A stretch of DNA of 64,000 nucleotides from Alphaproteobacteria bacterium (lineage in GTDB: Bacteria > Pseudomonadota > Alphaproteobacteria > SMXS01): positions 1 through 64,000 of the forward strand of contig WGNW01000020.1 in NCBI GenBank assembly GCA_016124315.1, written 5' to 3'. A program made the position numbers and the translations under genes. The notes under the pieces were generated by a model, which did not search any database, had not been told where the DNA came from, and was given only the letters and a program-made list of their open reading frames with translations. Within the stretch, counting starts at the first letter, position 1. Each line of letters opens with the position of its first letter. Shown one piece after another: positions 1-64,000 of the stretch.

Positions 1-1338
<1,338 letters not shown>

Positions 1339-1346
1339 GGCGCCCG

Positions 1347-1892
1347 ATGAGACGAGCCATTGCCCATTTTCCGGCCGGCATGTGGCCGACCGCCCGGTCC
1401 ACGGAGACGGTCACCCTGGACTACGATGCCCGCCACCGGCGCCGCATGCTGCTGGTCACGGACGGCGGCGGCGAGGTGCTGCTCGACCTTGAGCGGGCGG
1501 TCGCCATGGCCGACGGCGACGGCCTGCGGCTCGACGACGGCGGCTGGCTGATGGTCGCCGCGGCGGCCGAGCAGGTGGTCGAAATCTGGTGCGCGTCGCC
1601 CCTGGAACTGGCGAGAGTCGCCTGGCATCTGGGCAACCGCCACGTGCCGACGGAGTTGCATCCCGCGTCCATCCTCATCCGCCCGGACGGGGTGCTGGAG
1701 GACATGGTCCGCGCACTGGGCGCCGAGACCAGCTACGAGGAACGGCCATTCCAGCCGGAAGGCGGCGCCTATGGCCGGCCGGCCACGCAAGATCATCGCC
1801 ACGACCACGATCACCCCCCTGGCCACGATCATCGCCATGAGAACGATCATGGTCATCGCCATCATCCGGTGGCGCACGACCATGAGCACTGA
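1347..1892 (+). CDS. ureE: Urease accessory protein UreE with His-rich C-terminal tail
   Basis: Position between ureC and ureF; C-terminal [32 protein letters not shown] nickel-binding tail. Confidence 0.9.
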   Translation: MRRAIAHFPAGMWPTARSTETVTLDYDARHRRRMLLVTDGGGEVLLDLERAVAMADGDGLRLDDGGWLMVAAAAEQVVEIWCASPLELARVAWHLGNRHVPTELHPASILIRPDGVLEDMVRALGAETSYEERPFQPEGGAYGRPATQDHRHDHDHPPGHDHRHENDHGHRHHPVAHDHEH

Positions 1893-2577
1893 CGCCCTCC
1901 ATCTCCTGCGCCTTCAGGCGTGGCTGTCGCCGGCCTTTCCCGTCGGCGGCTTCAGCTACTCGCACGGGCTGGAGCAGGCCGTGGAGCTGGGCTGGGTGAG
2001 TGGCCGCGAGAGCCTGCTCGACTGGCTGGAGACGGATTTGCGCCACGGGGCGGGGCGGTCCGACGCCATCCTGCTGGCCTGGAGCCACCGTGCGGCGTCC
2101 GAACGCGATGCGGAGGCCCTGCTGGACATCGCCGAACTGGCTGCGGCGCTGCGCGGAACCAGTGAGCTGGCGCTGGAGTCGACCGCCCAGGGCACGTCCT
2201 TCCTCGCCACCGTCCGTCAGGCGTGGCCGCATCCGGAACTGGAGGCGTTGGCCGGCCGGCTGGCGGAGATGGGAATCCAGGCAGCCTATCCGGTGGTCGT
2301 CGGCGCCGCCTGCGCGGTTCACGGTGTGCCGCTGGCCCCGGCGCTGCGCTTTGTCCTCCATGCCGTCGTCGCCAACTACGTCGCGGCGTCGCTTCGGCTG
2401 CTGCGCCTCGGCCAGACCGACGGCCAGCGGATCATAGCGGCGCTGGAGGATGCGGTCGTCGAGACCGCCGCCGAGGCGCTCACCGCCGGGCTGGACGACG
2501 TCGGCTCCGCGTCACTCTCCGTGGACGTCGCGTCCATGCGGCACGAAACCCAGTACAGCAGACTGTTCAGATCATGA
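1882..2577 (+). CDS. ureF: Urease accessory protein UreF
   Basis: [39 protein letters not shown] is a UreF N-terminus; overlaps the ureE end by 11 bp. Confidence 0.93.
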
Positions 2578-2587
2578 GGAGGCGCGC

Positions 2588-3226
2588 ATGACTCATCCCT
2601 ATCGAGGACCGCTGCGGGTCGGCATCGGCGGCCCCGTCGGCGCCGGCAAGACGACGCTGCTGGAGGTCGTCTGCAAGCGCATGCGCGCCCACTACGACCT
2701 TTTCGTCATCACCAACGACATCTACACCAGGGAGGACCAGCTGATCCTCAACCGGGCGCAGGCGCTGCCGGAGGATCGCATCATGGGCGTTGAAACCGGC
2801 GGCTGCCCGCATACGGCCATCCGCGAGGACGCTTCCATCAACCTGGTTGCCATCGACGAGATGACCAGGCGGTTTCCCCGCGCCGAGCTGTGCTTCATCG
2901 AATCCGGCGGCGACAACCTGGCCGCCACCTTCAGCCCGGAGCTGGCCGACCTCACCCTCTACGTCATCGACGTCGCGGGCGGCGAAAAGGTGCCGCGCAA
3001 GGGCGGGCCGGGCATCACCCGATCCGACCTGCTGATCATCAACAAGACCGACCTCGCGCCCCATGTGGGGGCCGACCTGTCGGTGATGGAGGCGGACACG
3101 CGGCGCATGCGCGGCGACCGGCCGTTCGTCTTCACCAATCTGCGCTCGGGCGACGGCGTCCAGGGCGTGATCGATTTCGTCGTCAAGATGGGCGGCCTCG
3201 CGCCGGCGCCCGTCGCCATCGCCTGA
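2588..3226 (+). CDS. ureG: Urease accessory GTPase UreG
   Basis: P-loop [41 protein letters not shown]. Confidence 0.97.
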
Positions 3227-3239
3227 CCGGGAGACATCC

Positions 3240-3764
3240 ATGCGCAACCGCCACCCGCTCTTTGCCGCCGCTCTCGCCCTTGCCGTCGTGGCGCCCGTCG
3301 CCGTCCAGGCTCATGTGGTGCCGGGAGACGTCCACTATCACGGCTTCGCCGATGGCCTGATGCATGTCGCGACCGGTCTCGATCACCTGGCGATCGCTGG
3401 GCTGGTCGGCCTGTGGGCGGCGTGGCGCCCCGTCAAGGCGGCGCTCGCCCTGATCGCCCTTTACGGCGGCGGCATCGCGCTCACCGGCATGCTCGGATTT
3501 TCCGGCGAGTTCCTGGCGATGGACGTCCTGGTCGCTGCTCTCGCGGCGGGCGGCGTCGCCGCGGCGCTGTGGCGCGCGCCGCTGCTGGTGGTCGGCACGC
3601 TGATCCTGGCGGCCGCTGGGCTCCAGGGCTTCACCCACGGCATGGCGGCGGCCGCCACCCATGACGGCGCGGGCTTCGTCGCCGGCGTCACCGTGGCGAC
3701 GCTCGCCGTCACGGCGGTGGCGGCCGGGCTGGCGCGCCGGTTCTCGCTGCGCGCCTTCGCCTGA
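3240..3764 (+). CDS. HupE/UreJ family membrane protein (putative nickel permease)
   Basis: Signal peptide, DGLMHVATGLDHLAIAGLVGLWAA motif, several hydrophobic helices, follows ureG. Confidence 0.85.
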   Translation: MRNRHPLFAAALALAVVAPVAVQAHVVPGDVHYHGFADGLMHVATGLDHLAIAGLVGLWAAWRPVKAALALIALYGGGIALTGMLGFSGEFLAMDVLVAALAAGGVAAALWRAPLLVVGTLILAAAGLQGFTHGMAAAATHDGAGFVAGVTVATLAVTAVAAGLARRFSLRAFA

Positions 3765-4012
3765 GCCCGATTGAGCTCCAGGTCTGACTGTCGGCGAACG
3801 GGATCGCCTATTCGCAGAAGCGCGGGCGCCGGCATGGCAGGGCAACGCTCTCCACACCCATCTCTCGAGCCGGTCCGCCATGTACCGATTCTGTCGTCCG
3901 CCGAACGGAGCTGGCGCCGAATGGGGTTGGATCGTCGCCCACCGACTGTCCTTCACCTCCCGCATCGCCTTCAGTTTCTCGGCTTACGCCCTTCGATCCA
4001 GTTGAGCGGCAA

Positions 4013-4921
4013 TCAAGTCCGCGACTGGTCGGAGCCTTCTTCCGCCGGATCAGCCTGGTCCGGCCGCGACAGCAGCGTCGGCGTGTCGGCGTCGGCCATG
4101 TGCAGCACGCGCTGCGGGAAGGGGATGGTAATGCCCGCCGCCTTGAGGTCCCGCTTGCCGAACTGGGTGAGGTCCCAGCGCACGTTCCAGAAGTTCGAGG
4201 TTTGCGCCCAGGCCCGCACTTGCAGAACCACCGCGCTGTCACCGAGGGAGAGCGGGACGACTGCCGGCGGCGGGTCCTTCAGGACGCCCGGATGCTTGGC
4301 CGCGGTCTCGGTGAGCACGCGGCGACCTTCGGCGATGTCGTCCTCGTAGCTGATGCCGAATTCGAGCAGGATGAGGCGGGTCGGATTGCGGCTGTAGTTG
4401 GTGAGCGCGACGTTCCAGAGTTGTGAGTTCGGCACGAACTTGTAGATGCCGTCCCAGGTCCGCAGCTGGGTGTGGAACAGGCTCATCGCTTCCACGGTTC
4501 CGGCGACGTCGCTCGTCTCGATGAAGTTCCCGATCCCGAAGGGACGGAGCCAGAGCAGCATCATGCCCGCGGCGATGTTGCTGAGCGTCCCCTGGAGCGC
4601 CAGACCAATCGCAAGGCCGGCTGCGCCCAGCGCGGCCAGCACCGAGGTCGTCTGCACGCCAAGCTGCCCCAGCGCGGCGACGACGATCAGGATAAGGATC
4701 GCATAGCGGACGACGGTGCCGAGCACCGGCGACAGGCTTTCGTCGATCCTGCCGGATCGATGGGCGAGGGCCTTCACCTCGCGGCTCGCCCAACGGGCGA
4801 TGATCCAGCCGACGATGAGTATGAGGAGCGCCGCAATGAGACGCGGCGCGAAGGTGACTGCCCATGTCCAGAGAGCGGAGGCTACGGCGCCAAGATCCTT
4901 GGGAACTCCCGCGACATTCAA
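4013..4921 (-). CDS. MscS-family mechanosensitive ion channel
   Basis: GLAIGLALQGTLSNIAAGMMLLWLRPFGIGNFIE pore/beta-domain motif. Confidence 0.9.
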   Translation of the reverse strand: MNVAGVPKDLGAVASALWTWAVTFAPRLIAALLILIVGWIIARWASREVKALAHRSGRIDESLSPVLGTVVRYAILILIVVAALGQLGVQTTSVLAALGAAGLAIGLALQGTLSNIAAGMMLLWLRPFGIGNFIETSDVAGTVEAMSLFHTQLRTWDGIYKFVPNSQLWNVALTNYSRNPTRLILLEFGISYEDDIAEGRRVLTETAAKHPGVLKDPPPAVVPLSLGDSAVVLQVRAWAQTSNFWNVRWDLTQFGKRDLKAAGITIPFPQRVLHMADADTPTLLSRPDQADPAEEGSDQSRT

Positions 4922-5001
4922 TATGCATCCTCCCGTTGATTTGCCTCGCTAACGCCGCGCGGAGGGGGTGGTTCCAGCGCCAATTCGTGTCGATGCCCCA
5001 C

Positions 5002-5214
5002 TCATGAAATTTTTTCGTACAGGGATTTGAGCAGGCTGCAAATCCGATCATGCGTCTTGCCCCGGGTCGCGGGATGGAGAACCCGGCTCATCATCATGAG
5101 GGCGAAATCGAACAGAGCTTCCGACGAAATCTCATCCCTGGCCCATAGAAGCGTGATCGGATTTTGATCCACGAGCATGAGCCGTACCAAGAAATCCACG
5201 GACACTGCTTGCAC
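5002..5214 (-). CDS. Small hypothetical protein
   Basis: 70-aa ORF in a lower-GC gap, no overlap with other genes. Confidence 0.3.
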   Translation of the reverse strand: MQAVSVDFLVRLMLVDQNPITLLWARDEISSEALFDFALMMMSRVLHPATRGKTHDRICSLLKSLYEKIS

Positions 5215-5331
5215 GGCATCGTCACTTCCGCATCATGGAAGGTGTTACCCTTGTGTCCGGTACGTTCCGCCGCTTATCGCTTCGCGGGCGGATGGTGATA
5301 CCGTTGCGCGGCTGGAGAAGGAGAGGAAAGC

Positions 5332-5949
5332 ATGGTGAAGCTGTTCTACTTCCCGGGCGCCTGCTCGCTGGCGTCGCAGATCGGCCTCGAGGAGGCCGGC
5401 TTGGGCTACGACCTGGAGTTCGTCGACCTGGCGGCCGACCGCACGGCGTATCGGAAGATCAACCCGACCGGCAAGGTGCCCGCGCTGCTGGTGGGCGAGG
5501 AACTGGTCACGGAGAATGTCGCCATTCTCACCTGGGCGGCGCGCCAGGCTCCGGCGAAGCGCCTGCTGCCCGAGGAGACGATGGCACAGGTCCGCGCCTA
5601 CTCCTTCCTGGCCTGGTGCAGCAATACGGCGCACATCGCCCGCCGCCAGTACCGCGCCCCCGTGCGCTTCACGCCCGACAGGTCCGCCCATGAAGCGCTG
5701 CAGGCGGCCGGCAAGGAGGCGTTCTGGAATGCCCTGCGGCAGATCGACGAGCGGATCGGCGACAAGCCGTGGATCGGCGGCGCCGACTATTCCGTCTGCG
5801 ACTGCTACGCCATCGTGTTCTACGACTGGGCGGTGCGCGACGGGCATGACGTCGGCAAGCTTCCGGCCTACAGCCGGGTCGTCGGCGAGATGACGAAGCG
5901 GCCGGCGGTGCGCAGGGCCCTCGAAACCCACAAGAGTCCGCTGCTGTAG
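5332..5949 (+). CDS. Glutathione S-transferase family protein
   Basis: MVKLFYFPGACSLASQIGLEEAG and NPTGKVPALLVGEELVTENVAIL thioredoxin-fold GST motifs. Confidence 0.9.
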   Translation: MVKLFYFPGACSLASQIGLEEAGLGYDLEFVDLAADRTAYRKINPTGKVPALLVGEELVTENVAILTWAARQAPAKRLLPEETMAQVRAYSFLAWCSNTAHIARRQYRAPVRFTPDRSAHEALQAAGKEAFWNALRQIDERIGDKPWIGGADYSVCDCYAIVFYDWAVRDGHDVGKLPAYSRVVGEMTKRPAVRRALETHKSPLL

Positions 5950-6146
5950 GCCGTGTGCAGGGGCGCGGGGCCGTGCGGCCGCCGGGCGCTCGGTCTGCGC
6001 CCCGCCCGCATCTCGGGGCTCGCGCGTGTGGGACCTCGCGGCCCGGCGGCAACCGTTGAATTGACTTGCCCGGACAGCCTTCGTAAATGCTGCGTGCGGA
6101 GGCTGCCCGGAGCGGGCCGCCGATGGGGCAGCTTGGAGGTCCGGTC

Positions 6147-6824
6147 ATGCAGTACGACGACGTTGTCTTGGGGCGCCGGAGCATCCGCGGCTACAAGCCC
6201 GTTCCGGTCCCTCGGGCGCTGATCCGGGAGGTGATCGAACTGGCGATGCGCGCGCCGTCCTCCCTCAATACCCAGCCCTGGAATTTCTACGTGGTATCCG
6301 GCAAGCCGCTCGACCGCATTCGCACCGGAAACACCGAGAGAATCCTCGCGGGCGTGCCGGAATCGAGGGAAGTCCGTCGCCACGGCGGATACGAGGGCGT
6401 GCACCGGGACCGGCAGATCGAAATCGCCAAGCAGCTCTTCGCCGCCATGGGCATCGAGCGGCACGACAAGGAAAGGCGGCAGGACTGGGTGCTGCGGGGC
6501 TTTCGTCAGTTCGATGCCCCCGTGTCGGTCGTCGTCACCTACGACCGGTCCATCCACGGCGGCGACATCGGGCCCTTCGACTGCGGAGCGGTGACGAACG
6601 CGCTGGTCAACGCCGCCTGGTCCCGTGGCCTTGGGTGCGTGATCAACAGCCAGGGAATCATGCAGTCTCCCGTGGTGCGCGAGCATGCCGGGATACCCGA
6701 CGACCAGGTCATCATGATCTGCGTCGCCATGGGCTATCCCGACGACGGTTTTCCGGCGAATGCGGTGGTTTCCCGCCGCAAGTCGGTCGACGAGGCCGCC
6801 GTCTTCGTCGGCTTCGACGACTGA
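6147..6824 (+). CDS. Nitroreductase family protein
   Basis: RRSIRGYKPVPVPRALIREVIELAMRAPSSLNTQPWNFYVV; C-terminal GYPDDGFPANAVVSRRKSVDE. Confidence 0.9.
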   Translation: MQYDDVVLGRRSIRGYKPVPVPRALIREVIELAMRAPSSLNTQPWNFYVVSGKPLDRIRTGNTERILAGVPESREVRRHGGYEGVHRDRQIEIAKQLFAAMGIERHDKERRQDWVLRGFRQFDAPVSVVVTYDRSIHGGDIGPFDCGAVTNALVNAAWSRGLGCVINSQGIMQSPVVREHAGIPDDQVIMICVAMGYPDDGFPANAVVSRRKSVDEAAVFVGFDD

Positions 6825-6863
6825 CGGACGCCGGTCTCCGCCGGACGGTCGACCGCAGGCGGT

Positions 6864-8765
6864 CTACTCGACCTCGAAGGCCAGCAGCACGTTGCCGTCC
6901 ATGGCGCCGACGAAGCCGTATCCGGAGTTCATGAACAGCATTCCCTTATAGGCGATGGGCGCCGTGCCGCCGCCCATGGAGCCGCCCCGAGCCTTCGCGC
7001 CGTTCACGGTGTGGAAATCGCGTGCGGTGTCGAAGTCCCAGAGCACCTTGCCGGTGGCGCTGTCGTAGGCGCGCAGGTGACCGTCGATGGATCCGGCCAG
7101 CACCAGTTCGGGCGTCGCCGTGATCGCCCCGCCATAACCGGGATTGCAGAACGGCTTGCCGTTGCAGACATTGGCCGACGGCGCCTTCCATAGATATTTG
7201 CCGGTGCGGATGTCGAGGGCGTAGAGCCCCGGGCGCGGCGGTCCGTCGTAGGTGCGGCCGTCGGGCACGTCGCTGACCGGGACATAGAGGGCATCCCCCC
7301 AGGCGGCCATGCCGAAATGAATGCCGGCGACCACGCCGCCGCGGCCCACCTGGGTCTTCCAGGCGAGCTTGCCGGTCTCGGCATCCACCGCCCAGGCGAT
7401 GCCGGACTTCTGCCCTGCCAGCACGTAGTCCCGCCCGTTGCTCGCCCGCGCCAGGATGGTGCCGGCGCCGAAATCGTAGTCCGGGCCGTCCTCCCCCGGG
7501 CAGTTGGTCTTGTCGAGACTGTCGCAGGCACCGTTCCAGGCGTCCTTTTCCTGCGCCTGGAAGACCCACAACATCTTGCCGGTCTTGATGTCGAAGGCGA
7601 CGAGGGCGTCGCTGGTGGCGGTGGTCGGCGAGGAATAGTTGTCGCCGGTGGCGATGTAGAGCCGGCCCCGTTCGGCGTCGACCGCAGGCGTGTTCCACAG
7701 GGCGACGCCCGAGGGCCCGAACAGCCGGGTCCCCGCCTTGTTGACCCCTTGCGGCTTCGGCGGCTCGGTCATGTAGGTCTGCCACACCTTGGCGCCGGTG
7801 CGCGCGTCGTAGGCGACGAGCGAGCCGCGGAAGACGCAACATTCATAGGTCGGGTCCGAGGCCCGGCCTTCCTCGAGCGAAGATACCGGCACGTAGAGCC
7901 GCCCGTCGTACAGCACCGGTGCGGCGGTGATCGTGGCATTGGGATGGGCGTCGGGCTTGCGCTGCCACACCGGCTTGCCGCTGAGCGCATCGACGGCGTA
8001 GACGTTGCCGATCAGGTCGCCGAAATAGAGCAGCGGCCTTGCCGTGCGATCACCGGCCTTCCAGGGCGATACGACGATGCCGGTGCGCACTTCGGCGCCG
8101 GCATGGAAGGTCCAGCGGGCGCAACCGGTCTTGCGGTCGAGCGCGAACACGGTGCCGTCCTGGCTGCCGACGAACACCGCGCCGCCGGCGAGTGTGGGCT
8201 GCGAGCGGGCGCGGATGGCGTTGGGGAAGCTCAGCGCCCATTTCAGCTTCAGCTTCCCCACGTTGGCGCGGTCGAGGCCGGCCACGTCGCTGGGAATGGC
8301 GTGGTCGTTGCGGGGTGTGAGGCCCCAGCCGCTGAACGGCGGCGGTTCGTCGAAGTCGAACGGGGAGGCCCCGGCGGCGCACATCATCGGCGGCACCGGC
8401 CGGGTCCCCATGGGACGTTTCGCGAGGAACTGGGCGACGTCGCGCCGGTCAGCCGCCGACAGCGCCGCACCCTGCGGCCGCATGATGCCTTCGGTGAGCG
8501 CGCGGTGGATGGATTCCGGCGTCATCAGCGCCAGCATGCTCTTCTGCGGCGCCCGGTTCAGGCCCTTGTCGTGGCAGGAGGCGCAGTGCGCCTTGTAAAC
8601 GGCGCCGCCGCGCGCGACCACGCTAGGGTCGAGCCCGTATTGCGCGGGCTTGTAGGCATCCTTGTAGGCCTTCTGCGCTGGCGCCGCGTGCGCCGCGACG
8701 GTCAGTGCCAGCCATGCCAGGCCGACCAGCGCCAGCGCCGGCCTGTACCGGACGATTCCTCCCAT
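6864..8765 (-). CDS. Cytochrome c / PQQ beta-propeller dehydrogenase (polyvinyl-alcohol-dehydrogenase-like)
   Basis: Signal peptide, heme site CASCH, PQQ-like repeats (VFALDRKTGCARWTFHAGAEVRTG, VYAVDALSGKPVW); paralogue of 24625..26487. Confidence 0.82.
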   Translation of the reverse strand: MGGIVRYRPALALVGLAWLALTVAAHAAPAQKAYKDAYKPAQYGLDPSVVARGGAVYKAHCASCHDKGLNRAPQKSMLALMTPESIHRALTEGIMRPQGAALSAADRRDVAQFLAKRPMGTRPVPPMMCAAGASPFDFDEPPPFSGWGLTPRNDHAIPSDVAGLDRANVGKLKLKWALSFPNAIRARSQPTLAGGAVFVGSQDGTVFALDRKTGCARWTFHAGAEVRTGIVVSPWKAGDRTARPLLYFGDLIGNVYAVDALSGKPVWQRKPDAHPNATITAAPVLYDGRLYVPVSSLEEGRASDPTYECCVFRGSLVAYDARTGAKVWQTYMTEPPKPQGVNKAGTRLFGPSGVALWNTPAVDAERGRLYIATGDNYSSPTTATSDALVAFDIKTGKMLWVFQAQEKDAWNGACDSLDKTNCPGEDGPDYDFGAGTILARASNGRDYVLAGQKSGIAWAVDAETGKLAWKTQVGRGGVVAGIHFGMAAWGDALYVPVSDVPDGRTYDGPPRPGLYALDIRTGKYLWKAPSANVCNGKPFCNPGYGGAITATPELVLAGSIDGHLRAYDSATGKVLWDFDTARDFHTVNGAKARGGSMGGGTAPIAYKGMLFMNSGYGFVGAMDGNVLLAFEVE

Positions 8766-9041
8766 GCTTTCTCCCCCGCGAGTCCACCCTGCCGATGGGA
8801 CACGCTACACGTTCCCGCCGCGGAAGTCGCTGCGTGGAGAGTGTTCGATCCCGGTCTCGGCGCGGCCCAAGGCGCCTCCAGCGTCACCATCATACCGCGC
8901 CAGCACATAAAACTACCAGCAAGGCTGCTTGATTGTTTTGTAGCCCGCTCCTAACTTCTAGTCCGTGGGGTTTCCATAACGTCCTGGCGAGCTTCCGGAA
9001 AACACCGGAAACGCCGCATGCCTTGGGGAGGGTTTTCGACG

Positions 9042-11486
9042 ATGAGAATCGAATGGATTCGGGCTGTCGGCCCGAAGAGGTCGTCTTGGCGCTTGATCAT
9101 GTTGGCCGGCACCGTGTTCGCCGTATCGGCGTCGCAAGCCGGCCTGGCGTTCGCCGATGCTCCTGAAACGATCACGGTCACGGCGCGAAAGCGCGTCGAG
9201 AGCATTCAGAAGGTTCCCGTCGCAATCCAGGCGTTTACCGGGAAGGACGTGGAATCGTCCCGGGCGATCGATCTGACGAAGATCGCCGAGATGGCCACCC
9301 AGGTGATCATCTTTCCCGCGTCGTCGGGATCGGGCGCCAGCTTCAACATCCGCGGCATCGGCTCCTCCTCGGGCGACCCGGGCATCGATTCCAGCGTCAC
9401 GCTCGACATCGACGGCATGATGATCAACCGCGGCGACGCGGTTCGCGCCGGCCAGTTCGATCTCGCGAACGTCCAGATCCTGAAAGGGCCGCAGGCGCTG
9501 TTCTTCGGCAAGAACAGCCCGGCCGGCGTCATATCGCTGCAGAGCGCCGATCCCGGCCCCGAATGGGAATACATCGCCCGCCTGTCCTACGAGGTCGTGG
9601 GGCAGGAAGTGCTGGGCGAAGCCATCGCGTCGGGCCCGATCAACGACAAGGTGGGGATCCGTATCGCCTATCGCGGCAGGACGTCCAACGGCTGGCTGAA
9701 GAACAACTCCCAGCCGATCAGCGATCAGGCGCCCTACATCGCCGGCTATCCTTACGACGCCGAGCCCTACGCATTCCCAGGCGCGACGGACAAGAAGCTG
9801 GGCGCGCAGGACGAGCACATCGCGCGTCTGACCCTCAAGCTCAATCCCACGGACAGGTTCGAGGCCAAGCTGAAGGTCCTCGGCGACCTCTACAAGGACA
9901 ACGGCGCGCAGGTGAACGAGAACATCCACTGCTCGGGCGCCCTGCCGCAGACGACGGGCGTGCTGAGCCAGATCACGCTCGTCGACCCGTATGGCGACTG
10001 CAAGGTCAACGGCGTTACCTCCGAAGGCTCCATGCCCAAGGAGATCTGGCAGCACTATCCCGGCGCGGCCAAGCACGAGGGGGCGCCCTACGAGTTCGTC
10101 GACACGCTGCTGACCACCCTGGCGATGAACTACACCCTCGACAACTTCACCATCTCGTCGCAGACCGGCGTGCACTACTACCGCTACGCCCGGTTCGATA
10201 ATTTCGACGGCACCACCTTCGATCAGTTCCTCGGCTACCAGACGGAGCACCAGACCACGGTCAGCCAGGAGCTCCGCGTTCTCAGCACCTTCGACTTCCC
10301 GTTGAACTTCATGCTGGGTGCGTTCTACGAGAACGCCCGCCGGACCGACGGCAATTCGGGCAAGATCGCCTCGGTGGGTGCGGCCGTCGACGCGAACGGC
10401 GTGATCCACTCCGAGAACTGGTCGGGCCTCGCCCATGTCCGCGAGAAGACCTATTCGATCTTCGGTCAGGCGATCTGGAAGATCGTGCCGGATCTCGAAC
10501 TGGCCGGCGGCGCCCGCTGGACCAAGGTGCAGCAATCCGCCGACCAGCAGAACACCTTCGTCAACCCCTACATGCAGAACTTCTTCCTGTCGCCGACATC
10601 GCCGTTCCTGCTACCGGCGGGGGTCGTGCTGGACAGCACCTCCAACGGCAACAACGTGTCGCCGGAAGTGACGCTGACCTGGACGCCGACGGATGAATTC
10701 ACCCTCTACGGCGCCTACAAGACGGGCTACAAGGCGGGCGGCTTCTCCACCAACACGGTCATCGTCGCCTCGGCCACCGGCCAGTCGCTCACCTTCGGCC
10801 CGGAAACCTCGCGGGGCTTCGAGGTCGGCGCGAAATCGAGCCTCATGGGGGGACGCCTGCGGACCGACCTGACCCTGTACCGCTACGTCTTCAAGAACCT
10901 GCAGGTCAGCGCCTTCGACTCCGCCACCACGTCGTTCCAGATCCGCAACGCCGCGTCCGCAAGGACCGAGGGCGTCGAATTCGACGCCGACTGGCTGGTC
11001 ACCGACGACCTGACCCTGAAGGGCGGGATCGGCTACAACCACGCGCGCTACACCAGCTTCCCCGCCGCGCCGTGCTTCGCCGGGCAGACCACCGGGCAGG
11101 GCTGCGTCGGCGGCGTGCAGGATCTCAAGGGCAAGCCGCTCGTCTTCGCGCCGGACTGGTCGATCAACGCCGGCTTCAACTATGACACGCCGGTCGCGGA
11201 CGGCTGGAAGCTGGGCTTTACCGGCGACGTGGTCTATTCGAGCACCTACCAGACCAGCCTGGCCGACGACGCCCGGGCGGAACAGCCCTCCTACGCCAAG
11301 GTCAATGCCAGCGTTCGGCTCCACTCGGATGACGACAAGTACGAGTTCGCGGTGATCGGCCGCAATCTCACCGACAAGTACATCATCGCCGGGTCCGCGG
11401 ACAAACCGGGCGGCGCGCCCGGCGACATCTTCGCCAACATCATCCGCGGCCGCGAAGTCATCCTGGAGGCCACCTACCACTACTGA
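9042..11486 (+). CDS. TonB-dependent receptor
   Basis: ETITVTARKRVESIQKVPVAIQAFTGKDVE plug, LKGPQALFFGKNSPAGVI, C-terminal beta-strand VILEATYHY. Confidence 0.92.
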   Translation: MRIEWIRAVGPKRSSWRLIMLAGTVFAVSASQAGLAFADAPETITVTARKRVESIQKVPVAIQAFTGKDVESSRAIDLTKIAEMATQVIIFPASSGSGASFNIRGIGSSSGDPGIDSSVTLDIDGMMINRGDAVRAGQFDLANVQILKGPQALFFGKNSPAGVISLQSADPGPEWEYIARLSYEVVGQEVLGEAIASGPINDKVGIRIAYRGRTSNGWLKNNSQPISDQAPYIAGYPYDAEPYAFPGATDKKLGAQDEHIARLTLKLNPTDRFEAKLKVLGDLYKDNGAQVNENIHCSGALPQTTGVLSQITLVDPYGDCKVNGVTSEGSMPKEIWQHYPGAAKHEGAPYEFVDTLLTTLAMNYTLDNFTISSQTGVHYYRYARFDNFDGTTFDQFLGYQTEHQTTVSQELRVLSTFDFPLNFMLGAFYENARRTDGNSGKIASVGAAVDANGVIHSENWSGLAHVREKTYSIFGQAIWKIVPDLELAGGARWTKVQQSADQQNTFVNPYMQNFFLSPTSPFLLPAGVVLDSTSNGNNVSPEVTLTWTPTDEFTLYGAYKTGYKAGGFSTNTVIVASATGQSLTFGPETSRGFEVGAKSSLMGGRLRTDLTLYRYVFKNLQVSAFDSATTSFQIRNAASARTEGVEFDADWLVTDDLTLKGGIGYNHARYTSFPAAPCFAGQTTGQGCVGGVQDLKGKPLVFAPDWSINAGFNYDTPVADGWKLGFTGDVVYSSTYQTSLADDARAEQPSYAKVNASVRLHSDDDKYEFAVIGRNLTDKYIIAGSADKPGGAPGDIFANIIRGREVILEATYHY

Positions 11487-11748
11487 CGAGGGGGTGAGGC
11501 CGGGGGCGGTTCGCGCGCCGCCTCCGGCCCTGACCCCGGGGCGCCCGGCGGCCGGACGGATGGGCCGGGCGCCATGCGGCCGGCGCCCCGGACCCGGCAT
11601 CGAACCCGCACCGCCGATCGGGACTGGCCCACGGGCCGCCGCCGGACTACTCTGCCCTTCAGTCGGGGAGACTGCGTTCCCTGTTCGGGAACGGCGAGTG
11701 GATTGTGGACGCGCTCCTGGGGAGCGATCGATCGGGGAAGACGAGCAA

Positions 11749-13128
11749 ATGGCAAGAGACTATGACGTGATCATCGTGGGTTCGGGCGCCGCGGGCCTGG
11801 CCGCCGCCGTGGCGGCGGCGGATGCGGGCGCCTCCGTCCTGGTGGTGGAAGGCGAGAAGCGCGTCGGCGGTTCGTCGCGGCTGTCGGGCGGGCATTTCTA
11901 TGCCGCCGGCACCTCGGTCCAGAAGGAGGCGGGCGTCGCCGACACCCCCGATGCCATGTACGAGGAATACATGACGCTGAACCAGTGGCTGGTGGACCCG
12001 GCCGTGGTGCGGCGTTACTGCGACCTGTCGGCGCCGACCTTCGAATGGGTCAAGGGCCTGGGCGTGAAGTACCCGGTGGAGGGGCTCTACTGCTCGGGCG
12101 TCGGCTCGGTGCCGCGCGGCCACCCGCCGGAAGGCGAGGGCGAGGAAGTCATCAACGTGCTCGACGGCCACCGCAGCCACAAGGGCATCGACGTGGTGCT
12201 CGACTCGCGCGTCACCGGGCTGGTGACCAACGACGAGGGCCGGGTGACCGGCATCCGCATCGGCGACGACGAGGCGAGCTGCGGCGCGGTCATCCTGGCG
12301 ACCGGCGGCTTCGGCAACAACCCGGAGATGATTAGGAAATACCTGCCCCAGGCGTCGGCCGGCGGCGACTGGAACTGGTACATCGGCGCCGACGGCGCTC
12401 GCGGCGACGGCCTCACCCTGGGCCAGGCCGTGGGCGGCGTGATCGACGGCCACGACCGCGCGCTGATCCTCGCCACGCCGGGCTTCAGCCGCGACCTCGA
12501 GGTCGCCATGCCCGGCTGGCTGATGATGGTGAACCAGCAGGGCAGGCGGTTCTGCGACGAGACCGCCCCCTACATCGTCATCGCCGGCCTGCTCAACAAG
12601 CAGGGCGGCCACGCCTATGCCGTGTTCGACGAAGAGACCCGCGCCGCTGCCCGGCGCAGCCCGCAGTTCCAGGCCTACTGGGTCAACGACGTGCTCGAGC
12701 AGAAGGCCGACGAAGGCCGGATTATCCGCGCCGACACCCTGGCCGAGCTGGCGGCCAAGGCGGGCATCGACCCGGAAGGCCTGCAGGGTCAGGTGGAGCG
12801 CTACAACGCCGACGTCGAGGCGGGCGAGGACACCGCCTTCTTCAAGCAGTCGCCCATGGCGCCGATCCGCACCGGGCCGTTCTATGCCGTCGAGATCCGC
12901 CCCGCCATCCTGTGCTGGACCGGCACCGGCCTGCGCATCGACGCCGAAACCTGCGTGCTGAACAAGGCCAGCAAGCCGATCCGCGGCCTCTACGCCGCCG
13001 GCGAGACCGTCGGCAATCTGCACGGCGACCGCTACATCGGCGGCGGCGGCTCCTACGGCCCCTGCCTGGTGTTCGGCAAACTGGCCGGCGAGAACGCCGC
13101 CAAGTACGCGAAGGAATTGAACGACTAA
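11749..13128 (+). CDS. FAD-dependent oxidoreductase (fumarate reductase/3-ketosteroid dehydrogenase-like)
   Basis: MARDYDVIIVGSGAAGLAAAVAAADAGASVLVVE dinucleotide fold; GGGGSYGPCLVFGKLAGENAAKYA C-terminus. Confidence 0.88.
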   Translation: MARDYDVIIVGSGAAGLAAAVAAADAGASVLVVEGEKRVGGSSRLSGGHFYAAGTSVQKEAGVADTPDAMYEEYMTLNQWLVDPAVVRRYCDLSAPTFEWVKGLGVKYPVEGLYCSGVGSVPRGHPPEGEGEEVINVLDGHRSHKGIDVVLDSRVTGLVTNDEGRVTGIRIGDDEASCGAVILATGGFGNNPEMIRKYLPQASAGGDWNWYIGADGARGDGLTLGQAVGGVIDGHDRALILATPGFSRDLEVAMPGWLMMVNQQGRRFCDETAPYIVIAGLLNKQGGHAYAVFDEETRAAARRSPQFQAYWVNDVLEQKADEGRIIRADTLAELAAKAGIDPEGLQGQVERYNADVEAGEDTAFFKQSPMAPIRTGPFYAVEIRPAILCWTGTGLRIDAETCVLNKASKPIRGLYAAGETVGNLHGDRYIGGGGSYGPCLVFGKLAGENAAKYAKELND

Positions 13129-13158
13129 GGATCAGTGTTCCGGTGACCCCGGTGTTTG

Positions 13159-13187
13159 CGGTGGCAGCATTTAGTAAGCTGCCGCCG
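13159..13187 (+). terminator. 10-bp-stem hairpin after the FAD oxidoreductase gene
   Basis: CGGTGGCAGC-atttagtaa-GCTGCCGCCG, one G-T wobble; no strong U-tract. Confidence 0.4.
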
Positions 13188-13255
13188 TAATTGGGTTGTC
13201 CCACCGTAATTCCAGAACCTGCCCATTGGCACAAAGCGCACTGTCGAGAAAATGG

Positions 13256-13789
13256 TCATGACAGCCAGTTGACTATCTCCTTGGGCACAACATCAGACAT
13301 GTCGCGATCGCGCCTTCCCCATCGGACTTCTGGTGGGGGTATGCCAAGATATAATTGGGCCGCAGTCAAAGCCGCGTCCCGTATGACTGGATTGTCCGAT
13401 CTATATGCATTTCTTAGTACATCTTTTATGCGGTTATCGCATGGAACAACCATCGGTAGTACTAATAAAGCTGGGAGCAAAAGCAAATCTTGATCGTCCC
13501 ACGAAACCCCTTTTGAGAATTCAACCACCTTCTCAATAAATCTTTTCTCAACAACTTTTCTGAGCGATAAGCCCGTTATAATTTGTGAGACAGGATAAGG
13601 GGCGCGCGATCTACCAATGTAGTCTAATAGAGCCTGCGTGTCTATGTCACTTACGAATTTAATATACGAATATACGATGTCAGACAAAAAGGCATCGTCG
13701 CACGCCTTCAAGGCTTGCACCACTTTCTCCAGGTCCTCTTTGCTGTATTGCAGAGACCGGATCCGTTGCGCAATATTATCGGCATTCAC
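13256..13789 (-). CDS. Hypothetical protein, possibly HEAT-like helical repeat, in a low-GC islet
   Basis: 177-aa ORF, clearly lower GC than flanks; C-terminal VIRDAALTAAQLYLG resembles a HEAT-repeat helix. Confidence 0.6.
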   Translation of the reverse strand: MNADNIAQRIRSLQYSKEDLEKVVQALKACDDAFLSDIVYSYIKFVSDIDTQALLDYIGRSRAPYPVSQIITGLSLRKVVEKRFIEKVVEFSKGVSWDDQDLLLLPALLVLPMVVPCDNRIKDVLRNAYRSDNPVIRDAALTAAQLYLGIPPPEVRWGRRDRDMSDVVPKEIVNWLS

Positions 13790-13961
13790 GGCACTTACCT
13801 TTCAGCATAATCCAAAAACTTGGATGCCATGCTCGGCTCCTGTTGATAGAACCATCTCTGGCCTGCCGTAATTTTCGGATTCGATAACATCCTATTATCA
13901 TACTGGATGCGGTTCCGCAGCGCCTGCTATGCAGTTCTTACCTCCTGCAAGTGGTCCCAGT

Positions 13962-14002
13962 TGTCTCCCCTTGTGAAATTACGGGGACAGTTTACTTAAT
14001 TC
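13962..14002. repeat. Imperfect palindrome plus GGGGACAGTTTACTTAATT-type sequence (possible REP/mobile-element scar)
   Basis: TGTCtCCCC...GGGGACA bulged inverted repeat at the edge of the low-GC islet. Confidence 0.3.
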
Positions 14003-14141
14003 GGGCGATGACTGGTCCTACCTGTTCGGCAACCCGGATGGCGAGGTCCGTTGCGCTTTGCGAGCGTCGACCGAGAGCCTAGTCGGCGTATCGCCCCGGA
14101 GGGCGCCCGCAGCGTCAGCCGCCAGCACGTTCCTTTCCCCA

Positions 14142-15377
14142 TCAAACCGGACGGCAGAGTTCCATGTACATGGGGCCGGGCTCGTGGCCCAGGTAGGTCT
14201 TGCCCAGGTCCTCGTAGTGCCGGTAGGAGATCAGCATGTGGTTGGCCGCCTGCTGGGCGTCGCGCAGCTGCCGCTCCAGCGGGCTGTCCATGCGGCTTCC
14301 CGTGGTCCCGGCCGTGTTGTTGATCATGCCGACGATCTCGCGGCACGTCTGGGCGGCATGGGCGCAGGCCAGCAGCGCCGGCCGGAAATACGCCCAGTCC
14401 GGCGTCAGCCGCCCGCCCTTGGCCGGCAGCGGGCCGAGATGGGCCTCCAGCCGCTCCTGGGTGTCCATGACGTAGGCGCGGGCCGCCGCCAGCTTCGCCT
14501 CGGCCTCGCCGACCCGGTACTGCACCTGGGGCTGGTCCTTGAGCTTGGTGCTGGTGCTCCACGGCACCTTGCCCAGCGCCAGGCCGACCAGCGAGTCGAT
14601 GGCGCCGCGGCACACCCCGAGCGCCACCGCTGCCTTGTTGTAGATGGCGTGGGTCGGGTTGCGGTAGGTCGGGTTGTCCCAGATCTCGCTGGGCGCCAGC
14701 GACCGGCCGGGCAGCAGGTGTTCCGGCGGCACGTAGCAGTCGGTCATGCGCACGTCGTGGCTGCCCGAGCCGCGCATGCCGGCGGTATCCCAGGTGTCGA
14801 CGATCTCGAACTCGCCCTTCGGCACCATGAACGAGGCCGTCGAGGTCTCGCCGGTGTCCTCGTCGGTGCACATGGAGCCCATCAGGAAGTTCCAGGTGGC
14901 GTTCTGGCAGCCGCTGGCGAAGCCGCCCTGGTAGTTCACCCGCCAGCCGTCGCCGTCGCGCTTCACCCGGCGCCCTGGATTGGGGCCGTTGGCGGGGCCG
15001 TGGCCCGAGCAGACCAGCGCGTACCAGTCGCCGAAGATCTCGTGCGCGAAGTCCGGCTGCATCTGGCGGATCACCAGCGCGTTGATCTCCGAGGAGATCT
15101 GGGTGCACCAGCCGACCGAGCCGTCGATGGCGGAGACCGCCTCGATGATCTCGATCTGCTGGCGGGCCTGCAGGTTCTCGCCGCCCAGTTCCGCCGGCAG
15201 GGCGTAGCGGTAGAGGCCGATGTCGGCCATCTGCTTCGACGCCCAGGCCGGCAGGTGCCGCAGCCGTTGTGCTTCGTCCCCTGCCGCGGCGAGCGAGTCC
15301 CGGATGCCGGCGATCCGCTCCAGCATGGGCGTCTTGGCGACCTCCTGCTGGCGGTCGATGATGTCGGTGCTGACCAT
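14142..15377 (-). CDS. Acyl-CoA dehydrogenase-fold flavoprotein (flavin-dependent monooxygenase-like)
   Basis: LPAELGGENLQARQQIEIIEAVSAIDGSVGWC, DTWDTAGMRGSGSHDVRMTDCYVPPEH. Confidence 0.85.
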   Translation of the reverse strand: MVSTDIIDRQQEVAKTPMLERIAGIRDSLAAAGDEAQRLRHLPAWASKQMADIGLYRYALPAELGGENLQARQQIEIIEAVSAIDGSVGWCTQISSEINALVIRQMQPDFAHEIFGDWYALVCSGHGPANGPNPGRRVKRDGDGWRVNYQGGFASGCQNATWNFLMGSMCTDEDTGETSTASFMVPKGEFEIVDTWDTAGMRGSGSHDVRMTDCYVPPEHLLPGRSLAPSEIWDNPTYRNPTHAIYNKAAVALGVCRGAIDSLVGLALGKVPWSTSTKLKDQPQVQYRVGEAEAKLAAARAYVMDTQERLEAHLGPLPAKGGRLTPDWAYFRPALLACAHAAQTCREIVGMINNTAGTTGSRMDSPLERQLRDAQQAANHMLISYRHYEDLGKTYLGHEPGPMYMELCRPV

Positions 15378-15432
15378 GTCGCTGTCTTCTCCCGTTTGAA
15401 GTCCGTCGGGCGGACGTGCGCCCCTTCGCCGC

Positions 15433-16458
15433 TCAGGCGTCCGCCGCGCCGGATACCCTGACAAGCTGGACGCCGAAATGCTCGCCGGTCAGGGCGTGCA
15501 CCAGGGCCTGCGGCGCCCGCTCCAGCCCGTCGAGGACGTCCTCGGCGTATTTGAGGGCGCCCGAGGCCACCAGGGGCGCCAGCCGCGACGCCGCCTCCTC
15601 GTAGCGGCCGGCGAAGTTGCCGACGAAGAAGCCGTGCATCTCCGCCTGCCTGTAGACCAGGTTGAAATAGTTCCTGGGCGCGTACCAGCCGCCGTCGTGG
15701 TTGTACTGCGAGGTGGCGCCGCACAGCACCACCCGCGCGCCCTGCGCGATCAGCCCGAGTGCCGCGTCGAGGGTTTCGCCGCCGACATTGTCGAAGAAGA
15801 TGTCGATGCCGCGCGGGCAGAGCGCCGCGAGCCGCTCGGCCACGTCCTCCTCCTTGTAGTTGACCGCGCCGGCGCAGCCCAGCTCGCCGGTCAGCCAGTC
15901 GCATTTCTGCCGGCTGCCGGCGATGCCGACGACCCGGCATCCCTGCATCCGCGCGAGCTGGCAGAGCACCGAGCCCACGTTGCCGGCGGCGCCGGAGATC
16001 ACCATGGTGTCGCCCAGCTTCGGCCGGCAGAACTCGGTCAGCCCGAAATAGGCGGTGCGGCCGCCGCTGCCGAGCACGTGCATCAGCGCGGTGGTCGAGA
16101 CGCCGTCCCGTCGCTTCACCCGCTGCACCGGCGTGCGGTCGCGCCCGTTGGACACGGCGAAGCGCTGCCAGCCCAAATCGCCGGAGACCAGGTCGCCGAC
16201 GGCGTAGTCCGGGTGGTTCGACTTGACGACGCAGCCCATGCCGCCGCAGCGCATGGTGCCGCCCAGCGGCACCGGCCGGCCGGTCATGCCGCCGGAGGTC
16301 ATCCACATGCGCAGCGGCGGCGTGACGATCAGGTAGGCGGCCTCGATCAGGAACTCGCCGTCGCCGATCTCGGGGCAGGGCTCCCGCTCCAGCCGGAAGT
16401 TCTGCCCCGACGGCATGCCGTCCGGACGCGACGCCAGCACCCATTTGGTGTTTTCCAT
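15433..16458 (-). CDS. NADP-dependent medium-chain oxidoreductase (CurA/PTGR-like)
   Basis: GDTMVISGAAGNVGSVLCQLARMQGCRVVGIAGS; GIDIFFDNVGGETLDAAL. Confidence 0.88.
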   Translation of the reverse strand: MENTKWVLASRPDGMPSGQNFRLEREPCPEIGDGEFLIEAAYLIVTPPLRMWMTSGGMTGRPVPLGGTMRCGGMGCVVKSNHPDYAVGDLVSGDLGWQRFAVSNGRDRTPVQRVKRRDGVSTTALMHVLGSGGRTAYFGLTEFCRPKLGDTMVISGAAGNVGSVLCQLARMQGCRVVGIAGSRQKCDWLTGELGCAGAVNYKEEDVAERLAALCPRGIDIFFDNVGGETLDAALGLIAQGARVVLCGATSQYNHDGGWYAPRNYFNLVYRQAEMHGFFVGNFAGRYEEAASRLAPLVASGALKYAEDVLDGLERAPQALVHALTGEHFGVQLVRVSGAADA

Positions 16459-16699
16459 GGTTGTCTCCCGCTTTCTCTCGAGCCTGCCCGTTCGTCCGGG
16501 TCTTGGCTCGAAGCTGCGGCATGGTCTCACGAACCGGCGGGATGCAGAAGCGCCTCTGTCGTTCTTCCGGCCGTTCATCGTCGTCGGTGGCGCCGGGCTT
16601 GGGCCTCGGCATCCCGGTGGCAAGGGAACGAGTAGGGCTCCCGGGCGTTGCGCCTGTGTCCGAATTGTGACGCGTATTGTTCCGTATTCGAGATCTGGA

Positions 16700-17905
16700 A
16701 TGACGATTGCCTGTCCTGACTGCGGCACGCTGGAGGAACTGCCGCAGTTGACCCGCAGCGAGGTGGCCCGCTGTCCCATATGCGAAGCGCAACTGGAGCG
16801 CGCCAACGACCGCAGCGTGACCGCGGCTCTGGCGTGCTCGGTGGCGACCTTTGGCCTGCTCTTCCCGGCCAACCTGCTGCCGCTGATGCGCGTCGACGTG
16901 CTGGGCATCGTCCGCGAAACCTACATCTGGTCCTCCGTCGCCCGGCTTGGGGCCAACCAGTGGGTGATCCTGGCCCTCTTCACCATGCTCTTCGCGATGG
17001 TTCTTCCGCTGCTTCGCTTCGGCTTGCTCAGCCTCGTGCTGGGGTCCGCCCGGCTCGGCCTGCGCCCGTCATGGATGGGCCGCGCCTTCAGGTGGGCGAC
17101 GCGGCTCGACATGTGGGCGATGCCCGACGTCTTCCTGGTCGGCTGCTTCGTCGGCTACAGCCGTATATCCGCCAGCATGCCGGTCACCATCGAGGCCGGC
17201 GGGTACTGCTTCATCGCCGCAGCCATCCTGTGCATGATCACGCGGGCCGTTATGGAACGCCGCATCGTCTGGCGCGCCATCGCCCCGGAACGGGACGCAC
17301 CAGAGGACGAGCAGGCGATCTCGTGTACGGTGTGCGCCTATGTCATGCCGGCCGACGCCGAGGGAACCGATTGCCCGCGCTGCGGCCAGCGTCTGCGCGC
17401 GCGAAAGCCGGACGCGAAAAGGCGCACGCTGGCGCTGGTGATCGCCGGCTACCTTCTCTACATACCGGCCAACGTGTATCCGATGAGCTCGGATATCCGG
17501 CTCGGCCAGACGACCGAGCACCGGATCATCGACGGCATCGCCGAGCTGTTCCACGCCGGCCTCTGGCCGCTCGGCATCCTGATCTTCTTCACCAGCATCG
17601 CCGTGCCGCTCCTCAAGCTTGCCGGCATGAGCTGGTTCCTGGCCTCCGTGCGGCGGCGATCGTCCCGGCACCTGGTGGCCAGGACGAGGTTGTACCGCCT
17701 GATCACCGAGGTGGGCCGTTGGTCCAATGTCGATGTCTTCACCGTCGCCGTGTTCGTGCCGCTGCTGCAGTTCGGGGTGATCAACCAGACCCGGGTCAAC
17801 ATCGGCAGCACCGCCTTCCTGCTCGTGGTGGTGCTGACGATGATCGCCTCTCGCGGCTTCGACCCCCGGCTGATGTGGGACGAGGGCTTGCCGGACCGTG
17901 ACTGA
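16700..17905 (+). CDS. pqiA: Paraquat-inducible protein A family (PqiA)
   Basis: Two zinc-ribbon-like CxxC pairs, repeated membrane domains, VDVLGIVRETYIWSSVARL. Confidence 0.88.
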   Translation: MTIACPDCGTLEELPQLTRSEVARCPICEAQLERANDRSVTAALACSVATFGLLFPANLLPLMRVDVLGIVRETYIWSSVARLGANQWVILALFTMLFAMVLPLLRFGLLSLVLGSARLGLRPSWMGRAFRWATRLDMWAMPDVFLVGCFVGYSRISASMPVTIEAGGYCFIAAAILCMITRAVMERRIVWRAIAPERDAPEDEQAISCTVCAYVMPADAEGTDCPRCGQRLRARKPDAKRRTLALVIAGYLLYIPANVYPMSSDIRLGQTTEHRIIDGIAELFHAGLWPLGILIFFTSIAVPLLKLAGMSWFLASVRRRSSRHLVARTRLYRLITEVGRWSNVDVFTVAVFVPLLQFGVINQTRVNIGSTAFLLVVVLTMIASRGFDPRLMWDEGLPDRD

Positions 17906-19151
17906 GGAAACTGCAAGGGAACGACGCACCCGCGCCATCGCCCGCAAGAGCCGGTGGCCGGGCTGGATCTGGGCCGTGCCGGTCGCCGCGCTGGGCGTGG
18001 TGGCCTGGCTGCTGGTCAGGACGCTGCTCCACAATGGTACCGACGTCACGGTCGACTTCGAGAGGGCCGCGGGTCTGAGCAACTCCAGCAAGGTCACCTA
18101 TCTCGGAGTCGAGGTCGGCAAGGTCAAGCAGGTTGGGCTCAGCAAGGACCGCAGCCATGTCGTCGCCGACATCACGGTCGACGATTCCGTCTCGTCCTAT
18201 CTGACCACGGGCACAACCTTCTACATGAAGAACGTGGCCCCCAGCCTGACCGACCTGTCGTCGCTGAAGTCGGTCGTCGCCGGTCCGACCATTGTCATGG
18301 TGCCCGGCCGCGGCGAGAGCACCCGGCATTTTTCCGGCAGGATGAAGAAGCCCGCTGCCGCCATGACGGCGCCGGTGCGCTACCTCGTGCATTTCGACGG
18401 CGACGCGGGCAGCCTGGAGGATGGCGCCGACGTGACCCTGCGGGGCTTCAAGGTCGGCCAGGTGGTCCGGACCCGGCTGATGACGGACCTGCGGAGCGGC
18501 GCCGTCTCCGTGGATGTGGTGCTGGCGCTCGACGCGGCGCGCTTCCACGCTTCGGGTAACGACGAAGGTCATCCGACCGCGCAGCAGCTCAAGGCGTTGG
18601 TCGACAAGATGGTGCAGAACGGCCTGCGCGCCCGCCTGACGCAGAGCCCGCCGTTGATCGGCGGCCATCAGGTCGTTCTCGCCATGGTGCCGGACGCGGA
18701 ACCGGTGAACCTCGCCCTGGGCAGCCGCTATCCGGAAATCCCGTCGGTCGAGGGCGGCGGTCTGGGCGACTTTGCCGAAAAGCTCGGACGCCTGCCGATC
18801 ACCCAGATCGGCGAAAACGTCCGGGCGATCACGCGAGAGGTCAGGTCGACGGTCTCGTCGCCGAAGATCGACGACAGTCTGCGGCATCTGGACCGGACGC
18901 TGGCGGAGCTCGACAAGGTGGTCCATCAGGCCGGCCCTCAGGTGGCGCCGACCATTCGCAAGCTGCGTCAGGCCGCCGACCAGATCGATGCCACCGCAAC
19001 GGAGGCGAAGCGCATCATCGGCGGCAATTCGGTCGCGGCCGACGGCACCGTGCACAGGCTGCTGGACGAACTGACCGGCACGGCGCGCGCCGTCCGCAGC
19101 CTTGCCGATTACCTGGACCGCCACCCCGAAGCACTGATCAAGGGGCGATGA
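17898..19151 (+). CDS. pqiB: MCE/MlaD-domain protein, PqiB-like
   Basis: GTG start overlapping pqiA by 8 bp; two MCE-like segments, VDFERAAGLSNSSKVTYLGVEVGKV and FDGDAGSLEDGADVTLRGFKVGQV. Confidence 0.85.
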   Translation: MTEETARERRTRAIARKSRWPGWIWAVPVAALGVVAWLLVRTLLHNGTDVTVDFERAAGLSNSSKVTYLGVEVGKVKQVGLSKDRSHVVADITVDDSVSSYLTTGTTFYMKNVAPSLTDLSSLKSVVAGPTIVMVPGRGESTRHFSGRMKKPAAAMTAPVRYLVHFDGDAGSLEDGADVTLRGFKVGQVVRTRLMTDLRSGAVSVDVVLALDAARFHASGNDEGHPTAQQLKALVDKMVQNGLRARLTQSPPLIGGHQVVLAMVPDAEPVNLALGSRYPEIPSVEGGGLGDFAEKLGRLPITQIGENVRAITREVRSTVSSPKIDDSLRHLDRTLAELDKVVHQAGPQVAPTIRKLRQAADQIDATATEAKRIIGGNSVAADGTVHRLLDELTGTARAVRSLADYLDRHPEALIKGR

Positions 19152-19152
19152 C

Positions 19153-19737
19153 ATGAACGCGTTGAAAGGCCTGGCCCTGCTGCTGTTGCTGGTGCCGGTT
19201 GCGGGCTGCGGCTCCAGCCCGAAGACCCACTTCTTCACCCTGGAGGCGACCGCGCCCGAGCGGTCCGCTCCGTCCCGGCCCGTGCGGCCCGTACAGGTGG
19301 TGTCGATTCATCTTCCTCCGGCGCTGGACCGGCGCCAGATGGTCAGCGAGACCGGCGGCGGCGGCCTCGACGTCAGCGATCAGAACCGTTGGGGCGGGGC
19401 GTTCGGCGACATGATCCGCCGCGTGCTGACCCAGGACCTCGAAAAGCGCCTGCCGAAAGGCACTGTCATCTTCCCCCGTGAGCCGGCACCCGCCGGGACG
19501 CGCCGCCTCGTCGTCGACGTTCTCGACTTCGCGGGCAACGGTGCTGGCGAGGTGACCTTCGACGGGAGCTGGTCGCTGGTTGCGAGCGGAGCGGACAAGC
19601 CTCTGCTCGCCCGTCACGTGCAGTTGCACGAGTCCGCAGCCGGGCCGGGATACGCCGGCCAGGCACGCGCCATGAGCAGGATCCTCGGATCGTTGGCGGA
19701 CCAGATCGCGGCGGCTCTGGTCCAGTTCGAGGGATGA
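19153..19737 (+). CDS. pqiC: PqiC-family auxiliary lipoprotein
   Basis: Lipobox VAGCGSSPKTHFFTLEA; third gene of the operon. Confidence 0.82.
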   Translation: MNALKGLALLLLLVPVAGCGSSPKTHFFTLEATAPERSAPSRPVRPVQVVSIHLPPALDRRQMVSETGGGGLDVSDQNRWGGAFGDMIRRVLTQDLEKRLPKGTVIFPREPAPAGTRRLVVDVLDFAGNGAGEVTFDGSWSLVASGADKPLLARHVQLHESAAGPGYAGQARAMSRILGSLADQIAAALVQFEG

Positions 19738-19847
19738 TGGGCGTATCGCCCTCGTTCGAGGGGCGTTTCCGGCAAGGCGACCTTCCGGTCAGGGAACGTG
19801 GGTGACGACGTCGGCCGGCCGGCGCTGTCCGGTACGGGGAGGGCGCC

Positions 19848-20675
19848 TCAGCGGAACGCCCATCGCAGTAGCCGCGCGACGCCCAGCGTGCCCCGGTGGA
19901 CGAGTGGTTCCGTCCAGGTGGACTGTCTCAGGCCGTGCATGCGTCTCGCCCACTGCGGCAGCATGTCCACCGCGGCCTGGAAGGTGAGTTGCTGGAGCGG
20001 CAGCGCCGCCCAGTGCCGCGGCGACTGGTTGAGGAGGATGCCGGCGACCTCCCGGGTGCGCCGGTCCGCGCGTAGCCGGGGCCGCACCCGCTCGATGTGG
20101 GCGAGCGCCTGCGCCCGGCTGTCCGGCACGTCGGCCGCACCGAGGCCGAGGGCCACCACGCGCACTTCGGCGAAGTAGCGGTCCTGCTCGGCCATCGTAA
20201 TGGCCGGCTCGCCGTAGCGGCGCCAGGCATCCAGAAAGCAGACCGCCTCGGTGACGTGGACCCAGGCCAGCAATTCCGCGTCGTCGGCCGAGTAGGGTGT
20301 GCCGTCGGGCAACGCGCCGCGCACGCGCCCGTGCACCTCGCGCACCCGCGCCATCGCCGCTTCCGCCTGCTCGCGGCTGCCATAGGTGGTGAGCGCGATG
20401 AAGCGGGCGGTCCGGCGGAGGCGTCCCAGCATGTCGCGGCGGAAGTCCGAATGGTCCCAGACGCCGGCCAGTACCGCAGGGTGGAGCATCTGCAGCAGCA
20501 GTGCGGCGACGCCGCCGACCATCATCGAGGTGACGTCGCCGTGCACCCGCCACGCGACCGAGTCGCGCCCGAACAGGCCGTCGTCGCGGCGCTGCACCGG
20601 CCGCTCGCCGCGGGCGCGGTCGTTGAACACGGCGCGGACCCGCTCGACGATCAAACCTTTTGCCAGCTGCTGCAT
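19848..20675 (-). CDS. DUF2236/MpaB family putative oxygenase
   Basis: WRVHGDVTSMMVGGVAALLLQMLHPAVLAGVWDHSDFRRD and ELLAWVHVTEAVCFLDAWRRYG family motifs. Confidence 0.85.
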   Translation of the reverse strand: MQQLAKGLIVERVRAVFNDRARGERPVQRRDDGLFGRDSVAWRVHGDVTSMMVGGVAALLLQMLHPAVLAGVWDHSDFRRDMLGRLRRTARFIALTTYGSREQAEAAMARVREVHGRVRGALPDGTPYSADDAELLAWVHVTEAVCFLDAWRRYGEPAITMAEQDRYFAEVRVVALGLGAADVPDSRAQALAHIERVRPRLRADRRTREVAGILLNQSPRHWAALPLQQLTFQAAVDMLPQWARRMHGLRQSTWTEPLVHRGTLGVARLLRWAFR

Positions 20676-20900
20676 GGGATTGAGCTTGCGAGTCTCCAGA
20701 GGGACACCGACACCAATCCATGCCTATAGCACCTTTTGCTGTGGGACAGCCGCGCGGGCGACGTCCCGCTCAAAAAAACGACAGCGCGGACGGGCACGAC
20801 GGCAGAAGGGCTGGTCATGAACCACTGGGAAATTTTTTACTTGGAACGTTGAAACGGGTTCAGCGCGCGCCCATTTTCATTCCCTAATTATTTAACATTA

Positions 20901-20940
20901 TTATGTATAGAAAAATAAATGCGGATTCAATAAATAGAAA
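20901..20940 (+). promoter_or_regulatory. AT-rich element upstream of small-secreted-protein copy A
   Basis: ttatgtatagaaaaataaatgcggattcaataaata; closely matched by 21777..21817. Confidence 0.45.
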
Positions 20941-21044
20941 GTGCTAGTCTGTGACAGTTCTGGTGCGCGAACGGGCTGGTGGGGCAACAAACGGCGTCGC
21001 CGGACTCTTGCCAGAGCTTAAACATCTCACTCGGAGCACTTGCG

Positions 21045-21347
21045 ATGATACGCCGTTACGTGGTTGCCGCCGTGCTTGCGGCGGGGCTGGCTACCCCTGC
21101 GCTTGCCGCCACTCACTACTATGTGGTGCACAGCATGCAGGACGATACCTGCAATGTCGTGGAGAAGAAACCCAAGGACAAGACGTGGGCCATGGTAGGC
21201 ACCTCGTCATACAAGACGAAGGATGCCGCCGATGCGGCCGTGGACGCGGCCCCGGAATGTCAACCGAAGGCCGCGGCCCCGGACGACTCTCAGGACGAAC
21301 CCCAGGATGAACCCCAGGACTCGGTTCCCGACGCGCCCCAGGAGTAG
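21045..21347 (+). CDS. Small secreted protein, paralogue A, with acidic repeat tail
   Basis: MIRRYVVAAVLAAGLATPALAATHYYVVHS...DTCNVV...SYKTK...PECQPK; signal peptide; near-identical architecture to 21920..22162. Confidence 0.75.
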   Translation: MIRRYVVAAVLAAGLATPALAATHYYVVHSMQDDTCNVVEKKPKDKTWAMVGTSSYKTKDAADAAVDAAPECQPKAAAPDDSQDEPQDEPQDSVPDAPQE

Positions 21348-21446
21348 AGCAATGCTCCTGTTGTTCCGTCCGGCCCGGCAGCCGGTCCGGTGATCCCGCG
21401 GCGCTGCGGGGTTTCTCAGTCCCGCCGGCGTCAAGCGAGGCTTGGC

Positions 21447-21476
21447 CCGCCCCTCACCGGTGTCGGTGAGGGGCGG
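21447..21476 (+). terminator. 12-bp perfect-stem hairpin downstream of copy A
   Basis: CCGCCCCTCACC-ggtgtc-GGTGAGGGGCGG. Confidence 0.5.
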
Positions 21477-21524
21477 CCATGGCGCGAGGGCGAGGGGTGC
21501 CGGCTTGGAAGCCGCGGGAGGTCG

Positions 21525-21640
21525 TTCGTGCCTGGTCATCATGGTGGCCGGCTCACCGGAGCGGTGCCGCGCGTCGAGAAAACAGAGCGCCTCGATGACG
21601 CCTCCCAAGCCGGGAATGCGGGCTTGTCGGTCGTGCGGGA
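21525..21640 (-). pseudogene. Degenerate fragment of a DUF2236/MpaB gene
   Basis: Minus-strand GGVIEALCFLDARHRSGEPATMMTRHER aligns to WVHVTEAVCFLDAWRRYGEPAITMAEQDR of 19848..20675; DNA also alignable. Confidence 0.65.
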
Positions 21641-21776
21641 CGCGCTGTCGGGCGGCGATGGGGCGTCGATTATCTCGCCGATGCAACCACTTATAAGACG
21701 ATAAATAATTTCATAGTCTGGACGTTGACGAGGGTCGACGAAGTGACCATCTATATTGCCTGTATGTTTGGCGTGT

Positions 21777-21817
21777 TTATGTATAATAAAATAAATGGAG
21801 ACTCCAATTAAATAAAG
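21777..21817 (+). promoter_or_regulatory. AT-rich element upstream of small-secreted-protein copy B
   Basis: ttatgtataataaaataaatggagactccaattaaataaa, related to 20901..20940. Confidence 0.45.
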
Positions 21818-21919
21818 GAATAGTATGCGTACGTGCTGAAGGAGGCGCGGGGAGGCGGAACGCAAGGATCGCCTGCCAGCGACCTGCAGCCGTCAAACAT
21901 CCTACCTGGAGCATTTGCA

Positions 21920-22162
21920 ATGATACGCCGTTACCTGCTTGCTGCCGCGCTCGCGGCAGGGGTGGCTACTCCCGCGCTTGCCGCCACGCACCACTATGTC
22001 GTGCACAGCGCGAAGCAAGATACCTGCAAGATCGTACAGAAGAAGCCCAAGGGCAAGACCTGGGTCGTCGTCGGCGCCACGTCCTACAAGACCAAGGCCG
22101 AGGCCGAAGCCGCGATGAAGGCGGCGCCCGAATGCCAGCCCAAGGCGGCGCCGCACGAGTAG
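21920..22162 (+). CDS. Small secreted protein, paralogue B
   Basis: MIRRYLLAAALAAGVATPALAATHHYVVHSAKQDTCKIVQKKPKGKTWVVVGATSYKTKAEAEAAMKAAPECQPKAAPHE. Confidence 0.78.
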   Translation: MIRRYLLAAALAAGVATPALAATHHYVVHSAKQDTCKIVQKKPKGKTWVVVGATSYKTKAEAEAAMKAAPECQPKAAPHE

Positions 22163-22260
22163 GGCGACGCTCACGCCGGTTCGTCCGGCTCCGCAGCCGG
22201 ATCGGCGATTCCGCGGCGCCAGCGAATGTCTCAGCCCGCTGGCGTCAAGGGAGGCTTGGT

Positions 22261-22294
22261 CCGCCCCTCACCGGAATAGGCCGGTGGGGGGCGG
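22261..22294 (+). terminator. 14-bp-stem hairpin downstream of copy B
   Basis: CCGCCCCTCACCGG-aatagg-CCGGTGGGGGGCGG, one T-G wobble; homologous to the hairpin at 21447. Confidence 0.5.
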
Positions 22295-22468
22295 CCATGG
22301 CGGGGATGATCCCGGCACCCGTCAACAGCCGCCCCCGGCATTTGAGCCCGGCTTGCCGGGAGCGGAGGCGGTCACCGCGGTGGCACGGCGCGGACCGCGG
22401 GCCAAGGCCATGCGGTCCACGGCGCGCGAGCCGGATTCCGGGCGGTATCGGGAAGGCGTCCGACTGGC

Positions 22469-22870
22469 TTAGTAGTTCTTCATCAGAGCGCAGTCATCGC
22501 CACGAATGAAGTCCCAACGCTGCTTGGTGCAGCTTCCGCTGGCGTCGTGCTGGTAGCTGTACTTCACGAGGTAAGGGCCTGGCGGCTTATCAGGGACCTT
22601 GGTGCCGTCGTGACATACGGGGCCCGAGATGAATGCCAGGCTGCAGGTCTCGTTGCCGCACTTCATCTGAACGGTGCTCCCCCCGGTGGGCAGGGCCTCG
22701 GCGTTGCCCTTGCCGTCAACGATGACAGACACATTGGTGCTGCCGCAGTTCTTGAGGCTGAACTTCGCGGCCATCGCGGGGCTGGCGCCCAAGACCATGG
22801 CCGCGACGACAAGTGGGGTCACCCACAGTCCGGACCGGCGGACAGGCGATTCTGCTGCGAATTCTTTCAT
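22469..22870 (-). CDS. Small secreted cysteine-rich hypothetical protein
   Basis: Signal peptide ending ASPAMAA; six Cys in the mature region. Confidence 0.65.
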   Translation of the reverse strand: MKEFAAESPVRRSGLWVTPLVVAAMVLGASPAMAAKFSLKNCGSTNVSVIVDGKGNAEALPTGGSTVQMKCGNETCSLAFISGPVCHDGTKVPDKPPGPYLVKYSYQHDASGSCTKQRWDFIRGDDCALMKNY

Positions 22871-23252
22871 CCTATGAGCTCCCGCTTTGACAGAACGATC
22901 TGCAATGTCGATTACTACTTTGCCTCGCGAAAATACGGCGTCTCCATCCCGCGTGCAATCGACCGGGCGCGGTGGCGCCGCTTTTATTACTGCGCCGGTA
23001 ATGGGGAAAGTCGCCGCCAAGTCTGCCGCGCAACGCTCTATGGAGCTGAACTCGCCGATCCGATCCAGCTGCCCCCGCGTCTTGGGGGCGGAGATCACAT
23101 AAGGGGCCCCTATGCGACAGTCTGGAGAAGCAGACCGAGACCGAGACGCGTCAGGGACTCAGACGCCGGATCATCGTCAGCCGCACGGGTTTGTGTCTCG
23201 ACGAAAAGCGCAGTGTGATGGTACCTAATGTCGATGGTTACTTGGGGCCAAC

Positions 23253-24164
23253 ATGAAAAAGTCGCGCTGGTGTGTAAAAAGGCGGTCGGGGTGTTTGATG
23301 AACAGGTCGTATTGCACGCTTATCACGCTTTCGTTATCTGTCATGGTCTCCAGTTGTACGGACATGGGTGCCGTCCGTACGATCTCGACGAAGCTGCAGG
23401 CGGCGTCGTCGACTTGGAATGACGTCGGCGGCGACTTCCTGGGTTCGTGCCGGCGCGAGCAGCAGACGAATCCGGCGCTTGCCGACTGCGTGTTGGAGAA
23501 GCAGGCCAGCGACGGCATCGCCGCCTTGAATGGGACCCTCAGCAGCTACTTCAAGGCGCTCGGCGATGCCGCGGCCGATACCAGCTTCACGGTGCAGCCC
23601 GGCCTCGACAAGGCCACCGCCTCGGCGGCGAAGATTCCGGGCATCGACGCCAATCAGGTCAAGGCGGTCTCCGGCCTGGTCGGTCTGCTGGCCCGCCTGG
23701 CGACGGAGAGCATGCGGGAAAGCACCGTCTCTTCCCTGATCGATGACGGCGCGCCCCACGCGCGCACGCTTGTTGATGCGCTCAACCGGCTGGTGGTGGC
23801 CAATCTGACGTCCCGTCTCGTCACCGAGCGCACGCAGTTGATCGGCCGGGCGCATTCGGAGATCAGTAGCGGCCCGAACGCCTCGCTGCCGCTCGACACC
23901 CTGTGCAAGGGCAGCAACGCCGCGGGACTGAACGGCGCGGAGTATCTTCTCGCGCTGGAATTCTGTCGCCGGCTCGACGTGGTCGACGGGCGTCTCAAGG
24001 CCTTGGACGACTACAAGGCGTCGCTCCTGAAGGCGGACGCGGCACTGGCCGAACTCCAGTCGAACAAGACGAAGCTCAAGGGCAAGGCGCTGCTCGCGAG
24101 CCTCTACAAGCTCGGCACCGACCTCGACGCCAGCATCGGCGCCGTCCGCAAGGCCTTTGATTAG
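23253..24164 (+). CDS. Hypothetical lipoprotein
   Basis: N-terminal hydrophobic segment plus lipobox-like VSSC; start may be 23298. Confidence 0.65.
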   Translation: MKKSRWCVKRRSGCLMNRSYCTLITLSLSVMVSSCTDMGAVRTISTKLQAASSTWNDVGGDFLGSCRREQQTNPALADCVLEKQASDGIAALNGTLSSYFKALGDAAADTSFTVQPGLDKATASAAKIPGIDANQVKAVSGLVGLLARLATESMRESTVSSLIDDGAPHARTLVDALNRLVVANLTSRLVTERTQLIGRAHSEISSGPNASLPLDTLCKGSNAAGLNGAEYLLALEFCRRLDVVDGRLKALDDYKASLLKADAALAELQSNKTKLKGKALLASLYKLGTDLDASIGAVRKAFD

Positions 24165-24173
24165 GAGGTGAAG

Positions 24174-24599
24174 ATGGCTCTCTACGACGACCTCGCCAGC
24201 TGCGCCGTCGCCTGCCAGCTCGGCGCCCAGAAGACCCTCGAGATCATGTTCGCCATGGGCCCCAAGCCCGCCGATCCGGCGCAGGCGCTGCTGTGGGAGC
24301 AGCAGACGACGCGCCTGCAGGGCCAGCTCAACAGCCTGTCGGCCATGAACTCGAAACTGACCGCCATGGCCGTGATCGAGGGTCTCAAGGACTACGCCGC
24401 CGACATCGAGGCGGTCGGGGCCGTCGCCAAGGCGGCGCAGGCGCGCATCAAGCAGATACAGTCGGTCTCGGACGGCCTGACCAGGCTGGCCAAGATCCTC
24501 GATCTGGGGCTCGCGATCCTTGCCGCGGCCGCCGCCCCGAGCCCGGCGACCATCGCCGCGGTGGTCAAGGCCGGGGACGCGGTCGCCCAGGGCGTCTGA
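24174..24599 (+). CDS. Hypothetical helical protein, likely co-transcribed with 23253..24164
   Basis: ORF starts 9 bp after the preceding stop; GGAGGTGAAG ribosome-binding-site-like sequence. Confidence 0.65.
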   Translation: MALYDDLASCAVACQLGAQKTLEIMFAMGPKPADPAQALLWEQQTTRLQGQLNSLSAMNSKLTAMAVIEGLKDYAADIEAVGAVAKAAQARIKQIQSVSDGLTRLAKILDLGLAILAAAAAPSPATIAAVVKAGDAVAQGV

Positions 24600-24624
24600 C
24601 GGTCCGGACGGGCGCCCGCCGAAA

Positions 24625-26487
24625 CTACTGGGCGTGCAGCACCAGCAGCACGTTGCCCGGCATCTTGCCGGCGAAGTCGTAGCCGGAGGGCAGGATCAGC
24701 GAACCGTGATAAAGGATCGGCGCCGGCGCGCCGGCCATCGAGCCGCCCGAGGCGTGGCCGCCGCCGACGGTGTCGAAGCTGCGCGTCGTGTCGAACCGCC
24801 AGACCACCTTGCCGGTCTCGCCGTCATAGGCCCGCAGCCAGCCGTCGATGCTGCCGGCGAACACCAGGCCGTCCGTTGCGGTGATCGCCGACGCGAGGCC
24901 CGGGCTGCAGAACGGGCGGCCGTTGCACATCTTTTCCGTGTTGGGCGCCTTCCACTTGAAGGCGCCGGTGCGGATGTCGAGGGCGTAGAGGCCGGGTCGC
25001 GGCGGGATGTCGAACGCGACGTCGTTCTTGATCGGCGTGTCGCTGACCGGGACGAACAGGGTGTCCCCGTCTACCGCCATGCCGAAATAAATGCCGGCGT
25101 TGTTGCCGCCGCGGCCGACGCGGGTCTTCCAGACCAGCTTGCCGTTGTTGGGGTCGATGGCGTAGGCCCAGCCGGATTTCTGCCCTGCGAGCACGAGGTC
25201 GCGGTGGTCGCTGGTCGTCGCCAGGATCGGCGAGGCGCCGAAGTCGAAATCGGGTCCGGCGTCCTTCGGGCAGTTGGTGCCGACGGGCCGCAGGAAGCAG
25301 GCGACGTTCCAGGCGTCGTTGGGCACCGCCTGGTAGATCCAGCGGATCTTGCCGGTGTCCAGGTCGAGGGCGACGACCGCGTCGCTGGTCGGGCTGGTGG
25401 GCTGGGAATAGTTGTCACCGGTGCCGATGATCAGCTGATGGCGCTTCAGGTCGATCGCCGGCGTGTTCCACAGCGCGACGCCCGAGGGACCGTACTTGGC
25501 GGTGCCGATGGCGTTGGTGCCCTGTTTGACCGGCGGGTCGGTCATGAAGGTCTGCCAGAGATGCTTGCCGGTCCTAGCGTCGTACGCGACTACCGAGCCG
25601 CGGAACGTGCAGCAGGCATAGTGCGGGTCGATGGTGGCCTCCTCCAGCGAGGAGATCGGCAGATAGAGCTTGTTGCCGACGAGGGCCGGCGCCGCGGTGA
25701 GCGTGGTGCTGGGATGGGGATCAGGATGGTCGCGCCACGCCAGCTTGCCGCTCGCGGCGTCCACCGCATAGAGGTTGCCGACCAGGTCGCCGAAATAGAC
25801 CAGCGGATGGGCCGCAGTGTCGCCCTTGCGCCACGGCGCGACGATGATCGCGGTGCGCACCTCGGCGGCGGCGTGGTACACCCAGCGCACGCAGCCACTG
25901 GCGCGGTCGAGCGCGTAGACCGCGCCGTCCTGGCTGCCGACGTAAAGCGCGCCGCCGGCCAGTGCCGGCTGGGAGCGGGCGCGTAGCGCGGCGGGAAAGC
26001 CGAACGCCCATTTCACCTTCAGGCTCGCGACGTTGGCCTTCGAAATGCCGGAGACGCTCTCGGGAATGTCGTGGCGATTGGCGTCGTCGAAGCCCCAGGC
26101 GGTGAAAACCGGCGGCTCGCCGTAATCGAACCTGGCCGCCGCGCCCTTGCATTGGGGCGGCGAGAACTGTGCCTCTTCGGCCATCTTGTTGCCGCCGAGA
26201 TAGGTCGCCACCGCCCGTTTGTCGGCGTCGGACAGGCCGGCGGACTGCACCTGCATCGCGCCTTGGGTCAGGGCCTTGTAGATCGCCCCGGACGACATGT
26301 AGCGCAGGATCGCCGTCGCCGGGGCGTGGCCGATGCCGTGCTCGTGGCACGCGGCGCAGGTTGCATGGAATATGGCTTCCCCCTTGCCGTCATGCGGCGA
26401 TGCGGCCGCTGTGGTACCAGCGGCATGCGCCGGCACCGAAACCGCCATCAGCAGAACGCCGGCCAGCGCGGTCAAAAATCGAGACAT
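24625..26487 (-). CDS. Cytochrome c / PQQ beta-propeller dehydrogenase (polyvinyl-alcohol-dehydrogenase-like), paralogue
   Basis: Heme site CAACH; VYALDRASGCVRWVYHAAAEVRTA; AYDGETGKVVWRFDTTRSFDTVGGGHASGGSMAG. Confidence 0.82.
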   Translation of the reverse strand: MSRFLTALAGVLLMAVSVPAHAAGTTAAASPHDGKGEAIFHATCAACHEHGIGHAPATAILRYMSSGAIYKALTQGAMQVQSAGLSDADKRAVATYLGGNKMAEEAQFSPPQCKGAAARFDYGEPPVFTAWGFDDANRHDIPESVSGISKANVASLKVKWAFGFPAALRARSQPALAGGALYVGSQDGAVYALDRASGCVRWVYHAAAEVRTAIIVAPWRKGDTAAHPLVYFGDLVGNLYAVDAASGKLAWRDHPDPHPSTTLTAAPALVGNKLYLPISSLEEATIDPHYACCTFRGSVVAYDARTGKHLWQTFMTDPPVKQGTNAIGTAKYGPSGVALWNTPAIDLKRHQLIIGTGDNYSQPTSPTSDAVVALDLDTGKIRWIYQAVPNDAWNVACFLRPVGTNCPKDAGPDFDFGASPILATTSDHRDLVLAGQKSGWAYAIDPNNGKLVWKTRVGRGGNNAGIYFGMAVDGDTLFVPVSDTPIKNDVAFDIPPRPGLYALDIRTGAFKWKAPNTEKMCNGRPFCSPGLASAITATDGLVFAGSIDGWLRAYDGETGKVVWRFDTTRSFDTVGGGHASGGSMAGAPAPILYHGSLILPSGYDFAGKMPGNVLLVLHAQ

Positions 26488-26566
26488 GCTTCCTCCCCAC
26501 CCCAGTGCCTTGCAGGATAGTGCAAGCGGCGGGTCCGGGGAAAGGGCGCGCTGCCGTCCTTCCGGC

Positions 26567-27358
26567 TCAGGACCCGGCCTTCGCCCCGGTCGGAATCAGC
26601 GGCACCGTCGCCGCCCACAGTTCGTCGTTCGACAGCACGTCGGCCTCGTCGAATATCTTGCGGATGCGTCCCCGCGGATCGACGACGATGAGGGCGTCGT
26701 TGTGGCCGACGTCGTAGCCGGGATCGGCGCGGTCGGCCAGCGGGTTGGCCACCTTCACCTGGGGCGCCATGCCGCCCTCGGGTTGGCCCTCGATGGCGCT
26801 GGCGGCGTCGTCGGCGCCGTCCTCCTCCTGCACCCGTTCGAAATCCACGTGATAGCCGAAGCGCACCACCTTGCGGATCTCCGAGGGACTACCGGTCAGG
26901 TATTGCCAGCGGGTGTCCTGCGGGTCCCAGCCATACTGCTTGAGATAGGCCTGCATCACGTCCTGGCCGGCGTCGCCCGGCGCCAGGTTGAAGGCGACCA
27001 GTTGCACCTTGTCGGCAAGGCCGTTCTGCTCGAGCAGGTGCTCGAAGCCGATCAGGTGCGCCGTGATCAGCGGGCAGTAGGTGCGACAGTAGGGGAACAG
27101 GAAGGTGACCACCCTGACCTTGCCGGCGAACTGGGACGAACTCACGGTGTCGCCGACCTGGTTCTTCAGGGTGTAGGTGGGCGCCTGGCCGAGAACCGGT
27201 TCCTCCGGTCCGGCGGTCGGCGCCGCTGCGCCGTGCGGCCTCGCGATCAGCACGCCGACGCCGATCCCGACGGCAAGCACCGCCGCGAGCCCGAGCCCGC
27301 GGACCAGTCCGCGACTCCAAGACGGTTTGCCGCCGCCGTTCCCGGCTTCGTTCATCAC
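26567..27358 (-). CDS. SCO1/SenC family copper-binding/redox protein
   Basis: Single TM, VVTFLFPYCRTYCPLITAHLI CxxxC motif, distal GHNDALIVVDPRG. Confidence 0.85.
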   Translation of the reverse strand: MMNEAGNGGGKPSWSRGLVRGLGLAAVLAVGIGVGVLIARPHGAAAPTAGPEEPVLGQAPTYTLKNQVGDTVSSSQFAGKVRVVTFLFPYCRTYCPLITAHLIGFEHLLEQNGLADKVQLVAFNLAPGDAGQDVMQAYLKQYGWDPQDTRWQYLTGSPSEIRKVVRFGYHVDFERVQEEDGADDAASAIEGQPEGGMAPQVKVANPLADRADPGYDVGHNDALIVVDPRGRIRKIFDEADVLSNDELWAATVPLIPTGAKAGS

Positions 27359-27395
27359 CCCTTACCGCGTGGATCGGCGGTGCACGGACCGGTCA

Positions 27396-27887
27396 TCAGA
27401 TCGAGACATCGAAGGTGGCCGGATAGCCGTTGACGACCACGCTCACGCTGTAGTGTCCAGGGGACATGGTGACATTGTTGCCGTAATGGGTCGACGCTGC
27501 CCCCTTGCCGATAACCTGCATGTTGACCACGGGCACGTCCTGGGGCGTGCCGGTCATCTCACCGTTCTCGCCGACCCGCTCATAGGTCATCATGACGGTG
27601 GCATCCGTGACCGGTTTGTCGGTGCCCTTGTCGGAGACATGGACGATGAGGTGGTGATTGGCGGCATCCGGCTGGACAGGGTCGGCGCCGGCCACCGCCA
27701 GCATGCCCTTCGTAGCCTTGCCCGAGTCCACCTCCGCCTGGGTATGGAACGGCTCGGCCGGCAGGACGTGCAGCGCCACCTCGTAGGGCCCCGCCTCCTT
27801 GGTCATGTTGGCGTCACCGGCGTGAGCCGCGGCGGCACCCGTCAGGGCGAAGGCCGCCGCGATAAACAAATTTCGTATTCTAGTCAT
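27396..27887 (-). CDS. Periplasmic YtkA/FixH-like protein
   Basis: Signal peptide; Ig-like terminal segment MSPGHYSVSVVVNGYPATFDVSI; His/Met-containing. Confidence 0.55.
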   Translation of the reverse strand: MTRIRNLFIAAAFALTGAAAAHAGDANMTKEAGPYEVALHVLPAEPFHTQAEVDSGKATKGMLAVAGADPVQPDAANHHLIVHVSDKGTDKPVTDATVMMTYERVGENGEMTGTPQDVPVVNMQVIGKGAASTHYGNNVTMSPGHYSVSVVVNGYPATFDVSI

Positions 27888-28081
27888 CTTGTTCTCCCGT
27901 CTGGGTAGTATATGGACGTCATGGACGGCGCTGACAACGCGCAAGAGGTATCGGCGCCACATGAGATCAGCGGGGCTTTCGAGGGATATTCGCGCTATGG
28001 AGGGAACGCGTCATCGGCACCGCGGGCCGGTTGGCTGCGGCAAGGGTGCTTCCGGCGCGCGCTGTCAGCGTGTTGACCGGA

Positions 28082-28927
28082 TCACGCGCTCGAGGCGCCG
28101 GCGACGATGCTCTGTAGCGCGTCCACCGCCGCCATGGCGATGCGGCGGCCGCGTTCGTCGATCCCCGTCCAGCTCGCCCGTCGCTTGCGGGGGTCGATCT
28201 CCAGCAGTTTGACGCCCGCCGGCACCACGGTATCGTCCCGCACCACGCCCCGCAGGATCCCGTCGATCGGGGCATGGACCGGCTCGCCCTCGAGATGGCC
28301 GACGGTCATGCCCTTGTAGATGCGCAAGCCCACGTCGAAGGCGCTGCGCCACGTGCCGGCCGCTTGGGCGTAGGCGAAGCGTTCCCGCCCCACGCCGCCC
28401 AGCAGGGCCGGCTTGCCGTCCGCCGCATCGGTGACGCCGGCGCGCAGCACGGTGCCGTTGCGGACGGGTCGGGTCTCGATGGCGACGTCGCAGTTGCCGT
28501 CGACCTGAAAACCGGGTCCGAGGCCGATGGTGGTGACCGCGAGGTTTCGCAGGTCCGGTGTCACCCGATGCTTCTGCATCCGCGCATCGACCAGGACGCT
28601 CAGCCTTCCGATCACCAGCAGGTCGCTCAGTCCCAGGCGAGTCACCGCCACCCGGCCCGGCACGGACATCTCGGCAAGCACGTGAAGGGCGTGGTCCACG
28701 TTTCTGCCTATGATGTCCTCGATCACCGTGGCGTCCCCATAAAGCGTATCGTGAAACGCCATGCCGCGGCGGATCACGGGCGGTGCCGGATCGTGGGAAA
28801 GGACGACGCCATAGCCGGCGCGGTGCAGATGCACGGCGACGGCGGAGGCGATCTCGTTGGTGCCCATCACCACGGCGGGAGGTCGGAGTTCCTGGTGATG
28901 GCGGGAAGATGTCGTCAGGGCGATCAT
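28082..28927 (-). CDS. YqeB/EF2563-like protein associated with molybdenum hydroxylases
   Basis: VVMGTNEIASAVAVHLHRAGYGVVLSHDPAPPVIRRGMAFHDTLYGD N-terminus; ETRPVRNGTVLRAG; C-terminal lipoyl/biotin-like EGEPVHAPIDGILRG. Confidence 0.75.
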   Translation of the reverse strand: MIALTTSSRHHQELRPPAVVMGTNEIASAVAVHLHRAGYGVVLSHDPAPPVIRRGMAFHDTLYGDATVIEDIIGRNVDHALHVLAEMSVPGRVAVTRLGLSDLLVIGRLSVLVDARMQKHRVTPDLRNLAVTTIGLGPGFQVDGNCDVAIETRPVRNGTVLRAGVTDAADGKPALLGGVGRERFAYAQAAGTWRSAFDVGLRIYKGMTVGHLEGEPVHAPIDGILRGVVRDDTVVPAGVKLLEIDPRKRRASWTGIDERGRRIAMAAVDALQSIVAGASSA

Positions 28928-29100
28928 GGCGGCCTCACGGAAGCGGAAGGGAGACGAGATCGGATCGCGCCCGGCTGCCCAAAGTCCGGCATGCACCGGG
29001 TCTTGCAGGAGACGCGTGCCTCCCGCGAGGGGATGGCACGCAGGCATGGCCTCGGGGTCGCGCTATCATCGGGAAGTGCACACAGTTCAGGGTCCACGCC

Positions 29101-29307
29101 ATGAAACTCAGCGCCAGGAACGTCCTCCCCGGTACCGTCGTCGCCGTTACCAAGGGGACCACCACCGCCCACATCAAGATCGAGCTCGCGCCCGGGCTCA
29201 CCATGTTCTCGTCCATTACCAATGAGGCCGTGGACGACCTGGACATCAGGGTGGGAGATACGGTCTCCGCGGTGATCAAGTCGTCTGACGTCATGGTTGG
29301 GAAGTAG
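29101..29307 (+). CDS. Molbindin (Mop/TOBE domain protein)
   Basis: MKLSARNVLPGTVVAVTKGTTTAHIKIEL...SVITN-like SSITNEAV...GDTVSAVIKSSDVMVGK. Confidence 0.92.
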   Translation: MKLSARNVLPGTVVAVTKGTTTAHIKIELAPGLTMFSSITNEAVDDLDIRVGDTVSAVIKSSDVMVGK

Positions 29308-29890
29308 CCTCGTTCCAGACCGGACGGCCGCCGGCCGCGTGCCTTCGGCGCTTGCCGCGGGCGGCAATGTCGGCCCACCAGCCGTCCAGGGTCCGGCGCG
29401 AGCAGAGCAGCATGGTGCCCCGGTCGCCCGTGAATGTCGCCCAGGCTTCCAGGTGCTTCTCCGGTACCGCCGTGAGCACCGGCAGGCCCGCGACGATCGC
29501 GGCGGCCAGTTCGTCGCGGAGTCCCTTGCCGGCAGCCTCCTGCTTGGAGAACTTGTTGACCACGACGAGTTCCGAACCGGCTTCGATGGCCCGGCCGACG
29601 GCCCGGGAGGCCTCGGCAAGTCCGGCCGGGTCGAGCCTGCAGGATGTCGCGCCGCTGCCCAGATCCTGGCAGAGTCGGATCTCCCGCCCCGACGTCAGGT
29701 CGAGAAGGTGCATCTGCACGATGCGTCCCTCGTCGGTCTTGGCATTCCGTTGCACCACCCCGCCGACGGCCACGCCGTCAGCGCGGAGAGTGGCCGCGAA
29801 GTCGTGCAGCAGGGAATCGATGTCGTCCTCGGGACGGTAAAGGACCGCCGCCAGCTTGTTGGGATCGAAGTCGGCTGTCTCGTGATCCAT
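29291..29890 (-). CDS. DUF2478 family protein (THEP1-like, molybdenum-associated)
   Basis: LAAVLYRPEDDIDSLLHDFAATLRADGVAVGGVVQ and ELVVVNKFSKQEAAGKGLRDELAAAI; alternative start 29938. Confidence 0.78.
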   Translation of the reverse strand: MDHETADFDPNKLAAVLYRPEDDIDSLLHDFAATLRADGVAVGGVVQRNAKTDEGRIVQMHLLDLTSGREIRLCQDLGSGATSCRLDPAGLAEASRAVGRAIEAGSELVVVNKFSKQEAAGKGLRDELAAAIVAGLPVLTAVPEKHLEAWATFTGDRGTMLLCSRRTLDGWWADIAARGKRRRHAAGGRPVWNEATSQP

Positions 29891-30025
29891 CGCGAGCTCC
29901 AGTGCAACGCGCGAACAGGCCCGCGCAATGTCGTTCAAGCAAATAGCGTGCCTTCCCTGAGTTGGCGCGAGGTTTGCACTTCCGGGAGACGTATGCTCGT
30001 CTTCCGGCCTTTACCCGGCCCTGGC

Positions 30026-30061
30026 GCGACGGCCACGTCGCAATTGCGACGGACATGTCGC
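30026..30061. promoter_or_regulatory. Two tandem GCGAC-N6-GTCGC inverted repeats, 20-bp period, RegA/PrrA-like site
   Basis: GCGACGGCCACGTCGC (30026..30041) and GCGACGGACATGTCGC (30046..30061) in the DUF2478/modD divergent region. Confidence 0.6.
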
Positions 30062-30106
30062 GAAAGGGACAAGGGCAAGCGTGCCGGACAACAGGAGAGA
30101 CGTGAG

Positions 30107-30949
30107 ATGTCGACAGCCGCGACCCGTTCGGAACTGGAAAGGCTGCTGGGGGAGGATGCGCCCTACGGCGACCTCACCACCGACGCCCTGGGCATCGCCG
30201 GCGTGCCGGCGCGCATGGTGTTCACGGCGCGCGGCGCCATGGTCGCCGCCCTGGTGGAGGATGCGGCGGCGTTGGTGGAACTGGCCGGCGGTCGTGTCGA
30301 CGGGCATGTCCGGTCTGGCGTTCTGGTGGAGCCGGGCGCGCTGTTGCTGTCGGCGAGCGGTCCGGCGGCAAGCTTGCTGCGAAGCTGGAAGGTGGCACAG
30401 ACCCTGATCGAGACGTGGTCGGGCGTGGCGAGCGCCGCGCGTGCCATGGTCGACGCCGCCAGCTGCGTGTCGCCCGCCCCGGTGATTGCCTGTACCCGGA
30501 AGAATCCGCCGGGCACCAAGGCTTTCGCCGTGGCGGCCGTGCGGGCGGGAGGCGCCCTCATGCATCGGCTGGGCCTGTCCGAGACCATCCTCGTGTTCCC
30601 GGAGCATCTGTCGTTCCTGGATGGGCCGCTCTCGGATCAGGTAGAGGCACTGCGCCGGAAGGCGCCGGAGAAGAAGTTGGCGGTGGAGGTGGCTTCGGTA
30701 GATGCCGGCGTGGAGGCGGCGCGTGCCGGCTTCCACGTCGTGCAGACCGAAAAATTCAGTCCCGGCATGGTTGGCGAACTGGTGCGCGCTCTCGCCGAAC
30801 GGGAGGCGAGGCCGCTGGTGGCAGCAGCAGGCGGCATCGGCCCTGGCAACGCAGCCGATTACGCCCGTGCGGGCGCCGATATTCTGGTCACGTCCGCCCC
30901 CTACGGGGCCTCGCCCCGTGACGTGAAGGTACTCATTGAGCGCGCCTGA
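30107..30949 (+). CDS. modD: ModD, NadC-like molybdenum utilisation protein
   Basis: LLGEDAPYGDLTTDALGI, ACTRKNPPGTKAFAVAAVRAGGALMHRLGLSETILVFPEH. Confidence 0.92.
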   Translation: MSTAATRSELERLLGEDAPYGDLTTDALGIAGVPARMVFTARGAMVAALVEDAAALVELAGGRVDGHVRSGVLVEPGALLLSASGPAASLLRSWKVAQTLIETWSGVASAARAMVDAASCVSPAPVIACTRKNPPGTKAFAVAAVRAGGALMHRLGLSETILVFPEHLSFLDGPLSDQVEALRRKAPEKKLAVEVASVDAGVEAARAGFHVVQTEKFSPGMVGELVRALAEREARPLVAAAGGIGPGNAADYARAGADILVTSAPYGASPRDVKVLIERA

Positions 30950-30967
30950 AAAGCCTCGCCCATCGGC

Positions 30968-31663
30968 TCACCAGGGATGGACGTCGCCCGTCCACTTCAG
31001 CCACTTGCCGTGATCGGCGGGGGTGATGCCGACGATCACCTTGTGCACGTCGGCGGCCGCGTCGGGCGGGTCGAGGTCGGCGACCGGTCCGGCCATCTCG
31101 GTGCGGATCCAGCCCGGATGCATCAGGGTGATGGTGACGCCGTCGTCCTTCATCTCGTTGGCCAGCCCGGTCATCAGCCGGTTCACCGCCGCCTTGGCTG
31201 CGGCGTAGGAGTAGCCGATGACGTGGTCGTAGGCGTGCGAGGCCACCTGGCTGGTCATGGTGACGATCTTGCGGCCCTGGCCCGCCATGACGTTGGGCAG
31301 GAACGCCTGCACCACCCGGAAGGGGCCCATGGCCATCACGTTCATCTCGAACGCCCAGTTGTCGTAGTCCATGTTCTGGAAGGTCTGGGTCTCCAGCCCG
31401 CCCCAGACGCCGGCGTTGTTGATCAGCACGTCGATGGGCACGTCCTTCAGCTCGGCGGCGCAGGCCTTCACGGAAGCGGTGTCCCCGACGTCCATCTTGT
31501 GGACCGTCACCCGTCCTCCCGAGGAATCGGCCACCGCCTTCAGCTTGTCGGCCCGTTCCGGGTTGCGGGTGGTGGCGTAGACCCTGTCGCCGGCGTCGGC
31601 GAAGCACTTCACCAGCTCGTAGCCGAGTCCGCGGGCCGAGCCCGTGATCAGGATGTTGGCCAT
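30968..31663 (-). CDS. SDR family oxidoreductase
   Basis: ITGSARGLGYE, YSYAAAKAAVNRL. Confidence 0.9.
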   Translation of the reverse strand: MANILITGSARGLGYELVKCFADAGDRVYATTRNPERADKLKAVADSSGGRVTVHKMDVGDTASVKACAAELKDVPIDVLINNAGVWGGLETQTFQNMDYDNWAFEMNVMAMGPFRVVQAFLPNVMAGQGRKIVTMTSQVASHAYDHVIGYSYAAAKAAVNRLMTGLANEMKDDGVTITLMHPGWIRTEMAGPVADLDPPDAAADVHKVIVGITPADHGKWLKWTGDVHPW

Positions 31664-31716
31664 GACGTGTCTCCCCTTGTCAGGCGCTTCGGTTCAGGTC
31701 GATGTCGGCGGGCGGT

Positions 31717-33099
31717 TCAGTCCCGCACGTATTTCTCCAGGGTGCGGTGCATGTGCCGGATGCGGATTTCCTGGTAGTTGCCCAGGGTGGCGCCGGCCCG
31801 GCCGCTGGTCATGGCGCCTTCCTGGGCCGCCTCCATGTTGCCCGTGTCCTGGTCGTAGACGTGTCCCACGTACGGGTCCATGCCGGGAACGATGGTGTAG
31901 GACTCTTCCGGCTTCAGGCGCACCGGCTCGGCCGGCTCCACCGGGCTGCCGTCCAGCGGCCGCTGCTTCAGGATGATCAGGTCGAACAGCGACTTGTCGT
32001 GCTGCATCCCCAGCGGCCGGAAGCGGTAGACGATGGGGAACGAGATGCCCGAGAAGAACTGCTGGTTGGGGAACACGAAATAGGCGATGGAATCGACGAT
32101 CTCGCTGTCGCTCACCCGCGACAGGTCGGTGCCGCCCCGCTTCGCCACCATGTCCCGGTAGAACTGGGCCATCACCTTGCGGGCGGTGCCGCCCTCGGGC
32201 ACCAGCAGCTTCTCGCCCACGTCCGAGCGGTCGCCGATCAGGAAGCAGTCCAGGATCTCCTGCTCGGTCATCGGCTCCTGCAGGAACGCGCTGGGCGAGC
32301 CGGCGACGTTGATCAGCCGGTTCACGTTGTCGCCGTAGAAATCGTACTGGGTGTTGGCGTCGCCGTTGGTGCGCATCAGCTGGCTGTGCGTCTCCATGAC
32401 GTGATAGGCCTCGAGGAACGCCTCCGACGCGATCTTCCAGTTGCAGTCGAGCTCCTTCTGCACGTGGATCGCCACGTAGCGGTTGGCGAACACGGCGCTG
32501 TCCACGTGTTCGGGCAGGGGCGCCATGTACTCCCGCAGCGGCGGTGCGTCCGGATCCATGTTGATGAACACGAAGCCGCCCCACGTGTCCACCTGGACAG
32601 CGCCCAGCGCGTAGTCCTTCGGGTCCACGTGAGGGAAGTCCCATTCGCAGGGAAACGACGCCAGGTCGCCGTCCAGGTTGAAGGTCCAGCCGTGATAGGG
32701 GCAGCGGATGTGCTCGATGCTGCCGCTGCTGTAGGAAGGGCGCAGCTTGGTGCCGCGGTGGGTGCAGGCGTTGCGGAACGCCCGGATGCCGCCATCCTCC
32801 GCCCGGACGACGAGGATCGAGTAGGGGCCCACGTCGTACACCACGTAGTCGCCGGTCTCGGGGATGTGCTCCTCGCGGCAGGCCCATTGCCAGACCTTCG
32901 GCCAGAGCTGCTCCAGTTCCCGGCGGAAGTAGTCGGGCGACGTGTAGCGGGAGAACGCGATGTCCTTGTCGCCCAGGAAAAAGTACGATTCCGTCGTGAG
33001 ATAGTCGGGAACGGGCCGGCTGTCGTCGTCCAGCAGATCCTGGACGCTGATGCCCGGGCAGCGGGCATCGCCCGGCCTGATGTCGGAATTTCCGCTCAT
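31717..33099 (-). CDS. Rieske non-heme iron oxygenase alpha subunit
   Basis: CTHRGTKLRP...RCPYHGW Rieske ligands; EAYHVMETHSQL mononuclear iron region; the longer ORF start at 33405 is less likely. Confidence 0.93.
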   Translation of the reverse strand: MSGNSDIRPGDARCPGISVQDLLDDDSRPVPDYLTTESYFFLGDKDIAFSRYTSPDYFRRELEQLWPKVWQWACREEHIPETGDYVVYDVGPYSILVVRAEDGGIRAFRNACTHRGTKLRPSYSSGSIEHIRCPYHGWTFNLDGDLASFPCEWDFPHVDPKDYALGAVQVDTWGGFVFINMDPDAPPLREYMAPLPEHVDSAVFANRYVAIHVQKELDCNWKIASEAFLEAYHVMETHSQLMRTNGDANTQYDFYGDNVNRLINVAGSPSAFLQEPMTEQEILDCFLIGDRSDVGEKLLVPEGGTARKVMAQFYRDMVAKRGGTDLSRVSDSEIVDSIAYFVFPNQQFFSGISFPIVYRFRPLGMQHDKSLFDLIILKQRPLDGSPVEPAEPVRLKPEESYTIVPGMDPYVGHVYDQDTGNMEAAQEGAMTSGRAGATLGNYQEIRIRHMHRTLEKYVRD

Positions 33100-33136
33100 G
33101 GGACGTCCTTCGTCTTCAACCCCAGGATCCGTTTTG

Positions 33137-33155
33137 TTGTTCAACAGTCGATCAA
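33137..33155 (-). promoter_or_regulatory. Predicted operator, site 1 (Rieske promoter)
   Basis: Minus strand TTGATCG-ACTGT-TGAACAA, 12 nt after minus-strand TTGACA at 33173..33168. Confidence 0.65.
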
Positions 33156-33422
33156 TATAAGATAGGTTGTCAATCCCCGTTCTGGTGCCGGGAGCCGATC
33201 CCGGAGCCCCGTCCGAATCATGCTGCCCGTCGCTTTCGGGCGCGGCCCGGAAAGCAATCATAGCAACTTGGTAAAGCTTGTTAATCCTTGTCTGGTTTGC
33301 CAAGTTGAAGGTCTGAACCCGCCATCGGCAACTCGCTCGAAACCGGTATAGAATGAGGTATCGTCCTTCCGGCCGCTGGGCGGGCGAACATAAGAAGGCA
33401 ATCAAGTCGAGGATTTGAGGGA

Positions 33423-34073
33423 ATGCCCATAGTTGTGGACCACGAGGAGCGCCGGCATTACATCGCCCGCGTGGTCGAGAGAGTCATCGCCAAGCAGGGC
33501 ATGGACGCCGTGACCATCCGGAACGTGGCGCGGGAAGCCGGCTTCAGGTCGACGCTGATCTCCCACTACTTCAAGGACAAGAAGGAGATGCTGACCTTCA
33601 CCCTTGATTCCATCCGGACCCGCGCGTCGATCCGCGTCGACCAGGAATTCCTCGAGAACCACGACCTGGCCACCTGCATCGACACATTGCTGGCGACCAA
33701 CGAGGACGGCCTGTCCGACTGGCAGGCCTGGTTCGGATTCTGGGAGAAGGCCACCTTCGATCCTGACCTTGCCGCGGTCCGGCTGGCCGTCGTCGAGGCG
33801 ACCCACAACACCCTGCGGCGCCTGCTGGAGAACGGCATCGCCCGCGGCGAACTGCCGCAAGAGGTAGACGTCGAGTTCCACGCCCGGCGGCTGCAGATCG
33901 TGCTCAACGGCCTGGCTGCCCACGTGGTGATGAAGCCCAGCGCCTGGCCCGCCGAGACCCAGCGGGCGCTGGTCAAGGTTGAGGTCGAATTCATCAAGAA
34001 GATGCCTCGGCCGGAAATCGGCGTCCGGCTTCCCAACTTCCCCTTCGCCCTCAACGGCACCTCCGCATCCTGA
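33423..34073 (+). CDS. TetR/AcrR family regulator (BetI-like)
   Basis: RVIAKQGMDAVTIRNVAREAGFRSTLISHYFKDKKEML helix-turn-helix. Confidence 0.9.
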   Translation: MPIVVDHEERRHYIARVVERVIAKQGMDAVTIRNVAREAGFRSTLISHYFKDKKEMLTFTLDSIRTRASIRVDQEFLENHDLATCIDTLLATNEDGLSDWQAWFGFWEKATFDPDLAAVRLAVVEATHNTLRRLLENGIARGELPQEVDVEFHARRLQIVLNGLAAHVVMKPSAWPAETQRALVKVEVEFIKKMPRPEIGVRLPNFPFALNGTSAS

Positions 34074-34119
34074 CGAGTTCCGCGCGCCGTACAGTTTGCC
34101 ATTGACAGCGCCCTCATCG

Positions 34120-34138
34120 TTATTCAACTGTTGAACAA
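34120..34138 (+). promoter_or_regulatory. Predicted operator, site 2 (SDR promoter)
   Basis: TTATTCA-ACTGT-TGAACAA, 12 nt after TTGACA at 34102..34107. Confidence 0.7.
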
Positions 34139-34210
34139 CAAAAATGCGCCGGCAATGTCCGGCGGTCTTCATGGCCGTGCAGGCCAGTTCACACGGAATG
34201 GGGTAACGAT

Positions 34211-34999
34211 ATGAAGTCTCTCGAGAACAAGGTCGCGATCGTCACCGGTGCGGGGCGCGGCATTGGCCGCGGTATCGCCCTGGCCTACGGTCGGGAAGGG
34301 GCCAAGGTCGTGGTCGCTTCGCGGACCAAGTCGACGGTCGAGGACGTGGCGAAGGAGATCCGCGACGCGGGCGGCGAGGCGATCGGCGTGGCCTGCGACG
34401 TGGGCCAGCGCGACCAGGTGTTCGCCTGTGTGCAGAAGGCCGTGGAGACCTACGGCACGGTCCACATCCTGGTGAACAACGCCCAGGGCTTCGGCACGGA
34501 AGACAGCCCGCAGCCGTCGACCGTGTTCATGGCCTGCGAGGATACCGACGAGAACGAGTGGGAATACACCTTCCGCACCGGTGCGACCGCCTCGCTGTGG
34601 TTCATGAAGGCGGTGTTCCCGCACATGAAGAAGCAGAACTACGGCAAGATCATCAACTTCGCCTCCAGTTCGGGCCAGATGGGGTTCCCGGGCAACACTT
34701 GCTACAACAGCACCAAGGAAGCGATCCGTGCGCTCACCCGTACCGCGGCCAACGAGTGGGGCCAGTACGGCATCACCGTCAACGTCATCAACCCGGCGCT
34801 GGAGACCCGCGCCTTCGACGCGTGGAAGACCGCGCGGCCCGATTTTGTCGAGGCCCTCAAGGAACGGATCCCCATGCGCCGTCTGGGCGATCCCGAAAAG
34901 GATGCGGGTCCGCTCGCCGTGTTCCTGGCGAGCCCCGGCTCCGACTACATGACCGGCGGCACCTTCATGCTGGAAGGCGGCATGCACACTCTGCCCTGA
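34211..34999 (+). CDS. SDR family oxidoreductase
   Basis: VTGAGRGIGRGIALAYGREGA; YNSTKEAIRAL. Confidence 0.92.
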   Translation: MKSLENKVAIVTGAGRGIGRGIALAYGREGAKVVVASRTKSTVEDVAKEIRDAGGEAIGVACDVGQRDQVFACVQKAVETYGTVHILVNNAQGFGTEDSPQPSTVFMACEDTDENEWEYTFRTGATASLWFMKAVFPHMKKQNYGKIINFASSSGQMGFPGNTCYNSTKEAIRALTRTAANEWGQYGITVNVINPALETRAFDAWKTARPDFVEALKERIPMRRLGDPEKDAGPLAVFLASPGSDYMTGGTFMLEGGMHTLP

Positions 35000-35060
35000 C
35001 GGGCGTATCGGGCGGTCGCCGGGCGCGGCCGCCCTATTAATCAAGCGGGGAGAATTCGGG

Positions 35061-35810
35061 ATGATTCTGGAAAACAAGATTGCCATCGTCACCGGCGGCG
35101 GCAGTGGCATCGGCCGGGCGTCCGCCCTCGCCATGGCCCGTGAGGGCGCCACCATCGTCATCGGCAACCGTTCGGCCGACCAGGGCGAGGGAACCTGCCA
35201 CGACATCGAGAAGGCGGGCGGCAAGGCCATCTTCCACCGCACCGACTGCTCGAAGCCGGAGGACTGCGAGGCGCTCGTGGCCCGGGCCGAGAAGGAGTTC
35301 GGTCGGCTCGATCTGGCGTTCAACAACGCCGGCAAGTTCCACGACGTGCTGGCGCCGGTGCACGAGATGCCCATCGAGGAGTTCTCGTGGGGCATCGACC
35401 TCAACCTGAAGGGCGTCTTCTACTGCATGAAGTACGAGCTGGCCGCCATGCTGCGTGCCGGCGGCGGCGCCATCGTCAACAACGCGTCGATCTACGGCAT
35501 CAAGGGCATGCCTACCCTCAACTGGTACACCGCCGCCAAGCACGGCATCGTCGGCCTGACCCAGGCGGCGGCGCTGGAATATGCCGAGCAGAACATCCGC
35601 ATCAATGCGGTGTGTCCGGGCATGACCAAGACTCCGGCCCTCGATTCCGCCACCGGCGGCAATGACGAGGTCTTCGCCGGCGTGGTGCCGATGAAGCGGA
35701 TCAGCCGCGCCGAGGAGATCGCCGAGGGCGTCGCCTGGCTGCTGTCCGACAAGGCCAGCTACATGACCGGCGCCAACCTTCATCTCGATGGCGGCATGAG
35801 CGCCGCCTGA
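35061..35810 (+). CDS. SDR family oxidoreductase
   Basis: VTGGGSGIGRASALAMAREGA; YTAAKHGIVGLTQ. Confidence 0.92.
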   Translation: MILENKIAIVTGGGSGIGRASALAMAREGATIVIGNRSADQGEGTCHDIEKAGGKAIFHRTDCSKPEDCEALVARAEKEFGRLDLAFNNAGKFHDVLAPVHEMPIEEFSWGIDLNLKGVFYCMKYELAAMLRAGGGAIVNNASIYGIKGMPTLNWYTAAKHGIVGLTQAAALEYAEQNIRINAVCPGMTKTPALDSATGGNDEVFAGVVPMKRISRAEEIAEGVAWLLSDKASYMTGANLHLDGGMSAA

Positions 35811-35911
35811 GGGGAACTCGCGCCGGTCTGGCGGGATGCCGGGCCGGCGCCTCCGTTCCCGCGCAAAGCCGTTTGCGAGACGCTTTCAAGAATTGACAGT
35901 CCGCACTGTTT

Positions 35912-35930
35912 TTGTTCAACTGATGAACAA
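35912..35930 (+). promoter_or_regulatory. Predicted operator, site 3 (TonB receptor/Rieske operon promoter)
   Basis: TTGTTCA-ACTGA-TGAACAA, perfect 7-bp arms, 13 nt after TTGACA at 35893..35898. Confidence 0.72.
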
Positions 35931-35956
35931 TAAACGCATCCTTAGGGGAGGGTGAG

Positions 35957-38407
35957 ATGGGGTGGTTTGGAATGGTTGCCCGTGGCGCGCGCGTGCTGTG
36001 CATCGCCACGTTCGCTGCGGCGCTGTCCGCCGCGGTTTCCTACGCACAGGATGTTCCGGCGGCGCCGGGCGCGAGCCCAGCGGCAACGCATACGGGCCTG
36101 GGCGAGGTGCTGGTGACGGCGCGCAAGCAGGTCGAGTCGGCGCAGGACGTGCCGGTCGCCGTGACGGTCATCACCAACAAGGACATCGAGCGCTTCGATC
36201 TGACCTCCATCGAGAAGATCGCCGCCTCCACGCCCCAGCTGGTGGTCGGGCGCGGCTCCAACGGGTCGGGGGCGCAGCTTACCCTGCGCGGCATCGGCTC
36301 GATTCCCACGTCGGTGGGCGTGGAGCAGTCGGTCGCCGTGGTGATCGACGGCGTCTATTACGGCCAGGGCCGCATCATCAACGAGGGCATGATCGACATG
36401 GCCCGCGTCGAGGTGCTGAAGGGGCCGCAATCGCTGTTCTTCGGCAAGAACGCCACCGCCGGCGTGATCTCCTTCACCACCGCCGATCCCACCGACGATC
36501 TGGAGGCGATGGTGCGGGTCGGCTTCGAGGCCAAGGCCCAGGAGCTGTTCACCGAAGCCTTCATCTCGGGGCCGGTCAACGACAAGCTCGGGCTGCGGCT
36601 CGCCGTCCGCGTGTCGGAGATGTTCGGCAGCTACTTCAAGAACCGCGGCTTCGACGTGACCAACTACACGTTCGACGCCGCCACCGGCAATCTCAACTCG
36701 CACTTCGCGCCGGTGCTCGACCGCCGCCTGCCCGGCACCAGCGAGAAGTACGTCCGGGCGACGGCCAAGTTCACGCCCACCGACCGGCTGACCGCCACGG
36801 TGAAGGCCAGCTTCATGCGCACGGTCGACGAGGCGACGGCGTGGAACTACGTGCCGTTCGCCTGCGCCTCGGGCTACACCTCGGTCAATCCGGCCATCCC
36901 GTGCAAGCGCGACTTCAGCGTCTACATCAACTACTTCCCGAACGACATCGCCGGCAACGTGCCCTATGGGCGCGACGACGGCTCGCCGTTCAACGCCTAC
37001 CAGTCCTACGCGGTGACCGGCAACATCGCCTACGACTTCGACAACGTCACGCTGACCTCGGTCAGCAACTACCAGCGCAACCGCAACCGCTGGGGCTGCG
37101 AGTGCCAGAACATCTCGGCTCCGGCGTCCTTCATCTCGGCCACCGAGAACTCGCTGTGGGAGGCCTTCTCCAACGAGACCCGGCTGCAGACCAACTATGA
37201 CGGGCCGGTCAACATGATGATCGGCTTCTACTACCAGGACACCAAGCGGGACCACAGGCAGGCCGGCGCCTTCGGCGGCGTCGAGGACTCCTCCCAGCCG
37301 GCGGACCACCGCTACCTGGCCTATGACAAGAGCTCGGTCACCAACGGCAAGACCCTGTCGGGCTTCGGGCAGGTGAAGTGGAAGATCGTGCCGACGCTGG
37401 AGCTGTCGGGCGGCGTCCGCTACATCCACGAGACCAAGAAGAGCTTCCTCAACATGGACTACGTGAATGTCCTGCTGCAGGGCGTCTTCCCGCAGAACAG
37501 CCCGATCTACGGCGACCAGAAGTTCAACAACTGGTCGCCCGAGGCGTCGCTGACCTGGCTGGTGAACGACAACGTCACCCTCTACACGTCCTACAAGACC
37601 GCCTACAAGTCCGGCGGCTTCTCCAACAGCGCGTTCATCTCTGCCAACACCATTCCGAGCGACGTGGCCTTCAATCCGGAGACCGCCAGCGGCTTCGAGG
37701 CGGGCATCAAGACGCTGCTGTTCGACCGCCAGCTCCGCTTCAACCTGACGGCCTACACCTACAAGTACAAGAACCTGCAGGTCGACTACTACAACTCCAT
37801 CACCTTTCAGTTCATCACCACCAATGCCGGCTCGGCCCGCACCCAGGGCGTGGAACTGGAGGCCGACTATGCGCCCGACGCCGTTCCCGGCCTCACCCTG
37901 CACGGAACGGCCAACTACAACCGGGCGCGGTACATCCAGTACATCGCCCCGTGCTACGGCGGCCAGCCGATCTCCGAGGGCTGCACCACCGTCTTCCAGG
38001 ACGGCCCGGGCCAGAACCTGAGCGGCCAGCCCACCGCCGTGGCGCCCAAGTGGACCGCCTCGCTGGGTGGCAACTACGACATCGACCTGGGGCCGGACTG
38101 GGTGCTCAGCCTGTCGGCCAACGCCCGCTACAGCAGCGCCTATTTCGGCTCCAGCTTCGCCGCGCCGCTGTCGCGCCAGCCCGCCTATGTGAACCTGGAC
38201 GCCGCCATCCGGGTACGCTCCCACGACGACCGGTGGGAGTTCGCGGTCATCGGACGCAACCTCACCAACCACTTCTACTTCGGCGGCACCCAGGACCTGC
38301 CCAATTCGGGCGTGGGCACCGGTACGGCCGGCGGCATCCCGGCCGACCAGCTCGCGCTGGCCGACCTGCCGCGGACGATCCGCTTCCAGGTCACCTGGCG
38401 GTACTAA
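35957..38407 (+). CDS. TonB-dependent receptor
   Basis: EVLVTARKQVESAQDVPVAVTVITNKDIE plug; LKGPQSLFFGKNATAGVI; C-terminal TIRFQVTWRY. Confidence 0.93.
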   Translation: MGWFGMVARGARVLCIATFAAALSAAVSYAQDVPAAPGASPAATHTGLGEVLVTARKQVESAQDVPVAVTVITNKDIERFDLTSIEKIAASTPQLVVGRGSNGSGAQLTLRGIGSIPTSVGVEQSVAVVIDGVYYGQGRIINEGMIDMARVEVLKGPQSLFFGKNATAGVISFTTADPTDDLEAMVRVGFEAKAQELFTEAFISGPVNDKLGLRLAVRVSEMFGSYFKNRGFDVTNYTFDAATGNLNSHFAPVLDRRLPGTSEKYVRATAKFTPTDRLTATVKASFMRTVDEATAWNYVPFACASGYTSVNPAIPCKRDFSVYINYFPNDIAGNVPYGRDDGSPFNAYQSYAVTGNIAYDFDNVTLTSVSNYQRNRNRWGCECQNISAPASFISATENSLWEAFSNETRLQTNYDGPVNMMIGFYYQDTKRDHRQAGAFGGVEDSSQPADHRYLAYDKSSVTNGKTLSGFGQVKWKIVPTLELSGGVRYIHETKKSFLNMDYVNVLLQGVFPQNSPIYGDQKFNNWSPEASLTWLVNDNVTLYTSYKTAYKSGGFSNSAFISANTIPSDVAFNPETASGFEAGIKTLLFDRQLRFNLTAYTYKYKNLQVDYYNSITFQFITTNAGSARTQGVELEADYAPDAVPGLTLHGTANYNRARYIQYIAPCYGGQPISEGCTTVFQDGPGQNLSGQPTAVAPKWTASLGGNYDIDLGPDWVLSLSANARYSSAYFGSSFAAPLSRQPAYVNLDAAIRVRSHDDRWEFAVIGRNLTNHFYFGGTQDLPNSGVGTGTAGGIPADQLALADLPRTIRFQVTWRY

Positions 38408-38454
38408 ATGGCGCGGAATGGGCTAGATTGTCGGGGAGGAAACGGGAGACGGGC

Positions 38455-39825
38455 ATGAATCCATCCGATCTGACGCGCGGCAGGGCCAGCCCCTCCGTCC
38501 AGGACCTGATCCACAAGGACGGGCAGCCGGTGCCGGACGTCTTCGAGCTGGAGAGCCCGTGCTACCTGGGCAGCGACGACATTCCCTTCGAGCGCTACAC
38601 CAGCCGGGCGTTCTTCGACCGGGAGATGGAGAGGATGTGGCCGCACGTCTGGCAATGGGCCTGCCGCGAGGAGCACATCCCCGAGCCGGGCGACTACTAC
38701 GTCTACGAGGTGGGCCCCCATTCCGTGCTGATCGTCCGCGGCGACGACATGTCGGTCAACGCCTACGTCAACTCGTGCCTGCACCGCGGCACCAAGTTCG
38801 CCATGGGCGGGATGACCGGCAGCGTCGGCGAACTGCGCTGCCCGTTCCACGGCTGGACGTGGTCCCTCGACGGCGCGCTCAAGCGCATTCCCTACGGCTG
38901 GGACGCCCCGCACGTCCAGGACCGGGACTTCTCGCTGCCGCGGGTGGGCGTCGGCCTGTGGGGCGGCTTCGTCTTCGTCAACCCGGACCCGGAGGCGATG
39001 CCGTTCGAGGACTACATCGCGCCGATCCCCGAGCACTTCGCCAATTTCGACATGGCGGGACGCTTCGTCGAGCTGCACATCGAGAAGGAACTGCACTGCA
39101 ACTGGAAGGCGGCCAAGGAAGCCTTCGTCGAGAACTACCACACCCAGGAGACCCATCCGCAGCTGCTGTTCGGCGCCGATGACGAGGGCACCCAGTACGA
39201 CGTGTTCAACGACAACGTGTCGCGCTTCCTGTGCGCCTTCGGCGTCTCCAGCCAGCTCATCCAGCCCCGGCCGACCGAGCAGGAGATGGTCGACACCATG
39301 CTGGTGGGCAACCGCGCCGTCCTCGGCGACGATCTGGTGGTCGGCGAGGGCGAATCCGCTCGGATGGTCATGGCCCGCGTGCTGCGCAAGGTGCTGGGCG
39401 AGACCTACGGCGTCGACCTCGGCCGCTACACCGACACGGAGATGATCGACGTCTCCCAGTACGGCCTGTTCCCCAACATGATCCTGTTCCCGCAGCTTTC
39501 GCTGCCTATGGTCTATCGCTTCCGGCCGCTGGGTTCGGACCCGGACCGCTCCCTGTTCGAGCTGCTCGTCCTGCGGCCGGTGCCCGACGGCGCCGCGCGG
39601 CCGGCCCCGGCCGAGCCGTTCCGGCTCGCCGAGCCCGACAGCTTCACCACCGTGCCCGGATTCGATCCGACCCTGGGGCACGTGTATGATCAGGACACCG
39701 GCAATCTGCGGGCGCAGCAGGAAGGCTTCCACGCCGCGCGCAAGAAGGGCGAGACCCTGCTGAACTATCAGGAGGTCCGGGTCCGCCTGATGCACCAGAC
39801 GCTGGACAAGTACCTGCGCGACTGA
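38455..39825 (+). CDS. Rieske non-heme iron oxygenase alpha subunit
   Basis: CLHRGTKFAMGG...RCPFHGW; ENYHTQETHPQL; paralogue of 31717..33099. Confidence 0.93.
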   Translation: MNPSDLTRGRASPSVQDLIHKDGQPVPDVFELESPCYLGSDDIPFERYTSRAFFDREMERMWPHVWQWACREEHIPEPGDYYVYEVGPHSVLIVRGDDMSVNAYVNSCLHRGTKFAMGGMTGSVGELRCPFHGWTWSLDGALKRIPYGWDAPHVQDRDFSLPRVGVGLWGGFVFVNPDPEAMPFEDYIAPIPEHFANFDMAGRFVELHIEKELHCNWKAAKEAFVENYHTQETHPQLLFGADDEGTQYDVFNDNVSRFLCAFGVSSQLIQPRPTEQEMVDTMLVGNRAVLGDDLVVGEGESARMVMARVLRKVLGETYGVDLGRYTDTEMIDVSQYGLFPNMILFPQLSLPMVYRFRPLGSDPDRSLFELLVLRPVPDGAARPAPAEPFRLAEPDSFTTVPGFDPTLGHVYDQDTGNLRAQQEGFHAARKKGETLLNYQEVRVRLMHQTLDKYLRD

Positions 39826-39924
39826 ACCGCGGCGCACGGGGCAGGGGCCGGCGAGGATGCGCCGGGCCGTCATCGAGATATCATCGCCGCTGCGGGAGCG
39901 GCGGGACGCAAACGGGAGAGCTTC

Positions 39925-40734
39925 ATGGGACGTCTTGAGGGCAAGGCTGCGATCGTCATCGGCGCGTCGGAGCGCGGCAACATGGGCCAGGAGATCGCCC
40001 GCCGCTTTCGCGAGGAGGGCGCGCAGGTCACCGTCGCCAGCCGCAAGGGCGAGGAGCTGGCCCGGTTCGCCGGCGAGATCGGCGGCTTCTCCAAGACCTG
40101 CGACATCACCCGGCGCGACGACCTGCGGGAGCTTGCCCGGTTCGCCAAGGAGAAGATGGGTAAGGTCGACATCGCCGTGAATTCCACGGGGCTCGCCCTG
40201 GGCGGCCCGTTCCTCGAGTTCAGCGAGCAGGATCTGGACACCATCATCGCCCTGCAGTTCAAGGGATCGTTCTTCTTCCTGCAGGCCATGGTCGAGGCCA
40301 TGGACCAGGGCGGCTCGATCATCCAGATCAGCTCGGCGGTCGCCCAGCGGTCGACGACCGTGGACGGCGGCTACGAGGCCTATATGGGCACCAAGGCCGG
40401 CATCGACCACGTGGTCCGGGCGGTCGCCAACCAGTTCGGGCGGCAGGGCATCCGGGTCAACACCATCGCCGCCGGGCACACCGATACGCCCATGCACAAG
40501 GAGAACTTCGGCGGCGACATTCCCGACTGGATGAAGGCGGCCTTCGCCGACGCCACGCCCATGGGCCGCTACGGCACCTGCGAGGACATCGCCGCCGCCG
40601 CCGTGTTCCTGGCCAGCGACGAGTGCTTCATGACCGGCGAGGACCTGCAGGTGAACGGCGGCCTCACCCTGCGCCGCAATCCGCTGAAGGGCGATCTGGA
40701 GCGCTTCGAGCGCGAATGGCCGGCGCGGGGCTGA
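39925..40734 (+). CDS. SDR family oxidoreductase
   Basis: Rossmann start AIVIGASERGNMGQEIARRF; YMGTKAGIDHVVRAV. Confidence 0.9.
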   Translation: MGRLEGKAAIVIGASERGNMGQEIARRFREEGAQVTVASRKGEELARFAGEIGGFSKTCDITRRDDLRELARFAKEKMGKVDIAVNSTGLALGGPFLEFSEQDLDTIIALQFKGSFFFLQAMVEAMDQGGSIIQISSAVAQRSTTVDGGYEAYMGTKAGIDHVVRAVANQFGRQGIRVNTIAAGHTDTPMHKENFGGDIPDWMKAAFADATPMGRYGTCEDIAAAAVFLASDECFMTGEDLQVNGGLTLRRNPLKGDLERFEREWPARG

Positions 40735-40758
40735 GAGAACGGCGGGAAGACCAGGGGA

Positions 40759-42405
40759 ATGAGCATGCAGGAATTCGATGTGGTCGTGCTGGGTACCGGC
40801 GCGGCGGGGCTGACGGCTGCGATTCGCGCCCATGACGGCGGCGCCCGGGTCGGGGTGTTCGAGAAGGGCGACAAGCTGGGCGGCACCAGCGCCTGGTCGG
40901 GCGGGATGATCTGGATCCCGAACAACCACCACATGGCCGAGATCGGCGTGTCCGACAGCGCCGAGGACGCCATGACCTACATCATGTCGCTGTCTCACGG
41001 CATGATCGAGGAGGAACTGGCGCAGGCCTTCGTCGACACCGGCCCCGAGATGGTCCGCTGGATGGAGGAGCACACGCCGGTCCAGTTCCGCATCGTCGAG
41101 GGCTTTCCCGACTACCATCCGGAGTTTCCCTGCGGCAAGACCGAGGGCGGGCGGTCCATGGAGTGTCCGCTGTTCTCGTTCCGCGAACTGGGCGCGTGGG
41201 GCGACCGCATCACCCGCAGCTATTTCTTCACCCTGCCGCTCACCATGGCGGAGTCCACCATCGGCGGCGGCGTCTATGGCGGCGTTCCCGCCGAGGAGAT
41301 CGAGCGCCGCCAGGCGGCCGGGGAATGGGGCTGCGGCCACTCGCTGATCGGCCGGCTGCTGAAGGGCTGCCTCGACCGCGGCATCGAGCCGGTCACCGGT
41401 GCGCGGGCCGTCGAGCTGGTGATGGAGGACGGCCGCGTCGCCGGCGTTCGGTTCGAAGGCGCGGACGGGCCGTTCCAGGTGCGCAGCCGCGGCGGCGTCG
41501 TGCTGGCCACCGGCGGCTTCGAGTGGAATCCCGAGATGGTGAAGTCGTTCCTGCGCGGCCCGATGACCAGTCCGGTCTCCATTCCCACCAACACGGGCGA
41601 CGGCCTGAAGATGTCCATGAAGGCGGGCGCGTCGCTGGGCAACATGCGCGAGGCCTGGTGGATGCCGGCGGTCGAGATCCCCGGCGACCGGGGCGACGGC
41701 CGGCCGTTCCAGTACATCTTCCAGGGCGAGAGGGCGCGGCCCGGCGCCATCATGGTCAACCGCAAGGGCAGGCGGTTCACCAACGAGGCGGCCAACTACA
41801 ACGCCTTCGGCGCCGCTTTCCACGTGCAGGACGTGACCCACTTCGAATACGTCAACCTGCCGTGCTGGTCGATCTGCGACCAGGCCTGCATCGACACCTA
41901 CGGTTTCATCCGCACCACGCCGGGCGAGCCGGTGCTGGACTTCGTCACCCGCGCCGACAGCCTGGCCGAGCTGGCCGGCAAGCTGGGCATTCCGGCCGAC
42001 GCGCTGGAGGAGACCGTCGCCCGCTGGAACGCCAGCGTCGAGGCGGGCGGGGATCCCGACTTCGGCCGCGGCGACAGCGCCCAGGACAACTGGTGGGGCG
42101 ACGCGACCAAGCGCGGGCTGAAGGAGGCCACGCTGGGCAAGCTCACCAAGCCGCCGTTCTACGCCGTGGAGGTGGCCAGCGGCTCGCTCGGCACCAAGGG
42201 CGGCCCGAAGACCGACACCCAGGCGCGGGTGCTCGACCTGGACGGCGCGCCGATCCCCGGCCTCTACGCCGCCGGCAACGTCATGGCCTCGGCCATGGGC
42301 ATGACCTATGGCGGTGCCGGCGGCACGCTCGGCCCGGGCATGGTGTTCGGCTATCTCGCCGGGCGTCATGCCGCCGAGCGCACGGCAACCCTCGTCAATC
42401 GATAG
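40759..42405 (+). CDS. FAD-dependent oxidoreductase (3-ketosteroid-delta1-dehydrogenase/fumarate reductase-like)
   Basis: FDVVVLGTGAAGLTAAIRAHDGGARVGVFEKGDKLGGTSAWSGGMIWIP; YGGAGGTLGPGMVFGYLAGRHAA. Confidence 0.9.
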   Translation: MSMQEFDVVVLGTGAAGLTAAIRAHDGGARVGVFEKGDKLGGTSAWSGGMIWIPNNHHMAEIGVSDSAEDAMTYIMSLSHGMIEEELAQAFVDTGPEMVRWMEEHTPVQFRIVEGFPDYHPEFPCGKTEGGRSMECPLFSFRELGAWGDRITRSYFFTLPLTMAESTIGGGVYGGVPAEEIERRQAAGEWGCGHSLIGRLLKGCLDRGIEPVTGARAVELVMEDGRVAGVRFEGADGPFQVRSRGGVVLATGGFEWNPEMVKSFLRGPMTSPVSIPTNTGDGLKMSMKAGASLGNMREAWWMPAVEIPGDRGDGRPFQYIFQGERARPGAIMVNRKGRRFTNEAANYNAFGAAFHVQDVTHFEYVNLPCWSICDQACIDTYGFIRTTPGEPVLDFVTRADSLAELAGKLGIPADALEETVARWNASVEAGGDPDFGRGDSAQDNWWGDATKRGLKEATLGKLTKPPFYAVEVASGSLGTKGGPKTDTQARVLDLDGAPIPGLYAAGNVMASAMGMTYGGAGGTLGPGMVFGYLAGRHAAERTATLVNR

Positions 42406-42433
42406 CCGTCGGCCACGGATCGGGGAGGAAACG

Positions 42434-43324
42434 GTGCAGCGCTGGACGATCGGAGACGTCACCATCACCCAGGTGGTGGAAACCACCTTCCAGGGGCTGG
42501 AGGGCTTCCTGCCCGACGCCACGCCCGAGGCGGTGCTGCCGCTCGATTGGCTGCGGCCCCATTTCATCACCGAGGAGGGCATCCTCCGGTTCAGCATCCA
42601 CGCCTTCGTGATCGACACCGGCCGGCGCCGGATCATCGTCGACACCTGCGTCGGCAACCACAAGCCGCGGGAATTCTTCCCCGACTGGCACATGCTCCAG
42701 ACCGACTTCCTGCGCAGGCTCGAGGACGCCGGCTATCCGCGCGAAAGCATCGACACCGCGCTGTGCACCCATCTCCACCTGGATCACGTGGGCTGGAACA
42801 CCATGCTGGTGGACGGCGAGTGGGTGCCGACGTTCCCGAACGCCCGCTATCTCATCGAGCGCACGGAACTGGCCTACACGGACGGCGGATCGGACGACGC
42901 CGAGATGGAGCCGTGGCTGCGCGACATGAACGCGACCGTCATCGCCGATTCCATCCGTCCGGTGATGGACGCCGGGCTGGTCGACCGGGTCGGGTCCGAC
43001 CACCGCATCTGCGACGAGGTCGAGCTGGTGCCGACGCCGGGGCACACCATCGGTCACGTGAGCGTCAGGGTCGCCTCGCGGGGCGCGTCGGCGCTGATCA
43101 CCGGCGACTTCATCCACCATCCCTGCCAGCTCGCTCATCCCGAGTGGTCGGTGACCACCGACTACGATCCGGCCCAGTCCGTGGTCACCCGCCGGGCGCG
43201 GTTCTCAGAGGTGGCCGACACGCCGACGCTGGTGCTGGGCACCCATTGGCCGGTGCCGAGCGCGGGCTACGTGGCGCGCAGCGGAGACGCCTGGCGTCTC
43301 GACGTCGAGGGAGGGAAGGAATGA
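42434..43324 (+). CDS. Metallo-beta-lactamase fold hydrolase
   Basis: THLHLDHVGWN HxHxDH motif; TPGHTIGHVSV; GTG start. Confidence 0.9.
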   Translation: MQRWTIGDVTITQVVETTFQGLEGFLPDATPEAVLPLDWLRPHFITEEGILRFSIHAFVIDTGRRRIIVDTCVGNHKPREFFPDWHMLQTDFLRRLEDAGYPRESIDTALCTHLHLDHVGWNTMLVDGEWVPTFPNARYLIERTELAYTDGGSDDAEMEPWLRDMNATVIADSIRPVMDAGLVDRVGSDHRICDEVELVPTPGHTIGHVSVRVASRGASALITGDFIHHPCQLAHPEWSVTTDYDPAQSVVTRRARFSEVADTPTLVLGTHWPVPSAGYVARSGDAWRLDVEGGKE

Positions 43325-43665
43325 TCATCGCCACCGGCCTCATCCGTGTCGCGCCGGCGCAGGTCCATGCGGTCCTCGCCGACCTGCGCGCCGGCATCGC
43401 CTACTCCCTCCAGGAGGACGGCTGCCGGTTCTACACCTTCGCGCTGGAGGACGAGGCGGCCGGCAGCATCCTCACCCTGCAGATCTGGCGCGACGAGGAG
43501 GCGCTGGCGGCGCATCTGTGCAACCCGCACATCCGGAGCCTGCTGGCCAAGTGGGACGGCCAGCTGGACGTCCACACCAAAATCTACGACGCCGACCACG
43601 AGCGCCCCGTCGGCGACTGGCGCAACCCCGAGCTCGGTCCGATGATCGCGGCCAGCCGCAGGTAG
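43321..43665 (+). CDS. Antibiotic biosynthesis monooxygenase (ABM)-like domain protein
   Basis: ATGA overlap with the MBL gene; DGCRFYTFALEDEAAGSILTLQIWRDEEALAAH. Confidence 0.8.
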   Translation: MIIATGLIRVAPAQVHAVLADLRAGIAYSLQEDGCRFYTFALEDEAAGSILTLQIWRDEEALAAHLCNPHIRSLLAKWDGQLDVHTKIYDADHERPVGDWRNPELGPMIAASRR

Positions 43666-43746
43666 CGGTTCCCTCGCCGGTGGACTGGCCGGCGACGGCG
43701 GCTATGATGAGCGCCGAATGACCATCGCTCTAGGGGAGCACAAGCA

Positions 43747-45018
43747 ATGTCGCAGTGTCCGTTCGCGAAGCCGCAGGACATCAATTTCATGGATCCCGTC
43801 GTCCAGGAGAACTGGTTCGACGCCTATAGCGTGCTGCACCGGGACGCGCCGGTCTACCACATGGCCGACCTGGGCATGTACATCGTCACCAAGTACGACG
43901 ACCTGGACCGGGTGCTGAAGGATCCGGTGACGTTCCCCAACGACTATTCGGCCGAGGCGCAGGAGACGCTGATCCAGCATCCCGAGGCGCAGGAGCTCTA
44001 CCACACCGAAGGCTGGCCGCGGCTGATGCCGCTGTCCACCAACCTGCCGGAGCACCGCTCGTTCCGCGGCCTGATCGACCCGTTCTTCACCGCCACGGCG
44101 GTGCGCAAGCGCGAGGCGCTGGTCCAGGAGCGGGTCGACGAACTGATCGACAGCTGGATCGACCGCGGCGAGATCGAGTTCATCAAGGAATTCGCCGAGC
44201 CGCTGCCCATGGCGATCATCGCCGAGGCGCTCGGCTTCCCGCGCGTCGACCTGCCGTCGCTCAAGCGCTGGTCGGCCGCCTGGGTGAAGCCCTGGTCCCG
44301 CGGCCTGACGCTGGACGAGGAGAAGGAGTGCGTCCGCACCCATATCGAGTTCCAGCACTACATCCACGAGACCATCCAGCGGAAGCGCGGCAATCCGACG
44401 GACGACGTGATCAGCCACCTGGCGACCACCGACTACGACGATCCGCTCACCGGCGAGAGCCGCAAGCTGACCGACCCGGAGATCATCGGCATCAGCGATC
44501 ACCTGCTCACCGGCGGCAACGAGACCACCACCTTCGCGCTGGCCAGCGGACTCTGGCTGCTGTTCCGCTACCCGGACGTGTACGAGGAGCTGAAGGCGGA
44601 CCGCTCCAAGGTGCGCATCTTCGTCGAGGAGGCGCTGCGCATCGAATCGCCCACCCAGGGGCTGATGCGCATCGCCGCCGAGGACGTGTCGCTGCGCGGC
44701 GTCGACATTCCCAAGGGCGCGGTCGTCCACGTGCGCTACGGCGCCGGCAACCGCGATCCCGAGCGTTATCCGGATCCGGAGCGGCCGGACCTCAATCGCC
44801 GCGCCTCGGCGGCGCACCTGGCCTTCGGCATCGGCGAGCACATCTGCCCCGGCGCCGCGCTCAGCCGGTTCGAGCAGAACCTCGCCTGGAACGCGCTGCT
44901 CGACCGGCTCGACAACATCCGGCCGGTGCCCGAGAAGGACGACTACACCCACCTGCCGGGCTTCTGGCTGCGGGCGCTCAAGCAGATCCACATGCGCTTC
45001 GAGCCAGCCGTCCGGTAG
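43747..45018 (+). CDS. Cytochrome P450
   Basis: Heme loop FGIGEHICPGAALSR; LLTGGNETTT I-helix; EEALRIESP ExxR. Confidence 0.96.
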   Translation: MSQCPFAKPQDINFMDPVVQENWFDAYSVLHRDAPVYHMADLGMYIVTKYDDLDRVLKDPVTFPNDYSAEAQETLIQHPEAQELYHTEGWPRLMPLSTNLPEHRSFRGLIDPFFTATAVRKREALVQERVDELIDSWIDRGEIEFIKEFAEPLPMAIIAEALGFPRVDLPSLKRWSAAWVKPWSRGLTLDEEKECVRTHIEFQHYIHETIQRKRGNPTDDVISHLATTDYDDPLTGESRKLTDPEIIGISDHLLTGGNETTTFALASGLWLLFRYPDVYEELKADRSKVRIFVEEALRIESPTQGLMRIAAEDVSLRGVDIPKGAVVHVRYGAGNRDPERYPDPERPDLNRRASAAHLAFGIGEHICPGAALSRFEQNLAWNALLDRLDNIRPVPEKDDYTHLPGFWLRALKQIHMRFEPAVR

Positions 45019-45030
45019 TCCGGAGGCGGC

Positions 45031-45246
45031 TCAGCCGCGACGGACGGGCAGCCAGAAATATTCAGGATCGCCGGTCAGCGTCTCGGCCATGCCGTCGATG
45101 GCGGTGATCACGTAGCGGGTCTGGGCGTAGAGCGGGCTGTCGCAGGGCGTGCGCCGGCGCAGCGCGGCGAGCGCCTCCCGGCCGCGCCGCAGGCCCGCCA
45201 GGGTCTGCTGGATATCGTCCTCGCCAAGCATCTGGGTTCCGTACAT
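45031..45246 (-). CDS. Small hypothetical protein
   Basis: 71-aa ORF MYGTQMLGEDDIQQTLAGLRRGREALAALRRR... Confidence 0.5.
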   Translation of the reverse strand: MYGTQMLGEDDIQQTLAGLRRGREALAALRRRTPCDSPLYAQTRYVITAIDGMAETLTGDPEYFWLPVRRG

Positions 45247-45343
45247 CGACGACTCCTTGTTCGTGTTTTGTTCATGTTGATTGCGGATCGCCGGCGAGTC
45301 AAACGCGAAAGGGCGAAGGCGCGGCCCCGAAGGAGCGACGGTC

Positions 45344-46261
45344 ATGGAAGGCGCGAACGGGAACGGACGATGGGTGCTGGTCTGCCACGGCGGCGCCGGG
45401 CGGTTGAGGCGAGAGGCGAACGGCGGCGAGCTTGAGGAGATGCGGGCGGCGCTGCGCCGGGCCCTGTCTGACGGCGCCGAAATCCTGCGGGCCGGCGGCC
45501 AGGCCCTCGACGCCGTGCAACGCGCCGTCAGGGTCATGGAGGATTGCCCGCTGCTCAACGCGGGCCGCGGCTCGGTGCTGAACGAGGACGGCTTCGTCGA
45601 ACTGGACGCGGCGCTGATGAACGGCGCCGACCGGGCGGCGGGCGCGGTGGCGGCGGTCCGCACCGTTTGCAATCCCGTCGACCTGGCCCGCGAGGTGATG
45701 CGGTCGAGCCCCCACGTGCTGCTCGTCGGCGATGGCGCCGAGCGCTTCGCCGCGGAGCGGGGAGTGGCGCTCATGTCGCCGGACTACTTCATCACGCCGC
45801 AGCGCCGTCGTGAACTCGCCCGCAGGCGACAGGGCGCCGTGCCGGAGGACGGCTCGTCCAAGGGCACGGTCGGCGCGGTCGCGCTGGACCGCAGCGGCAA
45901 CCTCGCCGCGGCCACCTCCACCGGCGGCATGACCGGCAAGCGGGTCGGCCGCGTCGGGGACACGCCGCTGGTCGGCGCCGGCACCTACGCCGAGAACGGC
46001 GTCTGCGCCGTCTCGGCCACCGGGGACGGGGAATATTTCATCCGCGCGACGGCCGCGGCGGCTGTCGCGTCGAGGCTTCGCTACGGCGGTGAGGAGCTGT
46101 CGTCGGCCGCCCGGGCGGTGATCGACGAGATCGCCGGCATGGGCGGGGAAGGCGGCCTCATCGCCGTCGATGCCGCGGGCAATCTGGCCATGCCGTTTTC
46201 TGCCGAGGCCATGCTGCGCGGCTGCGCGGGGCAGGATCGTCCGCCCGAAGTCTGGCTTTAG
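45344..46261 (+). CDS. Isoaspartyl peptidase/L-asparaginase (Ntn hydrolase)
   Basis: VCHGGAG; LNAGRGSVLNEDGFVELDAALMNG; SSKGTVGAVALDRSGNLAAATSTGGMTGKRVGRVGDTPLVGAGTYA nucleophile region. Confidence 0.93.
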   Translation: MEGANGNGRWVLVCHGGAGRLRREANGGELEEMRAALRRALSDGAEILRAGGQALDAVQRAVRVMEDCPLLNAGRGSVLNEDGFVELDAALMNGADRAAGAVAAVRTVCNPVDLAREVMRSSPHVLLVGDGAERFAAERGVALMSPDYFITPQRRRELARRRQGAVPEDGSSKGTVGAVALDRSGNLAAATSTGGMTGKRVGRVGDTPLVGAGTYAENGVCAVSATGDGEYFIRATAAAAVASRLRYGGEELSSAARAVIDEIAGMGGEGGLIAVDAAGNLAMPFSAEAMLRGCAGQDRPPEVWL

Positions 46262-46378
46262 GACTCCACACGGCGGCGCCCGCGCCGATAGATGTACATG
46301 TTAATGGTACGCTAATATATTACTTCACGGGCGGCCGCCGGGGAGCCGCTTCGGACCGATGAAAAAAGGGGAGTATCC

Positions 46379-47278
46379 ATGAGCCTGTGCAAGGACCGGG
46401 TTGCGATCGTCACCGGCGCCGGCCGCGGCGTCGGCCGCGCCTATGCCCTGATGCTGGCGCGCCACGGCGCAAAGGTACTGGTCAACGACCTGGGCTCCGC
46501 GTCCGACGGCATGGGCGCCGACCAGGCCCCGGCGCAGCAGGTGGCCGACGAGATCCGCGCCATGGGCGGCGAGGCCGTCGCCGACACCACCGACGTGGCC
46601 GACTGGGAGGGCGCCGAGCGGATGATCCGCGCCGCCGTCGACGCGTTCGGGCGGCTCGACGTGCTGATCAACAACGCCGGGATCCTGCGCGACCGGATGC
46701 TGGTCAACATGACCGAAGACGAGTGGGACACCATCATCCGGGTGCACCTCAAGGGCACCTTCGCGCCCACCCACCATGCGGCCAACTACTGGCGGCTGCA
46801 GCACAAGACCGGCAATCCGGTCGACGCGCGGGTGATCAACACCACCTCCCATTCCGCCCTGTTCGCCAATATCGGCCAGGCCAACTACGCCGCCGCCAAG
46901 GCCGGCATCGCCACCTTCTCGCTGGTGGCGGCCCGCGAGCTGCAGCGCTACGGCGTCACCGTCAACGCGCTGGCGCCCCGCGCCAACACAAGGCTGACCG
47001 AGGGGCTGAGGGAATGGACGCCGGAGGAGGAGGAACGGCGCCGGCCGGAGTGGATCGCCGCGCTGGTCACCTGGCTGGCCAGCCCGGAATCCCGGAACGT
47101 CAGCGGCCGGGTGTTCGAGGCCTGGGGCGGCGGCTACACGGTGGCCGAGAGCTGGCAGCACGGGCCGATCGCGCCCGCCTCCAAGGATCCCGCCGAACTG
47201 GGCCCGCGGATCTCCGGGATCGTCAAGCACGCCCGGTCGAACGCGGGCATCGACCGGGATGTCTGGCTCGATCCCTGA
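46379..47278 (+). CDS. SDR family oxidoreductase (MFE-2/HSD17B4-like)
   Basis: VTGAGRGVGRAYALMLARHGAKVLVNDLG; YAAAKAGIATFS. Confidence 0.92.
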   Translation: MSLCKDRVAIVTGAGRGVGRAYALMLARHGAKVLVNDLGSASDGMGADQAPAQQVADEIRAMGGEAVADTTDVADWEGAERMIRAAVDAFGRLDVLINNAGILRDRMLVNMTEDEWDTIIRVHLKGTFAPTHHAANYWRLQHKTGNPVDARVINTTSHSALFANIGQANYAAAKAGIATFSLVAARELQRYGVTVNALAPRANTRLTEGLREWTPEEEERRRPEWIAALVTWLASPESRNVSGRVFEAWGGGYTVAESWQHGPIAPASKDPAELGPRISGIVKHARSNAGIDRDVWLDP

Positions 47279-47294
47279 GCCCGAGGTCTTTCAC

Positions 47295-48857
47295 GTGAGC
47301 ATCCGGCCCATGTCCCATCCCGCCCAGATCGCGGCGCGCCATCCGGACCGGCCGGCGCTGATCATGGCCGAAGGCGGCGAGGTGCTGACCTACGGGATGC
47401 TGGCGGAGCGCGCCAACCGGGCGGCGCACCTGTTCCGGGAGCTGGGGCTGCGGCGCGGCGACACCGTCGCCTTCCTGCTGGAGAACCACATCCGCTATCC
47501 CGAGCTGTGCTGGGCCGCCAAGGAGGCCGGGCTCTACTACGTATGCGTCAGCACCCAGCTCACCTTGGACGACCTCGTCTACCTAGTGCGCAACAGCGGT
47601 GCCCGCCTGCTGGTGTCGAGCGCGGCGCTGGCCGAACGCGCCAATGCGCTGGCGGCGCGGCTCGAGGGCACGCTGTCGCTGCTGATGGTCGACGGCGCCC
47701 GGCCGCCCTTCGCCTCCTACGAGGAAGCCCTGGTCCGCCAGCCGTCGACGCCGCTGCCGGACCGGACGCGCGGCGCCTCCATGCTCTATTCGTCCGGCAC
47801 CACGGGCCGGCCGAAGGGCGTCAAGGTGCCGCTGACGGACGCGCCGCCGGAGGAGCCGCCGCGCCGGCAGGCGCTGCTGGAGCGCGATTTCGGCTTCCGG
47901 GAGGGCATGGTCTTCGTCAATCCCGGCCCGTTCTACCACGCGGCGCCGCTGCGCATGATGATGGCGGTCCAGCGTCTCGGCGGCACGGCCATTGGGTTCC
48001 GCGCCTTCGATCCGCTGGCCACGCTCGCCGCCATCGAACGTTATCGGGCGACCCACGGCTTCTTCGTCCCGACCATGTTCATCCGCATGCTCCGCCTCGC
48101 CGAGGCGGAGCGGCGCCGCTACGACCTGTCGAGCATGGAGGCTACCGTCCATGGCGGCGCACCCTGCGCCCCCAGCGTCAAGCAGGCGATGATCGACTGG
48201 TGGGGACCGGTGATCTACGAGGTCTATGGCGGCACCGAGGGTCTGGGCTACGCCACCATCTCGCCGGAGGAATGGCTGGCCCATCCAGGCTCGGTCGGCC
48301 GTCCCGCCGCCGGCTCGCGGCTGCGCATCCTTGACGAGGACGGCACCGTCCTCGGCCCGGGCCGGACCGGCCGCGTATTCTTCAACAACGGCTACCGCTT
48401 CGCCTATCACGGCGACAGCGGCGGCGACGCGCCGACCCATGACGCCGAGGGGTTCGCCACCTTCGGCGACGTGGGCTACGTGGATGAGGACGGCTATCTC
48501 TACCTCACCGACCGCTACGCCAACATGATTGTCAGCGGCGGCGTGAACATCTATCCGCAGGAGGCGGAGAACGTGCTGATCGGTCATCCCATGGTCGGCG
48601 ACGTCGCCGTCATCGGCGTGCCCGACGAGGAGTTCGGCGAGCAAGTGAAGGCCGTCGTGGTGCCGCGCACTCCGCCCGCCGATCCGGACGCGCTCGCCGC
48701 CGAGCTGGTCGCCTATTGCCGGGCGCGTCTCAGCCCCATCAAGTGTCCACGGTCCGTCGACTTCGCCGCCGAGCTGCCGCGCAGCGACGCCGGCAAGCTG
48801 CTCAAGCGGGTGCTCAAGGAGCGCTATTGGGCGGGCCACGCTTCGTTCATTCTGTGA
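47295..48857 (+). CDS. AMP-dependent acyl-CoA synthetase
   Basis: SMLYSSGTTGRPKGVKVPL; YEVYGGTEGLGYATI; SDAGKLLKRVLKERYW; start may be 47310. Confidence 0.92.
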   Translation: MSIRPMSHPAQIAARHPDRPALIMAEGGEVLTYGMLAERANRAAHLFRELGLRRGDTVAFLLENHIRYPELCWAAKEAGLYYVCVSTQLTLDDLVYLVRNSGARLLVSSAALAERANALAARLEGTLSLLMVDGARPPFASYEEALVRQPSTPLPDRTRGASMLYSSGTTGRPKGVKVPLTDAPPEEPPRRQALLERDFGFREGMVFVNPGPFYHAAPLRMMMAVQRLGGTAIGFRAFDPLATLAAIERYRATHGFFVPTMFIRMLRLAEAERRRYDLSSMEATVHGGAPCAPSVKQAMIDWWGPVIYEVYGGTEGLGYATISPEEWLAHPGSVGRPAAGSRLRILDEDGTVLGPGRTGRVFFNNGYRFAYHGDSGGDAPTHDAEGFATFGDVGYVDEDGYLYLTDRYANMIVSGGVNIYPQEAENVLIGHPMVGDVAVIGVPDEEFGEQVKAVVVPRTPPADPDALAAELVAYCRARLSPIKCPRSVDFAAELPRSDAGKLLKRVLKERYWAGHASFIL

Positions 48858-48885
48858 GTTGGTCCGGCGGGGAAGGGAGCAGACC

Positions 48886-49344
48886 ATGCCAGGCTTGTAT
48901 TTCGACGAACTCCGGGTCGGCCAGCGCTTCGAGCACCCGATCAGCCGGACCGTGACCGAGGCCGACAACCTGATCTTCAGCGCGCTCACCCACAATCCGG
49001 CGCTGCTGCACCTGGACGAGGAATATTGCCGCACCCAGACCGAATACGGCCAGCGGCTGGTGAACAGCTGCTTTACCCTCGGCCTGATGGTCGGCATCTC
49101 GGTGGGCGACACCACGCTGGGCACGGCCGTGGCCAATCTGGGCTGGGACGAGGTGCGTTTTCCCCGGCCGGTCTTCGTCGGCGACACGCTGCGCATCGAG
49201 ACCGAGGTCGTCGAGCTGCGCGACAGCCGGTCCCGGCCGGACCAGGGCATCGTCACCTTCCTCCACCAGGCCTTCAACCAGCGCGGCGAGCTGGTCGCCC
49301 ATTGCCGGCGTTCAGGCCTGCAGCGCAAGAGGCCGGCGCCGTGA
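48886..49344 (+). CDS. MaoC-family dehydratase
   Basis: YFDELRVGQRFEHPISRTVTEADNLIFSALTHNPALLHLDEEY hotdog-fold motif. Confidence 0.9.
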   Translation: MPGLYFDELRVGQRFEHPISRTVTEADNLIFSALTHNPALLHLDEEYCRTQTEYGQRLVNSCFTLGLMVGISVGDTTLGTAVANLGWDEVRFPRPVFVGDTLRIETEVVELRDSRSRPDQGIVTFLHQAFNQRGELVAHCRRSGLQRKRPAP

Positions 49345-50225
49345 CCATCCGCTCCTTCATGTTCGTCCCCGGCGACAGCGAGAAGAAGCTGGGCAAGGCA
49401 GACGCGCTGGGCGCCGACGCGCTGATCCTCGACCTGGAGGACGCGGTTGCGCCCGCCCGCAAGCCGGCGGCGCGGGAGATGGTTCCGGCTTTCCTCGCCG
49501 CCCGGCCTCCGGCGGCGCGGCAGGCGCAGCTTTGGGTCCGCATCAACCCGCTGGCGACGCCCGAGGCGCTGGCCGACCTGGCGGCGGTGGTGCCCGCCGC
49601 GCCCGACGGGATCATGATCCCCAAGGCCGACGGCCCGGCGGACGTGGCGCGCCTGAGCCATTACCTGGACGCGCTCGAGGTCCAGGCCGGCCTGGAGCGC
49701 GGCGGCATCCGCATCCTGCCCGTCGCCACGGAGACGGCGAAGGCGCCGTTCGCCCTGGGCGACTATGCCGCCGCCCGGCTGGAGCGGCTCTACGGGCTGA
49801 CCTGGGGCGCCGAGGACCTGAGCTCGGCCATCGGCGCCAGCGGCAACCTGGGGCCCGACGGAGAGTGGACGCTCACCTACCGGCTGGTGCGCTCGCTCAC
49901 CCTGCTGGGCGCCCATGCCGCCGGCGTGGAGGCGGTCGAGACGCTCTATGTGGACTTCGGCGATCCGGACGGGCTGCTGGCGTCGTCGCGGGCGGCGCGG
50001 GCGGAGGGCTTCAGCGGCCGCATCGCCATCCATCCCTCCCAGGTCGCGGCGATCAACGAGGCGTTCACGCCGTCGGTGGCGGAAGTCGACGGCGCGCGCC
50101 GAGTCATCGCCGCCTTCGAGGCCGAGCCCGACGCCGGCACCGTCCAGCTCGACGGCCGGATGCTCGACATCCCCCATCTCAACCAGGCGCGCCGCACGCT
50201 CGCCACCCATGAGAAATACCGCTGA
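49341..50225 (+). CDS. CoA ester lyase (HpcH/HpaI/CitE family)
   Basis: RSFMFVPGDSEKKLGKADALGADALILDLEDAVAPARKPAAR; IAIHPSQVAAINEAFTPS. Confidence 0.93.
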   Translation: MTIRSFMFVPGDSEKKLGKADALGADALILDLEDAVAPARKPAAREMVPAFLAARPPAARQAQLWVRINPLATPEALADLAAVVPAAPDGIMIPKADGPADVARLSHYLDALEVQAGLERGGIRILPVATETAKAPFALGDYAAARLERLYGLTWGAEDLSSAIGASGNLGPDGEWTLTYRLVRSLTLLGAHAAGVEAVETLYVDFGDPDGLLASSRAARAEGFSGRIAIHPSQVAAINEAFTPSVAEVDGARRVIAAFEAEPDAGTVQLDGRMLDIPHLNQARRTLATHEKYR

Positions 50226-50259
50226 TGAAGCCCTTGCCCGCCGCCATGAAAGGCCCGCC

Positions 50260-50787
50260 ATGCCCAGGGCGGTGAAGGACAACTCGCCGGCGCCGGACGA
50301 CGCGAGGCCCAGCGCCAAACCGTTCCGCTTCGGTTTCCTCGTGCACGACGTGTCGCGCCTGCGCCGCACCCTGTTCGACCAGGAAATGAAACCGCTCGAC
50401 GTGACCCGCTCCCAGTGGTCGGTGCTGGCCATGCTGTCGCGCGGCGGCAACAACGGCGTCACCCAGGTGGACCTCGCCCGACTGCTCGACGTGGGCAAGG
50501 TCACCGTCGGCGGACTGGTGGACCGGCTGGAGTCCAGCGGCCACGTGGAGCGGCGGCCGGACCCGGCCGACCGGCGGGCCTGGCGGGTGTTCATCACCGG
50601 CAAGGGCTACGACACGATCGCGCTCATGCAGGGCGTCGGCAACGCACTCAACGCCAGCATTCTCGCCGGCGTCTCCGAGGCCGACCTGCGCGTCACCGAG
50701 GAAACCCTGGCGCGGGTGAAGCAGAACATCCTGGGCCTGGTGCGGTCGTCGGGCGCCGCCGAGCCGGACGGAGAGGAGAACGTCTGA
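50260..50787 (+). CDS. MarR family transcriptional regulator
   Basis: TRSQWSVLAMLSRGGNNGVTQVDLARLLDVGKVTVGGLVDRLESSGHVERRPDPADRRAWRVFIT. Confidence 0.92.
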   Translation: MPRAVKDNSPAPDDARPSAKPFRFGFLVHDVSRLRRTLFDQEMKPLDVTRSQWSVLAMLSRGGNNGVTQVDLARLLDVGKVTVGGLVDRLESSGHVERRPDPADRRAWRVFITGKGYDTIALMQGVGNALNASILAGVSEADLRVTEETLARVKQNILGLVRSSGAAEPDGEENV

Positions 50788-50868
50788 CCGGCGCCAGCGC
50801 GTCTCGGGATAGGGTTCCCGCCCCGTTTGCGGTAGAGTGGTGCCGTCACGCGCCGGGAGGGATGCGCC

Positions 50869-51912
50869 ATGCGACCGTTCGCCTTGCTGTCGTTGCTGCT
50901 GACGCTCGCCGTGCTGCCGCTTCCGGCGCAGGCCGGCACCAACCAGTACCGCGCCGCGCTGGTCAAGCTGTTCCTGTCCAACTACCAGGCCTTCCCCGTC
51001 TTCCGCGCCAACCCGGTCTTTCCGGGTGACGTGCTGCAGCTCAACGAGGTGCGGCTGCTGTCCTACAGGACGTGCTACGGCCGTACCGGACAGAAGGCGG
51101 GCAACTACGTGGCGCTTCCCGGCTACAGCCAGGGGTTGGCCGTCTCGTCCAACCTTGACGTGAAGGTCGGCGGCAAGGCCATCGACCGGCAGATCGCCGA
51201 GGTGGAGGCCGACGGCCGCCTCGCCATGGCAAAGACCGTCTCCCTCACCGTCAACCCGCTGGCCGTCGACCGGTTCGAGCCGGATGCGGCGGCGCTCGAC
51301 CACTGGGCGCGGGACAATCCCGATTGCAAGGTGATCGGCGACCTTCTCTCCGGCCGCGCGGGCGGCCTCTTCCTGGTGGCTGAGGTGCTGCACGGCCAGG
51401 TCCGGTTCGGCCTTTCCGGCAGCTTTTCCGGCAGCCTCGGCGTCGCTGCCCAGGGTGACCTGCTGACGGTGGTCGCCCGGGCGTTCTCCATCGACAAGGC
51501 CTCGGTCACCGTGTCCGGCAGCCGCATGACCTTCGAGACGGCCGACTCGCCGGCGCCCCATACCCTGGCCGTCGTTCCCGCCCGGCTCAGCCATGAGGAA
51601 CTGGCCCGTATCACCTACTATCTGCGCGGCAAGCGGGGCGCCGACCTGGAGATCGCCGTCCGGGAGGCGTTGCAGGCTGCGGACATGAGCGCGCTCGACG
51701 CGGCGATGACCCGGATCAGCAAGATCTTCGGCGACGACATCGACCTGAAGGAGGACTGGGCGAAGCGCTTCGTCTCCGGCGGCGACATGCGCGACATCGC
51801 CGCGCTGCGGGAAGACAGGGAGATCAGCTTCCGCGACGTCGCCAACTTCGCGGCGGCGGCGACGCTGTTCCAGCCGCAACCGGAAATTCCCCTGGCCGCC
51901 GCCGCACCGTAG
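50869..51912 (+). CDS. Secreted hypothetical protein
   Basis: Signal peptide MRPFALLSLLLTLAVLPLPAQAG; no recognised domain. Confidence 0.65.
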   Translation: MRPFALLSLLLTLAVLPLPAQAGTNQYRAALVKLFLSNYQAFPVFRANPVFPGDVLQLNEVRLLSYRTCYGRTGQKAGNYVALPGYSQGLAVSSNLDVKVGGKAIDRQIAEVEADGRLAMAKTVSLTVNPLAVDRFEPDAAALDHWARDNPDCKVIGDLLSGRAGGLFLVAEVLHGQVRFGLSGSFSGSLGVAAQGDLLTVVARAFSIDKASVTVSGSRMTFETADSPAPHTLAVVPARLSHEELARITYYLRGKRGADLEIAVREALQAADMSALDAAMTRISKIFGDDIDLKEDWAKRFVSGGDMRDIAALREDREISFRDVANFAAAATLFQPQPEIPLAAAAP

Positions 51913-51927
51913 CGGCGGCTTCTTTCG

Positions 51928-53178
51928 TCACTGAATATCGGGCGAGCGCTCGCCGAACCCGGCGCCGGGTGCCGGAATCGGGCCGGGAGCCTCTTCGGGG
52001 CGTGCCTCGGAAGCCGGCGACCGCAGCGTGCCGGCCAGCAGCGTGCCGCCCAGCAGGAAGCACAGGCTGGACATCCAGGCGACCGCGCCGTAGCCACCGA
52101 GATCGACGATCCGCCCGCTGATCAGCGGCGCGACCGCTCCACCGAACGTGACGAAGGCGGGGTGCGTGCCGGTCAGCCGGCCGCTCGGGTCCCGCCGGGC
52201 GAACGTCGTCAGCACGACCGGCATCATCGCCGTCGGCAGCACGGCGTAGACCGTGCAGCCCAGGGCGAACACGGCCAGGTCGCCCGCGTTGGCCATCACG
52301 TTGGCCGCCACCGCCAGCAGCCCGAGCAGCCCGGCGACCAGCGGCAGCGGCGCCATGCGGACGCCGTAGACGGCCGAGATCATCGGCAGCAGCACGGACA
52401 GGCCGCTGATGGCGACGAACACGTAGCCCAGGGTCGCCATGGCCACGCCGGTGCCGACGCCGATGCGGACGATGAAGACCGCGAGCGCCGAATGGCCCAG
52501 GAACACGATGCCGATACCCAGCAGAGGCACCCAGCGCCAGAGACCGAGCGGGCCGCCGGCGACGCTTTCCGTCTCGCCGGTGCTCCGACCGACCGACAGC
52601 GTCGCGATGGCGGGCAGCGACAGCAGGGCCAGCGCGGCGTAGGTTCCGTAGGCGCCCAGGATGTCGTGGGCGGCGACGAGGCGGGACAGCGCGAAGGAGA
52701 TCACGATCCCGAGCACGCCCACCGAGCTGTTGAGGATGCCGAAGACGATGTGGGGCCGGTCGCTGCGCCCGGCCGCGAACATCACCACGGCGATGACCAC
52801 GCCGCCGCCGAGGCCGGCCGCGAGACGGATGGCCATCAGCGCGCCGATCGATCCGGCCATGGTGGCGACTATGTTGGCGAGCAGCACGAGGAGCATGGCG
52901 CCGAGAGCGATCGGCCGCGGGCCGCAGGCCGCCAGCCGCGCGCCGGCGAGGGAGCCGGCGGCCACCGCCAGCAGTTCGATGGCGGCGAGGGTGCCGTAGT
53001 CGCCGTTGCTGCCGCCGAACCTGGAGGCGACGGCCTCCACGTTGAAGGGCATGCCGATGGCGGCCGCCATGGCCGCGTCCAGGATGGCCGCCAGCCGGAT
53101 CGCGCCGCCGACGCCGCGCCAACGGCCTGGCGCCGCATCGAGGACAGGGTCCCGCTGCGGCGCCATGGTCTTCGGCAC
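51928..53178 (-). CDS. MFS transporter
   Basis: About 12 hydrophobic helices; LAAGLGGGVVIAVVMFAAGRSDR; start may be 53166. Confidence 0.85.
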   Translation of the reverse strand: MPKTMAPQRDPVLDAAPGRWRGVGGAIRLAAILDAAMAAAIGMPFNVEAVASRFGGSNGDYGTLAAIELLAVAAGSLAGARLAACGPRPIALGAMLLVLLANIVATMAGSIGALMAIRLAAGLGGGVVIAVVMFAAGRSDRPHIVFGILNSSVGVLGIVISFALSRLVAAHDILGAYGTYAALALLSLPAIATLSVGRSTGETESVAGGPLGLWRWVPLLGIGIVFLGHSALAVFIVRIGVGTGVAMATLGYVFVAISGLSVLLPMISAVYGVRMAPLPLVAGLLGLLAVAANVMANAGDLAVFALGCTVYAVLPTAMMPVVLTTFARRDPSGRLTGTHPAFVTFGGAVAPLISGRIVDLGGYGAVAWMSSLCFLLGGTLLAGTLRSPASEARPEEAPGPIPAPGAGFGERSPDIQ

Positions 53179-53182
53179 GCCT

Positions 53183-55723
53183 CTAGAAGTCGGCGCTCAA
53201 CTCGATGCCCCAGGCTCGGCCCGGACCCACCGTGCCGGCCGCGAACAACGGCTGGATGATCGCCGGCGTCTCGAAGCGGTCGTTGGTCAGGTTGGTGCCG
53301 AACACCGAGACCTTGTACTTGTCCCAGGAGTAGCTGATCGAGGCGTTCAGGTTTTCCCGAGCCGGGATGCGGCCCGCCGCTAGATTGACCAGATCGCCTT
53401 CCACCTTGCTGACGTAGCTGTACTTGACCCCCAGCTGCAGTTCACCCGGCCCGATCGGGACGGTGTAGGTGCCGCCGACGCCCCAGGTCAGCTTGGGCGC
53501 GTTGCGCGGCGTCAGGAAGGTGGCGTCGACGATGGTGCAGCAGCCGTCCTGGGGATTCACGTCGGTCATGAACTGGGTGTACTTCGGATCCAGCAGGCCG
53601 ACGGTACCGAACAGGTTCAGGTTCTCGGTGACCAGCGCCTGCACCTCGGCTTCGGCGCCCTGATAGCGCACCGAGCCGACGTTGCTGAAGACCGTGACGA
53701 CCGTGTTGGTGGTCTGGTCGAAGGCGACCACCGACTCCTGCTTGTTCTTGAAGGTGTTCCGGAACAGGGCGATGTTGGTCTGCAGCCGGTTGTCCAGGAA
53801 CTGGGCCTTCATGCCCACCTCGATGGAGCGGGAAGTCTCCGGATTGTACTGGTCGCGACGGAAGTCGGAGACGTTCTGGTTGACGCCGAAGAAGCCACCG
53901 GAGTGCCACCCCTTGGAGTAGGAGGCGTAGAACAGGATGTCCGGAGTCGCCTTCCACGACAGGCCGAACTTCGGCGACACGTTGGTCCAGGACTTCTTCA
54001 GGTCGGCGAACTCGGGGAAGTTGTCGATGTAGGCCCGGTCGAGGGGCGTGATGTAGGCCTGGGCGCCGATGAAGTGCTTGCTCTCCTTGGTCCAGCGCAC
54101 GCCGGCGGTCACCGTCCAGTTGGGGATGAATTCCCAGTCGACGTTGACGAACGCCGCTTCCGACTTGGTCCGCTGGCTCTCGAACAGCTTGTTGGGATCC
54201 TTCGGGCCGTAGGGCTGGTCGCCCCAGGCCGGATCGCAACGGACCTGGCCGAACACCTGGAACAGCGGGTCGGTCGGATCGAAGCCCGGATCGTCCGGAT
54301 TGGGGCGCGGCGCCAGGCAGGCCGCCGCCGGCGTGGCATATCCCGTCTTGGCGGCATAGGTTGGATTGAGCCAGGTATTGGTGGCCAGCGAGTAGCCGCT
54401 CAGCGCCGAGACGAATTGCCAGAATTCGCCACCGGTCACCCAGCGCTGGTCGAACTTGCTGTTGTAGTAGTAGCCGCCGGCCACCGCGTTGATCTTGCCG
54501 AGCGAGGTGTCCCAGTTGCCTTCCAGCCGCAGCTCCTCGCTGAACTGCTTGAAGTGGTTGTCGCGCTCGATGGTGATGAAGTCGGCGGTCGAGCCGTCGA
54601 AATCGTACTTCCGGTATTCGTGCTGCTTGCGGTAGCCGGTCACCGAGACGAGCTTCAGTCCGTCGCTCAGCCGCGCCGACATGTTGAGGGTGTAGGCGTC
54701 GGTGATCACCCGGCCCGGATTGGGCAGGTCGGTGGCGTTATACTTCTTCGGGAACGGAATCTGGGTCCGGCACGGCGCGTTCTGCAACCCGAAAGCGCCA
54801 GGCAGGAAACAGTCCAGGAAGCCGCCGCTGAAGTCGTATTCCCTGGGATCCGTCGGCGGCGGGAACACGCCCGGCGCGAAGTTCCAGTTGGTCAGGTAGG
54901 CGCCGCCCTGGCTGCGGTCCTCGAAGCGTTCCACGGTCAGCAACGCCTCGAACCAGTCGTTCGGGGTTGCCAGCAGGGTCAGGCCGTAGTTCTTGTAGTC
55001 CCTCTGCGGTTGGGTGGTGTTGAGATAGGTATTGTGGTACCAGCCGTCGCGCTCCTGGATGGTGAAGAACGCCTTGGCGGCGAGCTTGTCGCGTACCACC
55101 GGCGCGTTGATGACGGCGCGGAACTCCTGCTGGTTCCAGCGGCCGTAGGTGTATTTCAACTTGGCGCCATATTCTCCCGTCGGGCGGGTGCGCACCACGT
55201 TGAGCACGCCGCCGACCGTGTTGCGGCCGTAGAGGGTGCCCTGCGGGCCGCGCAGGATCTCGATGCGCTCGATGTCGAAATTGTCGATCACCTGGCCCGA
55301 CAGCGTGCCGAGGTAGATGCCGTCGATCATCACCGCGATGGGCGAGTCGAGGGAGGTATCGTCGGTGCGCGTCGGGCTGATGCCGCGGATGGTGATCGAG
55401 GCCGCCCCGGCGCGCTCCGGATTGCTGTCGATCCGGACGTTTGCGGAGTAGCCGTTGAGGTCGCGCAGATCGCGGACGGTCGAAAGTTTCAGTTCGGCGG
55501 TGACCGCCGTCATGGCCACCGGCACGTCCTGTGCCGATTCCTCGGTCTTTCGTGCCGTCACCATGACTGACTCGAGGCGTACTGCCTGTTTGGGCGGCGG
55601 TCGACTTCCTGGATCGGTTTCGACCGCCCGGCCCGTATGGGGCGCGATGGTGGCCGAGAGAATGACAGTGAGAGCTACCCATACCGCCGCACGCACGGCG
55701 CACGCAAGGTGACGCGATTCCAT
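53183..55723 (-). CDS. TonB-dependent receptor
   Basis: VRLESVMVTARKTEESAQDVPVAMTAVT; ILRGPQGTLYGRNTVGGVLNVVRTRP; AWGIELSADF. Confidence 0.93.
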   Translation of the reverse strand: MESRHLACAVRAAVWVALTVILSATIAPHTGRAVETDPGSRPPPKQAVRLESVMVTARKTEESAQDVPVAMTAVTAELKLSTVRDLRDLNGYSANVRIDSNPERAGAASITIRGISPTRTDDTSLDSPIAVMIDGIYLGTLSGQVIDNFDIERIEILRGPQGTLYGRNTVGGVLNVVRTRPTGEYGAKLKYTYGRWNQQEFRAVINAPVVRDKLAAKAFFTIQERDGWYHNTYLNTTQPQRDYKNYGLTLLATPNDWFEALLTVERFEDRSQGGAYLTNWNFAPGVFPPPTDPREYDFSGGFLDCFLPGAFGLQNAPCRTQIPFPKKYNATDLPNPGRVITDAYTLNMSARLSDGLKLVSVTGYRKQHEYRKYDFDGSTADFITIERDNHFKQFSEELRLEGNWDTSLGKINAVAGGYYYNSKFDQRWVTGGEFWQFVSALSGYSLATNTWLNPTYAAKTGYATPAAACLAPRPNPDDPGFDPTDPLFQVFGQVRCDPAWGDQPYGPKDPNKLFESQRTKSEAAFVNVDWEFIPNWTVTAGVRWTKESKHFIGAQAYITPLDRAYIDNFPEFADLKKSWTNVSPKFGLSWKATPDILFYASYSKGWHSGGFFGVNQNVSDFRRDQYNPETSRSIEVGMKAQFLDNRLQTNIALFRNTFKNKQESVVAFDQTTNTVVTVFSNVGSVRYQGAEAEVQALVTENLNLFGTVGLLDPKYTQFMTDVNPQDGCCTIVDATFLTPRNAPKLTWGVGGTYTVPIGPGELQLGVKYSYVSKVEGDLVNLAAGRIPARENLNASISYSWDKYKVSVFGTNLTNDRFETPAIIQPLFAAGTVGPGRAWGIELSADF

Positions 55724-55846
55724 GACTTCCTCCCCATGTGGCTTGCCCTTCGGTTCGGTGGAAATCGTCGCGCGTCCCACCGCGCGACCCGCCTGACCGA
55801 TTCAGGGTCTAGCCACTAAACCAAGTGTAGGACGCAGAAATTGCAA

Positions 55847-55886
55847 TAATCAATGATTAATTGTTTTAACAATATGACCGTACGGT
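55847..55886. promoter_or_regulatory. Three palindromes in the divergent TonB receptor/TetR intergenic region
   Basis: TAATCA-A-TGATTA (55847), ATTGTT-TT-AACAAT (55860), ACCGTACGGT (55877). Confidence 0.5.
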
Positions 55887-56060
55887 TTACTAAATAAATA
55901 TTATAGAACGCTTTTTACTTTTGGATTGCGGTTCGACCTGGAGCACGTGGAACGGTCGCATCCGGCGTTGTCTGTCTGCTGCCCGGGTCGGTCGCGCCCT
56001 CCAGAAGCGGCTCGTCAGGGAAGTGCCAGACGGGTAACGTCGATCTCTCGTACCGGAGTA

Positions 56061-56708
56061 ATGGATTTGTCGAGAGCGCTGACGGCCGACGAAAGGGAGG
56101 CCTTCCGGGCCAGGCTGTGCGAAGCGGTCCGGCACCGGTTCGCGCAGCTGGGACCCGACGGCGTGACCATGCGCGGACTTGCGTCCGACCTGGGCTGCAG
56201 CCCGATGACGCCCTACAGCTATTTTGCCAGCAAGGAAGACATCCTGGCCGCCGTGCGTGCCGATGCATTCCGGCGGCTCGCCGACCTGTGCGAGTCGGCG
56301 GCTGAAGCGGCTGATGGCGAGCTGGCGCGGGCCGGCGCGATCGGCCGCGCCTATCTCCGATTCGCCCTTTCCGAGCCGGAGGCCTACCGCATCATGTTCG
56401 AGCTGTCGCAGCCCGACATCCGCGGTTTTCCCGACCTTGCCGAGCAGGTCGACCGGGCGCGCCGCTTCATGGCCCAGCCCACCGAGATCCTCGTCCGCCG
56501 TGGCGTGCTTGCGGGCGACGCCGCGCAACTGGCCGAGATGTTCTGGGCAGCGAGCCACGGCGTCATCGTCCTGCACATGACCGGCAAGCTCGCGCCGGAA
56601 ACCGACGTGGAAGGCCTTTACGCCCGGATCGCCTCCTCGCTGATGCGCGGCAACCGCGGGCCGCGCTTCGCGGAGGTGGAGGCCGCTCTCGTCCCGGGAG
56701 GCGCCTGA
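56061..56708 (+). CDS. TetR/AcrR family regulator
   Basis: [41 protein letters not shown] helix-turn-helix. Confidence 0.9.
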
Positions 56709-56886
56709 GCGGGGTGCGGCGCCCCACAGGACTGTTTACGGTGTAAGGATATTGGTCCACTCTGTGCGCCCCTTACGATCCCCGGCCCTCGCGGTTGAGC
56801 CGCAGCCAGCCGATGGAAGCATTGAAACCGACAGCGCTGTTCGCTACGGCTTGGCCGGCAGCGGAACATCGTCAGCAAGACAGATC

Positions 56887-57348
56887 ATGGCCACCAATAT
56901 CAACGTGAACGGCGCCAGCGTCGCCATCGAGGCGGACCCCGACACGCCACTGCTCTGGGTGCTGCGCGAGCATCTGGGGCTGAAAGGCACCAAGTACGGC
57001 TGCGGCATTTCCGCCTGCGGCGCCTGCACGGTCCATATGGACGGCATGCCCGTGCGGTCCTGCGTGCTGCCGCTGGAGGGCGTCGGCACCGCCAGGATCA
57101 CGACCATCGAGGGCCTGGAGTCGCCGGCGGCGCGGGCGGTGCGCGACGCCTGGATCGCGCTGGACGTGGTGCAGTGCGGCTACTGCCAGTCGGGCCAGAT
57201 CATGTCGGCCATCGCGCTGCTGGAAGGCACGCCGGCACCGACCGACGAGGACATCGACGGGGCCATGAGCGGCAACATCTGCCGCTGCGCCACCTATCTC
57301 CGTATCCGGGCGGCGATCCGCGCGGCGGCCGCCGCGCTGAAGGCATGA
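56887..57348 (+). CDS. (2Fe-2S) subunit of molybdenum hydroxylase, IorA-like
   Basis: [20 protein letters not shown] and [10 protein letters not shown]...GNICRCATY cysteine motifs. Confidence 0.93.
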
Positions 57349-59516
57349 GCCGCAGGATGGGGATCGACGCGGGCATCAGTCGGCGCGGTTTTCTGAAGGG
57401 CGCCGGCGGCGCGGGGCTGGTGATCGGCGTAACGCTGTCGGGACTCGGTCGCGGCCGGGTGATGGCCGGCGAGGCGCCGTTCGCGCCCAACGCTTTCGTG
57501 CGGGTGTCGCCCGACAACCTGGTGACCGTCGTCATCAAGCAGTTCGAGATGGGCCAGGGCGTGACGACCGGGCTTGCCACGCTGGTGGCCGACGAGATGG
57601 ATGCGGACTGGTCGCAGATCCGGACAGAGTTCGCCCCTGCGGACCTCGCCCTCTACAAGAACCTGTTCTTCGGCATTCAGGCGACGGGCGGATCGAACTC
57701 GATCGCCAATTCCTACGACCAGATGCGCCGGGCGGGCGCGATGGCGCGGGCGATGCTGGTCGCCGCCGCCGCCAAGGCCTGGAACGTGCCGGCGGACTCC
57801 GTTTCCGTGTCGAAAGGCGTGCTCACCGCAGGCGCCCGTCGTGCCGTTTTCGGTGATGTCGCCTCGGCAGCCGCCCGCCTGCCACCGCCCGACGACGTCG
57901 TCCTCAAGCGCCCCGACCGCTTCACCCTGATCGGCAAGCATGTCGGCCGCCTCGACTCCCCGGCGAAGAGCACGGGCAAGGAAACCTACACCATCGACAT
58001 GGACCTGCCGGGCCTGCTGACCGCGGTGACTGCCAAGCCGCCCCGCTTCGGGGCCACGGTCAAGTCCTTCGACGCCTCGGATGCGCTTGCCGTCAAGGGC
58101 GTGCGCCACGTGGTGGGCATCCCGGAAGGGGTGGCGGTGGTCGCAGAGGGCACCTGGCCCGCCCTGAAGGGCCGCAAGGCGCTGCGCGTGGAATGGGACG
58201 AGAGCGGCGCGGAGCGGCGCTCCAGCGACGACCTGGTTGCCGAATACCGGCTGCTGCTGGACAAGCCCGGCGCTGTGGCGGTGCGGCGCGGCGATCCGCC
58301 GGGGGGCCTTGCGGCCGCCGTCAAGACGGTGGATGCGGTTCTCGAGTTTCCCTATCTGGCGCACGCCGCCATGGAGCCCATGAACTGCATCGCCTGGCTG
58401 CACGACGGAACGCTGGAAACCTGGTCCGGCCACCAGGCGCCGACCATGGACCAGCTCAACATGGCCGCTGCCGCCGGGCTGCCGGTCGACAAGGTCGTCC
58501 TGCACACGCTGCCGTCCGGCGGCAGCTTCGGACGGCGCAGCACCTTCGACGGCGATCACATCGTGGAGGCGGTGCGCGTTGCGAAGGCCGTCGGCGGCAC
58601 GGCGCCCATCCGGCTGCAGCGGATGCGCGAGGACGACATGCGCGCCGGATATTACCGGCCGCTCTACGTCCACCGCGTGAGGGCCGGGGTGGACGCGGCG
58701 GGCAAGCTTTGCGGCTGGTCCCACCGCATCGTCGGCCAGTCCATCTATTCCGCGTCTCCGGCGGCTGCCGCCGCCATGAAGGACGGGGTGGACGATTCTT
58801 CCGTGGAGGGCGCCGCCAACACGCCCTACGCCATTCCCAACCTGCAGGTGGACCTGCACTCGCCGGGGCCGGAAGTGCCGGTGCATGTCTGGCGGTCGGT
58901 GGGCAATTCGCATACGGCCTACGCCATGGAAACCGTGATGGACGAACTGGCCGGGCTTGCCGGCCGGGACCCGGTCGAGTTCCGGCTGGCCCTGTTGACC
59001 GAGCAGCCCCGGCATGCCGGCGTGCTGAGGCTTGCCGCCGAACAGGCGAACTGGGGCTCGGCGCTTCCGGACGGTGTTGCCCGCGGCGTCGCCGTCCACC
59101 GGACGTTCAACACCAGCGTTGCCCAGGTCGTCGAACTGGGGCTGGACGACGACGGAACGATCCGCGTCCGGCGGGTCGTGGTCGCGGTCGATTGCGGGCG
59201 GGTCGTCAACCCCGACATCGTCCGGGCGCAGATGGAAGGCGGGGTCGGCTTCGGCCTCTCGGCGGCGCTGCTGTCGGAATTGACCCTCGACAAGGGTGCC
59301 GCCGTGGAGCGCAACTTCGACGCCTTCCAGGTGCTGCGGATCGACCGGATGCCCGCTGTCGAGGTGCACATCGTCGAAAGCGACGAGGCGCCGACCGGCG
59401 TCGGCGAACCGGGCGTGCCGCCCGTGGCGCCGGCGATCGCGAATGCCGTGGCGGCGCTCACCGGCACGCGCGTCCGACGGTTGCCGTTCGCCCGCTGGAA
59501 GCCCGGGACCGCATAG
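57345..59516 (+). CDS. Molybdopterin-binding aldehyde oxidase/xanthine dehydrogenase-family subunit, IorB-like
   Basis: Tat-like [14 protein letters not shown] overlaps the IorA-like stop; [42 protein letters not shown]. Confidence 0.9.
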
Positions 59517-59592
59517 CAGGTCTGCCGCGCGACGGTTGAAAACGGTCGGCAGCCCACGACCTTTAATGTCGTAACGATCATGGGGGCAGCCG

Positions 59593-62049
59593 ATGGGTGC
59601 TGCGGCGTCCGACGAGTCCGCACCGGGGCCAGGCGATGGCGCCGCGACGGTCGGCCTGACGAGCGACCAGGCCGGGCGGCTGCTCGCCCAGTACGGCGAG
59701 AACGCGATCCGCGAAAAGCGGGTCAGCCTCCTCGCCAGGCTTCTCGGCTATTTCTGGGGTCCGATCCCGTGGATGATCGAGATTGCCGCGGTGCTGTCGG
59801 CCGCCGTGCGGCACTGGGAAGACTTCGTCATCATCATGGTGATGCTGCTGCTCAACGCCGGTGTGGGCTTCTGGGAGGAGGCCAAGGCCGACAACGCCAT
59901 CGAGGCGCTGAAGCGCCGCCTCGCGCCCCGGGCGCGGGTGCTCCGCGACGGCCGGTGGCAGGACATCGAGGCCCGGAGTCTGGTGCCGGGAGACGTGGTG
60001 GCCGTGAAGCTCGGCGACATCGTTCCCGCCGATCTGGACCTGCGGAGCGGTCCCTATCTGAGCGTCGACCAGTCCGCGCTGACCGGCGAATCCCTGCCGG
60101 TGGACAAGAAGGCGGGCGACACCGCCTATTCCGGCTCCATCGTCCGCCAGGGCGAGATGCGCGCCGTGGTGACCGCCACGGGCATGAACACCTTCTTCGG
60201 CAAGACCGCCGGGCTGGTGGAGACGGCGGAACAGCGCTCCCACTTCCAGCAGGCGGTCCTGCGGATCGGCAATTTCCTCATCCTGACGACGCTGGCGCTG
60301 GTGGCGGTCATCGTCGTCGCCGCCCTGTTCCGCCGCAGCCCGATCGTCGACACCCTGCTGTTCGCGCTGATCCTGACGGTGGCCGCCATTCCCGTCGCCC
60401 TGCCGGCGGTTCTGTCGGTCACCATGGCGGTGGGCGCCTCCACCCTCGCGGGCATGAAGGCCATCGTCTCCCGGCTCGTCTCCATCGAGGAGATGGCAGG
60501 CATGGACATCCTGTGCTCGGACAAGACGGGGACGTTGACCCAGAACAGGCTCACGCTCGGCGCCCCCGTCCTGATCGGCGCCCACGATGCCGACGAGCTG
60601 CTGCTGGCGGCGGCCCTGAGCTGCGCGCGCGACGCGCCCGATCCCATCGACGCGGCGATCCTCGCCGGCCTTCCGCACCCGGAGCTCCTGGACGGCTACC
60701 GGATCGAAGCGCTGGATCCGTTCGATCCCGTCAGGAAGCGCGCCGAGGCGACGGTCAGTGGCAGCGGCGGCACCTTCCATGTGGCCAAGGGCGCGCCGCA
60801 GGTGATCCTCGACCTGGTCAAGCTCGACCCGGAGACGGCGGCCAAGGTGTCCGCCGCGACCGACGAACTGGCCGGGCGCGGTTACCGGTCCCTCGGCGTG
60901 GCGCGTTCCGGGGACGGCTCGACATGGCACTATCTCGGCCTGGTGTCGCTGTTCGACCCGCCGCGCGAGGACTCGGCCGAGACCATCGCCATCGCCAAGC
61001 GCATGGGCCTGAGCGTGCGGATGGTGACGGGCGACCACGTCGCCATCGGCCGGGAGATATCCAGGAAGCTGGGGCTCGATCCGAATATCGTCTCGGCGCG
61101 GGACGTCTTTGGCGGCAAGGACGGCGACGGGGATGGCGACGGCGCGCGGATCGAGGCGGCCGGCGGCTTCGCGGAGGTCTTCCCCGAGCACAAGTTCAAG
61201 ATCGTCAGGGCGCTGCAGCAGGCCGGGCACATCGTCGGCATGACCGGCGACGGCGTGAACGACGCGCCGGCGCTCAAGCAGGCCGACATCGGCATCGCCG
61301 TCGAGGGGGCGACCGACGCGGCGCGGGCCGCCGCCGACCTGGTGCTGACGGCGCCGGGGCTGTCGGTCATCGCCCGGGCGGTCGAGGAGGCGCGCCGGAT
61401 CTTCGAGCGCATGACCGGATACGCCACGTTCCGGATCGCCGAGACGGTCCGCGTGCTGCTGTTCATGACCCTGTCGATCCTGGTCTTCGACTTCTATCCG
61501 GTGACCGCGGTGATGATCGTGCTGCTGGCGATCCTCAACGATTTTCCGATCATGATGATCGCCTACGACAACGTCGCCATCGCGCCCAGGCCGGTCCGCT
61601 GGGACATGCACCGCGTGCTGACGCTGAGCACCGTTCTCGGCCTGATGGGCGTGGTCGCGTCCTTCCTGCTGTTCTGGTTCGCCGAACGGCACCTCGGCCT
61701 CGACCGGCCGACCATCCAGACGCTGATCTTCCTCAAGCTGCTGGTGGCCGGGCATCTCACCATCTACCTCACCCGCAACGAGGGATGGTTCTGGCAGCGG
61801 CCCTGGCCCAACTGGAGGCTGTTCGTCGCCGCGGAGACGACGCAGATCGTCGGAACCCTGGCGGCGGTCTATGGCTGGTTCGTCCAGCCGATCGGCTGGG
61901 AGTACGCGCTCGGAATCTGGGCCTACGCGCTCGCCTGGCTGCTGATCAACAACGTCGCCAAGGTCTGGGTCTACCGGCTGGTGCGGTTCGGTCCCCGGCG
62001 CCACGCGCGTCACCTCGAGCGATCCCACCGTTCCCTGCATGGAGCCTGA
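59593..62049 (+). CDS. Plasma-membrane-type proton-efflux P-type ATPase
   Basis: DKTGTLTQN phosphorylation site; TGDGVNDAPALKQADIGIAVEGATDAARAAADLVLT; NEDFPI-like ILNDFPIMMIAYDNV. Confidence 0.93.
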   Translation: MGAAASDESAPGPGDGAATVGLTSDQAGRLLAQYGENAIREKRVSLLARLLGYFWGPIPWMIEIAAVLSAAVRHWEDFVIIMVMLLLNAGVGFWEEAKADNAIEALKRRLAPRARVLRDGRWQDIEARSLVPGDVVAVKLGDIVPADLDLRSGPYLSVDQSALTGESLPVDKKAGDTAYSGSIVRQGEMRAVVTATGMNTFFGKTAGLVETAEQRSHFQQAVLRIGNFLILTTLALVAVIVVAALFRRSPIVDTLLFALILTVAAIPVALPAVLSVTMAVGASTLAGMKAIVSRLVSIEEMAGMDILCSDKTGTLTQNRLTLGAPVLIGAHDADELLLAAALSCARDAPDPIDAAILAGLPHPELLDGYRIEALDPFDPVRKRAEATVSGSGGTFHVAKGAPQVILDLVKLDPETAAKVSAATDELAGRGYRSLGVARSGDGSTWHYLGLVSLFDPPREDSAETIAIAKRMGLSVRMVTGDHVAIGREISRKLGLDPNIVSARDVFGGKDGDGDGDGARIEAAGGFAEVFPEHKFKIVRALQQAGHIVGMTGDGVNDAPALKQADIGIAVEGATDAARAAADLVLTAPGLSVIARAVEEARRIFERMTGYATFRIAETVRVLLFMTLSILVFDFYPVTAVMIVLLAILNDFPIMMIAYDNVAIAPRPVRWDMHRVLTLSTVLGLMGVVASFLLFWFAERHLGLDRPTIQTLIFLKLLVAGHLTIYLTRNEGWFWQRPWPNWRLFVAAETTQIVGTLAAVYGWFVQPIGWEYALGIWAYALAWLLINNVAKVWVYRLVRFGPRRHARHLERSHRSLHGA

Positions 62050-62134
62050 GGCAGCATAATGCTTGCAAGCCGCCCCGGGAGGCGAGGTATAGAATGGTCG
62101 TTACCTGCCCATCCGTATGGAGCCCGAACACCCG

Positions 62135-62419
62135 ATGACGACGAACGATCCTGCCGCCGATCTCCACAAGCGTATCGATGATCTCGAAGGGCGGATCGCC
62201 GCTGTCCGCTCCGAGCGCGGCCTGCGCGGTCAGCACGAAGAACAGGCGGAGGCCCTCCAGGAGGAGGCGCGCGTCCTGCGCCGCCGGATCACGGGCGCCT
62301 ACGAGACCACCTGGGAGGACGTGAAGGAGGACCTGCACCGCGACTGGCAGGCGCTCAACCACTCCGTCGAGCGGTGGATGGAGCGGGTCGAGACCGACTA
62401 CGCCAAGGGCCGGCGCTGA
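62135..62419 (+). CDS. Small coiled-coil hypothetical protein
   Basis: DLHKRIDDLEGRIAAVRSERGLRGQHEEQAEALQEEARVLRRRI; short distance after the ATPase gene. Confidence 0.6.
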   Translation: MTTNDPAADLHKRIDDLEGRIAAVRSERGLRGQHEEQAEALQEEARVLRRRITGAYETTWEDVKEDLHRDWQALNHSVERWMERVETDYAKGRR

Positions 62420-62508
62420 GATCCCCGGTCATGCGAGGCTTCGGCCCGAAGCGCATGGCCAACCGTCCTCCGAGCGTCTAACCTTCTCCTCCGCACGGGG
62501 GAGACGGA

Positions 62509-64000
62509 ATGTCCGAGGCGCGCACTGTCAGGTCCTACTGCCGCATCTGCCAGGGTTTCTGCGGCATGCGGGTCACCATCGAGGATGGCCGGGTCGCCGA
62601 TGTCCGCGGCGACCGGGACGATCCGCTGAGCCGCGGCTACGCGTGCTTCAAGGGTCTGCAGGCCGTCGAGCAGCATTACGGCGCCGCGCGCCTGTTGCGG
62701 TCGCTGCGGCGGCGGGACGACCGTTTCGAGCCCGCGCCGTCCGGTGACATCCTCGACGAGATCGGCAGGCGTCTCGCGGCGGTCGTCGCCGAGCATGGCC
62801 CTGAGTCCGTCGCGTTCTTCACCGGCACCCAGAGCCTCTTCAGCACGCCCGCGCCGATGATGGTGGCGGCCTTAGCGGCCGGCCTGGGCACGCCGCGCAG
62901 CTTCACCACCATGACCATCGACCAGTCGGCCAAGTGGATCGCCGAGGCGCGCATGGGAAACTGGGACGCCGGCCCGCAGCGCTTCGCCGAGGCCGACGTC
63001 TGGATGTTCGTCGGCTCCAACCCGCTGGTGTCCATGGTCGCCGGCGCCGGCGCCAACCAGTTCGCGTTCGCCGATCCGGTCAAGACCATGAAGCAGGCGC
63101 GCGACCGCGGCATGAAATTCATCGTTATCGACCCGCGGCGCACGGAGACCGCCCGGTTCGCCGACATCTTCCTGCAGCCCAGGCCGGGCCGCGACGGCGA
63201 GCTGGCGGCGGCGATGCTCCACGTCATCCTGCGGGAGGGCTGGCACGACGCGCCGTTCTGCGCCGATTATGTCGACGGCCTGGACGACTTGAAGGCGGCG
63301 GTCGAACCCTTCGCGCCCGAGCGGTGCGCCGACTGGATCGGCGTGGCGCCGGAGGACATCGTCGCCGCGGCGGCGCTGTTCGCCCGCGACAGCCGGTCCG
63401 GCATGGCCGGCAGCGGCACCGGCCCCGACATGGCGCGCCATTCCAACCTGGCCGAGCATCTGATCCAGGCTCTCAACGTGGTCTGCGGCCGGTTTCCCCG
63501 CGAGGGCGAGGCGGTCGGCAATCCGGGCGTCCTGCAGCCCCGTCGCGCGCCCCGCGCGGAGGTGGTGCCGGCCCACCGGGAATGGGAGAGCGGTCCCAGG
63601 TCGACGGTGCATGGGCTGGGGCGGATCAAGGGCGGCATGATGTCGGCCGTCATCGCCGACGAGATCCTCGATGCCGGAGCAAGCCGCATCCGCGCCCTGA
63701 TCTGCGTCGGCGGCAATCTGGCGGTCGCCCTGCCGGACCAGGTGCGCGCCGTGGAGGCGCTGTCGGCGCTCGACCTGCTGGTCGTGATCGATCCACGGAT
63801 GACCGCGACCGCCAGGCTCGCCGACTATGTCGTCGCGCCCCGGCTGCAATACGAGCGGCCGGACCATACCGGCTTCCTCGAGCGGATGTTCCCGGTGCCG
63901 TTCGCCCACTGGACGCCCGCGCTGGTGCCGCCGCCGGACGGATCGGACGTGGTGGACGACTGGTATGCCCTGTGGGCGATCGCCCGCGCCGCCGGCGTGC
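62509..64000 (+). CDS. Molybdopterin-dependent oxidoreductase, 3'-truncated by the window edge
   Basis: MSEARTVRSYCRICQGFCGMRVTIEDGRVADVRGD...SRGYACFKG Fe-S motif; FIVIDPRRTETARFADIFLQPRPGRDGELAAAM; open to the window end. Confidence 0.93.
   Translation, partial: MSEARTVRSYCRICQGFCGMRVTIEDGRVADVRGDRDDPLSRGYACFKGLQAVEQHYGAARLLRSLRRRDDRFEPAPSGDILDEIGRRLAAVVAEHGPESVAFFTGTQSLFSTPAPMMVAALAAGLGTPRSFTTMTIDQSAKWIAEARMGNWDAGPQRFAEADVWMFVGSNPLVSMVAGAGANQFAFADPVKTMKQARDRGMKFIVIDPRRTETARFADIFLQPRPGRDGELAAAMLHVILREGWHDAPFCADYVDGLDDLKAAVEPFAPERCADWIGVAPEDIVAAAALFARDSRSGMAGSGTGPDMARHSNLAEHLIQALNVVCGRFPREGEAVGNPGVLQPRRAPRAEVVPAHREWESGPRSTVHGLGRIKGGMMSAVIADEILDAGASRIRALICVGGNLAVALPDQVRAVEALSALDLLVVIDPRMTATARLADYVVAPRLQYERPDHTGFLERMFPVPFAHWTPALVPPPDGSDVVDDWYALWAIARAAGV

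Follow-up and report, generated by a model that had tools for sequence, protein, structure and literature searches.

A 19-bp palindrome found at three promoters of a catabolic gene cluster is very likely the operator of a TetR-family repressor encoded in the same cluster (33423..34073, plus strand; Pfam TetR_N plus TetR_C_6); a dimer of this protein would block all three promoters, and its release by a ligand would de-repress them. In the window, the 64,000-nt stretch of DNA analyzed here, the palindrome reads as two nine-base arms around a single base, TTGTTCAAC-T-GTTGAACAA, with the consensus TTGTTCAACTGTTGAACAA. O1 (TTGATCGACTGTTGAACAA, 33137..33155, minus strand) lies in the promoter of the first Rieske oxygenase gene (Rieske1) and ends 37 nt before its start codon, O2 (TTATTCAACTGTTGAACAA, 34120..34138, plus strand) lies in the promoter of a pair of SDR genes and ends 72 nt before the SDR start codon, and O3 (TTGTTCAACTGATGAACAA, 35912..35930, plus strand) lies in the promoter of a TonB-dependent receptor gene and ends 26 nt before its start codon. 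O1, with the left arm TTGATCGAC, is the weakest of the three. Upstream of each operator, on the same strand, is a −35-like TTGACA (33168..33173, 34102..34107, and 35893..35898), and the one belonging to O1 is invariant in five genomes. An earlier note on this DNA had given these three sequences with their coordinates and strands and had placed them 12–13 nt from an exact TTGACA; the sequence agrees on every point, with measured gaps of 12, 12, and 13 nt. The consensus palindrome of that note also stands, but its ACTGT spacer does not, since with 9-1-9 arms most of those bases fall within the arms. Judged by their distance to TTGACA, the operators would lie over the −10 and start region, a placement that the earlier note had also proposed and that is backed by the comparative evidence below. 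A canonical −10 was found after the TTGACA box at none of the three promoters.

The genes behind these promoters encode oxidative enzymes and an outer-membrane receptor. Transcript 1 would comprise Rieske1, an oxygenase alpha subunit with Pfam Rieske and ring-hydroxylating alpha catalytic domains (31717..33099, minus strand), followed by an SDR (30968..31663, minus strand) that also stands beside Rieske1 in congeners, at 74–79% identity. Transcript 2 would carry SDR34211 (34211..34999; Pfam SDR) and a second SDR (35061..35810), both on the plus strand. Transcript 3, likewise on the plus strand, would begin with the TonB-dependent receptor (35957..38407) and continue with a second Rieske oxygenase alpha subunit (Rieske2, 38455..39825), SDR39925 (39925..40734), and a FAD-dependent dehydrogenase of the 3-ketosteroid-delta1 / 4-oxocyclohexanecarboxylate dehydrogenase type (40759..42405; FAD_binding_2). 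Behind it in the same run are an ORF for a lactonase-like hydrolase of the metallo-beta-lactamase (MBL) fold (42308..43324; the true start is probably further in) and an ABM-domain protein with the approximate bounds 43321..43665, inside ORF 42547-43665.

The palindrome is rare. When three mismatches to the 19-mer were allowed, O1, O2, and O3 were the only matches in the window, with none in 100 dinucleotide shuffles, and they were again the only matches in the whole 3.95-Mb genome to which the window belongs (G000), which was scanned by mismatch patterns. High frequency across the genome, named in the earlier note as an outcome that would speak against its proposal, was therefore not what the scan returned. 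With the central five bases left free, up to three mismatches gave 35 places vs. 14 for a reversed-pattern control, and matches with zero, one, or two mismatches occurred only at O1, O2, and O3; a broad IUPAC pattern added two weaker matches elsewhere in G000. Since this genome is 84% complete, further sites may have been missed. A class-wide pattern search of 385 genomes gave mostly single scattered matches in other genomes, which we treated as background.

Among congeners, the palindrome is inherited together with the TetR gene. Orthologues of the TetR protein with 79–84% identity are present in G002, G004, G005, and G006, and in each of these genomes the palindrome occurs at the orthologous locus and is confined to it. 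G003 and G007 have no TetR orthologue, and the palindrome was found nowhere in either genome. Presence of the motif at the orthologous promoters of congeners also answers the second objection raised in the earlier note, namely that it might be absent there. The SDR-promoter site (O2 type) is kept in all four TetR-bearing congeners; the TonB-promoter site (O3 type) is present in G002, G004, and G005, while the G006 contig is 4 kb long and ends early. All four also have a Rieske1-promoter site (O1 type), whose left arm is degenerate, with five mismatches. The sites are better conserved than the DNA around them: invariant columns numbered 14/19 for O1 vs. 64/225 other ungapped intergenic columns (Fisher p = 1e-4, five genomes), 17/19 vs. 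16/87 for O2 (p = 7e-9, five genomes), and 18/19 vs. 37/97 for O3 (p = 3e-6, four genomes). All six TTGACA columns were invariant at each of the three promoters. G002 and G005 lack SDR34211 and keep the operator in place before the other SDR gene, which indicates that the site is not tied simply to one gene.

A further operator has been lost from the window. Rieske2 and SDR39925 are transcribed divergently in G002, G004, and G005, with a conserved site, TTGTGCAATTGTGCAATAA, between them (L032:16069-16087, L034:19669-19687, and L036:17629-17647). In the window, Rieske2 has been reoriented and stands directly behind the TonB receptor, and the site between Rieske2 and SDR39925 is gone. Read from gene order and sequence, this loss would fit a passage of control to the TonB promoter.

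The association extends to distant homologues of the repressor. When a position matrix built from own-genus sites alone was applied to distant loci, intergenic sites were found beside every TetR homologue of 45–52% identity, in six Sphingomonadaceae genomes including one that was held out, and in all six the operator accompanies an SDR34211 orthologue of 78–84% identity. Novosphingobium marinum (L046) and Croceicoccus ponticola (L049), whose TetR proteins are 44–48% identical to the 33423-34073 product, share Rieske1 (73%), Rieske2 (64%), four SDRs, MBL, and ABM with the window; in L045, L047, and L048, the SDR34211 orthologue is directly or closely upstream of TetR. The top matrix match in 5/5 distant loci was intergenic and roughly 20–40 nt before the SDR34211 orthologue, with a best-of-shuffle fraction of 0 to 0.01. 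L046 and L049 have second and third sites, one between the divergent Rieske2 and SDR39925 genes and one downstream of the TetR gene, ahead of a glyoxalase-like gene; these are weaker when taken alone (best-of-shuffle fraction 0.005 to 0.145). In L046, the three sites are at 3648, 5721, and 10627, and the TetR orthologue is at 10001-10603. The TonB receptor orthologue of N. marinum is likewise preceded by a site (L103:5029). The exact TTATACAACnnnTGCACAA form, with zero or one mismatch, occurred only at the TetR locus in the distant-homologue genomes. In G488, whose TetR homologue (52%) had not been used before and served as the held-out test, the matrix gave a single outlier of 16.1 bits vs. 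−0.9 for the next match; it lies between TetR and an SDR of 84% identity, with TTGACC 13 nt upstream. At the locus of a 32% identical TetR homologue in an Actinomycetales MAG (L050) the motif was not found, and the operator thus does not reach that far.

Genomes that keep the enzymes and lack the regulator serve as the converse comparison. G001 and G009, of the same family and other genera, retain the Rieske1-SDR30968 pair at 69–75% identity. No homologue of this TetR was found in G001 at 1e-15, and G009 has only a 34% relative; neither has a promoter-quality site upstream of Rieske1. These pairs without TetR and without motif indicate that the palindrome goes with the TetR gene and not with the enzymes. 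The scattered two-mismatch matches to the broad pattern in G001, G008, and G009 are about as frequent as matches to the reversed control.

The protein encoded at 33423-34073 has the expected features of a repressor of this family. Its TetR_N helix-turn-helix (PF00440) scored 38.5 bits vs. a cut-off of 24; at the C-terminus TetR_C_6 passes and TetR_C_11 falls just below its cut-off. The predicted fold has nine helices (pLDDT 86.6), and the nearest PDB structures are TetR regulators. The gene has a promoter-like match of its own (33325-33354). The earlier note had stated that its upstream region lacks the motif, which holds in part: the 323-bp divergent intergenic region does contain O1, yet O1 is 267 nt from the TetR start and 37 nt from that of Rieske1. 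The lack of a full operator close to the gene's own start, together with at least four further TetR_C_6-like paralogues in the same genome (G000), could suggest that the palindrome belongs to another regulator, be it one of these paralogues, the MarR protein encoded at 49915-50787, or a global factor, and that the TetR gene is a bystander. We consider this unlikely. The congener stretches searched do not contain the MarR gene, relatives of the paralogues are present in two genomes without sites (G003 and G007), and the motif had no match in the stretches fetched around paralogous TetR loci. Moreover, three sites are too few for a global factor, and the site-bearing loci compared have the TetR gene as their shared regulator. 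Three congeners (L032, L034, and L031) conserve a TTGTTCA half-site, TTGTTCAnTTATGA, nearer the TetR start, which may give weak autoregulation there; the window has no such half-site near the TetR start.

The paralogues themselves yielded some side observations. In G006 and G007 (L022:1452-1471 and L018:2070-2089), a paralogous TetR gene is preceded at ~30 nt by a palindrome of another sequence, GGATGTTGTACAACATCC, which on sequence grounds is probably the operator of that paralogue. Upstream of a TetR paralogue at G000:C28, at a distance of 31 nt, there is also a weak match, TAAGACGAATGTTGTACAA. The reading frame of another TetR paralogue (L013, G005:C19:22310-22888) has an internal TAG stop.

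Assignment of the palindrome to the 33423-34073 protein leads us to the following scheme. A TetR dimer would take one operator at each promoter, where the −10 and the transcription start should lie, and would thereby shut RNA polymerase out of the Rieske1-SDR pair, the SDR pair, and the TonB receptor run. The pathway substrate or an early intermediate would then bind the C-terminal domain and release TetR, so that uptake and oxidation would be de-repressed together. Occlusion by a dimer over the −10 and start is the simplest reading of the site positions. The absence of a canonical −10 at all three promoters despite an exact TTGACA might instead mean that TetR binds and activates, or that it modulates weak promoters needing another activator. 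This is somewhat less probable even than a different regulator, given that the sites lie downstream of the −35, at the −10 and start, which is the classical position of a repressor, and that EdcR, a sphingomonad TetR protein whose palindrome covers the −10, has been proven to repress (PMC8700777). A conserved piece of promoter DNA or a dispersed repeat without a dedicated regulator is highly improbable and largely refuted already by the co-occurrence with TetR: TTGACA and a small number of adjacent bases (AACAA, AAA) are common to the sites, but the flanks otherwise differ, the surrounding intergenic DNA has diverged, and orthologous promoters in TetR-less genomes have no palindrome.

The limits of the regulon are drawn more narrowly here than before. 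The earlier note had one TetR protein controlling three transcripts, the third of which extended to a P450; a local shared regulator is supported by the comparative evidence, but inclusion of the P450 is not. The P450 gene (at 43747; Pfam) and all genes to its right were not found in the congener stretches read, and a promoter-like TGGACT-16-TATGAT at 43681-43708 lies just before it; the P450 gene may thus have been inserted later and be expressed on its own. A CoA intermediate had also been suggested as one possible ligand. We found no support for this, because the acyl-CoA ligase gene (47259-48857) is not in the congener loci and is therefore outside the conserved unit. The FAD enzyme suggests a substrate of the cyclic ketone or steroid-like type, but the gene for this enzyme is present at the locus in G000 and G002 only; of the three congeners read across the entire locus, two lack it. 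A paper on lignin dimers and the Rieske/SDR cluster of pNL2 in Novosphingobium aromaticivorans (L083), which has no strong site, were followed as leads to the pathway and rejected. G000 and its relatives show a strong expansion of the Rieske oxygenase alpha family: at E <= 1e-100, each genome has 8–19 homologues, for genome sizes of 2.2–4.1 Mb.

Several characterized systems resemble the one proposed here without being identical to it. EdcR, from the estradiol edc cluster of Caenibius tardaugens, is likewise encoded by a sphingomonad TetR gene within a catabolic cluster, with the same palindrome in two or more operon promoters, where it overlaps the −10; EdcR is released by the substrate and the second intermediate and has a weaker site at its own promoter (PMC8700777). 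However, the published EdcR operator, TnnCnnTACnAnTnGTAnnGnnA, does not match O1–O3 when read against them, and the C-terminal domain of EdcR is described as TetR_C_11, vs. TetR_C_6 here (PMC8700777). KstR2, of cholesterol catabolism in mycobacteria, also has three intergenic palindrome copies near its gene, which were found by comparison of orthologous promoters (PMC3068626). A KstR2 site far from one of two divergent starts represses in one direction only, a precedent for O1, which is at a similar distance, 267 nt, from the TetR start (PMC3068626). O1–O3 do not fit the 14-bp actinobacterial KstR2 motif, AnCAAGnnCTTGnT (PMC3068626); the KstR2 ligand is a CoA thioester, for which the locus here gives no support, and the KstR NCBIfam model scored 20 bits vs. 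a cut-off of 280. The best NCBIfam match was BetI (TIGR03384), a choline-responsive TetR protein with the same C-terminal Pfam domain, TetR_C_6, but its score of 54.6 bits lies below the equivalog cut-off of 201.3. No bet genes were seen in the cluster, and the literature search for BetI-like operators turned up nothing of use. CymR/CuO, a promoter-occluding repressor and operator of a cumate degradation pathway, released by an aromatic acid, is a working analogue by description only (PMC10304978). PheR of Sphingobium sp. SHPJ-2, a local repressor released by substrate, couples uptake with a Rieske oxygenase; we rejected it as a close precedent, as it belongs to the IclR family and has a different operator (PMC13273656). 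A literature search for TTGTTCAAC found no matching bacterial operator among the papers listed.

Comparison of the two groups of sites hints at how the operator may have changed. The recognition helix reads FRSTLISHYF in the own genus, YSSTILSHYF in the distant group, and FSSTIVSHYF in G488. Base 5 of the half-site is T in 24/28 own-genus half-sites at the three window-type promoters vs. 2/22 in the distant group, a comparison of related sequences that is suggestive only; the own-genus Rieske2 site breaks the rule. Tentatively, Arg42 of TetR with T5 half-sites (TTGTTCAAC) and Ser42 with A/G5 half-sites (TTATACAAC / TTGTGCAAC) could form a specificity-switch pair. It is possible, if doubtful, that the regulon passed between two alphaproteobacterial groups with re-tuning of its operators, and that relocation of Rieske2 under the TonB promoter cost the regulon one site.

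Taken together, a local TetR regulon is well supported; it is ordinary in kind and its control principle is well known, but its details are new. A DNA-binding specificity can be proposed from sequence for an uncharacterised TetR subfamily, and the operators define a small one-pathway regulon of Rieske oxygenases, SDRs, a lactonase-like enzyme, and an outer-membrane receptor. An operator reporter combined with TetR is a ready route to the pathway substrate, and the regulon is experimentally tractable because the cultured Novosphingobium marinum DSM 29043 has it.
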